IMG/VR virus record: IMGVR_UViG_3300047157_000217
Span: 1 to 40,468 of that record
Length of the DNA: 40,468 nucleotides
Source: a virus
Direction: 5' to 3' (one strand)
The position numbers were made by a program, and so were the translations under genes. Below are positions 1 to 40,468 of the stretch, one piece after another. Under the pieces are notes generated by a model, which had not been told where the DNA came from, searched no databases, and saw nothing but the letters and a program-made list of their open reading frames with translations. Positions within the stretch are counted from its first letter, which is position 1; every line of letters starts with the position of its first letter.

Positions 1-137
1 TGATGCAGTCAGTAGGGCTTTTGATGAAATGGAAGCTGATTGGGAGATAAGTAAAGCATGGAAACAAAATGCTGAAGTTAGTTTCTGTAGAAGAACAAGA
101 AAAAGAATCAGAAGAAGATTCTATGGAATTAAAATGA
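1..137 (+). pseudogene. 3' end of an unidentified small gene, frameshifted
   Basis: The window opens inside a gene. Frame 2 reads DAVSRAFDEMEADWEISKAW up to about base 75. A second frame then gives an acidic tail, VSVEEQEKESEEDSMELK, ending at a TGA that overlaps the next ATG as ATGA. A one-base indel near 75-85 is the simplest explanation. Function unknown. Confidence 0.45.
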
Positions 138-424
138 AAGTATCAGAATTAGAAGTTAAAGAAAGTTTTGATGGTGAATTATATTTTCGTTTGCCCGATG
201 ATGTTATTAAAGAGACTTAGGATGGGAAGAAGGTGATGAACTTAAAATTTCTCAGAACAAGACGATGGATTTATTATTAACGAAAGTAAAATATGAAACG
301 ATTGACCTTGACTTCCCCGAAGAAGAGTTGTTAAAGTATATGCATATTCGCACATGAAAAAAATATTACATTTAATGAACTTTGCGAAGAAGCAATAAAT
401 GAAAAAATAAAAGAAAATGAATAA
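134..424 (+). pseudogene. AbrB/MazE-like small protein broken by two indels
   Basis: Starting at the ATG overlapping the previous stop, frames joined at about 217 and about 347 give a protein of roughly 95 residues. It contains GELYFRLPDDVIKE, then LGWEEGDELKIS, then an acidic helical tail ending EAINEKIKENE. The segment LPDDV..LGW.EGDELKI resembles the SpoVT/AbrB swapped-hairpin fold of phage proteins and antitoxins. The breaks look like one missing T in 'acttagga' and one extra C in 'attcgcac'. Whether they are real or sequencing errors cannot be told here. The ATG of the next gene overlaps its end. Confidence 0.45.
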
Positions 425-724
425 AATACGAAGAGAGCACAAAAAATAGATAGTTTGTTTGAAGTTGAGAGTGGATTAGACACTCGCCTTTTTGAGTTGG
501 CAGGGTATCCTCTCATTGAAGACCTTGTAGAAAAAATGTTCCAATTAAAAGAGCAGATGAATAAGAGGCTCAATGATAGAGCAAAACTACTAGGCATAGG
601 TGGAGAGTTTGGTGTTGTTCCACCCGATACATCTCACTTAAATAATGATGACTTTGGTGCATACATCAGAGGAGAGATTAGTGTTGATGGAAAAAAGATT
701 AAGACTCCATTAAAAAACTCTTGA
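417..724 (+). CDS. hypothetical early protein (frameshift in an A-run)
   Basis: The ATG at 417 overlaps the previous stop and reads MNKIRREHKK before a premature TAG. Adding one A to the A-run at 441-446 joins it to the open frame DSLFEVESGLDTRLFELAGY and on to a stop at 722-724. The product is about 101 residues with a charged helical centre. The stop TGA lies inside the -35 TTGACA of the next gene. Function unknown. Confidence 0.6.
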
Positions 725-755
725 CATATTTAAATATCTAATATAGGATTTAAGC
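721..755 (+). promoter_or_regulatory. leaderless early promoter
   Basis: TTGACA at 721, 17 nt, TAGGAT at 744, then 6 nt to the ATG at 756. No room for a Shine-Dalgarno. Confidence 0.8.
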
Positions 756-980
756 ATGAAAGTAAGAAAAATATGGAATATTGAGCCACAAAAAATGTTA
801 GACACTATTATTAAAATAGACAGAGAGAATGGTCTTTCTGCTCCCGATTATGGTGCTTCTTTTTATGTAGGGAAAAGCCTTAAATATATTCGTGAAGTTT
901 ACGAACAATATTTAGGTCTTGACTCTTTAAGTGATAATGATTTAATAGAGAACGAATATTATAGATTGGAGATAGCATAA
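756..980 (+). CDS. hypothetical early protein
   Basis: 74 residues from MKVRKIWNIEPQKMLDTI. The start is fixed by a perfect leaderless promoter ending 6 nt upstream. The C-terminus YYRLEIA resembles the end of the broken gene at 6595-6860, so the two may be paralogues. Its stop overlaps the next ATG. Function unknown. Confidence 0.75.
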   Translation: MKVRKIWNIEPQKMLDTIIKIDRENGLSAPDYGASFYVGKSLKYIREVYEQYLGLDSLSDNDLIENEYYRLEIA

Positions 981-1366
981 TGAAAGAAATTATAGGAGAC
1001 GATTATCCCACTTACGAGGATTCAGTAAACATGACTTTAGCCGAACAAAAAAAAGATTCAACTTATACTTATATGAAAGAAATAGAACAACAAATAACTA
1101 AAGATAATTTAGAAAGATTAATTAAAGAAAATTTTGATCTCAGACATCGCTTATCTTGCATAGAAGATGATATTGAAATCATTGATAGGCACATCCAAAA
1201 GAATTGCAATAAAAGATTCAAAAGACCAAGTCTAAATAAAGATGGAAGTACCTACGCAGACGAAGCATGGCATAATGTTTCTAACATAGAAATTGCTTGT
1301 GATTTAGATGATGATGAACCATTGCATTGGGGCAGTAAATTTAAAAATGAAAATAACAATAACTAA
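980..1366 (+). CDS. hypothetical coiled-coil protein
   Basis: 128 residues, starting at an ATG overlapping the previous TAA (TAATG). The central part, about residues 25-70, is a charged heptad-like helix and the end is acidic and Asn-rich. The next gene begins inside its 3' end, as expected for translational coupling in this operon. Function unknown. Confidence 0.7.
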   Translation: MKEIIGDDYPTYEDSVNMTLAEQKKDSTYTYMKEIEQQITKDNLERLIKENFDLRHRLSCIEDDIEIIDRHIQKNCNKRFKRPSLNKDGSTYADEAWHNVSNIEIACDLDDDEPLHWGSKFKNENNNN

Positions 1367-1553
1367 TTATAATAAAACTTATAGCGTTGAAGTTGATGAC
1401 GATATGGATGTAGAGAGTATGGCAGATACATTTAAGGGTTTACTTGTCAGCATGGGGTATCATCCATGCAATGTAGATGAATTAATTAACACAGAATACA
1501 AATGGTTTACCCAAGCAGAGATAGATAATAACAGGCAAGGTCATTTAAAATGA
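1347..1553 (+). CDS. hypothetical small protein
   Basis: 68 residues from MKITITNYNKTYSVEVDDDM, overlapping the end of the upstream gene in another frame. Two beta-strand-like stretches at the N-terminus are followed by acidic helices. The upstream ATGs in the same frame lie deep in the previous gene and are less likely starts. Confidence 0.65.
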   Translation: MKITITNYNKTYSVEVDDDMDVESMADTFKGLLVSMGYHPCNVDELINTEYKWFTQAEIDNNRQGHLK

Positions 1554-1789
1554 AATATCAAGTTGGAATAAAAATTTATAATAGTTTTGAAGTCGAAGCT
1601 AATTCCGAAGAAGAAGCTGAAGAAATTGTAAGAGAATTAAGTATCGAATCGACACTTAGAGATTCTGATTATAATATTACTTATGTTGATGAAATAAAAC
1701 CATCAATGCAATCAACTGCATTAAATAAAGTTTTCGCCCCTATGACTGACAGAATTTATTCTGACGATGAACATGGAAATTCCCTATGA
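1550..1789 (+). CDS. hypothetical small protein
   Basis: 79 residues, MKYQVGIKIYNSFEVEANSE. It starts by ATGA overlap with the previous gene. The first 45 residues (beta-strand, ANSEEEAEEIVREL helix, beta-strand) look like a compact alpha/beta sandwich seen in small phage proteins. Function unknown. Confidence 0.7.
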   Translation: MKYQVGIKIYNSFEVEANSEEEAEEIVRELSIESTLRDSDYNITYVDEIKPSMQSTALNKVFAPMTDRIYSDDEHGNSL

Positions 1790-1992
1790 ATAAAAAAGCA
1801 CTACAAGGTTTACTTAAAGAAGAAGAAGTTCAACAAGAAATAACTGATATTAAAAAAGCTATTAGACATCTTGAAATAGAATTAGATTATATAGAAAATA
1901 AAGAACCTCACAATTATAAATATATTAGAAATTTGGAAAATAAAATTGATGAATTTCACGAACAATGGGAGAAATTAGATGAAACTAACTAA
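1786..1992 (+). CDS. hypothetical coiled-coil protein
   Basis: 68 residues, almost entirely charged helix (EVQQEITDIKKAIRHLEIEL), probably a small coiled coil. It overlaps both neighbours by a few bases. Function unknown. Confidence 0.65.
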   Translation: MNKKALQGLLKEEEVQQEITDIKKAIRHLEIELDYIENKEPHNYKYIRNLENKIDEFHEQWEKLDETN

Positions 1993-2182
1993 ATATCAAA
2001 AAGCTAGATTACTTGAACACGAATGGGATGTAGTTAATTCTGATGAAGGTCAGAATTGTGCTTGGATTTCTATTCAACCCCAAGATGGTGAAGTTTATGA
2101 AGTCGCACTTGATGTTTTTCACTTGACAGACACAGGAAAAGATATTAAGCTACTCGTAGTTGGAACACAAAACGAAGAATAA
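1979..2182 (+). CDS. hypothetical small protein
   Basis: 67 residues, MKLTKYQKARLLEHEWDVVN. The ATG lies within the last codons of the upstream gene. Unrecognised; it looks like a small mixed alpha/beta fold. Confidence 0.65.
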   Translation: MKLTKYQKARLLEHEWDVVNSDEGQNCAWISIQPQDGEVYEVALDVFHLTDTGKDIKLLVVGTQNEE

Positions 2183-2187
2183 TAAAT

Positions 2188-2403
2188 ATGAGAACCACAC
2201 AAAGAGAACTTAGAGAAGGCAATCCTACTATTGACGAAATGAGACATGATCTTGCCGAACAAGAGGCAATGAACATGAGTGTTAGTCAAATGATTGAATT
2301 TTTAATAGATGGATTTGAAGGATTAGATAATATTCCCGATATTGAAATAAGAGAAGAATGGGAACAAATTTTCGGTGAATTAAAAAATTGGGAGACAAAT
2401 TAA
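2188..2403 (+). CDS. hypothetical helical protein
   Basis: 71 residues, acidic and helical throughout (TIDEMRHDLAEQEAMNMSVS). It follows the previous gene by 5 nt, and its stop overlaps the next ATG as TAATG. Function unknown. Confidence 0.65.
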   Translation: MRTTQRELREGNPTIDEMRHDLAEQEAMNMSVSQMIEFLIDGFEGLDNIPDIEIREEWEQIFGELKNWETN

Positions 2404-2735
2404 TGAATTTTAAAGAAGCACTAGGAATCGTAGTAGACGAGGCAGAAGTCTCTGCTCTTGGAGAAAGAACAGATGAGCATTTAAGAATCTTAAAAGCGTG
2501 TGAAATCGTTGAGGAATTTTGGAATCATTTGCCAACCGATTTTACTTTCGACAAGAATCCAAAAGCTGATTTTAAAAAAGTTAAATATACTGATTTTTGT
2601 AATGACGAAGAAAAGATGAGAGACTTTAATAATTTAAGTAAAGAAGAATTTTTAAATAGTTATTCTTACCTTAATGAAGCTGAATATAATCTTACTAGAA
2701 TAAAAGAAAGAGGGCAAGATGAAAAAAGTTCTTGA
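2403..2735 (+). CDS. hypothetical helical protein
   Basis: 110 residues from MNFKEALGIVVDEAEVSALG. An in-frame ATG 15 nt upstream is less likely because the TAATG overlap is the rule here. Its TGA stop sits inside the TTGACA at 2732. Function unknown. Confidence 0.65.
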   Translation: MNFKEALGIVVDEAEVSALGERTDEHLRILKACEIVEEFWNHLPTDFTFDKNPKADFKKVKYTDFCNDEEKMRDFNNLSKEEFLNSYSYLNEAEYNLTRIKERGQDEKSS

Positions 2736-2793
2736 CATTCTATCAATATAGTGTCAGACTTATAACATAATATAAATTCTAACAAAAACAGAT

Positions 2794-3402
2794 ATGAGAA
2801 ATTATTTTGAAACACAAAGAGTAAATTGGAAAACTTGGAATCCCAATCAAATTATTTTTAAGAGCAATCGACTTATTAAAAAGTTGATGCCCGAAGATAA
2901 TATTTTGTCTTGGACTAGCAAAGGTGATCGTGATACAAAAATGTGTCAACGCACAGGTGGAAAAGCAATAGTTGGACATGGTAATCATACTTATTATAGC
3001 AGAGAAAAATATAAAGGTGTTATGGTTCAACTCAAAGACATGAATAGTGATTTTCCATCTGCCAATATTGATTTCATTGATTGCTCACCAAGAAAAGATA
3101 GTGTTGGAAACCAAGTGGGTTCACTTGACATTTTAATTTACCTAAATTCTTTTCATTCTCCTTACGAGTGGATAAGATGCCCAAAGACAAATAATTGGAT
3201 TACAAAACCTAATGGCAATGTAGCACCAATAGAAGAAGGTTATCGTATGTGCTATGGTGGACAAGGTGATGCAAACTCTATGGCATTTCAAGAATTTCAA
3301 GAGTTAATTCAAATAACCGAATCAGTTAGAAACTTTCTTGTTGAAGTTCTCGTTCCTGCGAAGAATGGTGAGTTTGATTATCAAGAGTTAATGGTAGCAT
3401 GA
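2794..3402 (+). CDS. hypothetical 202-residue protein
   Basis: One of the longer early genes. A TTGACA at 2732 precedes it, with a leader of about 30-40 nt and no clear Shine-Dalgarno. It has scattered conserved-looking aromatic and Cys residues (SPYEWIRCPKTNNW, GYRMCYGGQGDANSM) and a closing helix, which suggests a folded enzyme-like or DNA-associated domain, but I do not recognise the family. It heads a run of overlapping small genes. Confidence 0.7.
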   Translation: MRNYFETQRVNWKTWNPNQIIFKSNRLIKKLMPEDNILSWTSKGDRDTKMCQRTGGKAIVGHGNHTYYSREKYKGVMVQLKDMNSDFPSANIDFIDCSPRKDSVGNQVGSLDILIYLNSFHSPYEWIRCPKTNNWITKPNGNVAPIEEGYRMCYGGQGDANSMAFQEFQELIQITESVRNFLVEVLVPAKNGEFDYQELMVA

Positions 3403-3509
3403 AACTATTAGAGAGTTTACCCGATGTATTTTATGCGATAAGTGTTATCGGTGGATGCGTTTTAGTCTTGCTTTTTCTTTTAATTATTACTAGTATAGAT
3501 TCTGACTAA
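3399..3509 (+). CDS. 36-residue single-pass membrane peptide
   Basis: The ATG overlaps the previous TGA (ATGA). The product has one hydrophobic helix at about residues 13-31 (VIGGCVLVLLFLLIITS). The stop overlaps the next ATG. One of several very small membrane peptides in the window. Function unknown. Confidence 0.6.
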   Translation: MKLLESLPDVFYAISVIGGCVLVLLFLLIITSIDSD

Positions 3510-3658
3510 TGATTACAGAAACACAAATACAAAATTTGCTTTACGAAATAGATGATGAATTAAGTGACGATCAAATAAATTCATTAGCAAATAATATATT
3601 TAATAATCAAAATAAAATAAAAAAAATATTATTGGAGTTAATTAAAGATGGCACATGA
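3509..3658 (+). CDS. hypothetical 49-residue protein
   Basis: Starts on the last base of the previous stop (TAATG) and reads MITETQIQNLLYEIDDELSD, then an Asn/Lys-rich helix. It overlaps the next gene by 11 nt. It is supported mainly by the unbroken chain of overlaps. Confidence 0.55.
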   Translation: MITETQIQNLLYEIDDELSDDQINSLANNIFNNQNKIKKILLELIKDGT

Positions 3659-3866
3659 TGAATTTAATAGTGGAGCAAGGCATGGATTCAGCATGGCATT
3701 GTATGCAGTAAGAGATATTGACAGGCAAATATCAAATAACGAAGGTGAAGATATATATAAAGTAGGTAAATCTAATTTATATAACATTAAAAAAGATTTT
3801 CTCCATGAAATATATGGTGCAATTAAAAAAGAAATGGAAAACGAAGTACATGAGAACGATTATTAA
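3648..3866 (+). CDS. hypothetical protein
   Basis: 72 residues, MAHDEFNSGARHGFSMALYA. The N-terminal (E/D)F..G..HGF.....A.. pattern resembles small helical phage proteins, but no family is recognised. The following gene begins inside its end. Confidence 0.65.
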   Translation: MAHDEFNSGARHGFSMALYAVRDIDRQISNNEGEDIYKVGKSNLYNIKKDFLHEIYGAIKKEMENEVHENDY

Positions 3867-4068
3867 TTTTGTAAAAAGATTGCCTCGATTATTTAGGAAA
3901 GATAAGAAACCTAAATTATCAGTCGCACAAATAGACGAATTGATTGAAATAAATAAAGATATATTAGTTCGCCTTGGAGATGATGTAGATTACGATGGTA
4001 TGGGTAATTATGGAAGGTTTCCACCAATAGAAAGAGTAGTTAAGAAAAGAAAATTACACGATAAATAA
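3850..4068 (+). CDS. basic protein ending in KRKLHDK
   Basis: 72 residues: a basic amphipathic N-terminus (RTIINFVKRLPRLFRKDKK), an acidic middle, then VVKKRKLHDK at the very C-terminus. The last seven residues are identical to the end of rIIB at 10913. The ATG overlaps the 3' end of the previous gene. The N-terminus could associate with membrane or nucleic acid. Function unknown. Confidence 0.6.
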   Translation: MRTIINFVKRLPRLFRKDKKPKLSVAQIDELIEINKDILVRLGDDVDYDGMGNYGRFPPIERVVKKRKLHDK

Positions 4069-4071
4069 ATT

Positions 4072-4335
4072 ATGAAAATTAAATTAGGAATAAGAGGTAG
4101 CACAGATGCAATCAATCATATCATCATTAAATTAGATGATCTTATGCTTGTAACTGCTGACAATTTATTTTTAACAGGAGAAGAAGGCAGGGGAAAAACA
4201 GGAAAAAATTTAGTTGAATTATTAAATACTTTATCAAAGGATCACGAAATATCTGTTGGTGAAAATATAGCTAAAGAAATTGAAAGAGAATTAAATTTAA
4301 ATGGAGAGATAATTAAATATGCCAATAATGGATGA
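4072..4335 (+). CDS. hypothetical protein
   Basis: 87 residues. A Gly/Lys stretch (GEEGRGKTGKN) superficially resembles a P-loop, but the protein is too short and lacks the flanking strands, so no ATPase call is made. It overlaps the next gene. Confidence 0.6.
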   Translation: MKIKLGIRGSTDAINHIIIKLDDLMLVTADNLFLTGEEGRGKTGKNLVELLNTLSKDHEISVGENIAKEIERELNLNGEIIKYANNG

Positions 4336-4525
4336 TTACGATGAAGGTTTTCAAGATGGAAGAGATGATTTCGCTTTAGAACTAATAACTTTATTCAAAG
4401 AAAAAATTAATGAATTAAAAGAAACTGATGAACTATCTCGCAATCAACATATTGATGCTCTTGAAAGTTATGTTAAATTAGTTAAAAAGTCTTTTTACGA
4501 AAAAAAAGCCCTTGACATAGTTTAA
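4319..4525 (+). CDS. hypothetical acidic helical protein
   Basis: 68 residues beginning MPIMDDYDEGFQDGRDDFAL. The (Y/D)xxGFQDGR motif is a frequent start of small phage helical proteins. Its last codons, LDIV then stop, contain the TTGACA -35 of the SprT-like gene. Confidence 0.65.
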   Translation: MPIMDDYDEGFQDGRDDFALELITLFKEKINELKETDELSRNQHIDALESYVKLVKKSFYEKKALDIV

Positions 4526-4546
4526 ATTTTGTTTTATTGTTATAGT
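4512..4546 (+). promoter_or_regulatory. leaderless early promoter
   Basis: TTGACA at 4512, 17 nt, TATTGT at 4535, 6 nt, ATG at 4547. It decides the start of the SprT-like gene against an upstream ATG at 4529. Confidence 0.8.
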
Positions 4547-5020
4547 ATGAATATAACAGATGCAGAAACACTTTGCCTTCTTCACATGGAAGAACATGGA
4601 CTCATGGACAAACTTTGGTATTTTGAGTTTGAGGATTGTAAAAGTAGTCTTGGTCGATGTCATTATATGGAAGAAAAAATTACATTATCTAAATGGTATG
4701 TCGAATTAAATAACGAAAAAGAAGTTGAAGATACAATTCTACATGAAATCGCTCATGCTTTATCTTTTTTGAAGTATGGTAAAAAAGGCACAGGTCATGG
4801 TGTTCTTTGGAAACAAATGTGCAGAAAGATCGGTGCAAAACCAAACAGGATTCATCAAGGTATTGTTGAATATCCTAATAATCATTACAAATATTCAAGC
4901 ACTTGTTGTGGGCATACTTGGGGTAAACATAGAATGAGCAAAGGTCGTAGATATATTTGCCCTAAGTGCAATAGGATATTAGTCTTCAAAACTAAAAATA
5001 AATCCTTGACATACGCTTAA
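4547..5020 (+). CDS. SprT-like zinc metalloprotease
   Basis: 157 residues. HEIAH at residues 66-70 supplies the zinc-binding HExxH helix and catalytic Glu, H84 in GTGHG is a fitting third ligand, and a C-terminal zinc ribbon has C120/C121 with C138 and C141. This order is that of the SprT/Spartan family, in which eukaryotic Spartan cleaves DNA-protein crosslinks; phage copies are widespread but their targets are not established. It is transcribed from its own leaderless promoter, and the next promoter's -35 overlaps its last codons. The family call is confident; the substrate is unknown. Confidence 0.85.
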   Translation: MNITDAETLCLLHMEEHGLMDKLWYFEFEDCKSSLGRCHYMEEKITLSKWYVELNNEKEVEDTILHEIAHALSFLKYGKKGTGHGVLWKQMCRKIGAKPNRIHQGIVEYPNNHYKYSSTCCGHTWGKHRMSKGRRYICPKCNRILVFKTKNKSLTYA

Positions 5021-5040
5021 ACTTATACTAGGATATTGAT
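5006..5040 (+). promoter_or_regulatory. leaderless early promoter
   Basis: TTGACA at 5006 inside the end of the SprT-like gene, 17 nt, TAGGAT at 5029, 6 nt, ATG at 5041. Confidence 0.8.
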
Positions 5041-5244
5041 ATGACATATATTTGGAACAGAATGGATAAGGTAGACCCAAAACTAATGCCAAAAGTAGTA
5101 GAAGATGCCTTTGACAAGTGGACTAAAGAACAATATAAAAATTTTCAAGATTTAACTGAAGAAGGAAAAAATCAAGTTAATTACAAAGTGATTGTCCAAA
5201 TGGGCAAAATGAATTATAATTTAAAACAAACTAGGATATATTAA
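5041..5244 (+). CDS. hypothetical protein
   Basis: 67 residues, MTYIWNRMDKVDPKLMPKVV, helical. Its start is fixed by the leaderless promoter. Function unknown. Confidence 0.65.
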   Translation: MTYIWNRMDKVDPKLMPKVVEDAFDKWTKEQYKNFQDLTEEGKNQVNYKVIVQMGKMNYNLKQTRIY

Positions 5245-5260
5245 TTAAGGAGAAAATATT

Positions 5261-5679
5261 ATGGGATTAGATATGTACGCATTTGCAGTAGACGAAAACG
5301 GAGAAGAAGAATCTCTTGCTGATTGGAGAAAACACAATCGCTTGCATGGATTTATGGAAGACCTTTGGGAATCAAAAGGTAGACCATACGAAGGAGATTT
5401 AAATGATTTAGATTCTAGTGGTATGGGCGAATTTAATTGTGTTCCTGTTGAGCTAGAATTTAGTGATCTTGAAGACCTTTTCGAGAGTGTCACAAATAAG
5501 ACTATGCCCGAAACAGGTGGATTCTTTTTTGGTAATGATTCTTTTAATTGGGAAGATGATGATGGTAATAAACCTAAAGAGGGAGATTATTATTACAGAG
5601 AAAAAGATTTACAATTTATTATAGATGCTTGCAAAGCAATTCAAAAGGAAAAAAAGTTTATTATAATAGTTGGTGGTAA
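5261..5679 (+). CDS. conserved phage protein (MGLDMYA family), frameshifted near its end
   Basis: About 139 residues. The N-terminus MGLDMYAFAVDENGEEE, the W(R)KHNRLHGFMEDLW segment, EFNCVPVELE, GFFFGND and a YYxEKDLQFI helix match a family very common in phages, sometimes mis-annotated as phosphoglycerate kinase; its role is unknown. The family ends in ..VYYSSWW. Here one extra A in the A-run at 5651-5655 would give KVYYNSWW and a stop at 5677-5679. As written, the frame instead runs on across the tRNA. AAGGAG lies 7-9 nt before the ATG, one of few real Shine-Dalgarno sites in the early region. Confidence 0.75.
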
Positions 5680-5684
5680 ATTTT

Positions 5685-5762
5685 CGCATGGTAGCCAAGT
5701 GGTAAGGCAGGAGTCTGCAAAACTCCCATTCATCATGCGTTCGATTCTGATCCATGCGTCCA
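5685..5762 (+). tRNA. tRNA-Cys (GCA) with encoded CCA
   Basis: The acceptor CGCATGG pairs with CCATGCG, followed by T73 (typical of Cys tRNAs) and CCA. T8-A9, a GCC/GGC D stem with a GTGGTAA loop, and a GGAGT/ACTCC anticodon stem with loop CTGCAAA give anticodon GCA. The T loop TTCGATT is followed by CTGAT, but its 5' partner reads ATCA-TGC-G: a 3-nt insertion interrupts an otherwise perfect ATCAG/CTGAT stem. A T8 run follows the CCA and may terminate transcription. It may serve phage codon use or replace a degraded host tRNA. Confidence 0.85.
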
Positions 5763-5779
5763 TTTTTTTTAAAAAAATC

Positions 5780-5816
5780 TTGACAATACCGAAAAAAACA
5801 TTTAATCTTTACTCTT
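5780..5816 (+). promoter_or_regulatory. early promoter
   Basis: TTGACA at 5780, 17 nt, TAATCT at 5803, 8 nt, ATG at 5817. Confidence 0.7.
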
Positions 5817-6062
5817 ATGAATACATCAGAAGCATTTTTAGCAAGCATAGAGCAATCAATCGCAAGTGCAGAGAAGATTGCAAATTCAATCCCCAAGAAG
5901 GGTCTTAATGTCTATCTTGACAAATCTACTATGGTTATGCAAACCTTTAGTGATCCAAGCTCATTTGAGTATGCCAAGCAAGCTACTGCTCGCAAAGGTC
6001 AATCAAGTATTCTTAGAATGCAGATGGATGGAGCAGGTAGAACACAAGCAAAAGCATTATAA
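5817..6062 (+). CDS. hypothetical protein
   Basis: 81 residues, MNTSEAFLASIEQSIASAEK. It is Ala/Ser-rich and helical, then MQTFSDPSSFEYAKQATARK. Its own promoter follows the tRNA. Function unknown. Confidence 0.65.
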   Translation: MNTSEAFLASIEQSIASAEKIANSIPKKGLNVYLDKSTMVMQTFSDPSSFEYAKQATARKGQSSILRMQMDGAGRTQAKAL

Positions 6063-6131
6063 AAGATGCAAAATAATTGTTTAACGATATATAAATACTA
6101 ACTTTTTATCAACTAAACACAATAAAAATGC

Positions 6132-6166
6132 TTGACATATCATGCAAAATGAACTTGAATAACGAC
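6132..6166 (+). promoter_or_regulatory. leaderless early promoter
   Basis: TTGACA at 6132, 17 nt, TTGAAT at 6155, 6 nt, ATG at 6167. Confidence 0.65.
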
Positions 6167-6369
6167 ATGAAAAATTACCAACATACGAAGAGTGGATAAA
6201 AGATATGTCCTTGGCAGATCAAATAAAATTTTATTTTGATGTTGACATTGACAATTATTTAGGTGATCCTTGGGAGATACTTGCAGAATGTGCAGTCGAT
6301 CCACATTGGCTAAGTGAGTTTAAAGTTAATTTTAAAGAATACTTACAAGAAAGAGAATATATAAAATGA
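6167..6369 (+). pseudogene. hypothetical acidic protein, one-base deletion near the start
   Basis: The ATG after the promoter reads MKNYQ and soon stops. Adding one A to the ATGAAAAAT run gives MKKLPTYEEWIKDMSLADQI and an open frame to the TGA at 6367-6369 (about 67 residues, ending EYLQEREYIK). This is the clearest homopolymer deletion in the stretch. Function unknown. Confidence 0.55.
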
Positions 6370-6598
6370 ATGAATTAAAAGAAAAATTAAATAAAAACAT
6401 TACCTATCATGCAGATAGAAGTAGCTGAAACAGGTCATCATCATTTTCTACTTGCGACTATAGTGGATGGGATAAAGATATTTGGAATCATAGACATTCT
6501 ATCATTGACAAATTAAGTCGACCAAAGGTTATCGTGTTGAAAGTGCAGTTAATCATGGAGTATTAGATGTAACAATAACTGCAAATTTAGAATTATGA
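6366..6598 (+). pseudogene. hypothetical gene broken by indels
   Basis: An ATGA overlap starts MNELKEKLNKNITYHADRSS before a stop. The coding signal resumes as YRVESAVNHGVLDVTITANL near the 3' end, in another frame. The middle is scrambled by at least two indels. Function unknown. Confidence 0.4.
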
Positions 6599-6860
6599 AA
6601 TATGTAAGTAACAAATATTGGATATGTTGAGCCACTAATAAATGAGTCGGTTATCAATGCGAAACTAACTTGAGGCATCGACAGATGCAATGATGGAAGG
6701 TGGAGCAACTTAGGAAGATCAACCTACTTTTTATATTTGGCAAGGATGTACAGAATTACATTCGTAGAAGGTTTAATTGACGATTACGAATGGTCTTGAA
6801 ACTCTTGACACGAAGTAGAGCAAATACTAGAATGGATTTTATAGATTGGAGATTGCATAA
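6595..6860 (+). pseudogene. hypothetical gene broken by indels, end similar to the 756-980 gene
   Basis: Coding fragments in alternating frames read NIGYVEPLINESVINAKL, LEASTDAMMEGGAT, QPTFYIWQGCTELH and GLIDDYEW, and finish near FYRLEIA at 6860. The same C-terminus closes the gene at 980. At least four frame changes occur in 260 bp. Confidence 0.4.
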
Positions 6861-7049
6861 ATGGACATATACGAAGATGATAACTATGAAGCAATATTTT
6901 GCTACGATAATTTCACAGGCACTTATGTCCTTGCATGAATTGCAAGAATATGTGGCAGAGGACCTATATTTACCGAAGACGATTAGACCAAGATAGTGGA
7001 TTTTTTGAACACCAATGTAAAAGAATTGGGGCTTGACAATGAGGAGTAA
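6861..7049 (+). pseudogene. hypothetical gene broken by indels
   Basis: It starts MDIYEDDNYEAIFCYDNFTG, then continues in another frame as CGRGPIFTEDD and LDQDSGFFEHQCKRIG to a TAA at 7047-7049. The CxxC-like and acidic tail suggest a small metal-binding protein, but the breaks prevent a firm call. Confidence 0.4.
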
Positions 7050-7489
7050 CTAAGAGAAGATATTAATGACATTCAAATGGAGTGCCTTGGTTCATTTCTT
7101 GAATGCATGACAACCTGCGATTGAGTGTTGCATCGAAACTATGGAACGATGGAAATGACTATATGGATTTAACTGAAAAGCTTTACGAAGAGTGCAAATA
7201 TTGTTACAATCTACAAAAAATGCTTCGAGCATTTATCTGAATCATATTTAGACAAATTTAATGTGATAAATACGAGTAAAACTATCGAAAAACGAAATAG
7301 AAGAAATAGTTTACCACAAAGATCAAATGTCTCTCGATTTTAATTGGGAAGAAATTGATGACGAGTTAATCCAAAGAGAGGCAACCATTTCCGTAGCAAA
7401 TGGAGAGTATGAAGATTGGGATCATGCTTATGAATCTCATTGGGATATGTGGGAAAGTGGAGATTTAATCTTGACAGAATCTTTTTGAT
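7050..7489 (+). pseudogene. one or two acidic hypothetical genes broken by indels
   Basis: Fragments in changing frames include LREDINDIQMECLGSFLECM, DYMDLTEKLYEECKYCYNLQ, KCFEHLSESYLDKF and, at the 3' end, MSLDFNWEEIDDELIQREAT followed by an acidic stretch ending DLILTESF. There may be a gene boundary near 7260-7320. The next promoter overlaps the end. Confidence 0.35.
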
Positions 7490-7506
7490 CGTTTATTGTA
7501 CTGAAT
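7471..7506 (+). promoter_or_regulatory. leaderless early promoter
   Basis: TTGACA at 7471, 17 nt, TATTGT at 7494, 7 nt, ATG at 7507. Confidence 0.7.
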
Positions 7507-7691
7507 ATGAATTACATAACACGAAGAAAATTCAGTTTGAAGTCCCACAAAATGGTGGAGATCAATATTACGATACCTACACAGGTACTTACTTCTTGCA
7601 CGATGAAGAATGGGAAGAACCTATGGAGTTTACCGAAGATGAGTTAGTCGAAGAAGGAATTTACCTCAATGAGTTCTGTCAAAGGGTATAG
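7507..7691 (+). pseudogene. MNYITEEI-type hypothetical protein, frameshifted start
   Basis: The promoter-defined ATG reads MNYIT, then two small insertions near 7523-7532 shift the frame. Corrected, it continues FEVPQNGGDQYYDTYTGTYF and an acidic tail ending NEFCQRV. The first 20 or so residues match the intact gene at 7939, so these are tandem paralogues. Confidence 0.5.
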
Positions 7692-7722
7692 CATCATCGA
7701 GGGTTGCATAAGACAATCAACA

Positions 7723-7917
7723 ATGAATCCAATAAATAAAGAATATAGCATCTCTCTAGGGGTAACTGATCAAGAAATTTCTGATCTTAAAAAAGGTCAA
7801 CCTGTTAGATTTATTTTTACTGACAAAAATTTTCCTAAGATTAATGTGGCGATAGAACACAAGGAAGATGATTTACCTTTAACCGATTACATGAATTTAA
7901 GTCTTGACAACGTCTAA
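7723..7917 (+). CDS. hypothetical protein
   Basis: 64 residues from MNPINKEYSISLGVTDQEIS. The same frame also has an ATG at 7669 overlapping the previous gene, so the start is unsure. A beta-rich middle (GQPVRFIFTD) is followed by an acidic end; the last codons LDNV contain the next TTGACA. Confidence 0.55.
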   Translation: MNPINKEYSISLGVTDQEISDLKKGQPVRFIFTDKNFPKINVAIEHKEDDLPLTDYMNLSLDNV

Positions 7918-7938
7918 CAACAGGTCTAGTATATTGAC
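7904..7938 (+). promoter_or_regulatory. leaderless early promoter
   Basis: TTGACA at 7904, 17 nt, TAGTAT at 7927, 6 nt, ATG at 7939. Confidence 0.8.
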
Positions 7939-8169
7939 ATGAATTATATAACAGAAGAAATTAAATTTAAAGTTCCACAAAATGGTGGAGATAATTACCG
8001 ATTGTACTCATGCGTAGATCAAGTTGCTGATCTTATTGATATGTATTTTAAGACTGCAATAGAAGATACTACAAACATACATGATTTAATTCAAAAAGAA
8101 ATTAATTCAAGTAAACTTAGAGAAGTAGAGCATAATAGATTAGAGGATATTAATGGTGGATCAAAATAA
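7939..8169 (+). CDS. MNYITEEI-type hypothetical protein
   Basis: 76 residues. The N-terminus MNYITEEIKFKVPQNGGDNY matches the upstream broken gene; the rest differs and is helical. It is immediately upstream of the rIIA promoter region. Function unknown. Confidence 0.7.
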   Translation: MNYITEEIKFKVPQNGGDNYRLYSCVDQVADLIDMYFKTAIEDTTNIHDLIQKEINSSKLREVEHNRLEDINGGSK

Positions 8170-8247
8170 TTGAAAAAAAGTATTGACATTATCAAAAAAC
8201 ATCATTTCATAGTTACAATCATAATTTAATTCAAACACACAAGGAAA

Positions 8248-9983
8248 ATGATAATCACAGAAAATAAATCTAAGAGAGTAGTTCAATCAGTCACGATTTC
8301 GATTCAAGTCAACTGCACGATTGATGCAGAAGATATGCGTTATGTCGCATCTTTACTACGAAACAATTACTCTAACACTCGTCTTGCAGTTGTGCGAGAA
8401 ATTAGCGCCAATGCTCTTGATGCAAACCTTGAAGCAAATTCAAGTCGCAAATTGAAGTCAAGTTGCCTACTAGCATGAATCCAACATTTTCGGTTCGTGA
8501 TTTCGGGGGTGGACTTAGCAAAGAAGATGTATTTGGTCTTTACTCTAAGTATGGTAAGTCAACCAAGAGAACTAGCAACAATTATATTGGTGCTTTTGGT
8601 ATTGGTAAATTTGCGCCACTTTCTTATGGTGACAATTTTACTTGCGTTTCTTATCATGGTGGAATAAAACTTCATACAATATTTTTGTCGATGAAGATGA
8701 TGATACTAAGATCGTTCAGTTGCATGAAGAACCTAGCAATGAACCAACAGGTTTGTGCATTGAAGTTGCAGTTGCAGATGGTGATAAGATGATTTCAGAA
8801 AATCACTAAAAATTTCTTTCAGATTCTTTCCTCGAAGAGATGCCTAAATTTATTGGGGTTGAAGATGACTTTATAAAAATGAAGAAAAAATTCTTGAGAG
8901 TAAAAATGACGAATGGTTTTTTTGCAAGCCACGAGAATTCGGATTACATTATTCAAGATCATGAATGCTCATGTTATTATGGGTAGAGTAGCTTATCCAC
9001 TCGATAGATCTCGATAAATGTCAATACAAAATTTGTCAAAGATGACAAAAGATCAAGTCATTGTCAATAATATTTTGTCGATGGATGGATTTTATCTTCG
9101 CTGTGCCTCTTGGTTCTGTAAAATTGCATCATAGTCGTGAATCACTAGAGTACAACAAAACTACTCAACAAAAAATTGTTGCAAGTCTTCTTCGTTGCAG
9201 TTGAAGAGATTCAAGAAATTGCAAAAGAAAAACTTGCTGATTCAGATGATCTATGGGATGCAAAACGCAATTACGCAAAAATTGTCAATGCTATGCCATA
9301 TAACTTGAGAAATGTTTTTGAGAATTCTTTGAGTGGAAAGGTATCAAAATAGATTCACCCGATTTTCATAGAGATTATCAGTTGGCAAGATGATTTATTC
9401 ATTACTCATTCTTGGAAAGAATCTGATTCTGATTCTCGTAACGGATTCAAGATTCGTTCTCAAAAAGAGAACTAGAGCGTAATTTGTCAAGACAATTATC
9501 TTGTTCATGATTCAAGATTTAGAATCTTCTCATGGTAATAATCTTGAGAGTTCGCACTTTGATGAATCAAGATGAAGACCTAAAAGGTGTTTATATTTAA
9601 ATTGTCAATCTAGTTCTGCACAGAATCAGTGTTGATAATGAATGGAATTCAATTTAAGGTTGATAAAAAGCATATTCGTACACTTCTAATGTTGAGAAAG
9701 AAAAGCCTCAAAGAAGTGGAGTTCGCAAATCAAATGGTAGTCGCGCAAACATTCCTTTGTTCATTTTGAATACTGATCGTGCATGTTTACAAAAATGCCG
9801 ATTATTGGAAAAATGCCTTCTGATGATGTTCAGCTCTGTTGAAGATGATGCTTCTTCGGTTGATGGTAATTGGGATGGTCAACTTATTTATGTTCCAATC
9901 AAGAACTACAAAATAGATGACGAATTCAATAATTTAGAGACTATGAAAACTAGGATTGCTCATATTAATTCGATAAAATAATG
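8248..9983 (+). pseudogene. rIIA: rIIA-like GHKL ATPase gene, multiply frameshifted
   Basis: Read across frames this is one gene of about 575 codons. The N-terminal fragment has NTRLAVVREISANALDA, the N-box of GHKL (Hsp90/MutL-type) ATPases. The next frame has FSVRDFGGGLSKEDVFGLYS and NYIGAFGIGKFAPLSYGDNF, the nucleotide lid and G-boxes, then VPLGSVKLHHSRESLEYNKT further on. These are the landmarks of phage rIIA proteins, which act with rIIB in lysis timing and exclusion responses in T4. A Shine-Dalgarno-like AAGGAAA precedes the ATG. At least six indels fall between 8440 and 9760; the last 74 codons are open and end against the rIIB ATG. Sequencing error is more likely than decay because rIIB is intact. 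Confidence 0.8.
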
Positions 9984-10913
9984 AAAAAAGTACCATATAC
10001 ATTAAGCGAAAATTCAGTAACGATCTTTTGGGATGGCAAGCCATACACTCTTCGTAGTGACCATCCAAATTTTCAACTTGTACGCAAGGCATTATTTGAT
10101 GCAAGATATGATGATCTTGGCGATCTCATTGACATCAAAAAGTCAGTCGAAAACTTTGTCGAAGGAGACATCGAAGTGCGTGACGAAGTTGTTTATTACA
10201 AAGGTCATCGTCTGCATGGAGTTGTGGTTGACAAGTTGCTAGAAATGCTTCGTAGTGGAATGAAAGATTCTGCTCCTCTTGTAAACTTTATTACTCGCTT
10301 GCAATCCAATCCAAGTGCAAATTCTGTAAATGAATTGTATTCTTTCTTGAGTTATAAATCTCTGCCAAATACTCCCGAAGGAAAAGTATTGGGGTATAAG
10401 GGAGTTCAAGGAGATTATTGGTCACAAACAGGTAATGCAGATACAATCGTATTGCAAGGCGAGACTAATGGTAGGCATCAAATTCTCAATGAAGTTGGTG
10501 CAACGATTGAAGTTGCTCGTAGATGTGTAGATGACAACAAGGATCATCATTGTTCTTTTGGTCTTCATGTGGGTAGTTACGATTACGCTAACGAATGGGC
10601 GGGATCAGACGGCAAATTACTTGTTGTTGAATTTGATCCATCAGATGCAGTTAGCGTTCCTACTGATTGCAACTTTCAGAAACTTAGGGTTTCAAAGTAC
10701 AAGGTAGTGTCCGACATTACTGACACTCGCAAAGAGATTGATAAGCCCATCTACGAGGCTAATAAGCCTATCTATGGATCAGATAAAGATATTCAAGAGC
10801 AAATCCTTAGTGAGAGATTAATAAGACAAGCAAATAAGGATAAGAATAAAGATGGACATAGTTCAGATAAGGTTTTACCAATAATTAATAAAAGAAAATT
10901 GCACGATAAATAA
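9981..10913 (+). CDS. rIIB: rIIB-like protein
   Basis: 310 residues, intact. The segment from about residue 80, HGVVVDKLLEMLRSGMKDSA, then PLVNFITRLQSNPSANSVNE and LNEVGATIEVARRCVDDNKD, is characteristic of rIIB-like proteins of T4-related and marine phages. HHCSFGLHVGSYDYANEW and FDPSDAVSVPTDCNFQKLRV complete the conserved core. The Lys/Asp-rich C-terminal extension ends KRKLHDK, identical to the end of the gene at 3850-4068. The ATG overlaps the rIIA stop, the usual coupled arrangement. The T4 partner role is known; the biochemical function is not. Confidence 0.88.
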   Translation: MKKVPYTLSENSVTIFWDGKPYTLRSDHPNFQLVRKALFDARYDDLGDLIDIKKSVENFVEGDIEVRDEVVYYKGHRLHGVVVDKLLEMLRSGMKDSAPLVNFITRLQSNPSANSVNELYSFLSYKSLPNTPEGKVLGYKGVQGDYWSQTGNADTIVLQGETNGRHQILNEVGATIEVARRCVDDNKDHHCSFGLHVGSYDYANEWAGSDGKLLVVEFDPSDAVSVPTDCNFQKLRVSKYKVVSDITDTRKEIDKPIYEANKPIYGSDKDIQEQILSERLIRQANKDKNKDGHSSDKVLPIINKRKLHDK

Positions 10914-11145
10914 CAATTTCGGGGCTATTAAAATATAATTCGATTAATAATTTGATTCAATACTCAATTCAATACAAAGAATACAATACATATACATACA
11001 ATACATAATGAATATAATACAAATAACAGATAATATAAGCCTTATATCATTATTGTTAATGGTTTAAATGATTGAATTGCGATGTGGCTTTTTTAATTAT
11101 ATCAAAAATTTTATTAAATTAAACAAATCAAATTGCCAAAAATAA
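10914..11145. other. AT-rich non-coding spacer with iteron-like repeats
   Basis: No gene is seen. From 10957 to about 11025 the motif CAATAC or ATACAA recurs about six times. At 11037-11094 AAGCC and GGCTTTTTT enclose an ATCATT/AATGAT inner hairpin, a plausible rIIB terminator. GGGGCTATT at 10921 is mirrored by AATAGCCCC near 11320 beyond the small gene. Confidence 0.45.
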
Positions 11146-11316
11146 ATGAACAAGCAAGTAATAAACAAATTAAAAACAAATTTTAAAAAGTTATTTTCAA
11201 ATAAATTAAATAAAAAAACAAGTGAATCGCCCGAAATAATTAATAAAAAAATTAATAGAAATAAATTCGGATTCCCTAGTTATACAAATAATAACGAAGA
11301 AAATTTAAACAAATAG
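11146..11316 (+). CDS. 56-residue basic hypothetical protein
   Basis: MNKQVINKLKTNFKKLFSNK, Lys/Asn-rich, ending EENLNK. It has no strong promoter or Shine-Dalgarno and sits in very AT-rich DNA, so it could be chance. Confidence 0.35.
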   Translation: MNKQVINKLKTNFKKLFSNKLNKKTSESPEIINKKINRNKFGFPSYTNNNEENLNK

Positions 11317-11381
11317 CCCCAAATAATTTTAATAAATTTTAATTGTTTTTGCGCGGTTTTTTAATTTTTTTGCAAATAATA

Positions 11382-11416
11382 TTGACTTTTAGTTTATTTT
11401 AGTTTATTTTATAGTT
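11382..11416 (+). promoter_or_regulatory. leaderless early promoter
   Basis: TTGACT at 11382, 17 nt, TATTTT at 11405, 6 nt, ATG at 11417. Confidence 0.75.
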
Positions 11417-11692
11417 ATGATAAATTACGATGAATTCGATAAAAGTGGTATGGATGACCTAGGAAGAGCGAGCATTGACTTTGTTGAGTCGTGCATGGCA
11501 AACGAATTTGAAAAAATTTTTGGTCAAATAAACAAAAATATAGAGCCGACACACTTATTAAATGATGTACAATGGTATGAGGCAGACTATGTTACAGGGG
11601 TACATCCTGTTTTAATCTGCGAACCTATTGAAGACATCCCAAATAACTTAATTTGTCTTTGCCCCCCATTTAATAAAGAAAAATATTTATAG
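11417..11692 (+). CDS. hypothetical acidic protein
   Basis: 91 residues, MINYDEFDKSGMDDLGRASI, followed by a C-terminal hydrophobic, Pro/Cys-containing stretch. Its start is set by the promoter. It converges with the next gene, leaving only 3 nt between stops. Function unknown. Confidence 0.65.
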   Translation: MINYDEFDKSGMDDLGRASIDFVESCMANEFEKIFGQINKNIEPTHLLNDVQWYEADYVTGVHPVLICEPIEDIPNNLICLCPPFNKEKYL

Positions 11693-11695
11693 TAT

Positions 11696-12124
11696 TTATC
11701 TTCGGGCTTTAAACATTGCTCTATTTATACAACCTGTTAATTGTGTTTTAGATTTAGTAGTATTAATATCAATGCCTAATTGATTTTGTGCTTCGAGAGA
11801 TTCAAATACCCAATCATCTTCCCCTATCTCATCATACTCTAAGCTATTAAGATTGCCAATAGGTATGCCTATGCTCATTAATCCGTAACCCTCATAATCA
11901 ACATAAATATAAAATACATCCAATTTAGTTGAATGTCGTATGGTAAAGCTAGGACGATGAGTATCAGTAGCTTCACCTTTTAATAATTTAATTTCTTCAA
12001 TAAATAATTTACTAAATTTATATTGCCTTTTAATTTTTTCTATACAAGCCTTTACTGCGAATCTTGAACCCTTGCTTTCGCATTGTTCTACTGCTTTTTT
12101 AAGATCATCATCCTCATCTGCCAT
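11696..12124 (-). CDS. hypothetical protein with a late-type promoter
   Basis: 142 residues, MADEDDDLKKAVEQCESKGS, with three further Cys and a beta-rich centre. It is a lone minus-strand gene among plus-strand early genes. Its upstream element AAGTGTATAATATTAT directly precedes the ATG and matches the late-half motif rather than the TTGACA class, suggesting different timing. Function unknown. Confidence 0.7.
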   Translation of the reverse strand: MADEDDDLKKAVEQCESKGSRFAVKACIEKIKRQYKFSKLFIEEIKLLKGEATDTHRPSFTIRHSTKLDVFYIYVDYEGYGLMSIGIPIGNLNSLEYDEIGEDDWVFESLEAQNQLGIDINTTKSKTQLTGCINRAMFKARR

Positions 12125-12141
12125 ATAATATTATACACTTG
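12125..12141 (-). promoter_or_regulatory. candidate late promoter motif
   Basis: On the minus strand AAGTGTATAATATTAT abuts the ATG; the first G of GTGT is 14 nt upstream. It is back to back with the early promoter for 12181. Confidence 0.5.
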
Positions 12142-12144
12142 AGC

Positions 12145-12180
12145 TTGACAAATAAACAAATATATAGTAATATAATAACC
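12145..12180 (+). promoter_or_regulatory. leaderless early promoter
   Basis: TTGACA at 12145, 17 nt, TAATAT at 12168, 7 nt, ATG at 12181. Confidence 0.8.
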
Positions 12181-12492
12181 ATGAGCATAACAAAAGATAT
12201 TAATAAAAAACTTGATGAAATTCTAGCAATTCGCGCCGAAATAAATAGAATGAAAAAAGATTTGAATAATGACGAGGGCTTAGTAAATAAGCTAACAGGC
12301 GAAAAATGCACGAAGCAGGATGCACTAGATGTAGTGGAGAATGTAATAGATGACATTAAAAAAGATTTGAATAAAATGACAAATAATGGACAAAATGTAA
12401 AAGATATATTTACTAATCAATATTATTTAAATGATCCAATGGAAGATAAACGGATCGCGCAAAATAATAGTAATCCTTTTTCAACTAAATAA
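12181..12492 (+). CDS. coiled-coil hypothetical protein
   Basis: 103 residues from MSITKDINKKLDEILAIRAE. An upstream ATG lies at 12139, before the promoter, so it is rejected. Residues 5-80 are continuous charged helix, probably a coiled coil; the tail is Asn-rich. Function unknown. Confidence 0.7.
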   Translation: MSITKDINKKLDEILAIRAEINRMKKDLNNDEGLVNKLTGEKCTKQDALDVVENVIDDIKKDLNKMTNNGQNVKDIFTNQYYLNDPMEDKRIAQNNSNPFSTK

Positions 12493-12493
12493 T

Positions 12494-12573
12494 TTTTGGG
12501 GGCATAGAGCCACAGGGACGACCTTGGACAAGGAGTTTTCTTTTTGTTTCCTCCTTCATTGAACACCCCAAAA
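12494..12573 (+). ncRNA. structured 3'-UTR or terminator-like element
   Basis: TTTTGGGG at 12494 pairs with CCCCAAAA at 12566, enclosing AAGGAG (12530) paired with CTCCTT (12551). It lies between two genes and might be a terminator, a processed 3' end, or a leader element for the lipoprotein gene. Confidence 0.35.
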
Positions 12574-12588
12574 CTCTTTTAATTACAA

Positions 12589-12786
12589 ATGAAATTTTTC
12601 TTAATAATAACAATAATACTATTCCAAAGTTGTAGCCCCAAGAGCCAAATAATTCATGGAAAAATTTGTCCCTTTTGTCTCGCAGACAACCCATCCTGGC
12701 GAGGTGACTTTTGTGGAACTTGTTTAACTTGGGATAGAAAAGTGTTGACAAATGATAGCGAGGATACTATACTTGTATCATATTAA
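12589..12786 (+). CDS. small lipoprotein with a Cys4 zinc-ribbon-like tail
   Basis: 65 residues. MKFFLIITIILFQSC is a short signal peptide with a lipobox-like FQS-C, predicting lipidation and export. The mature part has CPFC and CGTC, a CxxC..CxxC pattern of a zinc ribbon or disulfide knot. Phage lipoproteins of this size can be spanins or exclusion proteins, but the Cys pattern is not typical of Rz1 spanins. The next TTGACA overlaps its end. Confidence 0.55.
   Translation: MKFFLIITIILFQSCSPKSQIIHGKICPFCLADNPSWRGDFCGTCLTWDRKVLTNDSEDTILVSY
12744..12771 (+). promoter_or_regulatory. early promoter with a leader
   Basis: TTGACA, 17 nt, TATACT, then a leader of nearly 40 nt with AAAGGA before the ATG at 12808. 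An exception to the leaderless rule. Confidence 0.65.
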
Positions 12787-12807
12787 CCACTAACAAAGGA
12801 TAAAACA

Positions 12808-12999
12808 ATGGCAAACATAGCAAAATGCGCAAGAGCAACATCGGTAATGAATAAAGTAAAAGGCAAAGATCCATTCGCCTTCACTCGCAGGTTCTTAGGA
12901 TACAATGAGGCGACAGAAGGAATAATGGCACAACAAAGAGAAGCCGATTTAAAATTACAAAAAATTCTATTTAATAAAAAAGCAAAGGGGGTAGCATAA
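12808..12999 (+). CDS. basic hypothetical protein
   Basis: 63 residues, MANIAKCARATSVMNKVKGK, basic, with an FTRRFLGYNEATEGIM motif. AAAGGA upstream acts as ribosome binding site. The stop is adjacent to the next ATG. Function unknown. Confidence 0.65.
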   Translation: MANIAKCARATSVMNKVKGKDPFAFTRRFLGYNEATEGIMAQQREADLKLQKILFNKKAKGVA

Positions 13000-13000
13000 T

Positions 13001-13237
13001 ATGGAACTAATAACTCCACTAAACAAAAAAGTTAGTATGTTTGCAACCAATCAAGAGTTGTATGCCGAATTAACTGATAAAGAAATTATTGATATTAAAT
13101 TGGCTAAACTAGATGAATATGCACAAGACCTATTGCATCTTACGGAAAAGACTAACGGAGAATTAAGTATGGCGTCTTCTAGTAAGTATAATAGTATACA
13201 AGAAATTTTAGTAGAATTAAAAAAGTTAAATAAATAA
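13001..13237 (+). CDS. hypothetical helical protein
   Basis: 78 residues, MELITPLNKKVSMFATNQEL, then helices ending VELKKLNK. Likely cotranscribed with the gene before it. The promoter of the RNA region begins right after its stop. Confidence 0.65.
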   Translation: MELITPLNKKVSMFATNQELYAELTDKEIIDIKLAKLDEYAQDLLHLTEKTNGELSMASSSKYNSIQEILVELKKLNK

Positions 13238-13239
13238 CT

Positions 13240-13268
13240 TGACAAAACGCAGTTTATATAGTATTATA
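13240..13268 (+). promoter_or_regulatory. promoter of the non-coding RNA region
   Basis: TTGACA, 17 nt, TATTAT. Unlike its neighbours no ATG follows within 450 nt, so it drives an untranslated transcript. Confidence 0.75.
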
Positions 13269-13747
13269 TATATAGTTAAGATTGAGAAGGGCATACTCAA
13301 CTAAATAAAATAGCCCAAAATTTTGATCTTTTACATTTTAAACACTTTGGAGAGGGAGATATCCCCCTCCTGTGGGTGACTGAGCAAGCCTGTGATGAGC
13401 GGGCTAAGGTATGCAAATTCCCTGTGGTGGGGTCGGCAGGTCTAATCTGATGAGTCGAATGACTAATACCATGTCTAATTTGTAGTGCAAAGTAGGTACA
13501 CCATGAACTGATGTTCATCCCGAAAAGTCGAGGGTATACAGTAATCCCTTCCCACACCTTTTTCTGTCCAGCAGGGACTTTCCTTTTGTTCCCTGCGAAC
13601 CACCGACCCTCCTCTTGGTTTTTATTATTTTTCTCCAAGGGGAGGGTTATTGGTTTGACTTCATGACATAAATCGATTACTATCTTACTTAAGCAGTTAC
13701 CCTTTGTGTGCTGCAAATTTAACCAATCATAAAAATGAATACAATAT

Positions 13748-13822
13748 ATGTTAATTATCCAAGTACTACTAGCTATAAGCATTGCACTAATTATAATCAA
13801 TAAAGAAAAAAAATTAAGTTAA
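13748..13822 (+). CDS. possible 24-residue membrane peptide
   Basis: MLIIQVLLAISIALIIINKE then KKLS: one hydrophobic helix with a basic tail, inside the RNA region. No clear ribosome binding site, so low confidence. Confidence 0.25.
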   Translation: MLIIQVLLAISIALIIINKEKKLS

Positions 13823-13899
13823 ATTCTAAATGAATTATAAATAAATAATAGTTAAATAATATTTTTGTTGTGGCATGAGCTAGATGCCGTTATTGTTGT

Positions 13900-13930
13900 A
13901 CCCTCTCCTTCGGGAGAGGGTTTTTTTTTG
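13900..13930 (+). terminator. Rho-independent terminator with TTCG tetraloop
   Basis: ACCCTCTCC, TTCG, GGAGAGGGT followed by nine T. Ends the RNA region and starts the first composite punctuation unit. Confidence 0.9.
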
Positions 13931-13945
13931 TGCTTGACAGTTTCG

Positions 13946-14046
13946 TAAGTCCTTGACTATCAACGACTTAGGCGGCCCGGCCCTCCTAAATGCCTGATTA
14001 TCAGGTAGTTATAACAAAATGCAACTTAGATGCACTTTTTTCTTGC
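13946..14046 (+). repeat. triple-palindrome repeat, copy 1, with promoter-side extension
   Basis: Left palindrome CCTTGACTATCAACGACTTA, a GGCGGCCCGGCCCTCC core, right palindrome CCTGA-TTA-TCAGG (both arms changed together), then the conserved ATGCAACTTAG..CTTTTTTCTTGC lead into the next promoter. Confidence 0.85.
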
Positions 14047-14077
14047 GCTAACACTCTTTATACGTCATAGTATAGAT
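14043..14077 (+). promoter_or_regulatory. repeat-linked leaderless promoter
   Basis: TTGCGC at 14043, 17 nt, CATAGT at 14066, 6 nt, ATG at 14078. Decides the start against an in-frame ATG at 14030. Confidence 0.75.
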
Positions 14078-14479
14078 ATGATTAAGAGAAACCAACACGA
14101 CCCAAGATACACGATCAAAAAGAATCGCCCCGTCTATGTCTACAAGAATCTCCACAAAGATTGTTGGAGTGTTAAACAACACGGGCTAGTTAAGGCTCAC
14201 ATCCCACAAGATGAAGCTATCGGATTGTGGGACTGCTATTTTCATGTAGATATCAAAGGCAGGCAAAAAGTTCTTCGTGAGAAGCGCAAGAATGTCCATG
14301 CATTTGTTAAAGGTTACCTCCAGGATGCAGAAAATGTCAACACTGACAGATCTGCTACCGAAGTAACATATAACCCATACAAGTATGAAACTTTTGTTGA
14401 CAAAGACACCGAAAAGTTTGTATACTATGCGGACGAAGTTTTATTAACACACAACAAAGTAACAGCATACATACCATGA
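14078..14479 (+). CDS. conserved phage hypothetical protein
   Basis: 133 residues. RNQHDPRYTIKKNRPVYVYK, LHKDCWSVKQHGLVKAHIP and QKVLREKRKNVHAFVKGYL are segments I recall as conserved in a small phage protein family of unknown function. It is the first gene of the first repeat-bounded cassette and overlaps the next gene by 4 nt. Confidence 0.7.
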   Translation: MIKRNQHDPRYTIKKNRPVYVYKNLHKDCWSVKQHGLVKAHIPQDEAIGLWDCYFHVDIKGRQKVLREKRKNVHAFVKGYLQDAENVNTDRSATEVTYNPYKYETFVDKDTEKFVYYADEVLLTHNKVTAYIP

Positions 14480-14724
14480 AATTATTAAGAGATATCATAG
14501 ATCATTGGGGTTTCGTTGACTCCGAGCAACTCAAAGAACTTGCTAAGCATTTTCCACAGATGCCATTAGTTATCAAGTGGGGAATGAGGCAGCGAGAAGT
14601 TTGCATTGCTTGCGACATTGCCCAACGAATTCACGAAGAAGAGCAGTTGGGTGATTGGGCACGTGAAGTTTTCCTTACAGCAAAAAACCTAGGTCAACTT
14701 AAAGAAGTTTTAGGAATAAAATGA
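14476..14724 (+). CDS. hypothetical protein
   Basis: 82 residues, MKLLRDIIDHWGFVDSEQLK, all helical, with a CIACDIAQRIHEEE segment. Coupled to the previous gene by an ATGA overlap. Function unknown. Confidence 0.65.
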   Translation: MKLLRDIIDHWGFVDSEQLKELAKHFPQMPLVIKWGMRQREVCIACDIAQRIHEEEQLGDWAREVFLTAKNLGQLKEVLGIK

Positions 14725-14734
14725 CAAAAAAAGT

Positions 14735-14770
14735 TTGACAACAACCTACAACTAGTCTATATTATATAAC
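14735..14770 (+). promoter_or_regulatory. leaderless early promoter
   Basis: TTGACA at 14735, 17 nt, TATATT at 14758, 7 nt, ATG at 14771. Confidence 0.8.
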
Positions 14771-14974
14771 ATGATAACATTAGAAACACCACAACAAATC
14801 GCAATGTTTAGACTTCTTAGTCTCAAGTCCGCACTCAAGCTAGAGTGCCTTGGAATGAAGAGAAGAGGTCAATCAGCATATGCAATCGTAAAAGCCGAGC
14901 TTGGACTCAAAGGTAACAAGAAGTCCGTACTCGAACAACTAGAACAAATTATCAAGGATGTTAAAAATGACTAA
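14771..14974 (+). CDS. conserved phage hypothetical protein
   Basis: 67 residues. The segment LKLECLGMKRRGQSAYAIVK AELGLKG is the recognisable core of a small helical family common in phage accessory regions. Function unknown. The next gene starts inside its last codons. Confidence 0.65.
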   Translation: MITLETPQQIAMFRLLSLKSALKLECLGMKRRGQSAYAIVKAELGLKGNKKSVLEQLEQIIKDVKND

Positions 14975-15188
14975 AGCACAAATCGAATCACGAGTAGAAG
15001 GTTGGAATTGGAACATGAACATCTTTGAGATATACGATGAACTCAGAGACGGGCATACGGGAGAAGAGCAAGAGCAACTTTTAACTTTTGCTTATAATTA
15101 TTTCAATAAAGATACGATGATCAAAGAGTTAGCAGATCATTTTTGCATAACTATTCACACAGACGAAGACTCACCAATCCCTTGTTAA
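14967..15188 (+). CDS. hypothetical protein
   Basis: 73 residues from MTKAQIESRVEGWNWNMNIF, with a C-terminal LADHFCITIHTDED. ATGACTAA overlap with the previous stop. Function unknown. Confidence 0.6.
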   Translation: MTKAQIESRVEGWNWNMNIFEIYDELRDGHTGEEQEQLLTFAYNYFNKDTMIKELADHFCITIHTDEDSPIPC

Positions 15189-15189
15189 A

Positions 15190-15336
15190 ATGACTAAGAT
15201 AGAAAAAGTAGCACGACAATTAGATGATGAAGCTAGAGAGATGTGGAGTCAAGGTAAGATAAGTGGAGAAGAAGCTCTTGCCGTTATACATTTCATAGAA
15301 AAATTCAAAACACTCTTGACACCAACAACCAAGTAG
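15190..15336 (+). CDS. 48-residue hypothetical protein
   Basis: MTKIEKVARQLDDEAREMWS, helical, one base after the previous stop. Its end carries the next TTGACA. Confidence 0.55.
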   Translation: MTKIEKVARQLDDEAREMWSQGKISGEEALAVIHFIEKFKTLLTPTTK

Positions 15337-15351
15337 TCTATTATTATAATC
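15316..15351 (+). promoter_or_regulatory. leaderless early promoter
   Basis: TTGACA at 15316 inside the preceding gene, 17 nt, TATTAT at 15339, 7 nt, ATG at 15352. Confidence 0.8.
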
Positions 15352-15591
15352 ATGAACAATTATATAGAAGCTCTCTGCGTAGGCAAGCCCATGGATTTGC
15401 CTACCTACAATGAAGAAACCGAGCAATGGGAAGTTTACTTCGAGGAAAACAACGACAACTACCACCCATACTTTGGTAGAGATATCATTTCTTATGGTTG
15501 TGATAGCGCGGACGAAGCTTGCGCTATTTACAATCATTACAACATAAACCCAATCGAGGAGATAAATGAAGATGAAAAAGTTACTAGTTAA
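15352..15591 (+). CDS. hypothetical protein
   Basis: 79 residues, MNNYIEALCVGKPMDLPTYN, with alternating strands then CDSADEACAIYNHYN. Overlaps the next gene. Function unknown. Confidence 0.65.
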   Translation: MNNYIEALCVGKPMDLPTYNEETEQWEVYFEENNDNYHPYFGRDIISYGCDSADEACAIYNHYNINPIEEINEDEKVTS

Positions 15592-15805
15592 AATTGCTAG
15601 ACTGTTTAACCCTGTATACAGCTTGGTCTACACCACCAAGAACGGCAATACTGCCATGTATACTATATCAAAACCACGACATTCTAACGAATTCGGCAAC
15701 AGCAGACAAGGACTGCAAGTGGCGGGCTTTAGAGCACATTGCTACAACCGTGATGCTGTTCGTTCATTCCGCTACGATAGAATCGTTAGCTTAGTAAAAG
15801 GATAA
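15572..15805 (+). CDS. mini WYL-like phage protein
   Basis: 77 residues. After a basic N-terminus it has YTTKNGNTAMYTISKPRHSN, EFGN, and GFRAHCYNRDAVRSFRYDRI VSL. The F(R)A.C..R..VRSFR.DRI pattern is that of the C-terminal half of WYL domains, and free-standing copies like this are common in phages. It may bind a ligand or nucleic acid, which is inference. Starts at 15566 or 15572. Confidence 0.55.
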   Translation: MKKLLVKIARLFNPVYSLVYTTKNGNTAMYTISKPRHSNEFGNSRQGLQVAGFRAHCYNRDAVRSFRYDRIVSLVKG

Positions 15806-15810
15806 AAATT

Positions 15811-15963
15811 ATGGCAACATTACAAGAAGAGCTTCGGAGCCTAGGGTACAAATTAGCATGCAAGGAGATCTACGGAGAGAATACTCCGGCCTACTATGCA
15901 TTAAAACGGGAGCATAATTACTTGCTCCAAAAACTTTACCGCCTACAAAAGCTTCATAGCTAA
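15811..15963 (+). CDS. 50-residue helical protein
   Basis: MATLQEELRSLGYKLACKEI, then a helix ending LLQKLYRLQKLHS, like a small leucine-zipper peptide. A GGATAAAAATT leader separates it from the previous gene. Last gene of its unit, before the terminator. Confidence 0.6.
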   Translation: MATLQEELRSLGYKLACKEIYGENTPAYYALKREHNYLLQKLYRLQKLHS

Positions 15964-15983
15964 ATAAGGCGGACCCAAATAAG

Positions 15984-16018
15984 GCCCTCCCTTGCTGACG
16001 GGGAGGGTCTTTTTTTTA
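15984..16018 (+). terminator. Rho-independent terminator
   Basis: CCCTCCC, TTGCTGAC, GGGGAGGGTC, then eight T. The same stem and loop recur at 17506. Confidence 0.9.
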
Positions 16019-16032
16019 GCCCAATGTTTTCG

Positions 16033-16129
16033 TAACTCATTGCATATCAACGACTTAGGCAGGCCGGCCCGCGCAAGTCGTTGATTATCAACAACTTACA
16101 ACAAAATGCATTTAAACGTCATTTTTTTC
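16033..16129 (+). repeat. triple-palindrome repeat, copy 2, with promoter-side extension
   Basis: Degenerate left palindrome (CATTGCATATCAACGACTTA), core AGGCAGGCCGGCCCGC, perfect right AAGTCGTTGATTATCAACAA, then the conserved AAAATGCA lead into TTTTTTTCTTGTGC. Confidence 0.85.
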
Positions 16130-16164
16130 TTGTGCTTTTGTCAAAACTGCGTTACTATTCTTAT
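16130..16164 (+). promoter_or_regulatory. repeat-linked leaderless promoter
   Basis: TTGTGC at 16130, 17 nt, TACTAT at 16153, 6 nt, ATG at 16165. Confidence 0.75.
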
Positions 16165-16284
16165 ATGAAAACGAGGGAAATCAAGATAAGAAAAACGATC
16201 CTTTTCACTAAGGCTCGCCCTTTTAAACTCAAGAATAAAATCTTAGACAGAAAACTCAAACACAAAAAAAGATATGAATATTAA
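16165..16284 (+). CDS. 39-residue very basic peptide
   Basis: MKTREIKIRKTILFTKARPF and a Lys-rich tail ending KKRYEY. Possibly nucleic-acid binding by charge alone. The start is fixed by the promoter, not the upstream ATG at 16081. Overlaps the next gene. Confidence 0.55.
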   Translation: MKTREIKIRKTILFTKARPFKLKNKILDRKLKHKKRYEY

Positions 16285-16504
16285 TTCCGACTACTCAGAA
16301 GACCAATCAATCAATGCAGAAGAAGCTATGGAAATGAGCATGGGCTGGATTTTCGATAACCTCATTAAGCCAAACGAAGCTGACATGGATGAAGAATCAT
16401 TATTGATGTTAGCCATTATTGGCTCAACCTTCAAGGAAATGGCATCTCGCGCGAATGCTTGGGATGCGCTTCAGCAAAACAGAGATGATTTTTCTCGCAA
16501 TTAA
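16274..16504 (+). CDS. hypothetical acidic protein
   Basis: 76 residues, MNINSDYSEDQSINAEEAME, acidic helical, Met-rich. Coupled to the basic peptide before it. Function unknown. Confidence 0.65.
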   Translation: MNINSDYSEDQSINAEEAMEMSMGWIFDNLIKPNEADMDEESLLMLAIIGSTFKEMASRANAWDALQQNRDDFSRN

Positions 16505-16507
16505 ACC

Positions 16508-16542
16508 TTGACTAAACCTTAAATTACTATATTATTATAACT
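16508..16542 (+). promoter_or_regulatory. leaderless early promoter
   Basis: TTGACT at 16508, 16 nt, TATTAT at 16530, 7 nt, ATG at 16543. Confidence 0.7.
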
Positions 16543-17475
16543 ATGAATCAATCAGAAAATACCACTAACTCTCCTCGCAAATCTGTTAACCTCAGCATTT
16601 GTGGAGGCAATCGCACTCTCGTAGACTTTGATCAAGTAGTTGGAGTACCAACTCCACCTGTCGAGTTTCGCAAGAAAGAAAATGCTAATGGCGAGCGTGC
16701 CGTTTCTTATCAACCTATATCTCATCATGAGGTAGTTAATCGCACCAAAAATTTCTTAGGTGAGCAGGGCTTCACTATTCAAGATGAGGTTCATTCGCTT
16801 GCAAGAGCAAACCAACATTACTTTGGCTTGTTCGCAGTCGATCATCCAAATCGTGCTGAATCTGATCGTGGTTGTGTTGTAGGAATTCGCAACTCTCACG
16901 ACAAGACTTTCCCTGCAGGACTTTGCGCAGGTGATGCACCATTTGTTTGCGATAACCTTATTTTCACTAACACGATCAAGTTGGCACGTCGCCACACTCG
17001 CAACATCCTTAACGATCTTGATTTTATGATCAATCGTGCATTGGGTAAATTGTTCGGATTTTGGCATGGTCAAGATCAGCGCATTGATGCCTACAAGCAA
17101 ATTGAGCTTACCAATGCTCAAGTCAATGACATTGTCATTCGTGCTTGCAAGGCAGGCGCTTTACCTAAGTCCAAGATCATTGACGTGGTCAATCAATGGG
17201 AATCTTCTGATCATCCCGAATTTTGGGATCGCAATGTTAACTCTCTTTACAATGCTTTCACCGAAGTGTATAAGGGCAATCTAGTTGCCTTGCCCTCTCG
17301 CTCTGATGCCCTCCACTCTGTTTTAGATGGAGAGGTCAACTTTAATATGGATGAGTTGATGATTGAGAATGCTGAGTTAGTTGAAGTGGCAGAAGTTGCC
17401 ACATCTGAGAATGTCCTTGGTAATGTCGATGGTGAAGTACCTGCCGACATTTACGAGGAAGTCGAGCCTTTCTAA
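16543..17475 (+). CDS. DUF932 family protein
   Basis: 310 residues. The middle third has HYFGLFAVDHP, VVGIRNSHDKTFPAGLCAGD, FVCDNLIF and RRHTRNILNDLD, the signature order of the DUF932 (phage/plasmid-like) family; the C-terminus is acidic. Members are widespread on phages and plasmids and their function is not established. It has its own promoter, and a terminator plus repeat follow directly. Confidence 0.82.
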   Translation: MNQSENTTNSPRKSVNLSICGGNRTLVDFDQVVGVPTPPVEFRKKENANGERAVSYQPISHHEVVNRTKNFLGEQGFTIQDEVHSLARANQHYFGLFAVDHPNRAESDRGCVVGIRNSHDKTFPAGLCAGDAPFVCDNLIFTNTIKLARRHTRNILNDLDFMINRALGKLFGFWHGQDQRIDAYKQIELTNAQVNDIVIRACKAGALPKSKIIDVVNQWESSDHPEFWDRNVNSLYNAFTEVYKGNLVALPSRSDALHSVLDGEVNFNMDELMIENAELVEVAEVATSENVLGNVDGEVPADIYEEVEPF

Positions 17476-17505
17476 TAGAAAAGGCTTGACGCCAAATAAG
17501 ACCCT

Positions 17506-17533
17506 CCCTTGCTGACAGGGAGGGTTTTTTTAT
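17506..17533 (+). terminator. Rho-independent terminator
   Basis: ACCCTCCC, TTGCTGAC, AGGGAGGGT, then seven T. A near copy of the terminator at 15984, including the loop. Confidence 0.9.
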
Positions 17534-17548
17534 GCCATGATTATTTCA

Positions 17549-17640
17549 TAAGTCGTTGATATTCAACGACTTAGGCGGGCCGGCCCGCCTAAATGCCTGA
17601 GCACCAATGACTTACATAGTAAAAAAACTAAAAAAAAGTC
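17549..17640 (+). repeat. triple-palindrome repeat, copy 3
   Basis: Perfect left palindrome AAGTCGTTGA/TCAACGACTT, perfect core GGCGGGCCGGCCCGCC, decayed right element, then an A-rich lead to TTGCAA without the ATGCAATTTAG block. Confidence 0.85.
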
Positions 17641-17675
17641 TTGCAATACCCACATAAATGTGCGACTATTATAAT
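17641..17675 (+). promoter_or_regulatory. repeat-linked leaderless promoter
   Basis: TTGCAA at 17641, 17 nt, GACTAT at 17664, 6 nt, ATG at 17676. Confidence 0.7.
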
Positions 17676-17855
17676 ATGATAACTATAAGCAGAAACCCTA
17701 ACTTTAACGAATGGTTCGATATTAGACTTTTAGGCAAAGTCGTAGATAATGCTAAAACCCGTGCCCGCGCAAATTTTTTAGCCAATGAGCTTAAAAAAGA
17801 AATCAAGGAATCAAAAGGCGATGTCTTATCGATATTAAACAAAGGTCGGGACTAA
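17676..17855 (+). CDS. MITI-NPNF family small protein, copy 1
   Basis: 59 residues: MITISRNPNFNEWFDIRLLG, then K/R-rich helices (ARANFLANELKKEIK). It is paralogous to 22836-23009 and looks like a small beta-hairpin plus helix fold. It is alone between repeats 3 and 4. Function unknown. Confidence 0.7.
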   Translation: MITISRNPNFNEWFDIRLLGKVVDNAKTRARANFLANELKKEIKESKGDVLSILNKGRD

Positions 17856-17920
17856 ACTACTGACCATCAACGACTTAGGAGGCCTGGCCCGCCTAAGCCC
17901 TTGACTACCAAGGACTTAGG
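17854..17920. repeat. triple-palindrome repeat, copy 4, between converging genes
   Basis: Begins at the stop codon of the plus gene and ends 14 nt before the end of the minus gene. Core GGAGGCCTGGCCCGCC; right palindrome CCTTG-ACTAC-CAAGG with both arms changed. Confidence 0.8.
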
Positions 17921-17933
17921 GGCTTTTGAGAGA

Positions 17934-18245
17934 TTAAGACCTCTCTAAGCTCAACTGATTAAGAGACTGAAAGCAGAAAGCATTTCTGGCAGGAGTATCC
18001 TCGCCATACTCTTCGGCATAGTCAACCCAAGATACGGCAGTCTTTCCGTGATCTTTTTCGCACTCAGCTTTTGCGACTGATTTAACCGCGTCAGCAACTT
18101 GCTTTGATCCGAGAATATCGTGACCTTCAGCTAGAGTGAGAATGACTTGACCAACATATCTGTTGAGGTCTTCGACGCTATACGCGGCTTTACCGATTTT
18201 CATTCTGACTGCTGATTCGAGTAGTTCTTGTGGTAGTAGTGACAT
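17934..18245 (-). CDS. hypothetical protein with a normal leader
   Basis: 103 residues from MSLLPQELLESAVRMKIGKA. The promoter (TTGACA, 17 nt, TACTAT) lies at 18283-18311, and a leader of about 37 nt carries AAAGGA before the ATG. It has a helical N-terminus and a C-terminal AVSWVDYAEEYGED. Function unknown. Confidence 0.7.
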   Translation of the reverse strand: MSLLPQELLESAVRMKIGKAAYSVEDLNRYVGQVILTLAEGHDILGSKQVADAVKSVAKAECEKDHGKTAVSWVDYAEEYGEDTPARNAFCFQSLNQLSLERS

Positions 18246-18346
18246 AATTTTCCTTTCGTTAGTGTTATTGTTTATAATATATATAGTATAGGATGAGGGG
18301 GCAGATGTCAATATTTATTTAAATTTTTTTTTATTTTTTTGTGCCG

Positions 18347-18443
18347 TAAGTATCTGCTAACCAACAACTTAGGCGGGCCGGCCCGCCTAAATGCTTGACA
18401 ATCAACAACTTACAACAAAATGCAATTTAGCTCAACTTTTTTC
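18347..18443 (+). repeat. triple-palindrome repeat, copy 5, with promoter-side extension
   Basis: Decayed left element, perfect core GGCGGGCCGGCCCGCC, right TTGACAATCAACAACTTA, then the full conserved AAAATGCAATTTAG..CTTTTTTCTTGC lead. Confidence 0.85.
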
Positions 18444-18478
18444 TTGCCTTAGTTAGCCGGTTAGTTTACTATGTATAT
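18444..18478 (+). promoter_or_regulatory. repeat-linked leaderless promoter
   Basis: TTGCCT at 18444, 17 nt, TACTAT at 18467, 6 nt, ATG at 18479. Confidence 0.8.
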
Positions 18479-18679
18479 ATGAAAAGAATAGTACAGATAC
18501 TTATGGAGCGTGACGGGCTTTCCCGTGAAGACGCTATTCACCAAACCGCAACTTTTTTCCGTGAGATGTCCGAAGATATCGCAACAGGCGGAGATCCCTT
18601 CGAGTGGGAACACGCCTTCACTAGTGAGTTTTCCTTAGAACCGGATTTTTTCGAAGATTTGATTTTTGCGCTTGCATAA
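18479..18679 (+). CDS. hypothetical protein
   Basis: 66 residues: MKRIVQILMERDGLSREDAI, then FFREMSEDIATGGDPFEWEH, LEPDFFEDLIF. This resembles a recurrent small phage family (RDGLSREEA...GGDPFEIEEIL..E.GLEPDYIFDL). Function unknown. Overlaps the next -35. Confidence 0.65.
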   Translation: MKRIVQILMERDGLSREDAIHQTATFFREMSEDIATGGDPFEWEHAFTSEFSLEPDFFEDLIFALA

Positions 18680-18706
18680 ACCAAACAATTCAACTATTAT
18701 TCTATT
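18672..18706 (+). promoter_or_regulatory. leaderless early promoter
   Basis: TTGCAT at 18672, 17 nt, TATTAT at 18695, 6 nt, ATG at 18707. Confidence 0.7.
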
Positions 18707-19441
18707 ATGATTAAACAAACATTACTCACTTCAGGAAATGCCAAGATCACTAAGGGCGAGGCATTTGGATACTTAACTAAAGGCATACATTTAGCTCCCG
18801 CCAATTTGTCAGGCTATGAGGTTTGCCAATGGCGCTCCAAAGGTTGCACAATGGCTTGTTTGAATACGGCAGGTCGTGGGCAAATGAATTCTGTTCAAGA
18901 TTCGCGCATTGCAAAGACAAAGCTATTCTTTGAGGAAAGGTTTGACTTTCTTGGAAAACTATCAAAAGAAATTACTTCTACAATTAAGTCAGCAAGTAAA
19001 AAGAGCTTGCAAGCAGTCTTTCGACCTAACCTTACAAGCGATATTGCATGGGAAGATATTGTCAATGAAGATGGCGTGACTATTTTCGAGAAGCACGGCA
19101 AAACTCAATTTTATGATTATACCAAGTCATTCAAGAGAATGTGCAACTTTCTTGGCAAGCCCTTTATTAAAGGAGAAAAATTTCCTTCCAATTATCACTT
19201 AACTTTTTCTTGCTCAGAGCATAATGAAGAAAAATGTAAAATGGTTCTTGCAATGGGTGGCAATGTTGCGGTTGTCTTTCGTAACCAATTACCTGAAACT
19301 TGGCACGGATATAAAGTTGTCAATGGCGACGAATCGGACTTGCGATTCCTTGACAATCAAGGTGTTGTCGTGGGGCTTATCGAAAAGGGTCTTGCGAAAA
19401 AAGATTTGACAGGATTCGTTAAAGAAGGTATAAATTCATAA
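18707..19441 (+). CDS. GP88 / DUF7227-like conserved phage protein
   Basis: 244 residues. TSGNAKITKGEAFGYLTKGI, HLAPANLSGYEVCQW, GCTMACLNTAGRG, QFYDYTKSFKRM, NYHLTFSCSEHNE, GNVAVVFR and VVNGDESDLRFLDNQGVVVG are the landmarks of a well-conserved phage/plasmid family, with Cys residues at about 41, 48 and 52 that could bind metal. Function is not established. It overlaps the next gene by a base and is typically found with it. Confidence 0.78.
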   Translation: MIKQTLLTSGNAKITKGEAFGYLTKGIHLAPANLSGYEVCQWRSKGCTMACLNTAGRGQMNSVQDSRIAKTKLFFEERFDFLGKLSKEITSTIKSASKKSLQAVFRPNLTSDIAWEDIVNEDGVTIFEKHGKTQFYDYTKSFKRMCNFLGKPFIKGEKFPSNYHLTFSCSEHNEEKCKMVLAMGGNVAVVFRNQLPETWHGYKVVNGDESDLRFLDNQGVVVGLIEKGLAKKDLTGFVKEGINS

Positions 19442-19611
19442 TGGACTATTACGATTCAGCCGAAGATTTAACTATAACGAGAGATCGAGCATTGCAAGAA
19501 TTAGCAAGGCACGGGATCACTTCAAACGAAGACATCATAGAGTTCTTCGCTGATGTGGGCGAGCATGAAGAATATGATGCACAAAAAGTCTTGATTTGGT
19601 TAGGCTACTAA
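19441..19611 (+). CDS. 56-residue conserved phage protein
   Basis: MDYYDSAEDLTITRDRALQE, then ELARHGI, EFFADVGEHEEYDAQKVLIW LGY. The ITRxRALxEL..HG..(E)FF..LG....YDA..VL.WLGY pattern is a recurrent family beside GP88-like genes. Its stop is part of repeat copy 6. Confidence 0.7.
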   Translation: MDYYDSAEDLTITRDRALQELARHGITSNEDIIEFFADVGEHEEYDAQKVLIWLGY

Positions 19612-19704
19612 GTCGTTGATATCCAACGAGTTAGGCGGGCCGGCCCGCCTAAGTACTTGGCAGTCAAGGGCTTACAACAAAATGCGATTTAGGTGCATTT
19701 TTTT
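19609..19704 (+). repeat. triple-palindrome repeat, copy 6, with promoter-side extension
   Basis: Starts on the stop codon. Near-perfect left palindrome, perfect core GGCGGGCCGGCCCGCC, decayed right element, then AAAATGCGATTTAG..TTTTTTTCTTGTC. Confidence 0.85.
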
Positions 19705-19740
19705 CTTGTCACAATGCCCTTGTTCTGTCATTATATACTT
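19705..19740 (+). promoter_or_regulatory. repeat-linked leaderless promoter
   Basis: TTGTCA near 19706, 17 nt, CATTAT, 6 nt, ATG at 19741. Rejects the in-frame ATG at 19693. Confidence 0.75.
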
Positions 19741-20052
19741 ATGATTAAAACAATTACAGAGTGGGATTTTATCAATTCTTTTGACCAAGTCAACAGAGCA
19801 ACCAACTTCTCAGTAGCAGGTAGAAAAGCTCTATTCGAGATGCTTGAGGAGGTTAACCCCGATATGGAACTTGACCCTATCGCCATCTGCTGTGACTTCA
19901 CAGAGTACGAAAGTCTCGAAGAGTGGAAGCAAGATTATGAGTACGTAGCAGAAGATGAAGACGAAGAGGACGATTATGCTCTTGACTATTTAAGAGATCA
20001 GACAATGGTCTTAGAACTAGCAAATGGAGGAATCGTTATACAATCATACTAA
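19741..20052 (+). CDS. conserved phage hypothetical protein
   Basis: 103 residues. FSVAGRKALFEMLEEVNPDM, ELDPIAICCDFTEYESLEEW, an acidic linker and MVLELANGGIVIQSY match a family very common in phages (ALFxYLEE..ELDVIAxCCDYxEY...NGGxLIQ.F). Function unknown. First of five coupled genes in this unit. Confidence 0.75.
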   Translation: MIKTITEWDFINSFDQVNRATNFSVAGRKALFEMLEEVNPDMELDPIAICCDFTEYESLEEWKQDYEYVAEDEDEEDDYALDYLRDQTMVLELANGGIVIQSY

Positions 20053-20054
20053 TT

Positions 20055-20225
20055 ATGGAAACAATAGACATCACACCAACTTGGGAGGCTTGTGTTAAGA
20101 TATACATGGCAGTCCTTGAAAATGAAAGCGCATCCTTCACAGGAAAAAGAGAAGCGAGGGCAGAACTCGTTCGACTTGCAAAGATTGTAGATGCACAAAA
20201 CGAGGAGGCAAAGAAAAATGGATAA
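20055..20225 (+). CDS. 56-residue conserved phage protein (ITPTW type)
   Basis: METIDITPTWEACVKIYMAV, then helix with REARAELVRLAKIVDAQ. The IDITPTW..A...Y...LE plus A..EL.RMA..AD pattern is a recurrent phage family next to the gene at 20404. Overlaps the next gene. Confidence 0.68.
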   Translation: METIDITPTWEACVKIYMAVLENESASFTGKREARAELVRLAKIVDAQNEEAKKNG

Positions 20226-20391
20226 CTTAACTGAACAAGAATTAAAAGCAGTTTTTGATGTGGTTAATGTTTACGAACCTGAAGACATAAGCCATATATA
20301 TCCCGAAATGGCAACCAACGAATTCATGGAAGATATTAAATCTGCATGGAGGAAGATCTTAAAAAGTCTTGACAATACAGAACAAAACTGA
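20218..20391 (+). CDS. 57-residue hypothetical protein
   Basis: MDNLTEQELKAVFDVVNVYE, starting by ATGGATAA overlap with the previous stop. Helical, ending RKILKSLDNTEQN, the last codons holding the next TTGACA. Confidence 0.6.
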   Translation: MDNLTEQELKAVFDVVNVYEPEDISHIYPEMATNEFMEDIKSAWRKILKSLDNTEQN

Positions 20392-20403
20392 GAGAATACT
20401 ATT
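20369..20403 (+). promoter_or_regulatory. leaderless early promoter
   Basis: TTGACA at 20369, 17 nt, GAGAAT at 20392, 6 nt, ATG at 20404. Confidence 0.6.
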
Positions 20404-20736
20404 ATGCACGAAAAAGTAGAACAATCCGTAAATTCCTACACCGAGTTCGAGAAACTAGCATGGGGGTCAGACAAACCCATTCCTGCCGTAGGATCAGAAG
20501 TTAACGTCAAGATCAATGGTATTGGTCGCTCAACTATCCTCAAGTATTTCGTTGAGTATGGTTTCATTGGGTTGCTAGTTCAGCCACAAAATCCACCCAC
20601 TTGGTATATAAAGCAAAATGGTGCTGATGAGCCTTGCCATGTTTACCCTGCCGAATGTCTTGAGTTTGAAGTTCGAAAGGATAACGGAAGTGTAGACAAA
20701 GGGTTTTACGAATCTATGCACAATTCAATGGCATGA
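20404..20736 (+). CDS. SH3-like conserved phage protein
   Basis: 110 residues. IPAVGSEVNVKINGIGRSTI, KYFVEYGFIGLLVQPQNPP and TWYIKQNG form a beta-barrel-like core seen in a recurrent phage family next to ITPTW-type genes. Function unknown. Overlaps the next gene. Confidence 0.68.
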   Translation: MHEKVEQSVNSYTEFEKLAWGSDKPIPAVGSEVNVKINGIGRSTILKYFVEYGFIGLLVQPQNPPTWYIKQNGADEPCHVYPAECLEFEVRKDNGSVDKGFYESMHNSMA

Positions 20737-20942
20737 GTTGGATACTTACCACAATCGGGCGAGATAGTAAAGTCGCCATCTTAGAATGTGACGAGTCGGA
20801 GCAACCACATAAAGGCGAGCATAAGATAAGTTTTGATACACTTCTTCAAAATGTAAAATCGGGCTTATTCGTAGACATGACAAATAAGACTAGCTATGCA
20901 GGGGGCAGAATCTTTGTTTTAAAAGAAGACCTAAGTCATTGA
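20733..20942 (+). CDS. hypothetical protein whose end lies in a repeat
   Basis: 69 residues, MSWILTTIGRDSKVAILECD. The last codons (DLSH and the TGA) are formed by the left arm of repeat copy 7, so the repeat has been accommodated inside the coding end. Function unknown. Confidence 0.6.
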   Translation: MSWILTTIGRDSKVAILECDESEQPHKGEHKISFDTLLQNVKSGLFVDMTNKTSYAGGRIFVLKEDLSH

Positions 20943-21027
20943 CTATCAACGACTTAGGCGGGCCGGGCCTCCCAAGTGCTTGACTATTAACGACTTACGA
21001 CAAAATGCAATTTAGTTAAACTTTTTT
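20932..21027 (+). repeat. triple-palindrome repeat, copy 7, with promoter-side extension
   Basis: Left CATTGACTATCAACGACTTA, core GGCGGGCCGGGCCTCC, right CTTGACTATTAACGACTTA, then AAAATGCAATTTAG..CTTTTTTCTTGC. Confidence 0.85.
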
Positions 21028-21063
21028 CTTGCAATTATTAGGTTACTAGGTTATTGTGTTTAT
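21028..21063 (+). promoter_or_regulatory. repeat-linked leaderless promoter
   Basis: TTGCAA near 21029, 17 nt, TATTGT, 6 nt, ATG at 21064. Confidence 0.8.
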
Positions 21064-21423
21064 ATGATAGCAAAACAGCAATTACTTAACTTCGATAATC
21101 TCGCTTTCCATACTCATCCTTCTTGCCCGAAGGCAGTTATGGCTCAATTAAACATGGGCGGTACAACTATTTCAGTTGTAGCAAACACTCTTGACGGGCA
21201 TGGTCTTTATGGTCATGTTGACGATAACGAGTACGAAGTTGCAATGTGGAAAGAAGGAGATACAGACATGATTCCTCTCGGTATTGGCGATGATGTTCTC
21301 GCAGGTCAATCTCCTGCCCAAATTAGCAAGCACATGAGAGATGCCCAACTTGACGGAGATGCTTGGGTTGATCTTCTTAGGAAGTTAAGAAAAGATTTTC
21401 GTGACGAATTAGACCTTGACTAA
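21064..21423 (+). CDS. hypothetical protein
   Basis: 119 residues, MIAKQQLLNFDNLAFHTHPS, with a strand-rich centre (GGTTISVVANTL, EYEVAMWKEG) and an acidic helical end. It resembles small conserved phage proteins that begin L.FD.L.F..HP, function unknown. Its last codons LDLD and stop carry the next TTGACT. Confidence 0.65.
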   Translation: MIAKQQLLNFDNLAFHTHPSCPKAVMAQLNMGGTTISVVANTLDGHGLYGHVDDNEYEVAMWKEGDTDMIPLGIGDDVLAGQSPAQISKHMRDAQLDGDAWVDLLRKLRKDFRDELDLD

Positions 21424-21450
21424 TTATAACAACTAAACTATATTACTATT
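21416..21450 (+). promoter_or_regulatory. leaderless early promoter
   Basis: TTGACT at 21416 inside the preceding gene, 17 nt, TATATT at 21439, 6 nt, ATG at 21451. Confidence 0.8.
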
Positions 21451-21708
21451 ATGACAGAAGAACAAAGAATCGCAGTTATCGCTAAAGCAGTAGCAAACTC
21501 ACAAACAATCGCGCCATCTCAGTCAGTTGAGGATTTCATCGCTGAGGTAAAAACAGAGCAAGTGTTTACCGAACACGGGCTTCTCAATACTCAGCGCGAA
21601 GATGTAGAAGATGAATCTCAATTCCTCTTTACCGATTCAGCCGAAGAGGTTGACGAAGAAGATGAGGATATTGGAATCTCAGATCAGATGAAAGGGGTTT
21701 ACTCATGA
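21451..21708 (+). CDS. acidic hypothetical protein
   Basis: 85 residues, MTEEQRIAVIAKAVANSQTI, with a very acidic C-terminal half (EEVDEEDEDIG). It overlaps the membrane peptide that follows. Function unknown. Confidence 0.6.
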   Translation: MTEEQRIAVIAKAVANSQTIAPSQSVEDFIAEVKTEQVFTEHGLLNTQREDVEDESQFLFTDSAEEVDEEDEDIGISDQMKGVYS

Positions 21709-21800
21709 TTTTAGAATTATATCTTTGTATTTCCTGGGCAGTAGTTTTTTACATAATGCATAGAGACATATTTGGCGATGAGCCAAATATTGATAAATAA
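21705..21800 (+). CDS. 31-residue membrane peptide
   Basis: MILELYLCISWAVVFYIMHR and a short acidic tail. A single hydrophobic helix, starting by ATGA overlap. Function unknown. Confidence 0.5.
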   Translation: MILELYLCISWAVVFYIMHRDIFGDEPNIDK

Positions 21801-21837
21801 GACCATTACCCCAACCCCCCGCCTCAAAGGCTTGCCG

Positions 21838-21921
21838 TAAGTCGTTGAATATCAACGACTTAGGCAGGCCGGGCCTCCTAAGCTCTTGAATATCAACAAC
21901 TTACAACAAAGTAAAAAAGAC
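21838..21921 (+). repeat. triple-palindrome repeat, copy 8
   Basis: Perfect left palindrome, core GGCAGGCCGGGCCTCC, right TCTTGAATATCAACAACTTA, then a short lead to a TTGACA promoter without the ATGCAATTTAG block. Confidence 0.85.
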
Positions 21922-21955
21922 TTGACATAGGAGGCGATCAGCGCTACATTAAGGT
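21922..21955 (+). promoter_or_regulatory. repeat-linked leaderless promoter
   Basis: TTGACA at 21922, 17 nt, TACATT at 21945, 5 nt, ATG at 21956. Confidence 0.8.
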
Positions 21956-22288
21956 ATGAATAAAATTAACATAGACGACATAGACAAAAGCGAAGATCTT
22001 TTCTTCGTTTCAATCGATAATGCCGAGATCTCTGAGATGATCCTAACCTGCTCATTCTGGAGAGACGAAGTTGAAGAATTGTATGGCGATCAAGTTTCGG
22101 CAATTAATGTGGTTGGATATTTCGACCAAATCGAGAGTATTGAAGCATTTGGTAAAAATGGATTTCCAATCAACCCACCTGAAGATTTACTCGAAGAGGC
22201 TAAGGCTCAGCTCGAGGGTATTGAGCTTGACATCGAACGAAACGAGTGTGAGGTTGACTATTCTCCGAGATACTACGACCTAGTTTAG
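21956..22288 (+). CDS. acidic hypothetical protein
   Basis: 110 residues, MNKINIDDIDKSEDLFFVSI, acidic alpha/beta. Alone in its unit, bounded by repeats 8 and 9 and converging with the next minus-strand gene. Function unknown. Confidence 0.65.
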   Translation: MNKINIDDIDKSEDLFFVSIDNAEISEMILTCSFWRDEVEELYGDQVSAINVVGYFDQIESIEAFGKNGFPINPPEDLLEEAKAQLEGIELDIERNECEVDYSPRYYDLV

Positions 22289-22297
22289 GAAAGCCCA

Positions 22298-22364
22298 TAA
22301 GTCGTTGAATATCAACGACTTATGCGGGCCGGCCCGCCTAAGTGCCTGACTATTAAAGACTTAT
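22298..22364. repeat. triple-palindrome repeat, copy 9, between converging genes
   Basis: Perfect left palindrome, core TGCGGGCCGGCCCGCC, right CCTGACTATTAAAGACTTA. The minus gene ends 1-2 nt beyond it. Confidence 0.85.
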
Positions 22365-22365
22365 G

Positions 22366-22605
22366 TTAGAAGTCGTACTGGTCATGGTAGCCATAGTCAT
22401 AGTCCTGGTATCGGTCGAAGCTAGGCTCTTCATGGTTGCGGTGTACTTCTGGCATTTCGGCAGCCTCGTCGCTATTCCTGACATCAGCGAGTATTTTGTC
22501 AAGACGAGCAAGACGGGCAAGCTCTTTCTCTTGAGCTTCAAACTCGACATCAGTGATGCCGTTGGCATGGGCGAGGCGGGCGAGTGAATCATTTTCGTTT
22601 TCCAT
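22366..22605 (-). CDS. hypothetical charged protein
   Basis: 79 residues from MENENDSLARLAHANGITDV, a charged helical coil followed by a Tyr/Asp-rich tail (DRYQDYDYGYHDQYDF). Its promoter puts the ATG at 22605. Function unknown. Confidence 0.6.
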   Translation of the reverse strand: MENENDSLARLAHANGITDVEFEAQEKELARLARLDKILADVRNSDEAAEMPEVHRNHEEPSFDRYQDYDYGYHDQYDF

Positions 22606-22640
22606 ATATATAACATAAGGGTATTGCGGGCCTATGTCAA
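22606..22640 (-). promoter_or_regulatory. leaderless early promoter
   Basis: On the minus strand TTGACA, 17 nt, TATGTT, 6 nt, ATG at 22605. Confidence 0.75.
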
Positions 22641-22709
22641 CACATTTTAGAGATAAATGTAAGTTAGCCAAATAAAGGGCCCGCCGGACCCGCGCTGCGC
22701 GCTGTAGCC

Positions 22710-22775
22710 TAAGTCGTTGAATATCAACGACTTGGGCGGGCCGGGCCTCCTAAGCCCTTGACTGTCAACAGCTTA
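22710..22775 (+). repeat. triple-palindrome repeat, copy 10
   Basis: Perfect left palindrome, core GGCGGGCCGGGCCTCC, right CCTTGACTGTCAACAGCTTA; an A-rich lead to a TTGACT promoter, as in copy 3. Confidence 0.85.
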
Positions 22776-22800
22776 CGGCACAAAAAACTTTACTTTTTAT

Positions 22801-22835
22801 TTGACTTTCTCAGAAAAAGATCTTATATTCTTAGT
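22801..22835 (+). promoter_or_regulatory. repeat-linked leaderless promoter
   Basis: TTGACT at 22801, 17 nt, TATATT at 22824, 6 nt, ATG at 22836. Confidence 0.8.
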
Positions 22836-23009
22836 ATGATAACAATTAAACAAAATCCTAATTTCAGTAAATTCTTTCAAGTCTTCGCTTTTGGCGAGTT
22901 CATTGATGAGCTTGATCGGAAGAGTAAAGCAATTCGCCTGGCTACACGCCTAGCTAAGGCTAATAAGAAAGAGCACATTAATGTAGAGGGTGAGATGCAA
23001 AGCATCTAG
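22836..23009 (+). CDS. MITI-NPNF family small protein, copy 2
   Basis: 57 residues: MITIKQNPNFSKFFQVFAFG, then basic helices (KAIRLATRLAKANKKEH). Paralogue of 17676-17855, with the same position as a single gene between two repeats. An upstream in-frame ATG at 22758 lies before the promoter and is rejected. Confidence 0.7.
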   Translation: MITIKQNPNFSKFFQVFAFGEFIDELDRKSKAIRLATRLAKANKKEHINVEGEMQSI

Positions 23010-23011
23010 CA

Positions 23012-23077
23012 TAAGTCATTGATAACCAACGGGTTAGGAGGGCCGGCCTCCCTAAACCCTTGACAGTCAACGACTTA
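23012..23077. repeat. triple-palindrome repeat, copy 11, between converging genes
   Basis: Decayed left element, core GGAGGGCCGGCCTCCC, right CCTTGACAGTCAACGACTTA. Starts 3 nt after the plus gene and ends 6 nt before the minus gene. Confidence 0.8.
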
Positions 23078-23082
23078 TGGGA

Positions 23083-23232
23083 TTAAGCCTTGAATAGCCC
23101 GTATCGGTGCGATCCGTTACCCTCAGCCTGTCGCCTACGATAAAGGCGCTCGGCGTCACGCTTGCGCATGGCGATGCTTTCAACTACCCAAACGGCGCCC
23201 GCTTGGTTGAGAATGGATTTTAGTATATACAT
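23083..23232 (-). CDS. 49-residue basic protein
   Basis: MYILKSILNQAGAVWVVESI, then a strongly basic helix (MRKRDAERLYRRRQAEG) and YGLFKA. Third gene of a minus-strand unit that begins at 23676. Function unknown. Confidence 0.55.
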   Translation of the reverse strand: MYILKSILNQAGAVWVVESIAMRKRDAERLYRRRQAEGNGSHRYGLFKA

Positions 23233-23240
23233 AAGTTGTT

Positions 23241-23417
23241 TTATAGTGAAGAGATTAGGGAATCAAGCTTACGCTCTAATCGGGAAAGCCGATCATGCTC
23301 CCATTGTAACTGAATGTCCACATATCCCGCACCCATCTTGCAGGTGCCGCGCAGAGCGTTCCAGTCTGCGATGCGTTCGTGCGATCTACGGATTTTTTCT
23401 TGTATTTCTTTTATCAT
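23241..23417 (-). CDS. 58-residue coiled-coil protein
   Basis: MIKEIQEKIRRSHERIADWN, CKMGAGYVDIQLQWEH and a C-terminal leucine-rich helix (RLSRLERKLDSLISSL). Starts one base after the stop of the gene upstream, so translation is probably coupled. Confidence 0.6.
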   Translation of the reverse strand: MIKEIQEKIRRSHERIADWNALRGTCKMGAGYVDIQLQWEHDRLSRLERKLDSLISSL

Positions 23418-23418
23418 A

Positions 23419-23676
23419 TTAGTATAGGTATTGATCGGTTGAGTCTACGAAAGAGTGAACAAGCTCGACATCCAAGATGTCCCAAAACTTAAAAACCATA
23501 TCAGCATGGGACTTGAGAAAGGCATGATCTAGCTCCTGATCTAGGTCAGCAGAGAAGCGCAAGCCTTGGGTCTTGACTATACTAGGATCGTCTTGAAACC
23601 TTGCAGTGACTCTTATTTGTACATTTTGAAACTCGACTCTGCGAGTTGGAACATTTCTATTTGATTGATTTAACAT
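23419..23676 (-). CDS. hypothetical protein
   Basis: 85 residues from MLNQSNRNVPTRRVEFQNVQ, with a beta strand, a helical centre and an acidic end. Its promoter fixes the ATG at 23676, 108 nt inside the longest open frame. First gene of a three-gene unit. Confidence 0.65.
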   Translation of the reverse strand: MLNQSNRNVPTRRVEFQNVQIRVTARFQDDPSIVKTQGLRFSADLDQELDHAFLKSHADMVFKFWDILDVELVHSFVDSTDQYLY

Positions 23677-23711
23677 AAGTATAAAGTAAGCTATTTTTGA
23701 GGTAATTGCAA
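23677..23711 (-). promoter_or_regulatory. leaderless early promoter
   Basis: Minus strand CTTTTTTTTCTTGCAA, 17 nt, TACTTT, 6 nt, ATG at 23676. Same T-rich lead as the repeat-linked promoters but without the repeat. Confidence 0.75.
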
Positions 23712-23723
23712 GAAAAAAAAGAT

Positions 23724-23870
23724 TTAATTTACTGCTTGCTTGATCATCTCGAAAGTCCAAACATGACCTCCTGGGCATTCCCAAAGGTCAAAAGCCTCGG
23801 ACATTGGGCTTGCTTGGATGCGCTCAAGACCATTGTCTTGAATGAATTGTTTTATTTTCTTATCTAACAT
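23724..23870 (-). CDS. 48-residue hypothetical protein
   Basis: MLDKKIKQFIQDNGLERIQA, then WECPGGHVWTFEMIKQAVN. A clear open frame from a leaderless start, ending just before the next promoter. Confidence 0.6.
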   Translation of the reverse strand: MLDKKIKQFIQDNGLERIQASPMSEAFDLWECPGGHVWTFEMIKQAVN

Positions 23871-23905
23871 ACTAACAATATCGCACATAAAAGAGCTAAT
23901 TGCAA
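23871..23905 (-). promoter_or_regulatory. repeat-linked leaderless promoter
   Basis: Minus strand TTGCAA, 17 nt, GATATT, 6 nt, ATG at 23870; repeat copy 12 lies just upstream on that strand. Confidence 0.75.
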
Positions 23906-23935
23906 ACTTTTTTTTACTTTTTTTTCATTTTGTCA

Positions 23936-24001
23936 TAAGTCCTTGATTATCAAGTACTTAGGCCGGCCGGCCCGCCTAAGTGCCTGACTGTCAGCGACTT
24001 A
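23936..24001 (-). repeat. triple-palindrome repeat, copy 12
   Basis: AAGTCCTTGATTATCAAGTA (CTTGA/TCAAG, both arms changed), core GGCCGGCCGGCCCGCC, and CCTGACTGTCAGCGACTTA. Last copy in the window; it serves minus-strand genes on both sides. Confidence 0.85.
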
Positions 24002-24030
24002 GGGAGGCGGCGTTCAAGTACCGCGCCAAC

Positions 24031-24339
24031 TTAGACCACAAGAGGATCGGGCAACTTTTGGTTACAGAAGTGCCAATCGGATGAGTCAATTACCTCACCA
24101 TTTAGGACAGGCTCGAATTTGACCTGATGCACGCCCACGCCTAGAATGCCGTTGATGCGTTCGCGTGTGGTGCTTGTGTTCCACCCTGCGAGTGACCACT
24201 CGACCACGCCCCAACCATCGCGCTTGATAATGGCATTACCATGTAGCCAAACGATTTGCCCGTCTGTCTCGGTATTGTCTACTTTTAACGATTTGCCTTG
24301 CTCGAAGGCGTCCTTGATTAGTTGAGTTACTTTACGCAT
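24031..24339 (-). CDS. conserved phage protein (MRKVTQ type)
   Basis: 102 residues. MRKVTQLIKDAFEQGKSLKV, DNTETDGQIVWLHGNAI, WSLAGWNTSTTRERINGILG and VLNGEVIDSSDWH match a family very common on phages and plasmids, function unknown. An AAGGA sequence before the ATG marks one of the few Shine-Dalgarno-led genes. Confidence 0.75.
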   Translation of the reverse strand: MRKVTQLIKDAFEQGKSLKVDNTETDGQIVWLHGNAIIKRDGWGVVEWSLAGWNTSTTRERINGILGVGVHQVKFEPVLNGEVIDSSDWHFCNQKLPDPLVV

Positions 24340-24402
24340 TTTGATTTTCCTTGTTTATTAGAATTAAAGTGATTATGACAATGGTACATATTTGTAAAAT
24401 CA

Positions 24403-24588
24403 TTATGCAAAGAGAGGGTGAAGTTTCACATCCTGAAAACGGATACCTACCTTATGATTAGTGCGATATGGGCGAACCATTGCTATAGTGCCAAGTGTGT
24501 CGTGCTTGGTGGCTTGAATGAATTGAAAGACTTTGTTATCTCGTGAGAGGAGAACGTCGCCCTTTTTGAATTTTGTTGTTTTTGTCAT
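24403..24588 (-). CDS. hypothetical SH3-like protein
   Basis: 61 residues: MTKTTKFKKGDVLLSRDNKV, then FQFIQATKHDTLGTIAMVRP. The FKKGD(V)L.S..NKVFQ(F) start suggests a small beta barrel. The ATG is 8 nt after a promoter. Function unknown. Confidence 0.65.
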   Translation of the reverse strand: MTKTTKFKKGDVLLSRDNKVFQFIQATKHDTLGTIAMVRPYRTNHKVGIRFQDVKLHPLFA

Positions 24589-24625
24589 ATATATAGAATC
24601 TAAAGGATTAAAGGTTAAAAGTCAA
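24589..24625 (-). promoter_or_regulatory. near-leaderless early promoter
   Basis: Minus strand TTGACT, 17 nt, TAGATT, 8 nt, ATG at 24588. Confidence 0.7.
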
Positions 24626-24810
24626 ACTTTATTTATGTGAATCAGCTCGACATTTAGGGCATTTGCATTTTCTTCGCGCAAAATGCGATTGAGATGCGAT
24701 TGACTAGAAGAGGAGCGAACCCTAGGCAAGCCACCTCTGACCAAGTCAAAGATTGCAACGTTGATGTGTCTCGACCATTGTCGAACTTCTATTCTAATTG
24801 TCTTATTCAT
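24622..24810 (-). CDS. hypothetical protein
   Basis: 62 residues, MNKTIRIEVRQWSRHINVAI, with a Ser/Arg-rich middle. It is the outermost gene of the minus-strand accessory cluster, and the next promoter's -35 touches its end. Confidence 0.6.
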   Translation of the reverse strand: MNKTIRIEVRQWSRHINVAIFDLVRGGLPRVRSSSSQSHLNRILREENANALNVELIHINKV

Positions 24811-24847
24811 ATATATATAAACTAGCCTAGTTTTTAGTAAATTGCAA
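24811..24847 (-). promoter_or_regulatory. near-leaderless early promoter
   Basis: Minus strand TTGCAA, 17 nt, TAGTTT, 8 nt, ATG at 24810. Confidence 0.7.
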
Positions 24848-25046
24848 ACTTTTTTTTGTAAAGTTATTCACAAAATACCCCCCGCAGTTTTTTGAATTTT
24901 CGCAAATAGCTGTGTGCTAGATATCGGTGGGGGGGCCTTTTTCTAATTCTCCACAGATTGAAAATAGTATATATAATTGCTTATGCGAAAAAAATCCGGG
25001 GGGTGCAATTTAAAAAAGGTAAAATTGATATTATAATAATATATAA
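24848..25046. other. divergent spacer with poly-C and poly-G tracts
   Basis: No gene. C6 at 24878, G7 at 24929 and G6 at 24998 stand out in AT-rich DNA. The C6 and G7 can close a roughly 45-nt loop followed by CCTTTTT, which could be a terminator or boundary element between the early minus-strand cluster and the late half. Confidence 0.45.
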
Positions 25047-25127
25047 ATGAACATAAGTACAGCCATAGAAATACTATTAATTATTACTATAACAGTAACT
25101 TTATGGTGGAGTTGCTTTAATTATTAA
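25047..25127 (+). CDS. 26-residue membrane peptide
   Basis: MNISTAIEILLIITITVTLW then WSCFNY. A single hydrophobic helix just inside the late half. An ATTATAATAAT element lies upstream. Function unknown. Confidence 0.4.
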   Translation: MNISTAIEILLIITITVTLWWSCFNY

Positions 25128-25150
25128 AAAATATTAAATAATTATTAATA

Positions 25151-25170
25151 AAAAGTGTATATAATATAAC
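25151..25170 (+). promoter_or_regulatory. candidate late promoter motif
   Basis: AAAAGTGTATATAATATAAC abuts the ATG at 25171; the first G of GTGT is 16 nt upstream. No TTGACA box. Confidence 0.55.
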
Positions 25171-25887
25171 ATGAAAGAATTAGATTTCACAGATCAAATC
25201 AAAAAAGCATTAGCTGAACAGCAAGGCTTTGAAGAGGCTATAACGGAAGAAGCTTGGGCTGAAGAAAAAAAATCGGGCAAAAAACTTAATAAACCATTCA
25301 GGACATCAGGAGGCCCCAAAAAGTTTTCTGTTTATGTAAAGAATGAAAAAGGAAATGTCGTTAAAGTAAATTTCGGCGATCCCAACATGTCGATCAAGCG
25401 AGATGATCCTGCTCGCCGCAAAAGTTTTCGTGCGAGACATGGCTGCGATAACCCCGGACCAAAGACAAAAGCTAAATACTGGTCCTGTAAGATGTGGAGC
25501 AGTAAACCTGTATCAAAAGTAACAAAAGGAGAAATCTCTACAGAAGAAGGTATGATTGACTTTTTAGATGAATCTATATCAGAATTATCAGAAAAAGAAA
25601 AAAAGCTACCAGATGCTATTAAAAAAGCTATTTTAAAGAAAAAAGGCGGCGATTCAAAAGACGACAAAAAGTCAAAGGATAATAAAAAAGAAGACAAATC
25701 TGATAAAAAGACTGAAGAGAAGTCTGATGCAAAAGGCAAAGGTCTTTGGCATAATATCCGTGAGAAGAAAAAGAGAGAAGGAAAAAACTATAAACCTGCA
25801 AAACCAGGCGATAAAGATTATCCGGATCCAAAATCTTTAAAGAAAGCTCAAAAAGGTTCTAAAAAGAAAAAAGAATCTAAAAAGTAA
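25171..25887 (+). CDS. DUF5872-like basic phage protein
   Basis: 238 residues. Residues about 48-110 hold KFSVYVKNEKGNVVKVNFGD, PNMSIKRDDPARRKSFRARH and KAKYWSCKMWS, a motif I recall as shared by marine T4-like phage proteins. A long Lys/Asp/Ser linker follows, then GLWHNIREKKKREGKNYKPA and GDKDYPDPKSLKKAQKG, the DUF5872-type tail. Role unproven; a virion or head-associated DNA-binding role would fit the charge. A terminator follows. Confidence 0.6.
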   Translation: MKELDFTDQIKKALAEQQGFEEAITEEAWAEEKKSGKKLNKPFRTSGGPKKFSVYVKNEKGNVVKVNFGDPNMSIKRDDPARRKSFRARHGCDNPGPKTKAKYWSCKMWSSKPVSKVTKGEISTEEGMIDFLDESISELSEKEKKLPDAIKKAILKKKGGDSKDDKKSKDNKKEDKSDKKTEEKSDAKGKGLWHNIREKKKREGKNYKPAKPGDKDYPDPKSLKKAQKGSKKKKESKK

Positions 25888-25890
25888 AAT

Positions 25891-25920
25891 TTGGCGGCTC
25901 TTTAATTAGAGTCCCCTTTT
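25891..25920 (+). terminator. terminator-like hairpin
   Basis: GGCTCT, TTAATT, AGAGTCC (one bulge), then a T-run. Confidence 0.6.
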
Positions 25921-25938
25921 TGTTGTGTATATATCTAT
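25921..25938 (+). promoter_or_regulatory. candidate late promoter motif
   Basis: GTGTATATATCTAT abuts the ATG at 25939. Confidence 0.55.
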
Positions 25939-26193
25939 ATGCCACGGAAGACTTTATCTGACTATAAAAAAGAGAGTCCAGAGATCCCTAATATCACTTG
26001 TCCCTATATTGATTTCACTAAGGACATACTTCAGGAGATCAAGGATGAAAGCGACTCTGTGTTTATAGAAGAAAAGATAGAATTACTTAATAGTTTATTA
26101 GAATACTTAAGAACAAGCAATGATGCATTAAGAATAAGTTCTAAATACTGGCATGATAAGTTTACATACATGTATAATAAAAAGAATAAATAA
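25939..26193 (+). CDS. hypothetical helical protein
   Basis: 84 residues, MPRKTLSDYKKESPEIPNIT, then long helices ending YNKKNK. Converges with the minus-strand operon. Function unknown. Confidence 0.65.
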   Translation: MPRKTLSDYKKESPEIPNITCPYIDFTKDILQEIKDESDSVFIEEKIELLNSLLEYLRTSNDALRISSKYWHDKFTYMYNKKNK

Positions 26194-26194
26194 C

Positions 26195-26578
26195 TTATAC
26201 ATCTTCAAGTAAAGAGTAAAATAGTTTATTAGATATAACAAAAAATTCGGCGCCTTCCAGATTGTAATCTAATATCATTTTCGCCATTCTGTGTGAACCA
26301 TCTATCATTCTGTATCTTCTTTCGCAGGGATTCTCAACTCCATCTGCGACTATAGGCGGAAATGACAGATCAGCATCTTTGTATCTTTGTTTTATCGTAT
26401 TGCCTGGTCCGAATTTTTTTCTCTCAGGATTCTGCGAGGATGCCCAGCATATGTCTTTGAATTGAATGTATTTTTTTTGTTTTAAATTTCCGTAAAGTTT
26501 TTCGCAGTATATAACTTTAGGTTTATCTCCTATGGACCAGTCTCTTCCGAATAAAGACTTGATGCATAAGTGTTTCAT
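26195..26578 (-). CDS. ParB-like domain protein
   Basis: 127 residues. RYRMIDGSHRMAKMILDYNL is the recognisable DG.HR.AKM box of ParB/sulfiredoxin-like folds, preceded by a PPIVADGVENPCERRY strand-turn. Free-standing ParB-like proteins occur in many phages and may act as nucleases or CTP/ATP-dependent switches; that function is inference. Last gene of the five-gene minus-strand operon. Confidence 0.6.
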   Translation of the reverse strand: MKHLCIKSLFGRDWSIGDKPKVIYCEKLYGNLKQKKYIQFKDICWASSQNPERKKFGPGNTIKQRYKDADLSFPPIVADGVENPCERRYRMIDGSHRMAKMILDYNLEGAEFFVISNKLFYSLLEDV

Positions 26579-27099
26579 AATAAATTATCAAATACTCTAA
26601 ATCCTATGGACATTCTTGGGGTTTCTGTATATACACAATGCCAAAACAGATTATCTTCCGAAACGAGGAATTCGCGCATGTTCCAGCCGACAAAGTCAAA
26701 AGAAACAACTTCTCTATTATTTTGTATATATTTAAAAGCCGATTTATTTGCTTCTTCAGTATAAGATAGATATATTCTTCGCCCCGGACTTTTTATGTTT
26801 GTATGCCATGACATAAAGCCGTTTTCAGGGTAAAAGAAATTTCCGCTCTGCGTTATAGAAGCTTTTGGATATATATTAGAAATATATTTAATAATATTAA
26901 TTTTTTCTTCTTGATTTAATCCAATTGGTTTATATACGCTTTCTTCTGCAGTATCTATATTTGTACTAGTTTGTAAATAATATTCATAACTAGTTTGTGT
27001 TTTTGCATCGCCTGCGTAGCGAGGCGGGTAATTATTATAATATTTATTACTAATTAAATTTAAATAATTATTAAATTCAATTGGTATTTGTTTATGCAT
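26575..27099 (-). CDS. 2OG-Fe(II) oxygenase-like protein
   Basis: 174 residues. H99-T-N101 in FMSWHTNIKSPG, H154 in FWHCVY and R162 in PRMSIGFR are placed like the HxD/N, distal His and 2-oxoglutarate-binding Arg of the Fe(II) dioxygenase cupin. YLSYTEEANKSAFKY lies between. Phage homologues are usually found beside fibre genes, and their substrates are unknown. Its start overlaps the previous stop as TAATG. Confidence 0.6.
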   Translation of the reverse strand: MHKQIPIEFNNYLNLISNKYYNNYPPRYAGDAKTQTSYEYYLQTSTNIDTAEESVYKPIGLNQEEKINIIKYISNIYPKASITQSGNFFYPENGFMSWHTNIKSPGRRIYLSYTEEANKSAFKYIQNNREVVSFDFVGWNMREFLVSEDNLFWHCVYTETPRMSIGFRVFDNLL

Positions 27100-27527
27100 T
27101 ATAATAAAATTGGAGGCATTACATGGAATAAATCGTAGACTGTCTCGACCATGTCCCAATTGATGCTATTTGGCATATTCCTTAAGGCTGCTTTCTCTTC
27201 CTCTATATCTTTAACTTTTTGCTTGTCATCGACAGCCAAAGCCTTTAATTGCTCTATATCCAACTTTTTAAACTTTTGATCTCTTACTTTTCTCAAATGA
27301 TTTAAAAAAAGCTCTTTCCCTCTATCTAGATCCACTTCTATCTTATCTCCAACAAGTTTCCATGCTGACCTAGCTATGTGGTTTGGATCATCCATGCAGA
27401 ATGGCATGGTGATCTCTACATAATTATTTTTTTTAGCAAGATTAATAGCTTCAGTATTTTCTTCAGGTATCCTGGATATATAAACACCATCACCAACAGA
27501 ATGTGCAAAATATTTTATTTCTTTCAT
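27099..27527 (-). CDS. tail fibre assembly / chaperone-like protein
   Basis: 142 residues from MKEIKYFAHSVGDGVYISRI. The C-terminal half, VRDQKFKKLDIEQLKALAVD then EEEKAALRNMPNSI, is the R..(K)F..LD.....A...........K..LR..P pattern of phage tail-assembly chaperones with a C-terminal coil. It directly follows the fibre-like gene, as such chaperones do. Confidence 0.65.
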   Translation of the reverse strand: MKEIKYFAHSVGDGVYISRIPEENTEAINLAKKNNYVEITMPFCMDDPNHIARSAWKLVGDKIEVDLDRGKELFLNHLRKVRDQKFKKLDIEQLKALAVDDKQKVKDIEEEKAALRNMPNSINWDMVETVYDLFHVMPPILL

Positions 27528-27528
27528 T

Positions 27529-28545
27529 TTATTCAGAAGGAGGAACTCCAAGTATTGCTATACATAAAACTGAGGGCTGGTAAGTTTGAGGGTCGCCCAT
27601 AAGTGCAAAATTATTTAGTCCATTATGCCATTCGTCTTTTCTATCATCACCACCTGCTGCAGTTACGGCATAATGCGGGGTAAAGGGAATCCCCCATTGC
27701 TTAACAGTTACTTTTACATCAAAGGAAGCTTTTGCTCCTGGCCCAAAACCAATTGTAGTTGCAACATATTCGGGGTCACCAACCTCTACATGACCGCCAT
27801 TCAGGGCTCCGTTAGTACCACTAGAAGACGCTAAAACTATTGCTTTCTGCTCAGGAAAAAGTCCCCCACTCGTTGTAACCACAAAAACTCCATCAGTAGT
27901 TTCTTGGACAGAGCAGTTTAAATAAGGCCCGTCTTGGCCTCCTGCATTTGCTATTTTAGCGAATGCTCCTAATCCAAGGCTTTGTCTCAAATCATAAAGA
28001 TTTACTGACTTAGATTCATCATAAACCCTGTCTCCGACGGGGCGACCAGATGCATCATAGTTCCCGCCTGCACTAGATCTTGATATTACGAATAAATCAT
28101 CTTTTTTAATTTCTTCAGCAACACCTAGCTGGCTTATTTTTGAACCATATGTATATCTGTCAGAATCAAATTCAGCAACATACCCTATTATTTTAATAGA
28201 GGATAGTTTAGGCATAGATCCGGTAAGATTTTGTAATCTCCATTGGAATCCATTAGAAGAACTAATTGGAATCACTGCCTGCACCTGCTTTGTGGAAAAA
28301 GCTTTTTGACCTTCTAGATTAACTACCTCTATTACAGCCTCCGAGCTTGATGCCCTAACTTCTACAGAAATTGAAGAGGGGTTAAAATCATCGATATCTG
28401 CTACATCAACACTAATTATTAAATTATCTGCACCAAGCCAATCCGCATGACCGACTACATTTTGCCAACCTGTAAGAGTTTGCACTTGATCTAGAGATAC
28501 AAATGTAAAAACTTCATGGGGTGGGTTTAAAAAATGAGACTTCAT
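27529..28545 (-). CDS. fibre- or baseplate-type structural protein
   Basis: 338 residues, beta-rich, Ser/Gly/Asn-rich, low in charge. An N-terminal jelly-roll-like region includes GWQNVVGHADWLGADNLIIS. A central linker is followed by a C-terminal HYAVTAAGGDD..NFALMGDP that looks like a receptor-binding tip. Context (chaperone immediately downstream) supports a virion surface protein. No family is recognised. Confidence 0.55.
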   Translation of the reverse strand: MKSHFLNPPHEVFTFVSLDQVQTLTGWQNVVGHADWLGADNLIISVDVADIDDFNPSSISVEVRASSSEAVIEVVNLEGQKAFSTKQVQAVIPISSSNGFQWRLQNLTGSMPKLSSIKIIGYVAEFDSDRYTYGSKISQLGVAEEIKKDDLFVISRSSAGGNYDASGRPVGDRVYDESKSVNLYDLRQSLGLGAFAKIANAGGQDGPYLNCSVQETTDGVFVVTTSGGLFPEQKAIVLASSSGTNGALNGGHVEVGDPEYVATTIGFGPGAKASFDVKVTVKQWGIPFTPHYAVTAAGGDDRKDEWHNGLNNFALMGDPQTYQPSVLCIAILGVPPSE

Positions 28546-28733
28546 TGTTTTTTAATTTTGCTTATTACTTTTAATAACTTATTATAATCAGACTTACTGC
28601 CTTTTTCTAATATTTCAGCTGGCGTTCTGTCATCTAATTCAGTTAATGGTTTTTTTAGCCATTGGGTAGCCGCATAGGAGCTCATTAATTTTGATATTTT
28701 ATTTAAAATTTCTATTTTTTGGTTTTTGGCCAT
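28542..28733 (-). CDS. MbcA/ParS/Xre-antitoxin-like small protein
   Basis: 63 residues from MAKNQKIEILNKISKLMSSY. ATQWLKKPLTELDDRTPAEI then LEKGSKSDYNKLLKVI resembles the W(L)..P...L.G.TP.(E)LL...G...V..LL..I domain of DUF2384 antitoxins. No toxin partner is visible, so it may be a domesticated DNA- or protein-binding domain. First gene of the operon. Confidence 0.5.
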   Translation of the reverse strand: MAKNQKIEILNKISKLMSSYAATQWLKKPLTELDDRTPAEILEKGSKSDYNKLLKVISKIKKQ

Positions 28734-28753
28734 ATAATATATATACACATTAG
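28734..28753 (-). promoter_or_regulatory. candidate late promoter motif
   Basis: Minus strand AATGTGTATATATATTAT abuts the ATG at 28733. It drives the five-gene operon. Confidence 0.55.
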
Positions 28754-28784
28754 CACAAATTTTGTGGCTAACAATTATAATAAT

Positions 28785-29504
28785 ATGTCAAAGAATATCA
28801 TTTCTGAAAGAGTCGCCGAACAAATCAAGGAAAACGGCGTTAAATCTAAATTCATCATCAGGGGAAAGGCATTAACAGATCGACAGAAAAGATTTGCAGA
28901 ACTTGCCACTCACGAAGATACTAAAGTAATGTTTGTCTCAGGGCCCTCCGGTTCCACAAAAACTTATATGGCAGTATATTCAGCACTGCAATGCCTTAAG
29001 TCTTATAATGACCTAGAATTGCTTTATGTAAGAACTGCAATAGAAAGTGCAGATAAAGGCTTAGGAGCACTACCAGGCACCTTAGAGGAGAAAATAAACC
29101 CATATATGGTACCGCTAGAAGATAAGCTTACCGAGCTTTTGCCTCACAACAATACCTTAAGAGGTGAATTACTTAATAGCGGCAGGATATCTGCCATGCC
29201 TATAAATTTTCTTAGGGGTGCAAGCTGGGAAGATAAAATTGTAATTGCAGATGAATCTCAAAATTTCACTTTCAAAGAACTAGTCACCTTAATTACCAGG
29301 ATTGGTGAAAATACAAAACTTTTCATATGCGGAGATACCATGCAGAGTGACATAGGCCATAAAAGTGGATTCTCTGACATGTATAATATATTTAATGACG
29401 GAGAAAGTTCTCGCAAAGGAATACATTGTTTTGGATTTAAAGAATCTGACATATTAAGAAGTAAAATATTAAAATATATAATTAAAAAAATAAAAAGTGT
29501 GTAA
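28785..29504 (+). CDS. phoH: PhoH-like ATPase
   Basis: 239 residues. GPSGSTKT at 53-60 is the Walker A loop and IVIADES at 152-157 the Walker B; ALTDRQKRFAEL and LFICGDTMQSDIG complete the PhoH P-loop fold. PhoH proteins are a hallmark of marine phages and their role (RNA metabolism or phosphate response) is unsettled. The real start is 28785, not the in-frame ATG at 28719 that lies across the divergent promoter. TATAATAAT precedes the ATG. Confidence 0.85.
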   Translation: MSKNIISERVAEQIKENGVKSKFIIRGKALTDRQKRFAELATHEDTKVMFVSGPSGSTKTYMAVYSALQCLKSYNDLELLYVRTAIESADKGLGALPGTLEEKINPYMVPLEDKLTELLPHNNTLRGELLNSGRISAMPINFLRGASWEDKIVIADESQNFTFKELVTLITRIGENTKLFICGDTMQSDIGHKSGFSDMYNIFNDGESSRKGIHCFGFKESDILRSKILKYIIKKIKSV

Positions 29505-29512
29505 ATATTTTT
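29491..29512 (+). promoter_or_regulatory. candidate late promoter motif
   Basis: TAAAAAGTGTGTAAATATTT followed by TT abuts the ATG at 29513. Confidence 0.5.
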
Positions 29513-30136
29513 ATGGAAGAATTCTCTACTATAATCGCATCACTTATTACCTGCATAGGAACAATAGTTTCAGTCTACTTGGGGAAAGTAGTTCTTGAAA
29601 GAAAAAACAAATTAAACAAAGACCCTATTATATCAGATGCAGAGAATAGTGAAAATGTCTATGTTAGCCTTGAATATTTGATTGAAGTGTCTAATTGTGA
29701 CAGGGCATATGTAATGCAATTCCATAATGGAGGGCATTATGTTTCTGGTAAAAGTCAACAAAGATTTAGTTGTACTCACGAAGTATGTGCAAAAGGAATA
29801 AGTAAAGAATGTGAAAAATCCCAAAATCATCTCGTTTCTAATTTTAACCATTATGTAAAAGAGATACTAAGAAGCAAGGAATACACTTATATTAATATAG
29901 GAAAAATAAACGATCAATCTTTCAGGAACCTTTTAGAGTCAAAAGGAGTTCAGTCTATATATAATGTGCCATTAAAAACATTAGAAGGAAAAGTTATAGG
30001 TATACTGGGGCTTGATTATGTCAAAAAAAGACCTAATAATTGTATAGCGGAAATGTTTAAAGATATCCATACAAAAGAAGATCTTGATTCTTTTATGAGA
30101 CGGCAAGCTAGAACAATGACTGGTTATTTAATATAA
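29513..30136 (+). CDS. membrane-anchored GAF-domain protein
   Basis: 207 residues. Residues 5-27 (FSTIIASLITCIGTIVSVYL) form a membrane helix. From about residue 55 there is a GAF-like fold: CDRAYVMQFHNGGHYVSGKS, RFSCTHEVCAKGIS, an SKGVQSIYNVPLKTLEGKVI strand pair and GILGLDYVKK. GAF domains bind small ligands or act in dimeric sensors; several Cys could bind metal or respond to redox. I recall similar proteins near structural genes of marine T4-like phages. Role unknown. Confidence 0.65.
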   Translation: MEEFSTIIASLITCIGTIVSVYLGKVVLERKNKLNKDPIISDAENSENVYVSLEYLIEVSNCDRAYVMQFHNGGHYVSGKSQQRFSCTHEVCAKGISKECEKSQNHLVSNFNHYVKEILRSKEYTYINIGKINDQSFRNLLESKGVQSIYNVPLKTLEGKVIGILGLDYVKKRPNNCIAEMFKDIHTKEDLDSFMRRQARTMTGYLI

Positions 30137-30174
30137 AACTAGATATTTTTGCTTTTAATTATTATAATAATTAT

Positions 30175-30468
30175 ATGCAAAAAACATATTGTACAAGCTG
30201 CGGATCCAAAGTTGAATATTCATTAGCCAAGCCAAAATTTTGCTCGAGTTGCGGGGAACCCCTAGGTTTAATAGCTCATAGTAAAACTAGAACAGCAAGA
30301 ACTACGTCGGGTGATGGCGAGATCTCCGATGGAGATAGCACGAGCTATGCCCATGTGCCAAATGTAAGCAAGCTGCAGTATGATGTAGATTATGGCGATT
30401 TGTCATTAAAAAAACTCACAATAGAAGATCTTAAACAAGATGGGCAGCAACCAAGACGAAGAAGGTAG
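30175..30468 (+). CDS. zinc-ribbon protein
   Basis: 97 residues. C6-x2-C9 and C23-x2-C26 make a classic zinc ribbon, followed by a Thr/Asp/Ser linker and an acidic helix. It overlaps the sigma-like gene by 29 nt and may work with it in transcription, which is inference. Confidence 0.7.
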   Translation: MQKTYCTSCGSKVEYSLAKPKFCSSCGEPLGLIAHSKTRTARTTSGDGEISDGDSTSYAHVPNVSKLQYDVDYGDLSLKKLTIEDLKQDGQQPRRRR

Positions 30469-31150
30469 CAAGCCTTATGAATTTTTCTCTAAAGAAATTG
30501 ATCAAGAACTTAAAAAGAGAAAAAAGAATTGGTTTTTAACATCAGTTAATTGGATAGATTTTGATGATGTCTGCCAAATTATAAGGACACATATTTTCAG
30601 GAAATGGGATCAATGGGATCAAGAAAGACCATTAAAGCCATGGCTTAATAAAATTATATCAAATCAATTTAAAAATATATTAAGGAATTATTATAGTAAT
30701 TATGCTAGACCATGCCTTAATTGCCCCTTTAATCAAGATGCAGAACAAAATGGATGCTCTTTTACTGCTAGTAAAATTCAAGACTCAACTTGTCCTTTGT
30801 ATAAAAAATGGAACAATACTAAAAAACATGCATATAATATAAAAATAACTGTTCCTATTGACGGACATATACATGAACTTAAAGACGGTGTTGATAATTT
30901 AGCTAAGCCAATTGAAGAATCTGTAGAAAATTTGATATCAGCACTTAAAAAGGTTTTAAATAAAAGACAATTGCAGGCATTTGACCTTCTTTATGTAAAG
31001 AATCTACCAGATGAAGAAGTCGCCAAACAAATGGGATTTAAAAGTTCTGAATCAGGCAGAAAGGCTGGCTATAAGCAGATAAAAAATTTAAAAAATATAA
31101 TAAAAGAAAAGGCCGAAAAAATAATCGAAAAAGAAGATATCACCCTATAA
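30440..31150 (+). CDS. sigma-like transcription factor with a Cys4 insert
   Basis: 236 residues. Residues about 38-86 (WIDFDDVCQIIRTHIFRKWD then PWLNKIISNQFKNILRNYY) read as an ECF/gp55-like sigma region 2; about 165-215 (LNKRQLQAFDLLYVKNLPDE, EVAKQMGFKS) as a region 4 helix-turn-helix. Between them C92, C95, C106 and C118 could bind zinc. Distant sigma-like factors direct late transcription in T4-type phages. It is a strong candidate for recognising the late motif described here. Confidence 0.72.
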   Translation: MGSNQDEEGSKPYEFFSKEIDQELKKRKKNWFLTSVNWIDFDDVCQIIRTHIFRKWDQWDQERPLKPWLNKIISNQFKNILRNYYSNYARPCLNCPFNQDAEQNGCSFTASKIQDSTCPLYKKWNNTKKHAYNIKITVPIDGHIHELKDGVDNLAKPIEESVENLISALKKVLNKRQLQAFDLLYVKNLPDEEVAKQMGFKSSESGRKAGYKQIKNLKNIIKEKAEKIIEKEDITL

Positions 31151-31151
31151 A

Positions 31152-32201
31152 ATGAAACTAACAGACCAGCAGAAACAGTTGATTAGAGATTCTTTTAAAG
31201 AGAACCCAAGCCTTATAGGCTTAACAAGAAAAGTTTTCGACAATGAAGATTTAGACGGTAGATCAAAAGAAGGCAGAGCCGTAAAGAAATATCTTTCTCA
31301 ATTAAATCTTGACTACGAAACTACTGCATGGGACAAGCAAGACGATATCAATTTAACAGAAGAGCAGATCGATTTCATCAAAGCACAGGCAGAGAATGGG
31401 CTAAGTGCCTTCCAGATATCAGAAATCCTTTTTCCTGACATTAGTGTAAAAAGACTATCTAAGCATCATTTGTGCGTGTTAGAATTTCTAAGGAAATATG
31501 AGCCCGCATTTGTGCATGAAAGCGAAACAGGTGTGAATAGGGAATACGTTCCCCCTAAGATAATTCCTACTACTATATCTAAGATCAATGAACACTGCCA
31601 AGAAGAGATAAAAGAAGAAAGATTAAACCGTGAAGAGCTCGAATGTGTCGAGCAACTCAAAAAAAGACTTTCAGCACCTAGATTTATACAAATCATAAGC
31701 ACCTACAGCAACTTAAAGGATAGAGTCTTATTTGAGGCTGAATTCGTAAGAGCTACGTGGGATAAGCCTGATCTAACAAATGATGAGATTAATCTGTATA
31801 TTAATGTATGCGTCGATTATATTAACCTTAAGAATATATCGTCTCACATAGAAAAATTAAATGTAATGTTTAATGAAGTTCAAGATCAGCAAGATATGAC
31901 AGTTAGGTTAGCTGAAGTTCTTAAGTCTAAAACGGACGAGTACGATAAATGTGAAAAACGGATGGAATCTCTTATTAAAAAATTAAACGGAGATAGATCT
32001 GAGAGATTAAAAAATAGACAAAAAGAAAATGCATCCATACTATCTCTTGTGAGAAGTTTTCAAATAGAAGAAGAAAGACAGCAGATGGTTAAACTTGCTG
32101 AAATGCAGAAAAGGCTTGTCGAAGATGAAGCTGAAAGACTAGATAACATGGAGAGCTGGAAAGCAAAAATTTTAGGAATATCAAAGGAGGATATAATATG
32201 A
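31152..32201 (+). CDS. helical DNA-associated protein, unidentified
   Basis: 349 residues. The N-terminal 120 residues look like two helix-turn-helix-type units (KENPSLIGLTRKVFDNEDLD; ENGLSAFQISEILFPDISVK). A middle helical domain follows, and from about residue 230 a long coiled coil (VQDQQDMTVRLAEVLKSKTD then ERQQMVKLAEMQKRLVEDEA). A small-terminase or DNA-packaging adaptor role is possible but unproven. It follows the sigma-like gene by 1 nt. Confidence 0.55.
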   Translation: MKLTDQQKQLIRDSFKENPSLIGLTRKVFDNEDLDGRSKEGRAVKKYLSQLNLDYETTAWDKQDDINLTEEQIDFIKAQAENGLSAFQISEILFPDISVKRLSKHHLCVLEFLRKYEPAFVHESETGVNREYVPPKIIPTTISKINEHCQEEIKEERLNREELECVEQLKKRLSAPRFIQIISTYSNLKDRVLFEAEFVRATWDKPDLTNDEINLYINVCVDYINLKNISSHIEKLNVMFNEVQDQQDMTVRLAEVLKSKTDEYDKCEKRMESLIKKLNGDRSERLKNRQKENASILSLVRSFQIEEERQQMVKLAEMQKRLVEDEAERLDNMESWKAKILGISKEDII

Positions 32202-32449
32202 AACGAGTAGAACTACTAATAGGTGATCACGAATATAAAGCAATTCAAAAAATTTTTGAAAACGAAAAAGATTTTGAACCAATAGATGAAACTGACAAGA
32301 TTCTTGTTAAGGCTATGTCTGCAATCATTAGCCCAAATAATTTAGTCGAAGAAAATGTTGGAGGAGAAGAAACCAACAGCTTTTCAGCTAAAAAAATTGT
32401 ACAGCCAGAGTCTACGGAAATTACCGATAATACTAAAATTAAATTTTAA
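32198..32449 (+). CDS. hypothetical acidic protein
   Basis: 83 residues, MKRVELLIGDHEYKAIQKIF. ATGA overlap with the previous gene and a clear Shine-Dalgarno (AAGGAGG) before it. Function unknown. Confidence 0.6.
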   Translation: MKRVELLIGDHEYKAIQKIFENEKDFEPIDETDKILVKAMSAIISPNNLVEENVGGEETNSFSAKKIVQPESTEITDNTKIKF

Positions 32450-32458
32450 TATTCAGTA

Positions 32459-32478
32459 AAAAAGTGTAATTTACATAC
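32459..32478 (+). promoter_or_regulatory. candidate late promoter motif
   Basis: AAAAAGTGTAATTTACATAC abuts the ATG at 32479. No TTGACA box. Confidence 0.5.
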
Positions 32479-33756
32479 ATGGCCAACCAAACAATTACAC
32501 TTGGAAAAGATGTAACATCAATAAAATGGGTAAATGCGGGAAAAGAATTTTCCGTAGAAGAACTATATATTGATGGAGCACTGGTTTGGCCTGATGCTAA
32601 TTGGGCTAAGAATATAACTGTCAGCAACTTTAAGTACAGGAGTGGAGCAGGATACCATGGATTGATGAACTATTCTCCTTATGAGAAAACAAGCAAAAGA
32701 TGGTACAGCAAATCAGGAGAACCTTGGCCGCTATCATCTGATCATAACATATATAAACTTACAAAGAGAGCTGAAGGGTCAAAAACCCTGGGTACTCAAA
32801 TATATTATTATAATGTTAATAATGGCAATATTACTGCTTCTACTACTCAAGCCGAAGTAGATGCATTGAAAACAAAAAGAGCATGGAGTGTTAAGGGTGG
32901 CACAATACCGGCAAATAATCTGCCATTTGTGTATGGTGCAACTAAGGGCAGGGCAACACCTACAATAAAGTCGTCAGGGCAGCCAGGAGATGGGGACAAC
33001 ACCTGGTCTTCAGAGAACGAAGGAATCAATGGAACATATTATCCAATTTTTTACAGAGCTAAAAAAAATGATTCCATAACGAGCAAAGAGCAAGCAAGAC
33101 ATGGCTTTCTTTATACAAAAAACAGGCTACGTGTATCAAGCAGGAGGCCAAGCAGAAGTGGGTTTTATTTTACAGATAAAAAACAATCTTCTAGCGATTA
33201 TTTCACAGGAGTTTATACCAATAAATCATCGGCAGGCACATATATATTATTAGGAGTATATTACCCTAATTTTAGTGAGTCAGGAATTAGCGGGGGCTTA
33301 GATTTTAGATTTGAGCTAAGGGTGTTGGTTAGAGATTCTGAATATAAATTCGATGACACTCTTAAGAGTAGAGGGGATAGAATGGATTTATTTCAAGATA
33401 ATATATATTTTCAAAAGACATTAAGCCATCCAAATTTACCAGATCAAACAGTTAAAAGAGTTAACATTGGTAGATTTTCGTCACCCATACTATGGACGAC
33501 AGACAATTTTCCAGATGCCTCAAATGATTTCTACGGACCAATAGAAACTGGGTTTACATGGGAAATACCTATAGATCAAGAACCATGGATTAATGAATCA
33601 TTTAAATGGAAAAAAGAAGGAGGATCATGGTCTGCAGATAGGATTGACCATACATATTGGGCAGATGCTTACGATATAAATGATACTTCTAGCCTCCATA
33701 ATTTAACAAAAAACTTTGAAACAGATGGTATGAGTATAACAGCTGTACAGTCATGA
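32479..33756 (+). CDS. virion structural protein, fibre-associated
   Basis: 425 residues, beta-rich. The N-terminal LGKDVTSIKWVNAGKEFSVE and LYIDGALVWPDANW recall the small Ig-like module (..LY..G.LVWP) that opens many marine phage fibre proteins; the next gene has the parallel LWLDGEKIWP. The remainder is rich in Tyr, Trp, Ser and Gly with no family recognised. It overlaps the giant fibre gene by 4 nt. Confidence 0.6.
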   Translation: MANQTITLGKDVTSIKWVNAGKEFSVEELYIDGALVWPDANWAKNITVSNFKYRSGAGYHGLMNYSPYEKTSKRWYSKSGEPWPLSSDHNIYKLTKRAEGSKTLGTQIYYYNVNNGNITASTTQAEVDALKTKRAWSVKGGTIPANNLPFVYGATKGRATPTIKSSGQPGDGDNTWSSENEGINGTYYPIFYRAKKNDSITSKEQARHGFLYTKNRLRVSSRRPSRSGFYFTDKKQSSSDYFTGVYTNKSSAGTYILLGVYYPNFSESGISGGLDFRFELRVLVRDSEYKFDDTLKSRGDRMDLFQDNIYFQKTLSHPNLPDQTVKRVNIGRFSSPILWTTDNFPDASNDFYGPIETGFTWEIPIDQEPWINESFKWKKEGGSWSADRIDHTYWADAYDINDTSSLHNLTKNFETDGMSITAVQS

Positions 33757-36700
33757 GTGGTGGTTATGATAGATATGACTTGCACAGGCGAGTAGACCTC
33801 AGCAAGGTTGAGAGAATAGTATACATAGATGATGCAACAAAAGCAAATCTTGCAAGGTCCAATCTACTTTCGGGAACGATACCAAATATTGGCAGCAAAA
33901 TTGCAGGAGCTCAATATGATATAGGAACTATATTAGAAAAAAAATCTGGTAACCTATACTCGAATCCCGATATTCCTGATGGTTCAGAATTGTGGCTTGA
34001 CGGAGAAAAAATATGGCCATTCTATAGAGAGATAAAAGAGAGGATTGGCATCGTTTGCTCACCTTGGTTTCAAGGTATCCAGGGTATGGGGTATAGTGTA
34101 GCTGTAGCTGACGAAGGAGCAACAAACGCACTTGCGGTTGGATGTCCGATGGCAGAAAAGTCTGGACTAGCAGAGGCATTTACCTTTAATCTACTTGGAG
34201 AGAAAAGCATAGACTTAATTGGATACGGAGGCCTTCAGGCGGGCGGTTTTGCGGCACACGACTATCTAGGCGCAAGTGTTGATATAAATTATAACGGTAC
34301 CGTAATGGCCATAGGGGCACACCAGCATGTTACTAGCTACTGCAGGGCACAAAGTGGTTATGTAAAGGTTAAGCATTTAGTAGATCAAGAAGTAGAAAAA
34401 GTTGAAAAACTAAACAGAATGTTTGGACCAAAGACTAGAAGCTATACCACTATAGAGAAAAAATGGGTAGATAAGGGACAAATAATAGGAGGAGAGGAAT
34501 ATGACAGACTTGGATTCAAAGTAAAGTTAAGCCAAGACGGAAACACGCTTGCTGTCTCTGCAGTCCACAACGTTCAAGGTATTTGTCAAAAAGATAGACT
34601 AGGAAATTTTACTCCTAGAAATTTTCATAAAGGGAGGGTTAAGGTATATACATACAATGCCGGAGCAGACACCTGGGAACAAAAAGGCTCTACACTGGAA
34701 GGAGTAGAAGATTGGGAGGGTTTCGGCATAGGTCTTGACATGACACCTGATGGAGACTGCATAGTGGTCGGGTCACCTTACTATCAATGCCCCTGGGGAG
34801 AAAGAATAGGAAGGGCTCAAGTTTTTAAATATAGCGGAGGGGACTGGAAGAGGGTTGGTAGGTCTCTTACCCCTGCAAACTACAATCCTAAGGCTACATT
34901 TGACGAAGAGAGTTATCAATTTTTACATAAACATACTTATACTACTGGAAATAATGCAGGAACTGAAGGTCCGAGCCAAAAAGAACTTTATACTCGGGGG
35001 AATTTTGGAAAGTCAGTAGCAATTAATGGTGACGGTACAATGGTTGCAGTCTCAGCACCAAATGTAAAAGCTGGAGCAAGATTTATGTCAGTTTATGGGT
35101 GGAATATAGATACCCAGTTTTCATATACAGACAATGCATGGAGCGGGCATAGCTCAATTACCAGCACGGGTCAGAGCAGTCCTGGTCATGAGGTTGCACT
35201 TAATGATGCAGGTAACATTTTGGCATATTCTACACCCGGAGCCGGAGAGGTTCCTGTTGGCTTTTCAGATACTGCATGGCTAACTGGAAGGGTTGAAGTT
35301 TGCTACTGGAATGTGACTGCCTGGAAGGAATTCTATACAAGTCATGGCCCTGGCTCGGGAAGTATGCTTTCAAAAATTGATCTTAGCCCTAGTGGTAGAT
35401 ATATAGCTATGGGTTCTCCTGCTGCTCCAGACAGAACTAGCCCAGGATGGGATTATTTTGTCCGGAATTCTGCTCCAACCTTTGGTGCAGTAAGGGTTTG
35501 CGATTTAAGCAATTCAGTGAAAAACATGAGCTTGCCAGTAGGTGGAACATCTCACAGCTTTGCAAACTTGACTGCATTCTCAACTGCCGCAACTGAAGAT
35601 GCGGATATATGCCCTGATGACCCTAGTAAAAAAGAACCGAATAAAGATGAACCCCACGAGGAAGAGGCTGGGAGTGATGAAGAAACTATTTCAAAAAAAG
35701 TAGAAGACCCAGACCAAGAAAATCCTGCAAATGATCCACCAGGAAGCCCTCCGGCAGATATTGGAGAACCAGAAATCATTGAAGTAGAAGAAGATGACGG
35801 ATCAGGCAATACGGTAAAAGTAAAAAAGCAAGTCCATGTAACTGAAGAGAAGAAAGTAGTATATGTCACTGAATGGATAGATCCCGATAATTGTGAATGC
35901 GAAATTAGTTCTGGTAAGAAAAACACAACAAAAGTCCAGCAGGTTTATGTTCCGCCAGAAGATGGCGTGCTAATTAAGCGGGACGGATCTACTCAGACCA
36001 TTACAAAAAATCAACCTGTAAATGTGCCACCAGGAGGTACAACATTTACTAGAAGGCCTCCAGGTAAAAAAAGAAAAACACCTCCTTCTCAGGGAATAGA
36101 GTGTCCGTTTTTGGATAATTGGCACCCTTTAACACATAATGATTGCAAATATTATGACCCCGACAGACCAAAGCCAAGAGATGTATTAGGCAAGAAAACT
36201 GACAAGGGTACATATAATAGTAGTAAAACAACAATTACTAAAACTGCAACTAAAAGGGGTTATGTAACAAAAGAAAATAACCCTCCTGACCAAAGAGTAA
36301 GGCCTGAAATATTTAATCCAGGCGATACATTTAATGTAGGTCCGGGAGAAACTGTTTATTTTGAGGGAGGAGATGATGATGATGCGGGTTATGACGGCGG
36401 CTCATACATAACTGATTCAGGGAAAGAAGTTTCTCCGTCTAATGTTTTAAGTAACCCAGACTCAGGAAGGCAGAACAATACAACAGAGGTTGTTGTCATA
36501 CAAAAAGAAAAAAGCTGTGCAGAGTACTGCAAATGTTTAAAAGTTTCAGAAAATGGAACAGTTCAAGAGATTGATATCAGAGATGAAGATATCAACTTAG
36601 AGCCTGGAGATACTTTATTTAGAGGTAATGAAAAAAAGATTAGCCAAGAAGATCCGGCCCAAGAAAGTGTTGGGTATGAAGGAGGAACACATACTAATAC

Positions 36701-36998
36701 TGGGGGTCATAGTGTTGATCCATCAACGGAACCTTACGAATCAGGCAACCCCAGCTCTGGCCCTTTTCTTTCTAATTCAAATGGAGGCACGACAAATAAC
36801 ACGACAGGAGATACCGAATATCGACCTGTAAATAATGCAATAGTTCAAAAAGCTGATGGAACAGTGGTTAAGTATAAAGTTGACGAAGATAATATATCAA
36901 GTATCACTCTTAAGCCAGGAGACACAATTTTTGAAGACACAGCTCCTCCTGCAGACCGCTCGATTTTCCCCCATAACTACAGGAGAGACTGGTGTTAA
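33753..36998 (+). CDS. giant fibre protein, N-terminal part with beta-propeller
   Basis: 1081 codons to a stop just after a C5 run; the protein probably continues in the next frame. Residues about 110-620 hold seven FG-GAP-like blades, each with D/N.G....(V)(A)(V)..P, for example LSQDGNTLAVSAVHN, MTPDGDCIVVGSPYY, INGDGTMVAVSAPN and LSPSGRYIAMGSPAA: a seven-bladed propeller. Then come an acidic Pro-rich linker, Cys-containing loops, and the first of a set of tandem repeats built on (V)PPG....(D)G and L.PGDT.F.G. It is likely a host-surface-binding appendage. Confidence 0.7.
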   Translation: MSGGYDRYDLHRRVDLSKVERIVYIDDATKANLARSNLLSGTIPNIGSKIAGAQYDIGTILEKKSGNLYSNPDIPDGSELWLDGEKIWPFYREIKERIGIVCSPWFQGIQGMGYSVAVADEGATNALAVGCPMAEKSGLAEAFTFNLLGEKSIDLIGYGGLQAGGFAAHDYLGASVDINYNGTVMAIGAHQHVTSYCRAQSGYVKVKHLVDQEVEKVEKLNRMFGPKTRSYTTIEKKWVDKGQIIGGEEYDRLGFKVKLSQDGNTLAVSAVHNVQGICQKDRLGNFTPRNFHKGRVKVYTYNAGADTWEQKGSTLEGVEDWEGFGIGLDMTPDGDCIVVGSPYYQCPWGERIGRAQVFKYSGGDWKRVGRSLTPANYNPKATFDEESYQFLHKHTYTTGNNAGTEGPSQKELYTRGNFGKSVAINGDGTMVAVSAPNVKAGARFMSVYGWNIDTQFSYTDNAWSGHSSITSTGQSSPGHEVALNDAGNILAYSTPGAGEVPVGFSDTAWLTGRVEVCYWNVTAWKEFYTSHGPGSGSMLSKIDLSPSGRYIAMGSPAAPDRTSPGWDYFVRNSAPTFGAVRVCDLSNSVKNMSLPVGGTSHSFANLTAFSTAATEDADICPDDPSKKEPNKDEPHEEEAGSDEETISKKVEDPDQENPANDPPGSPPADIGEPEIIEVEEDDGSGNTVKVKKQVHVTEEKKVVYVTEWIDPDNCECEISSGKKNTTKVQQVYVPPEDGVLIKRDGSTQTITKNQPVNVPPGGTTFTRRPPGKKRKTPPSQGIECPFLDNWHPLTHNDCKYYDPDRPKPRDVLGKKTDKGTYNSSKTTITKTATKRGYVTKENNPPDQRVRPEIFNPGDTFNVGPGETVYFEGGDDDDAGYDGGSYITDSGKEVSPSNVLSNPDSGRQNNTTEVVVIQKEKSCAEYCKCLKVSENGTVQEIDIRDEDINLEPGDTLFRGNEKKISQEDPAQESVGYEGGTHTNTGGHSVDPSTEPYESGNPSSGPFLSNSNGGTTNNTTGDTEYRPVNNAIVQKADGTVVKYKVDEDNISSITLKPGDTIFEDTAPPADRSIFPHNYRRDWC

Positions 36999-39006
36999 TA
37001 TAAATGGATCTGATATTGATGTAGGCGGACTAACAGGTGGCTCCAGCACGAGAAGAGGTTCAACTAATAATACAGATTTAGATTCAAACATTGAAGTACC
37101 TCCAGGCCATAATGCTATTCATATTAATGCAAATGGAGAGGTCACAATAGCTGGGCCTGGTAGTTTAACTTTAAAACCGGGAGATAGCATTATATATGGA
37201 AATGATGATAGCGGTGTAGGAAATACGGGTTACGGTGGAACCGGCGATTTACAGAACGAAGAGGACGTAGGTATTGTTCCTTTAGATAAATTACTATCAG
37301 GAGGAAATAAGGGTATAGCAAATAATTCAGAAAAAGATATTACAATTGAAGTTCCAGCAGGAAAAAAGGGAACATTAATCGGTCCAAATAATGAAATTAA
37401 AATATTAGGTCCAGGGATACAGACAGTTCCTCCCGGATGGAAAATAAATACTGGAGACGATAATGGGGTAGATAATGCTGGATATGTCCCTGGTACAGAA
37501 ATTAATGGAGTTGAGGTTTCGGACTTAATCGATGACCCAGACGAAGGCGTAACCAATAATACAACTGAGCCTATTTGTGTACCCGTTGCGACAAAAGAAA
37601 TAGAAAAAGATGACGGGACAAAAGAAACTTTACTTGCGAAAGATAATAATTCTGGTAAACTGCAACTACAACAAAGTAGAGCTAACTTGAGCCTCCTGCT
37701 GAGAAAATTTAATATAGGAACTCGATTCACTAATTCAGTTGGCATATTTTCGGCAAGAAACCCATATACAACAATAAGCAGGGAAAAGAAAAGTCCCGAT
37801 GATTGTGAGCCTGGTTACGAAAAGCTACAGCCAGGCCAAACAATGTTTAGGGGCAAAAGTAATGGAATTGAAGATGCGGAATATGATGGAGGCGGCACGT
37901 TAACAAATCAGTATTCACTAGTATCTTCTAATACTGATGTGAGTTCGTTAATTGGAAACGCCACCAGTGGATTAACTAATACCTCCGACTCCTCCAAGAA
38001 TATTCCTGTTCCAGGCGGGCATAATGCCGTAATATTAGACTCTAATAGAAGAGTGAAAATGATTAATGGCGGTGCAGGAGTTAATATGACATTAAATCCT
38101 GGAGATACGGCGGTAATAGGAGAAAGCCAAGGTATAAGTGATGCAGGTTATACTGGAGGCCAGATAAGTGGGGTAGGAACGGATTTATCAACTTTTGTAT
38201 CTAGTCCGACGAGCGGTATAAGAAATAATTCAGGATCATCCAAATCAATACAGCTAGGAACAGGAAATACTGGATTATTATTCAACCCAACAACTAAAGA
38301 AACTCTCGTGGTAAGTGGAGAAAATGCGGTAATACCGGATGGGTTTAATCTCTATGAAGGAAGTAGCCGCAAGATAGAGAATGCAGGAATTTCAAATAAG
38401 TCAACCCCCTATCAAGATTATAGGCTCAATGAAATATTTAATGATGATAGTAAAATTAGTGAGGGAATAAAAAACACATCAAGTCAAGATATCACCGTCA
38501 TCGCCCCTAGTGACAAAAAATCTTTTCATATAACTCCAGGATCGATTTATGGGCCCTATAACTTTCCCGCACCTGGAACAGTAGTAGTATTAAAGCCTGG
38601 AGAGACGTTGGTCACCGGAGACGATTATCAGGAATATACTATTACATTGGATAACGTTGCAAACGCAACCATTCTTCTTTATAGCACTCAATATGATGAA
38701 TTTAGACTTATACCAGGATTTACAAGTTCCTTTACACAATATTCGATATCAGGCGGACAAAGCATAACTCTCAAAAGTAATGAAGAATGGGCAATTAGCT
38801 TGAAGGAGCATAGTTCACTATATGAATTTGATTTTATAAAGAAAAATGGCAATATTATAGGGCAATCCATCTCCCAAGGTTTATGGAATGGTTCAGGAAG
38901 CGATGTTACTATTACTGGGGCAGTTAAGGCGAAAGCAGTATACAACGTTTACGCTGACATTCTTAGCCTGGAAGGTTCTATGACAATTGCTTGGGGGTCA
39001 AAATAG
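36970..39006 (+). CDS. giant fibre protein, continuation (frame +1)
   Basis: Continues the repeat series seamlessly: ITTGETGVNINGSDIDVGGL onward. About six further repeats of roughly 80-95 residues follow, each with NNT, (V)P(P/G)GHNAI, LKPGD(T/S)I..G and DAGY.GG. It ends at a stop after a G5 run, beyond which coding resumes in another frame. Removing one C from the C5 run at 36968-36972 restores IFPITTG across the junction. Confidence 0.65.
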   Translation, partial: PITTGETGVNINGSDIDVGGLTGGSSTRRGSTNNTDLDSNIEVPPGHNAIHINANGEVTIAGPGSLTLKPGDSIIYGNDDSGVGNTGYGGTGDLQNEEDVGIVPLDKLLSGGNKGIANNSEKDITIEVPAGKKGTLIGPNNEIKILGPGIQTVPPGWKINTGDDNGVDNAGYVPGTEINGVEVSDLIDDPDEGVTNNTTEPICVPVATKEIEKDDGTKETLLAKDNNSGKLQLQQSRANLSLLLRKFNIGTRFTNSVGIFSARNPYTTISREKKSPDDCEPGYEKLQPGQTMFRGKSNGIEDAEYDGGGTLTNQYSLVSSNTDVSSLIGNATSGLTNTSDSSKNIPVPGGHNAVILDSNRRVKMINGGAGVNMTLNPGDTAVIGESQGISDAGYTGGQISGVGTDLSTFVSSPTSGIRNNSGSSKSIQLGTGNTGLLFNPTTKETLVVSGENAVIPDGFNLYEGSSRKIENAGISNKSTPYQDYRLNEIFNDDSKISEGIKNTSSQDITVIAPSDKKSFHITPGSIYGPYNFPAPGTVVVLKPGETLVTGDDYQEYTITLDNVANATILLYSTQYDEFRLIPGFTSSFTQYSISGGQSITLKSNEEWAISLKEHSSLYEFDFIKKNGNIIGQSISQGLWNGSGSDVTITGAVKAKAVYNVYADILSLEGSMTIAWGSK

Positions 39007-39790
39007 CAGAGTTGTTAATGGCGAATTACAAGCAAATGGAGGATCTGTAAGTGCGCTTAATCTTCAATTAGGAAACGAAGATCTAAATCTCTTGTCGGGA
39101 AGTTCTGTGTCTTATAACTTGAACCCAAATACTGGATGGGAGAATAAAGAAATAGAGGTTAATAATGTAGCAAAAAGTTTTGACAATGCCGCTGCTGGAT
39201 CAGGAACTTTAACAATATCCGAGAATACAACCATAAAGGCGGTATTTGGTAGTGAAAGAGTTACATTAACACATCAACCTCCAGGATCAGGAGATGAGTT
39301 CTATAGAATTAATTATATAAACAGCCGAACATACTGGAACGGAAGTGCATACCAGTACAATACTGGAACATTTTCTTCAAGTATCAGAGCTTCTACAGAA
39401 TTTAAAAGGCAAGCTAAAGTTAGAATTTACCCTGGACAACTAGCATTTGATCGCGCGGTAGATAAGTTTTATGTTAATGGATCCGAAACTTCTTTTACTG
39501 GAACCTATGAGACGCTAACTTTAACAGATGACACTACAGTAAAGTTAACATACAAAAAAGCAACACCAGAAGGAACATACATCCAAATGAGGCTTCCTTA
39601 CAACAGTGCTTTGGGTGTCAGGGAATATAAGATAAATGGCATGAGTGGTACGGCAGATACATACTACCTAGAAGACGATGGAAAGGTTTGGATAGATACC
39701 AGAACAGACAGCTCGCTTTACAGTAATGGGGGGACAAACATACAATGTGATGATCAGATACAAAACAATATGGACATCGAACACGAATAA
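38996..39790 (+). CDS. giant fibre protein, C-terminal continuation (frame +2)
   Basis: About 265 codons: beta-rich domain with NPNTGWENKEIEVNNVAKSF, two SENTTIKAVF / TDDTTVKLTY strand repeats (bacterial surface-type repeats) and EYKINGMSGTADTYYLEDDG. Removing one G at 38993-38997 joins AWG to QNSRVVNG. It ends early after a G6 run. Confidence 0.6.
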   Translation, partial: GQNSRVVNGELQANGGSVSALNLQLGNEDLNLLSGSSVSYNLNPNTGWENKEIEVNNVAKSFDNAAAGSGTLTISENTTIKAVFGSERVTLTHQPPGSGDEFYRINYINSRTYWNGSAYQYNTGTFSSSIRASTEFKRQAKVRIYPGQLAFDRAVDKFYVNGSETSFTGTYETLTLTDDTTVKLTYKKATPEGTYIQMRLPYNSALGVREYKINGMSGTADTYYLEDDGKVWIDTRTDSSLYSNGGTNIQCDDQIQNNMDIEHE

Positions 39791-40022
39791 TCTTGTAGGC
39801 GGGAGTGATGAAAGCAGGGCTCATGAAAATTTCACAACCGATGAGTATGGTGATATTTTTAATTCATCAAATAGTTACGGCGCATATCACACCACAACTT
39901 ACGGCAGTGGTCTTTCCCTAATGATAACAAAGCATTGGACTCTATTTTTCAATCACAGTTTACTAAGTTCGCATGTTAGTGAGGAAATTAACCCAGTCAC
40001 TATTAGACCTGTATTTGAATAA
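39732..40022 (+). CDS. giant fibre protein, final segment
   Basis: About 96 codons: GQTYNVMIRYKTIWTSNTNN to SEEINPVTIRPVFE. Removing one G from the G6 run at 39728-39733 joins it to the segment before. Low charge and Ser/Thr/Tyr-rich, like a fibre tip. Confidence 0.6.
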   Translation, partial: GQTYNVMIRYKTIWTSNTNNLVGGSDESRAHENFTTDEYGDIFNSSNSYGAYHTTTYGSGLSLMITKHWTLFFNHSLLSSHVSEEINPVTIRPVFE

Positions 40023-40024
40023 AG

Positions 40025-40468
40025 ATGAATGTTAAATGTAAAATATGTGGAAAGTCTTTTAAAAATAATAAAGGACTACATATGCATTTATCTAAAATTC
40101 ATAACATTTATCCTAATGAATACTATGTAAAAAGTATATGAAAGAAAAGATAAACTTACAGGTGAATTGCTGCCCTTTCATGATGCAGATAGTTATTTTA
40201 ATATTGATTTTATAAGTAATGAAAATCTCGAGAAGTGGGCAGAGACTGCACCGGAGAAAGAAGTAAAAAGCTATATTCTATCTAGATTAAATTATAGAAT
40301 AGAAGGTAAAAAATTAAAATATGCTCCTAATCATATAGAAATTAAAACATATGATTTGCCCTCTATTGATTTGTATAAAAAGTTTTTTGGATCTTATTCT
40401 GCTGCTTGTGGTGAACTTGGCTATCAGCCTTTATACGCAAAAGGAATAAATAAAGAATTTTTAAAAGA
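40025..40468 (+). pseudogene. C2H2 zinc-finger protein, frameshifted and cut by the window end
   Basis: MNVKCKICGKSFKNNKGLHM then HLSKIHNIYPNEYYV is a textbook C2H2 finger (C-x2-C-x12-H-x4-H). A stop follows, but removing one A from the run at 40129-40133 gives VKVYERKDKLTGELLPFHDA and an open frame to the window end, with KTYDLPSIDLYKKFFGSYSA a likely further domain. Probably a DNA-binding or homing-endonuclease-related phage protein; the family is not identified. Confidence 0.6.

Follow-up and report, generated by a model that had tools for sequence, protein, structure and literature searches.

A 66-bp element that punctuates the accessory array of an uncultured phage is, with somewhat better than even chances, a protein-bound joint at which mobile gene cassettes meet and units are exchanged. 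This joint model is, judged by sequence comparison, the best supported of the explanations that we weighed. The window that we analysed is the entire virus record (G000, 40,468 bases), and the absence of elements beyond the array there says nothing about the rest of the phage. An earlier note on this DNA had counted twelve copies at 13946–24001 and none before 13.9 or after 24.0 kb, and we confirmed both statements within the window: the GC-rich core pattern, allowing ≤3 mismatches, matched 12 times (0.02 expected in shuffles), with no match outside 13.9–24.0 kb. The consensus of the copies, TAAGTCGTTGATTATCAACGACTTA-GGCGGGCCGGCCCGCC-TAAGTGCTTGACTATCAACGACTTA, equals its own reverse complement at 60/70 positions. 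The copies are:

13946–14011, plus strand: copy 1, preceded by the manA RNA and an intrinsic terminator and followed by the promoter of gene 14078
16033–16098, no strand assigned: copy 2, tandem plus/plus, polarity ambiguous (strong right box)
17549–17614, plus strand: copy 3, tandem plus/plus, preceded by a terminator
17853–17918, plus strand: copy 4, convergent, its first TAA being the stop codon of gene 17676–17855
18347–18412, plus strand: copy 5, between divergent units
19609–19674, plus strand: copy 6, tandem, its first TAA being the stop codon of gene 19441–19611
20932–20997, plus strand: copy 7, tandem, with a left-box TGA (20940–20942) that ends ORF 20733–20942
21838–21903, plus strand: copy 8, tandem
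22298–22363, plus strand: copy 9, convergent
22710–22775, plus strand: copy 10, between divergent units
23012–23077, plus strand: copy 11, convergent
23936–24001, plus strand: copy 12, the last, between minus-strand genes

What is conserved is a pair of 25-bp dyad boxes, TAAGTCGTTGA-NNN-TCAACGACTTA, around a GC-rich core, as exemplified by copy 3:

17549–17573, plus strand: left 25-bp dyad box, TAAGTCGTTGA-TAT-TCAACGACTTA, matched by the box profile
17574–17589, no strand: GC-rich core, 16 bp, with genome-specific sequence and length, the putative exchange point
17590–17614, plus strand: right 25-bp box, with a weak inner half-site

Using a profile of the copies and then a profile of the 25-bp box (at the chosen threshold, shuffled DNA gives about 0.004 matches per kb), we identified 44 loci with 238 distinct elements, almost all on IMG/VR contigs from phages without close isolates; one of the loci, L101, is a 5.7-kb contig within a Rhodobacteraceae MAG. 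The array lies near phoH, and in the long records examined the elements are confined to one array, with boxes at 15.6–29.4 kb in the L011 record, at 75–87 kb in that of L038 and at 25–33 kb in that of L096, which has one lone box at 73 kb. The L009 record (137.7 kb; pieces L129–L135) carries 30 boxes, making 15 elements, in 93.2–106.2 kb and two lone boxes elsewhere, one of which shares the array's piece (31 boxes found there). The array is patchy, as some relatives, such as L057 and L071, have no elements in the 10 kb searched upstream of phoH. The group is probably marine, judging from its relatives (pelagiphage hits) and the manA RNA. Against isolate phages, megablast of the array gave no match and the consensus gave short chance matches only, while all isolate-phage phoH matches were below 60% identity; a search of viral contigs for the exact core pattern found nothing because the core is genome-specific. 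Our literature search found no earlier description of the element, which is weak evidence of novelty since subscription papers lay outside it.

Core length is 16 in the window and 15–33 in other genomes and is nearly fixed per genome, with one or two prevailing lengths in each (16, 17, 21–22, 23, 25, 27, 28 or 33), from which some copies deviate by a few bases. Cores are mostly GC-rich, and their sequence differs from genome to genome. The middle palindrome is not a general feature of the family: its symmetry is 0.81 in the window and 0.79 in L010, compared with about 0.3–0.75 in the remaining loci, and the "triple palindrome" architecture of the earlier note thus gives way to the two dyad boxes. 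The weak inner half-site of the right box makes the element polar. Scored with each genome left out of its own training set, polarity was uniform in the window (10/10), L009 (13/14), L010 (13/14), L050 (8/8) and L059 (7/7), and was not uniform in L011, L012, L013, L038 and others. Next to plus-strand units the majority orientation was as common (52/65) as next to minus-strand units (64/78), and element polarity is independent of transcription.

Both flanks were called for 222 elements: 189 of these stand in tandem, 26 in convergent and 7 in divergent settings. No element lies inside a gene. The earlier note had put every copy at the end of a transcription unit, upstream of a promoter or between converging genes. 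Convergence holds for copies 4, 9 and 11; a position between units describes the whole set better, with copies 5 and 10 in divergent settings and copy 12 between minus-strand genes. Each inter-element interval in the window is one transcription unit with a single direction. The element's first TAA serves as the stop codon at 21 of 241 gene ends, and the spacing from element to ATG is nearly constant, at about 62–68 bp in many cases. In several cases that interval holds a promoter module, identically spaced after copies 1, 6 and 7, of which one example is:

18413–18478, plus strand: promoter module, CAACAAAATGCAATTTAG, then TTTTTTCTTGCC (-35), then TACTAT (-10) 6 nt before ATG 18479

Comparison of the array among sister phages, which the earlier note had proposed as a check, showed that order changes and inversions break at the elements. 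The seven sister phages differ in the order and presence of units, which change as blocks, and some units are inverted. The genes of the window that serve as landmarks are:

14078–14479, plus strand: L5 gp82-family gene (PF25735), by family match
16543–17475, plus strand: DUF932-match cassette gene; the F3–F4 cassette is intact in 7/7 sister phages
17934–18245, minus strand: F38 cassette gene, between the F4 and F5 cassettes in the window
18707–19441, plus strand: GP88-family gene (PF17338), anchor of the F5–F17 cassette
21956–22288, plus strand: F29 cassette gene, inverted relative to L009 (75% amino acid identity) and L010 (53%)

In L009, F38 lies between F31 and F25–F3 with 92% amino acid identity to the window copy, marking it as a moved cassette. 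F29 is on the plus strand in the window and on the minus strand in L009 and L010, and F21/F45 is on the plus strand in L010 and on the minus strand in L013. For the seven sister phages, adjacency was kept at 285/358 (80%) junctions without an element versus 93/300 (31%) with one; for 36 loci, the counts were 702/995 and 616/1341, and relative orientation flipped at 56/995 and 206/1341, respectively, all of them pair counts that are not independent, since the loci are related and the pairs reuse them. The elements sit at the borders of transcription units, where variation in gene order is expected anyway. When we compared element-free junctions whose gap was 20 bp or longer (134/181 kept) with those carrying an element (41/134 kept), this objection was weakened, and it still stands.

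To locate the breaks within the element, we mapped similarity (z against permutation) over 489 pairs of orthologous cassette ends whose partners differ. On the near side, z was 7.4 for the flank, 4.3 for the box and 0.6 for the core; on the far side, it was -0.6 for the core, -1.5 for the box and 2.6 for the flank. On average, then, identity with the moved unit runs through the near box and stops at the core. The seven-genome version gave near-side values of 6.9, 2.3 and 2.6 (flank, box, core) and far-side values of 0.9, 0.1 and 0.0 (core, box, flank). The slightly raised far-flank similarity of the larger map (z 2.6) counts against the joint model. In the F38 move, the best-documented single one, the whole left element is conserved, including much of the far box, indicating that some exchanges end outside the core. 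The cassette-exchange site that the earlier note had suggested thus fits the reordered and inverted cassettes of the sister phages, with breaks at the elements and, on the average map, probably at the core.

Two cores from one genome resemble each other more than cores from different genomes do (z 15.4, 10.0 and 11.0 for lengths of 17, 25 and 28), and homogenisation of the boxes is weak (z 0.9, 5.7 and 1.9). The core-25 genomes show some box homogenisation too (z 5.7), which counts against the joint model. Four loci, L014–L017, carry another box type (B) around a similar GC core, and three of these, L014–L016, contain hybrid elements composed of box type B, the core and box type A. A Mantel test comparing the left and right element halves gave no consistent linkage pattern, which counts against the joint model, and we therefore do not claim free reassortment of halves.

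The copies fold well as RNA (z -1.8 to -6.2), and a promoter stands at a fixed distance on one side, both of which would suit an element that acts through hairpins, whether as a bidirectional intrinsic terminator or as a PeSL-type promoter-stem-loop cassette. We consider such an RNA-level element very unlikely. Within genomes, pairing the half-sites of a dyad from one element gives no greater similarity than pairing them across elements (z 1.3 for each dyad); compensatory change in the triple-hairpin structure of the window was 81.0% versus 80.1% in shuffles, which is no gain; and mean core folding was z -0.45. A T-rich run follows 7/189 tandem elements and is absent in 182, and a separate terminator lies upstream of 59/189, so that the bidirectional transcription end entertained in the earlier note finds no support as an intrinsic terminator; a stop that depends on a protein is conceivable. 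GU was not significantly favoured over AC among arm mismatches overall (276 to 237, p 0.09), and we used only the mirror pattern: where the context is tandem, 165 GU versus 99 AC mismatches fall in the upstream arm and 111 GU versus 138 AC in the downstream arm, a mirror symmetry expected of DNA rather than of a single RNA strand. Together, the lack of half-site covariation, the mirror-symmetric mismatches and a polarity blind to transcription speak for DNA that is bound by a protein rather than for an RNA hairpin. These results fit the protein-binding part of the earlier proposal, although no binding protein was identified.

Our enzyme search covered four superfamilies other than DDE (tyrosine, serine, IS110 and Y1) in 11 records that may be incomplete. 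Tyrosine recombinase or integron integrase (PF00589) was found in 0/11 records (control positive in 14 genomes), as was Y1 (RAYT) transposase (control positive in 5 genomes), and serine recombinase and IS110 transposase were likewise absent from the 11 records, with positive controls; a RecA-like protein was present in 4/11. The hallmarks of an insertion sequence or MITE are correspondingly missing, with no insertion inside genes and no serine, IS110 or Y1 enzyme. The earlier note had named random occurrence within genes, or a match to a known insertion sequence or MITE with a transposase, as evidence against its reading; we found no element in genes and no transposase or recombinase of the four superfamilies. 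Transposable-element and integron readings were dropped, as enzymes of the searched families were not found. The protein family encoded at 31152–32201, a conserved neighbour of the array in many loci, was weighed as a box binder and rejected, Pfam showing no DNA-binding domain.

According to the joint model, the boxes would be occupied by a DNA-binding protein dimer of phage or host origin, and recombination at the core would swap the units. General phage recombination is the likeliest route, as no dedicated recombinase of the common families turned up. The bound protein may additionally insulate neighbouring units from one another, and autonomous promoters at the ATG would allow a unit to function in either orientation after a swap. 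That neither a box-binding protein nor a recombinase was identified counts against the model. A possible, though less probable, explanation is that insulation is the primary function: the element would be a protein-dependent road-block between units, like a two-sided stoperator, and shuffling would be a by-product of many similar sequences. Elements do separate every unit of the window, in all gene orientations, and the shared stop codons and near-constant distance to the ATG suit such a role, as does the presence in the array of homologs of L5 gp82 and gp88, given the dispersed stoperators of L5-type phages (PMC6550527, PMC9283540). Yet the polarity does not track transcription, unlike that of stoperators, and both the homogenisation of the core (mostly not the box) and the tracking of moved cassettes by their near box would need an extra explanation.

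A dedicated, integron-like site, whose boxes would be bound by an unrecognised recombinase that makes its crossover in the core, would account for polar sites oriented uniformly in many arrays, for cores alike within a genome as if exchange needed identity, and for hybrid sites joined through the core. We nevertheless judge it quite improbable: no tyrosine, serine, IS110 or Y1 enzyme turned up in the 11 records, which may be incomplete, and to our knowledge the overlap regions of known tyrosine or serine recombinases are shorter than these cores of 16–33 bp. Improbable, too, is a phage-borne integron-like system in which polar double-dyad sites and an unrecognised recombinase would swap self-promoted units in either orientation, with the core as a compatibility tag that keeps the cores of each lineage alike. 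The joint model remains the reading that we prefer.

Mosaicism of phage accessory genes is known, but its joints can seldom be seen; in this uncultured phage group they are explicit, recur and can be compared between members. They would provide a visible mechanism for phage gene shuffling, in which gene blocks are reordered or flipped with the break at the core. Three handles, namely the box moving with its cassette, the core homogenised per genome and the hybrid joints between box types, make phage gene swapping and its limits between lineages directly testable.

Several known systems resemble this one in part. As in halovirus HF2, whose intergenic repeats themselves carry promoters (PMC8707807), these are viral intergenic repeats linked to promoters, with the difference that here the promoter lies outside the repeat. 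L5-type phages have 20–30 stoperators, scattered sites for the repressor that often lie in short intergenic gaps and are 13-bp, asymmetric and oriented with transcription (PMC6550527, PMC9283540); the array shares with L5 the gp82 and gp88 homologs, but its elements are dyads whose polarity ignores transcription. The ESAS of cluster K mycobacteriophages are 17-bp imperfect inverted repeats with spacers of mostly 4–13 bp, accompanied by the start-associated motif (SAS) GGGATAGGAGCCC and linked to the same gene families (PMC3203893). Common to both are many imperfect inverted repeats with a variable spacer and a lineage-specific consensus in a non-structural region; here, in contrast, each repeat is itself a 25-bp dyad, spacers are mostly 15–33 bp, elements mark both ends of a unit and cassettes change partners. 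The window contains no SAS motif.

PeSLs (promoter early stem-loops) of T4-type phages are described as intergenic promoter-linked repeats that are said to shuffle genes between related T4-like phages (PMC4503421). The likeness lies in the promoter-linked intergenic repeats and in modular shuffling, seen here as evolutionary evidence, and the differences are that our elements lack a stem-loop terminator with a T-run (T-rich in 7/189), flank a genome-specific GC core with two dyad boxes, lie also between converging units and accompany the inversion of whole units. The T4-type marker Gp23 (PF07068) was found in 0/11 records, and its controls likewise gave no match. REP/BIME elements are also intergenic palindromic repeats, and differ in architecture and in that no Y1/RAYT transposase was found in our 11 records. 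In integron attC arrays, cassettes are separated by polar sites that resemble one another, conserved at the ends and variable in the middle. The elements described here share that arrangement, but no integrase was found, and the cassettes are self-promoted and stand in both orientations.

Among the 397 genes called across 10 loci, 102 carry a sigma70-like promoter with 6 or 7 nt between the end of its -10 box and the start codon; other spacings are almost absent. In the window, 26 start sites follow a -10 box with a gap of 4–9 nt, compared with 3.25 in shuffles; because the gene caller favoured start positions 4–9 nt downstream of a -10 box, this range is biased, while the peak at 6–7 nt is not. 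Examples of these sites are:
756, 4547, 14771, 16543, 18479, 21064 and 22836 (start sites in the window)
The 6- or 7-nt distance suggests that the mRNAs would be systematically leaderless.

A tRNA-Cys gene lies at 5685–5762, overlapped by a called ORF (5261–5908), and a run of short, broken ORFs extends over 5909–9980, ahead of an rIIB-like gene, possibly reflecting assembly frameshifts or decayed genes. Further along, 31152–32201, next to a sigma-like gene, encodes a protein of unknown function; of the 36 loci compared, 22 have it.

Immediately ahead of the first copy of the 66-bp repeat (the type A element), we found a manA RNA (RF01745, 13351–13560). One terminator stem-loop occurs twice (15975–16014 and 17492–17531, 93% identical), preceding the second and third copies, respectively. 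In two related phage loci, L010 (near 14988) and L011, boxes of the other type, type B, adjoin type A elements on the upstream side of promoters; it looks as though cassettes, the gene units between elements, had been acquired from the other lineage.
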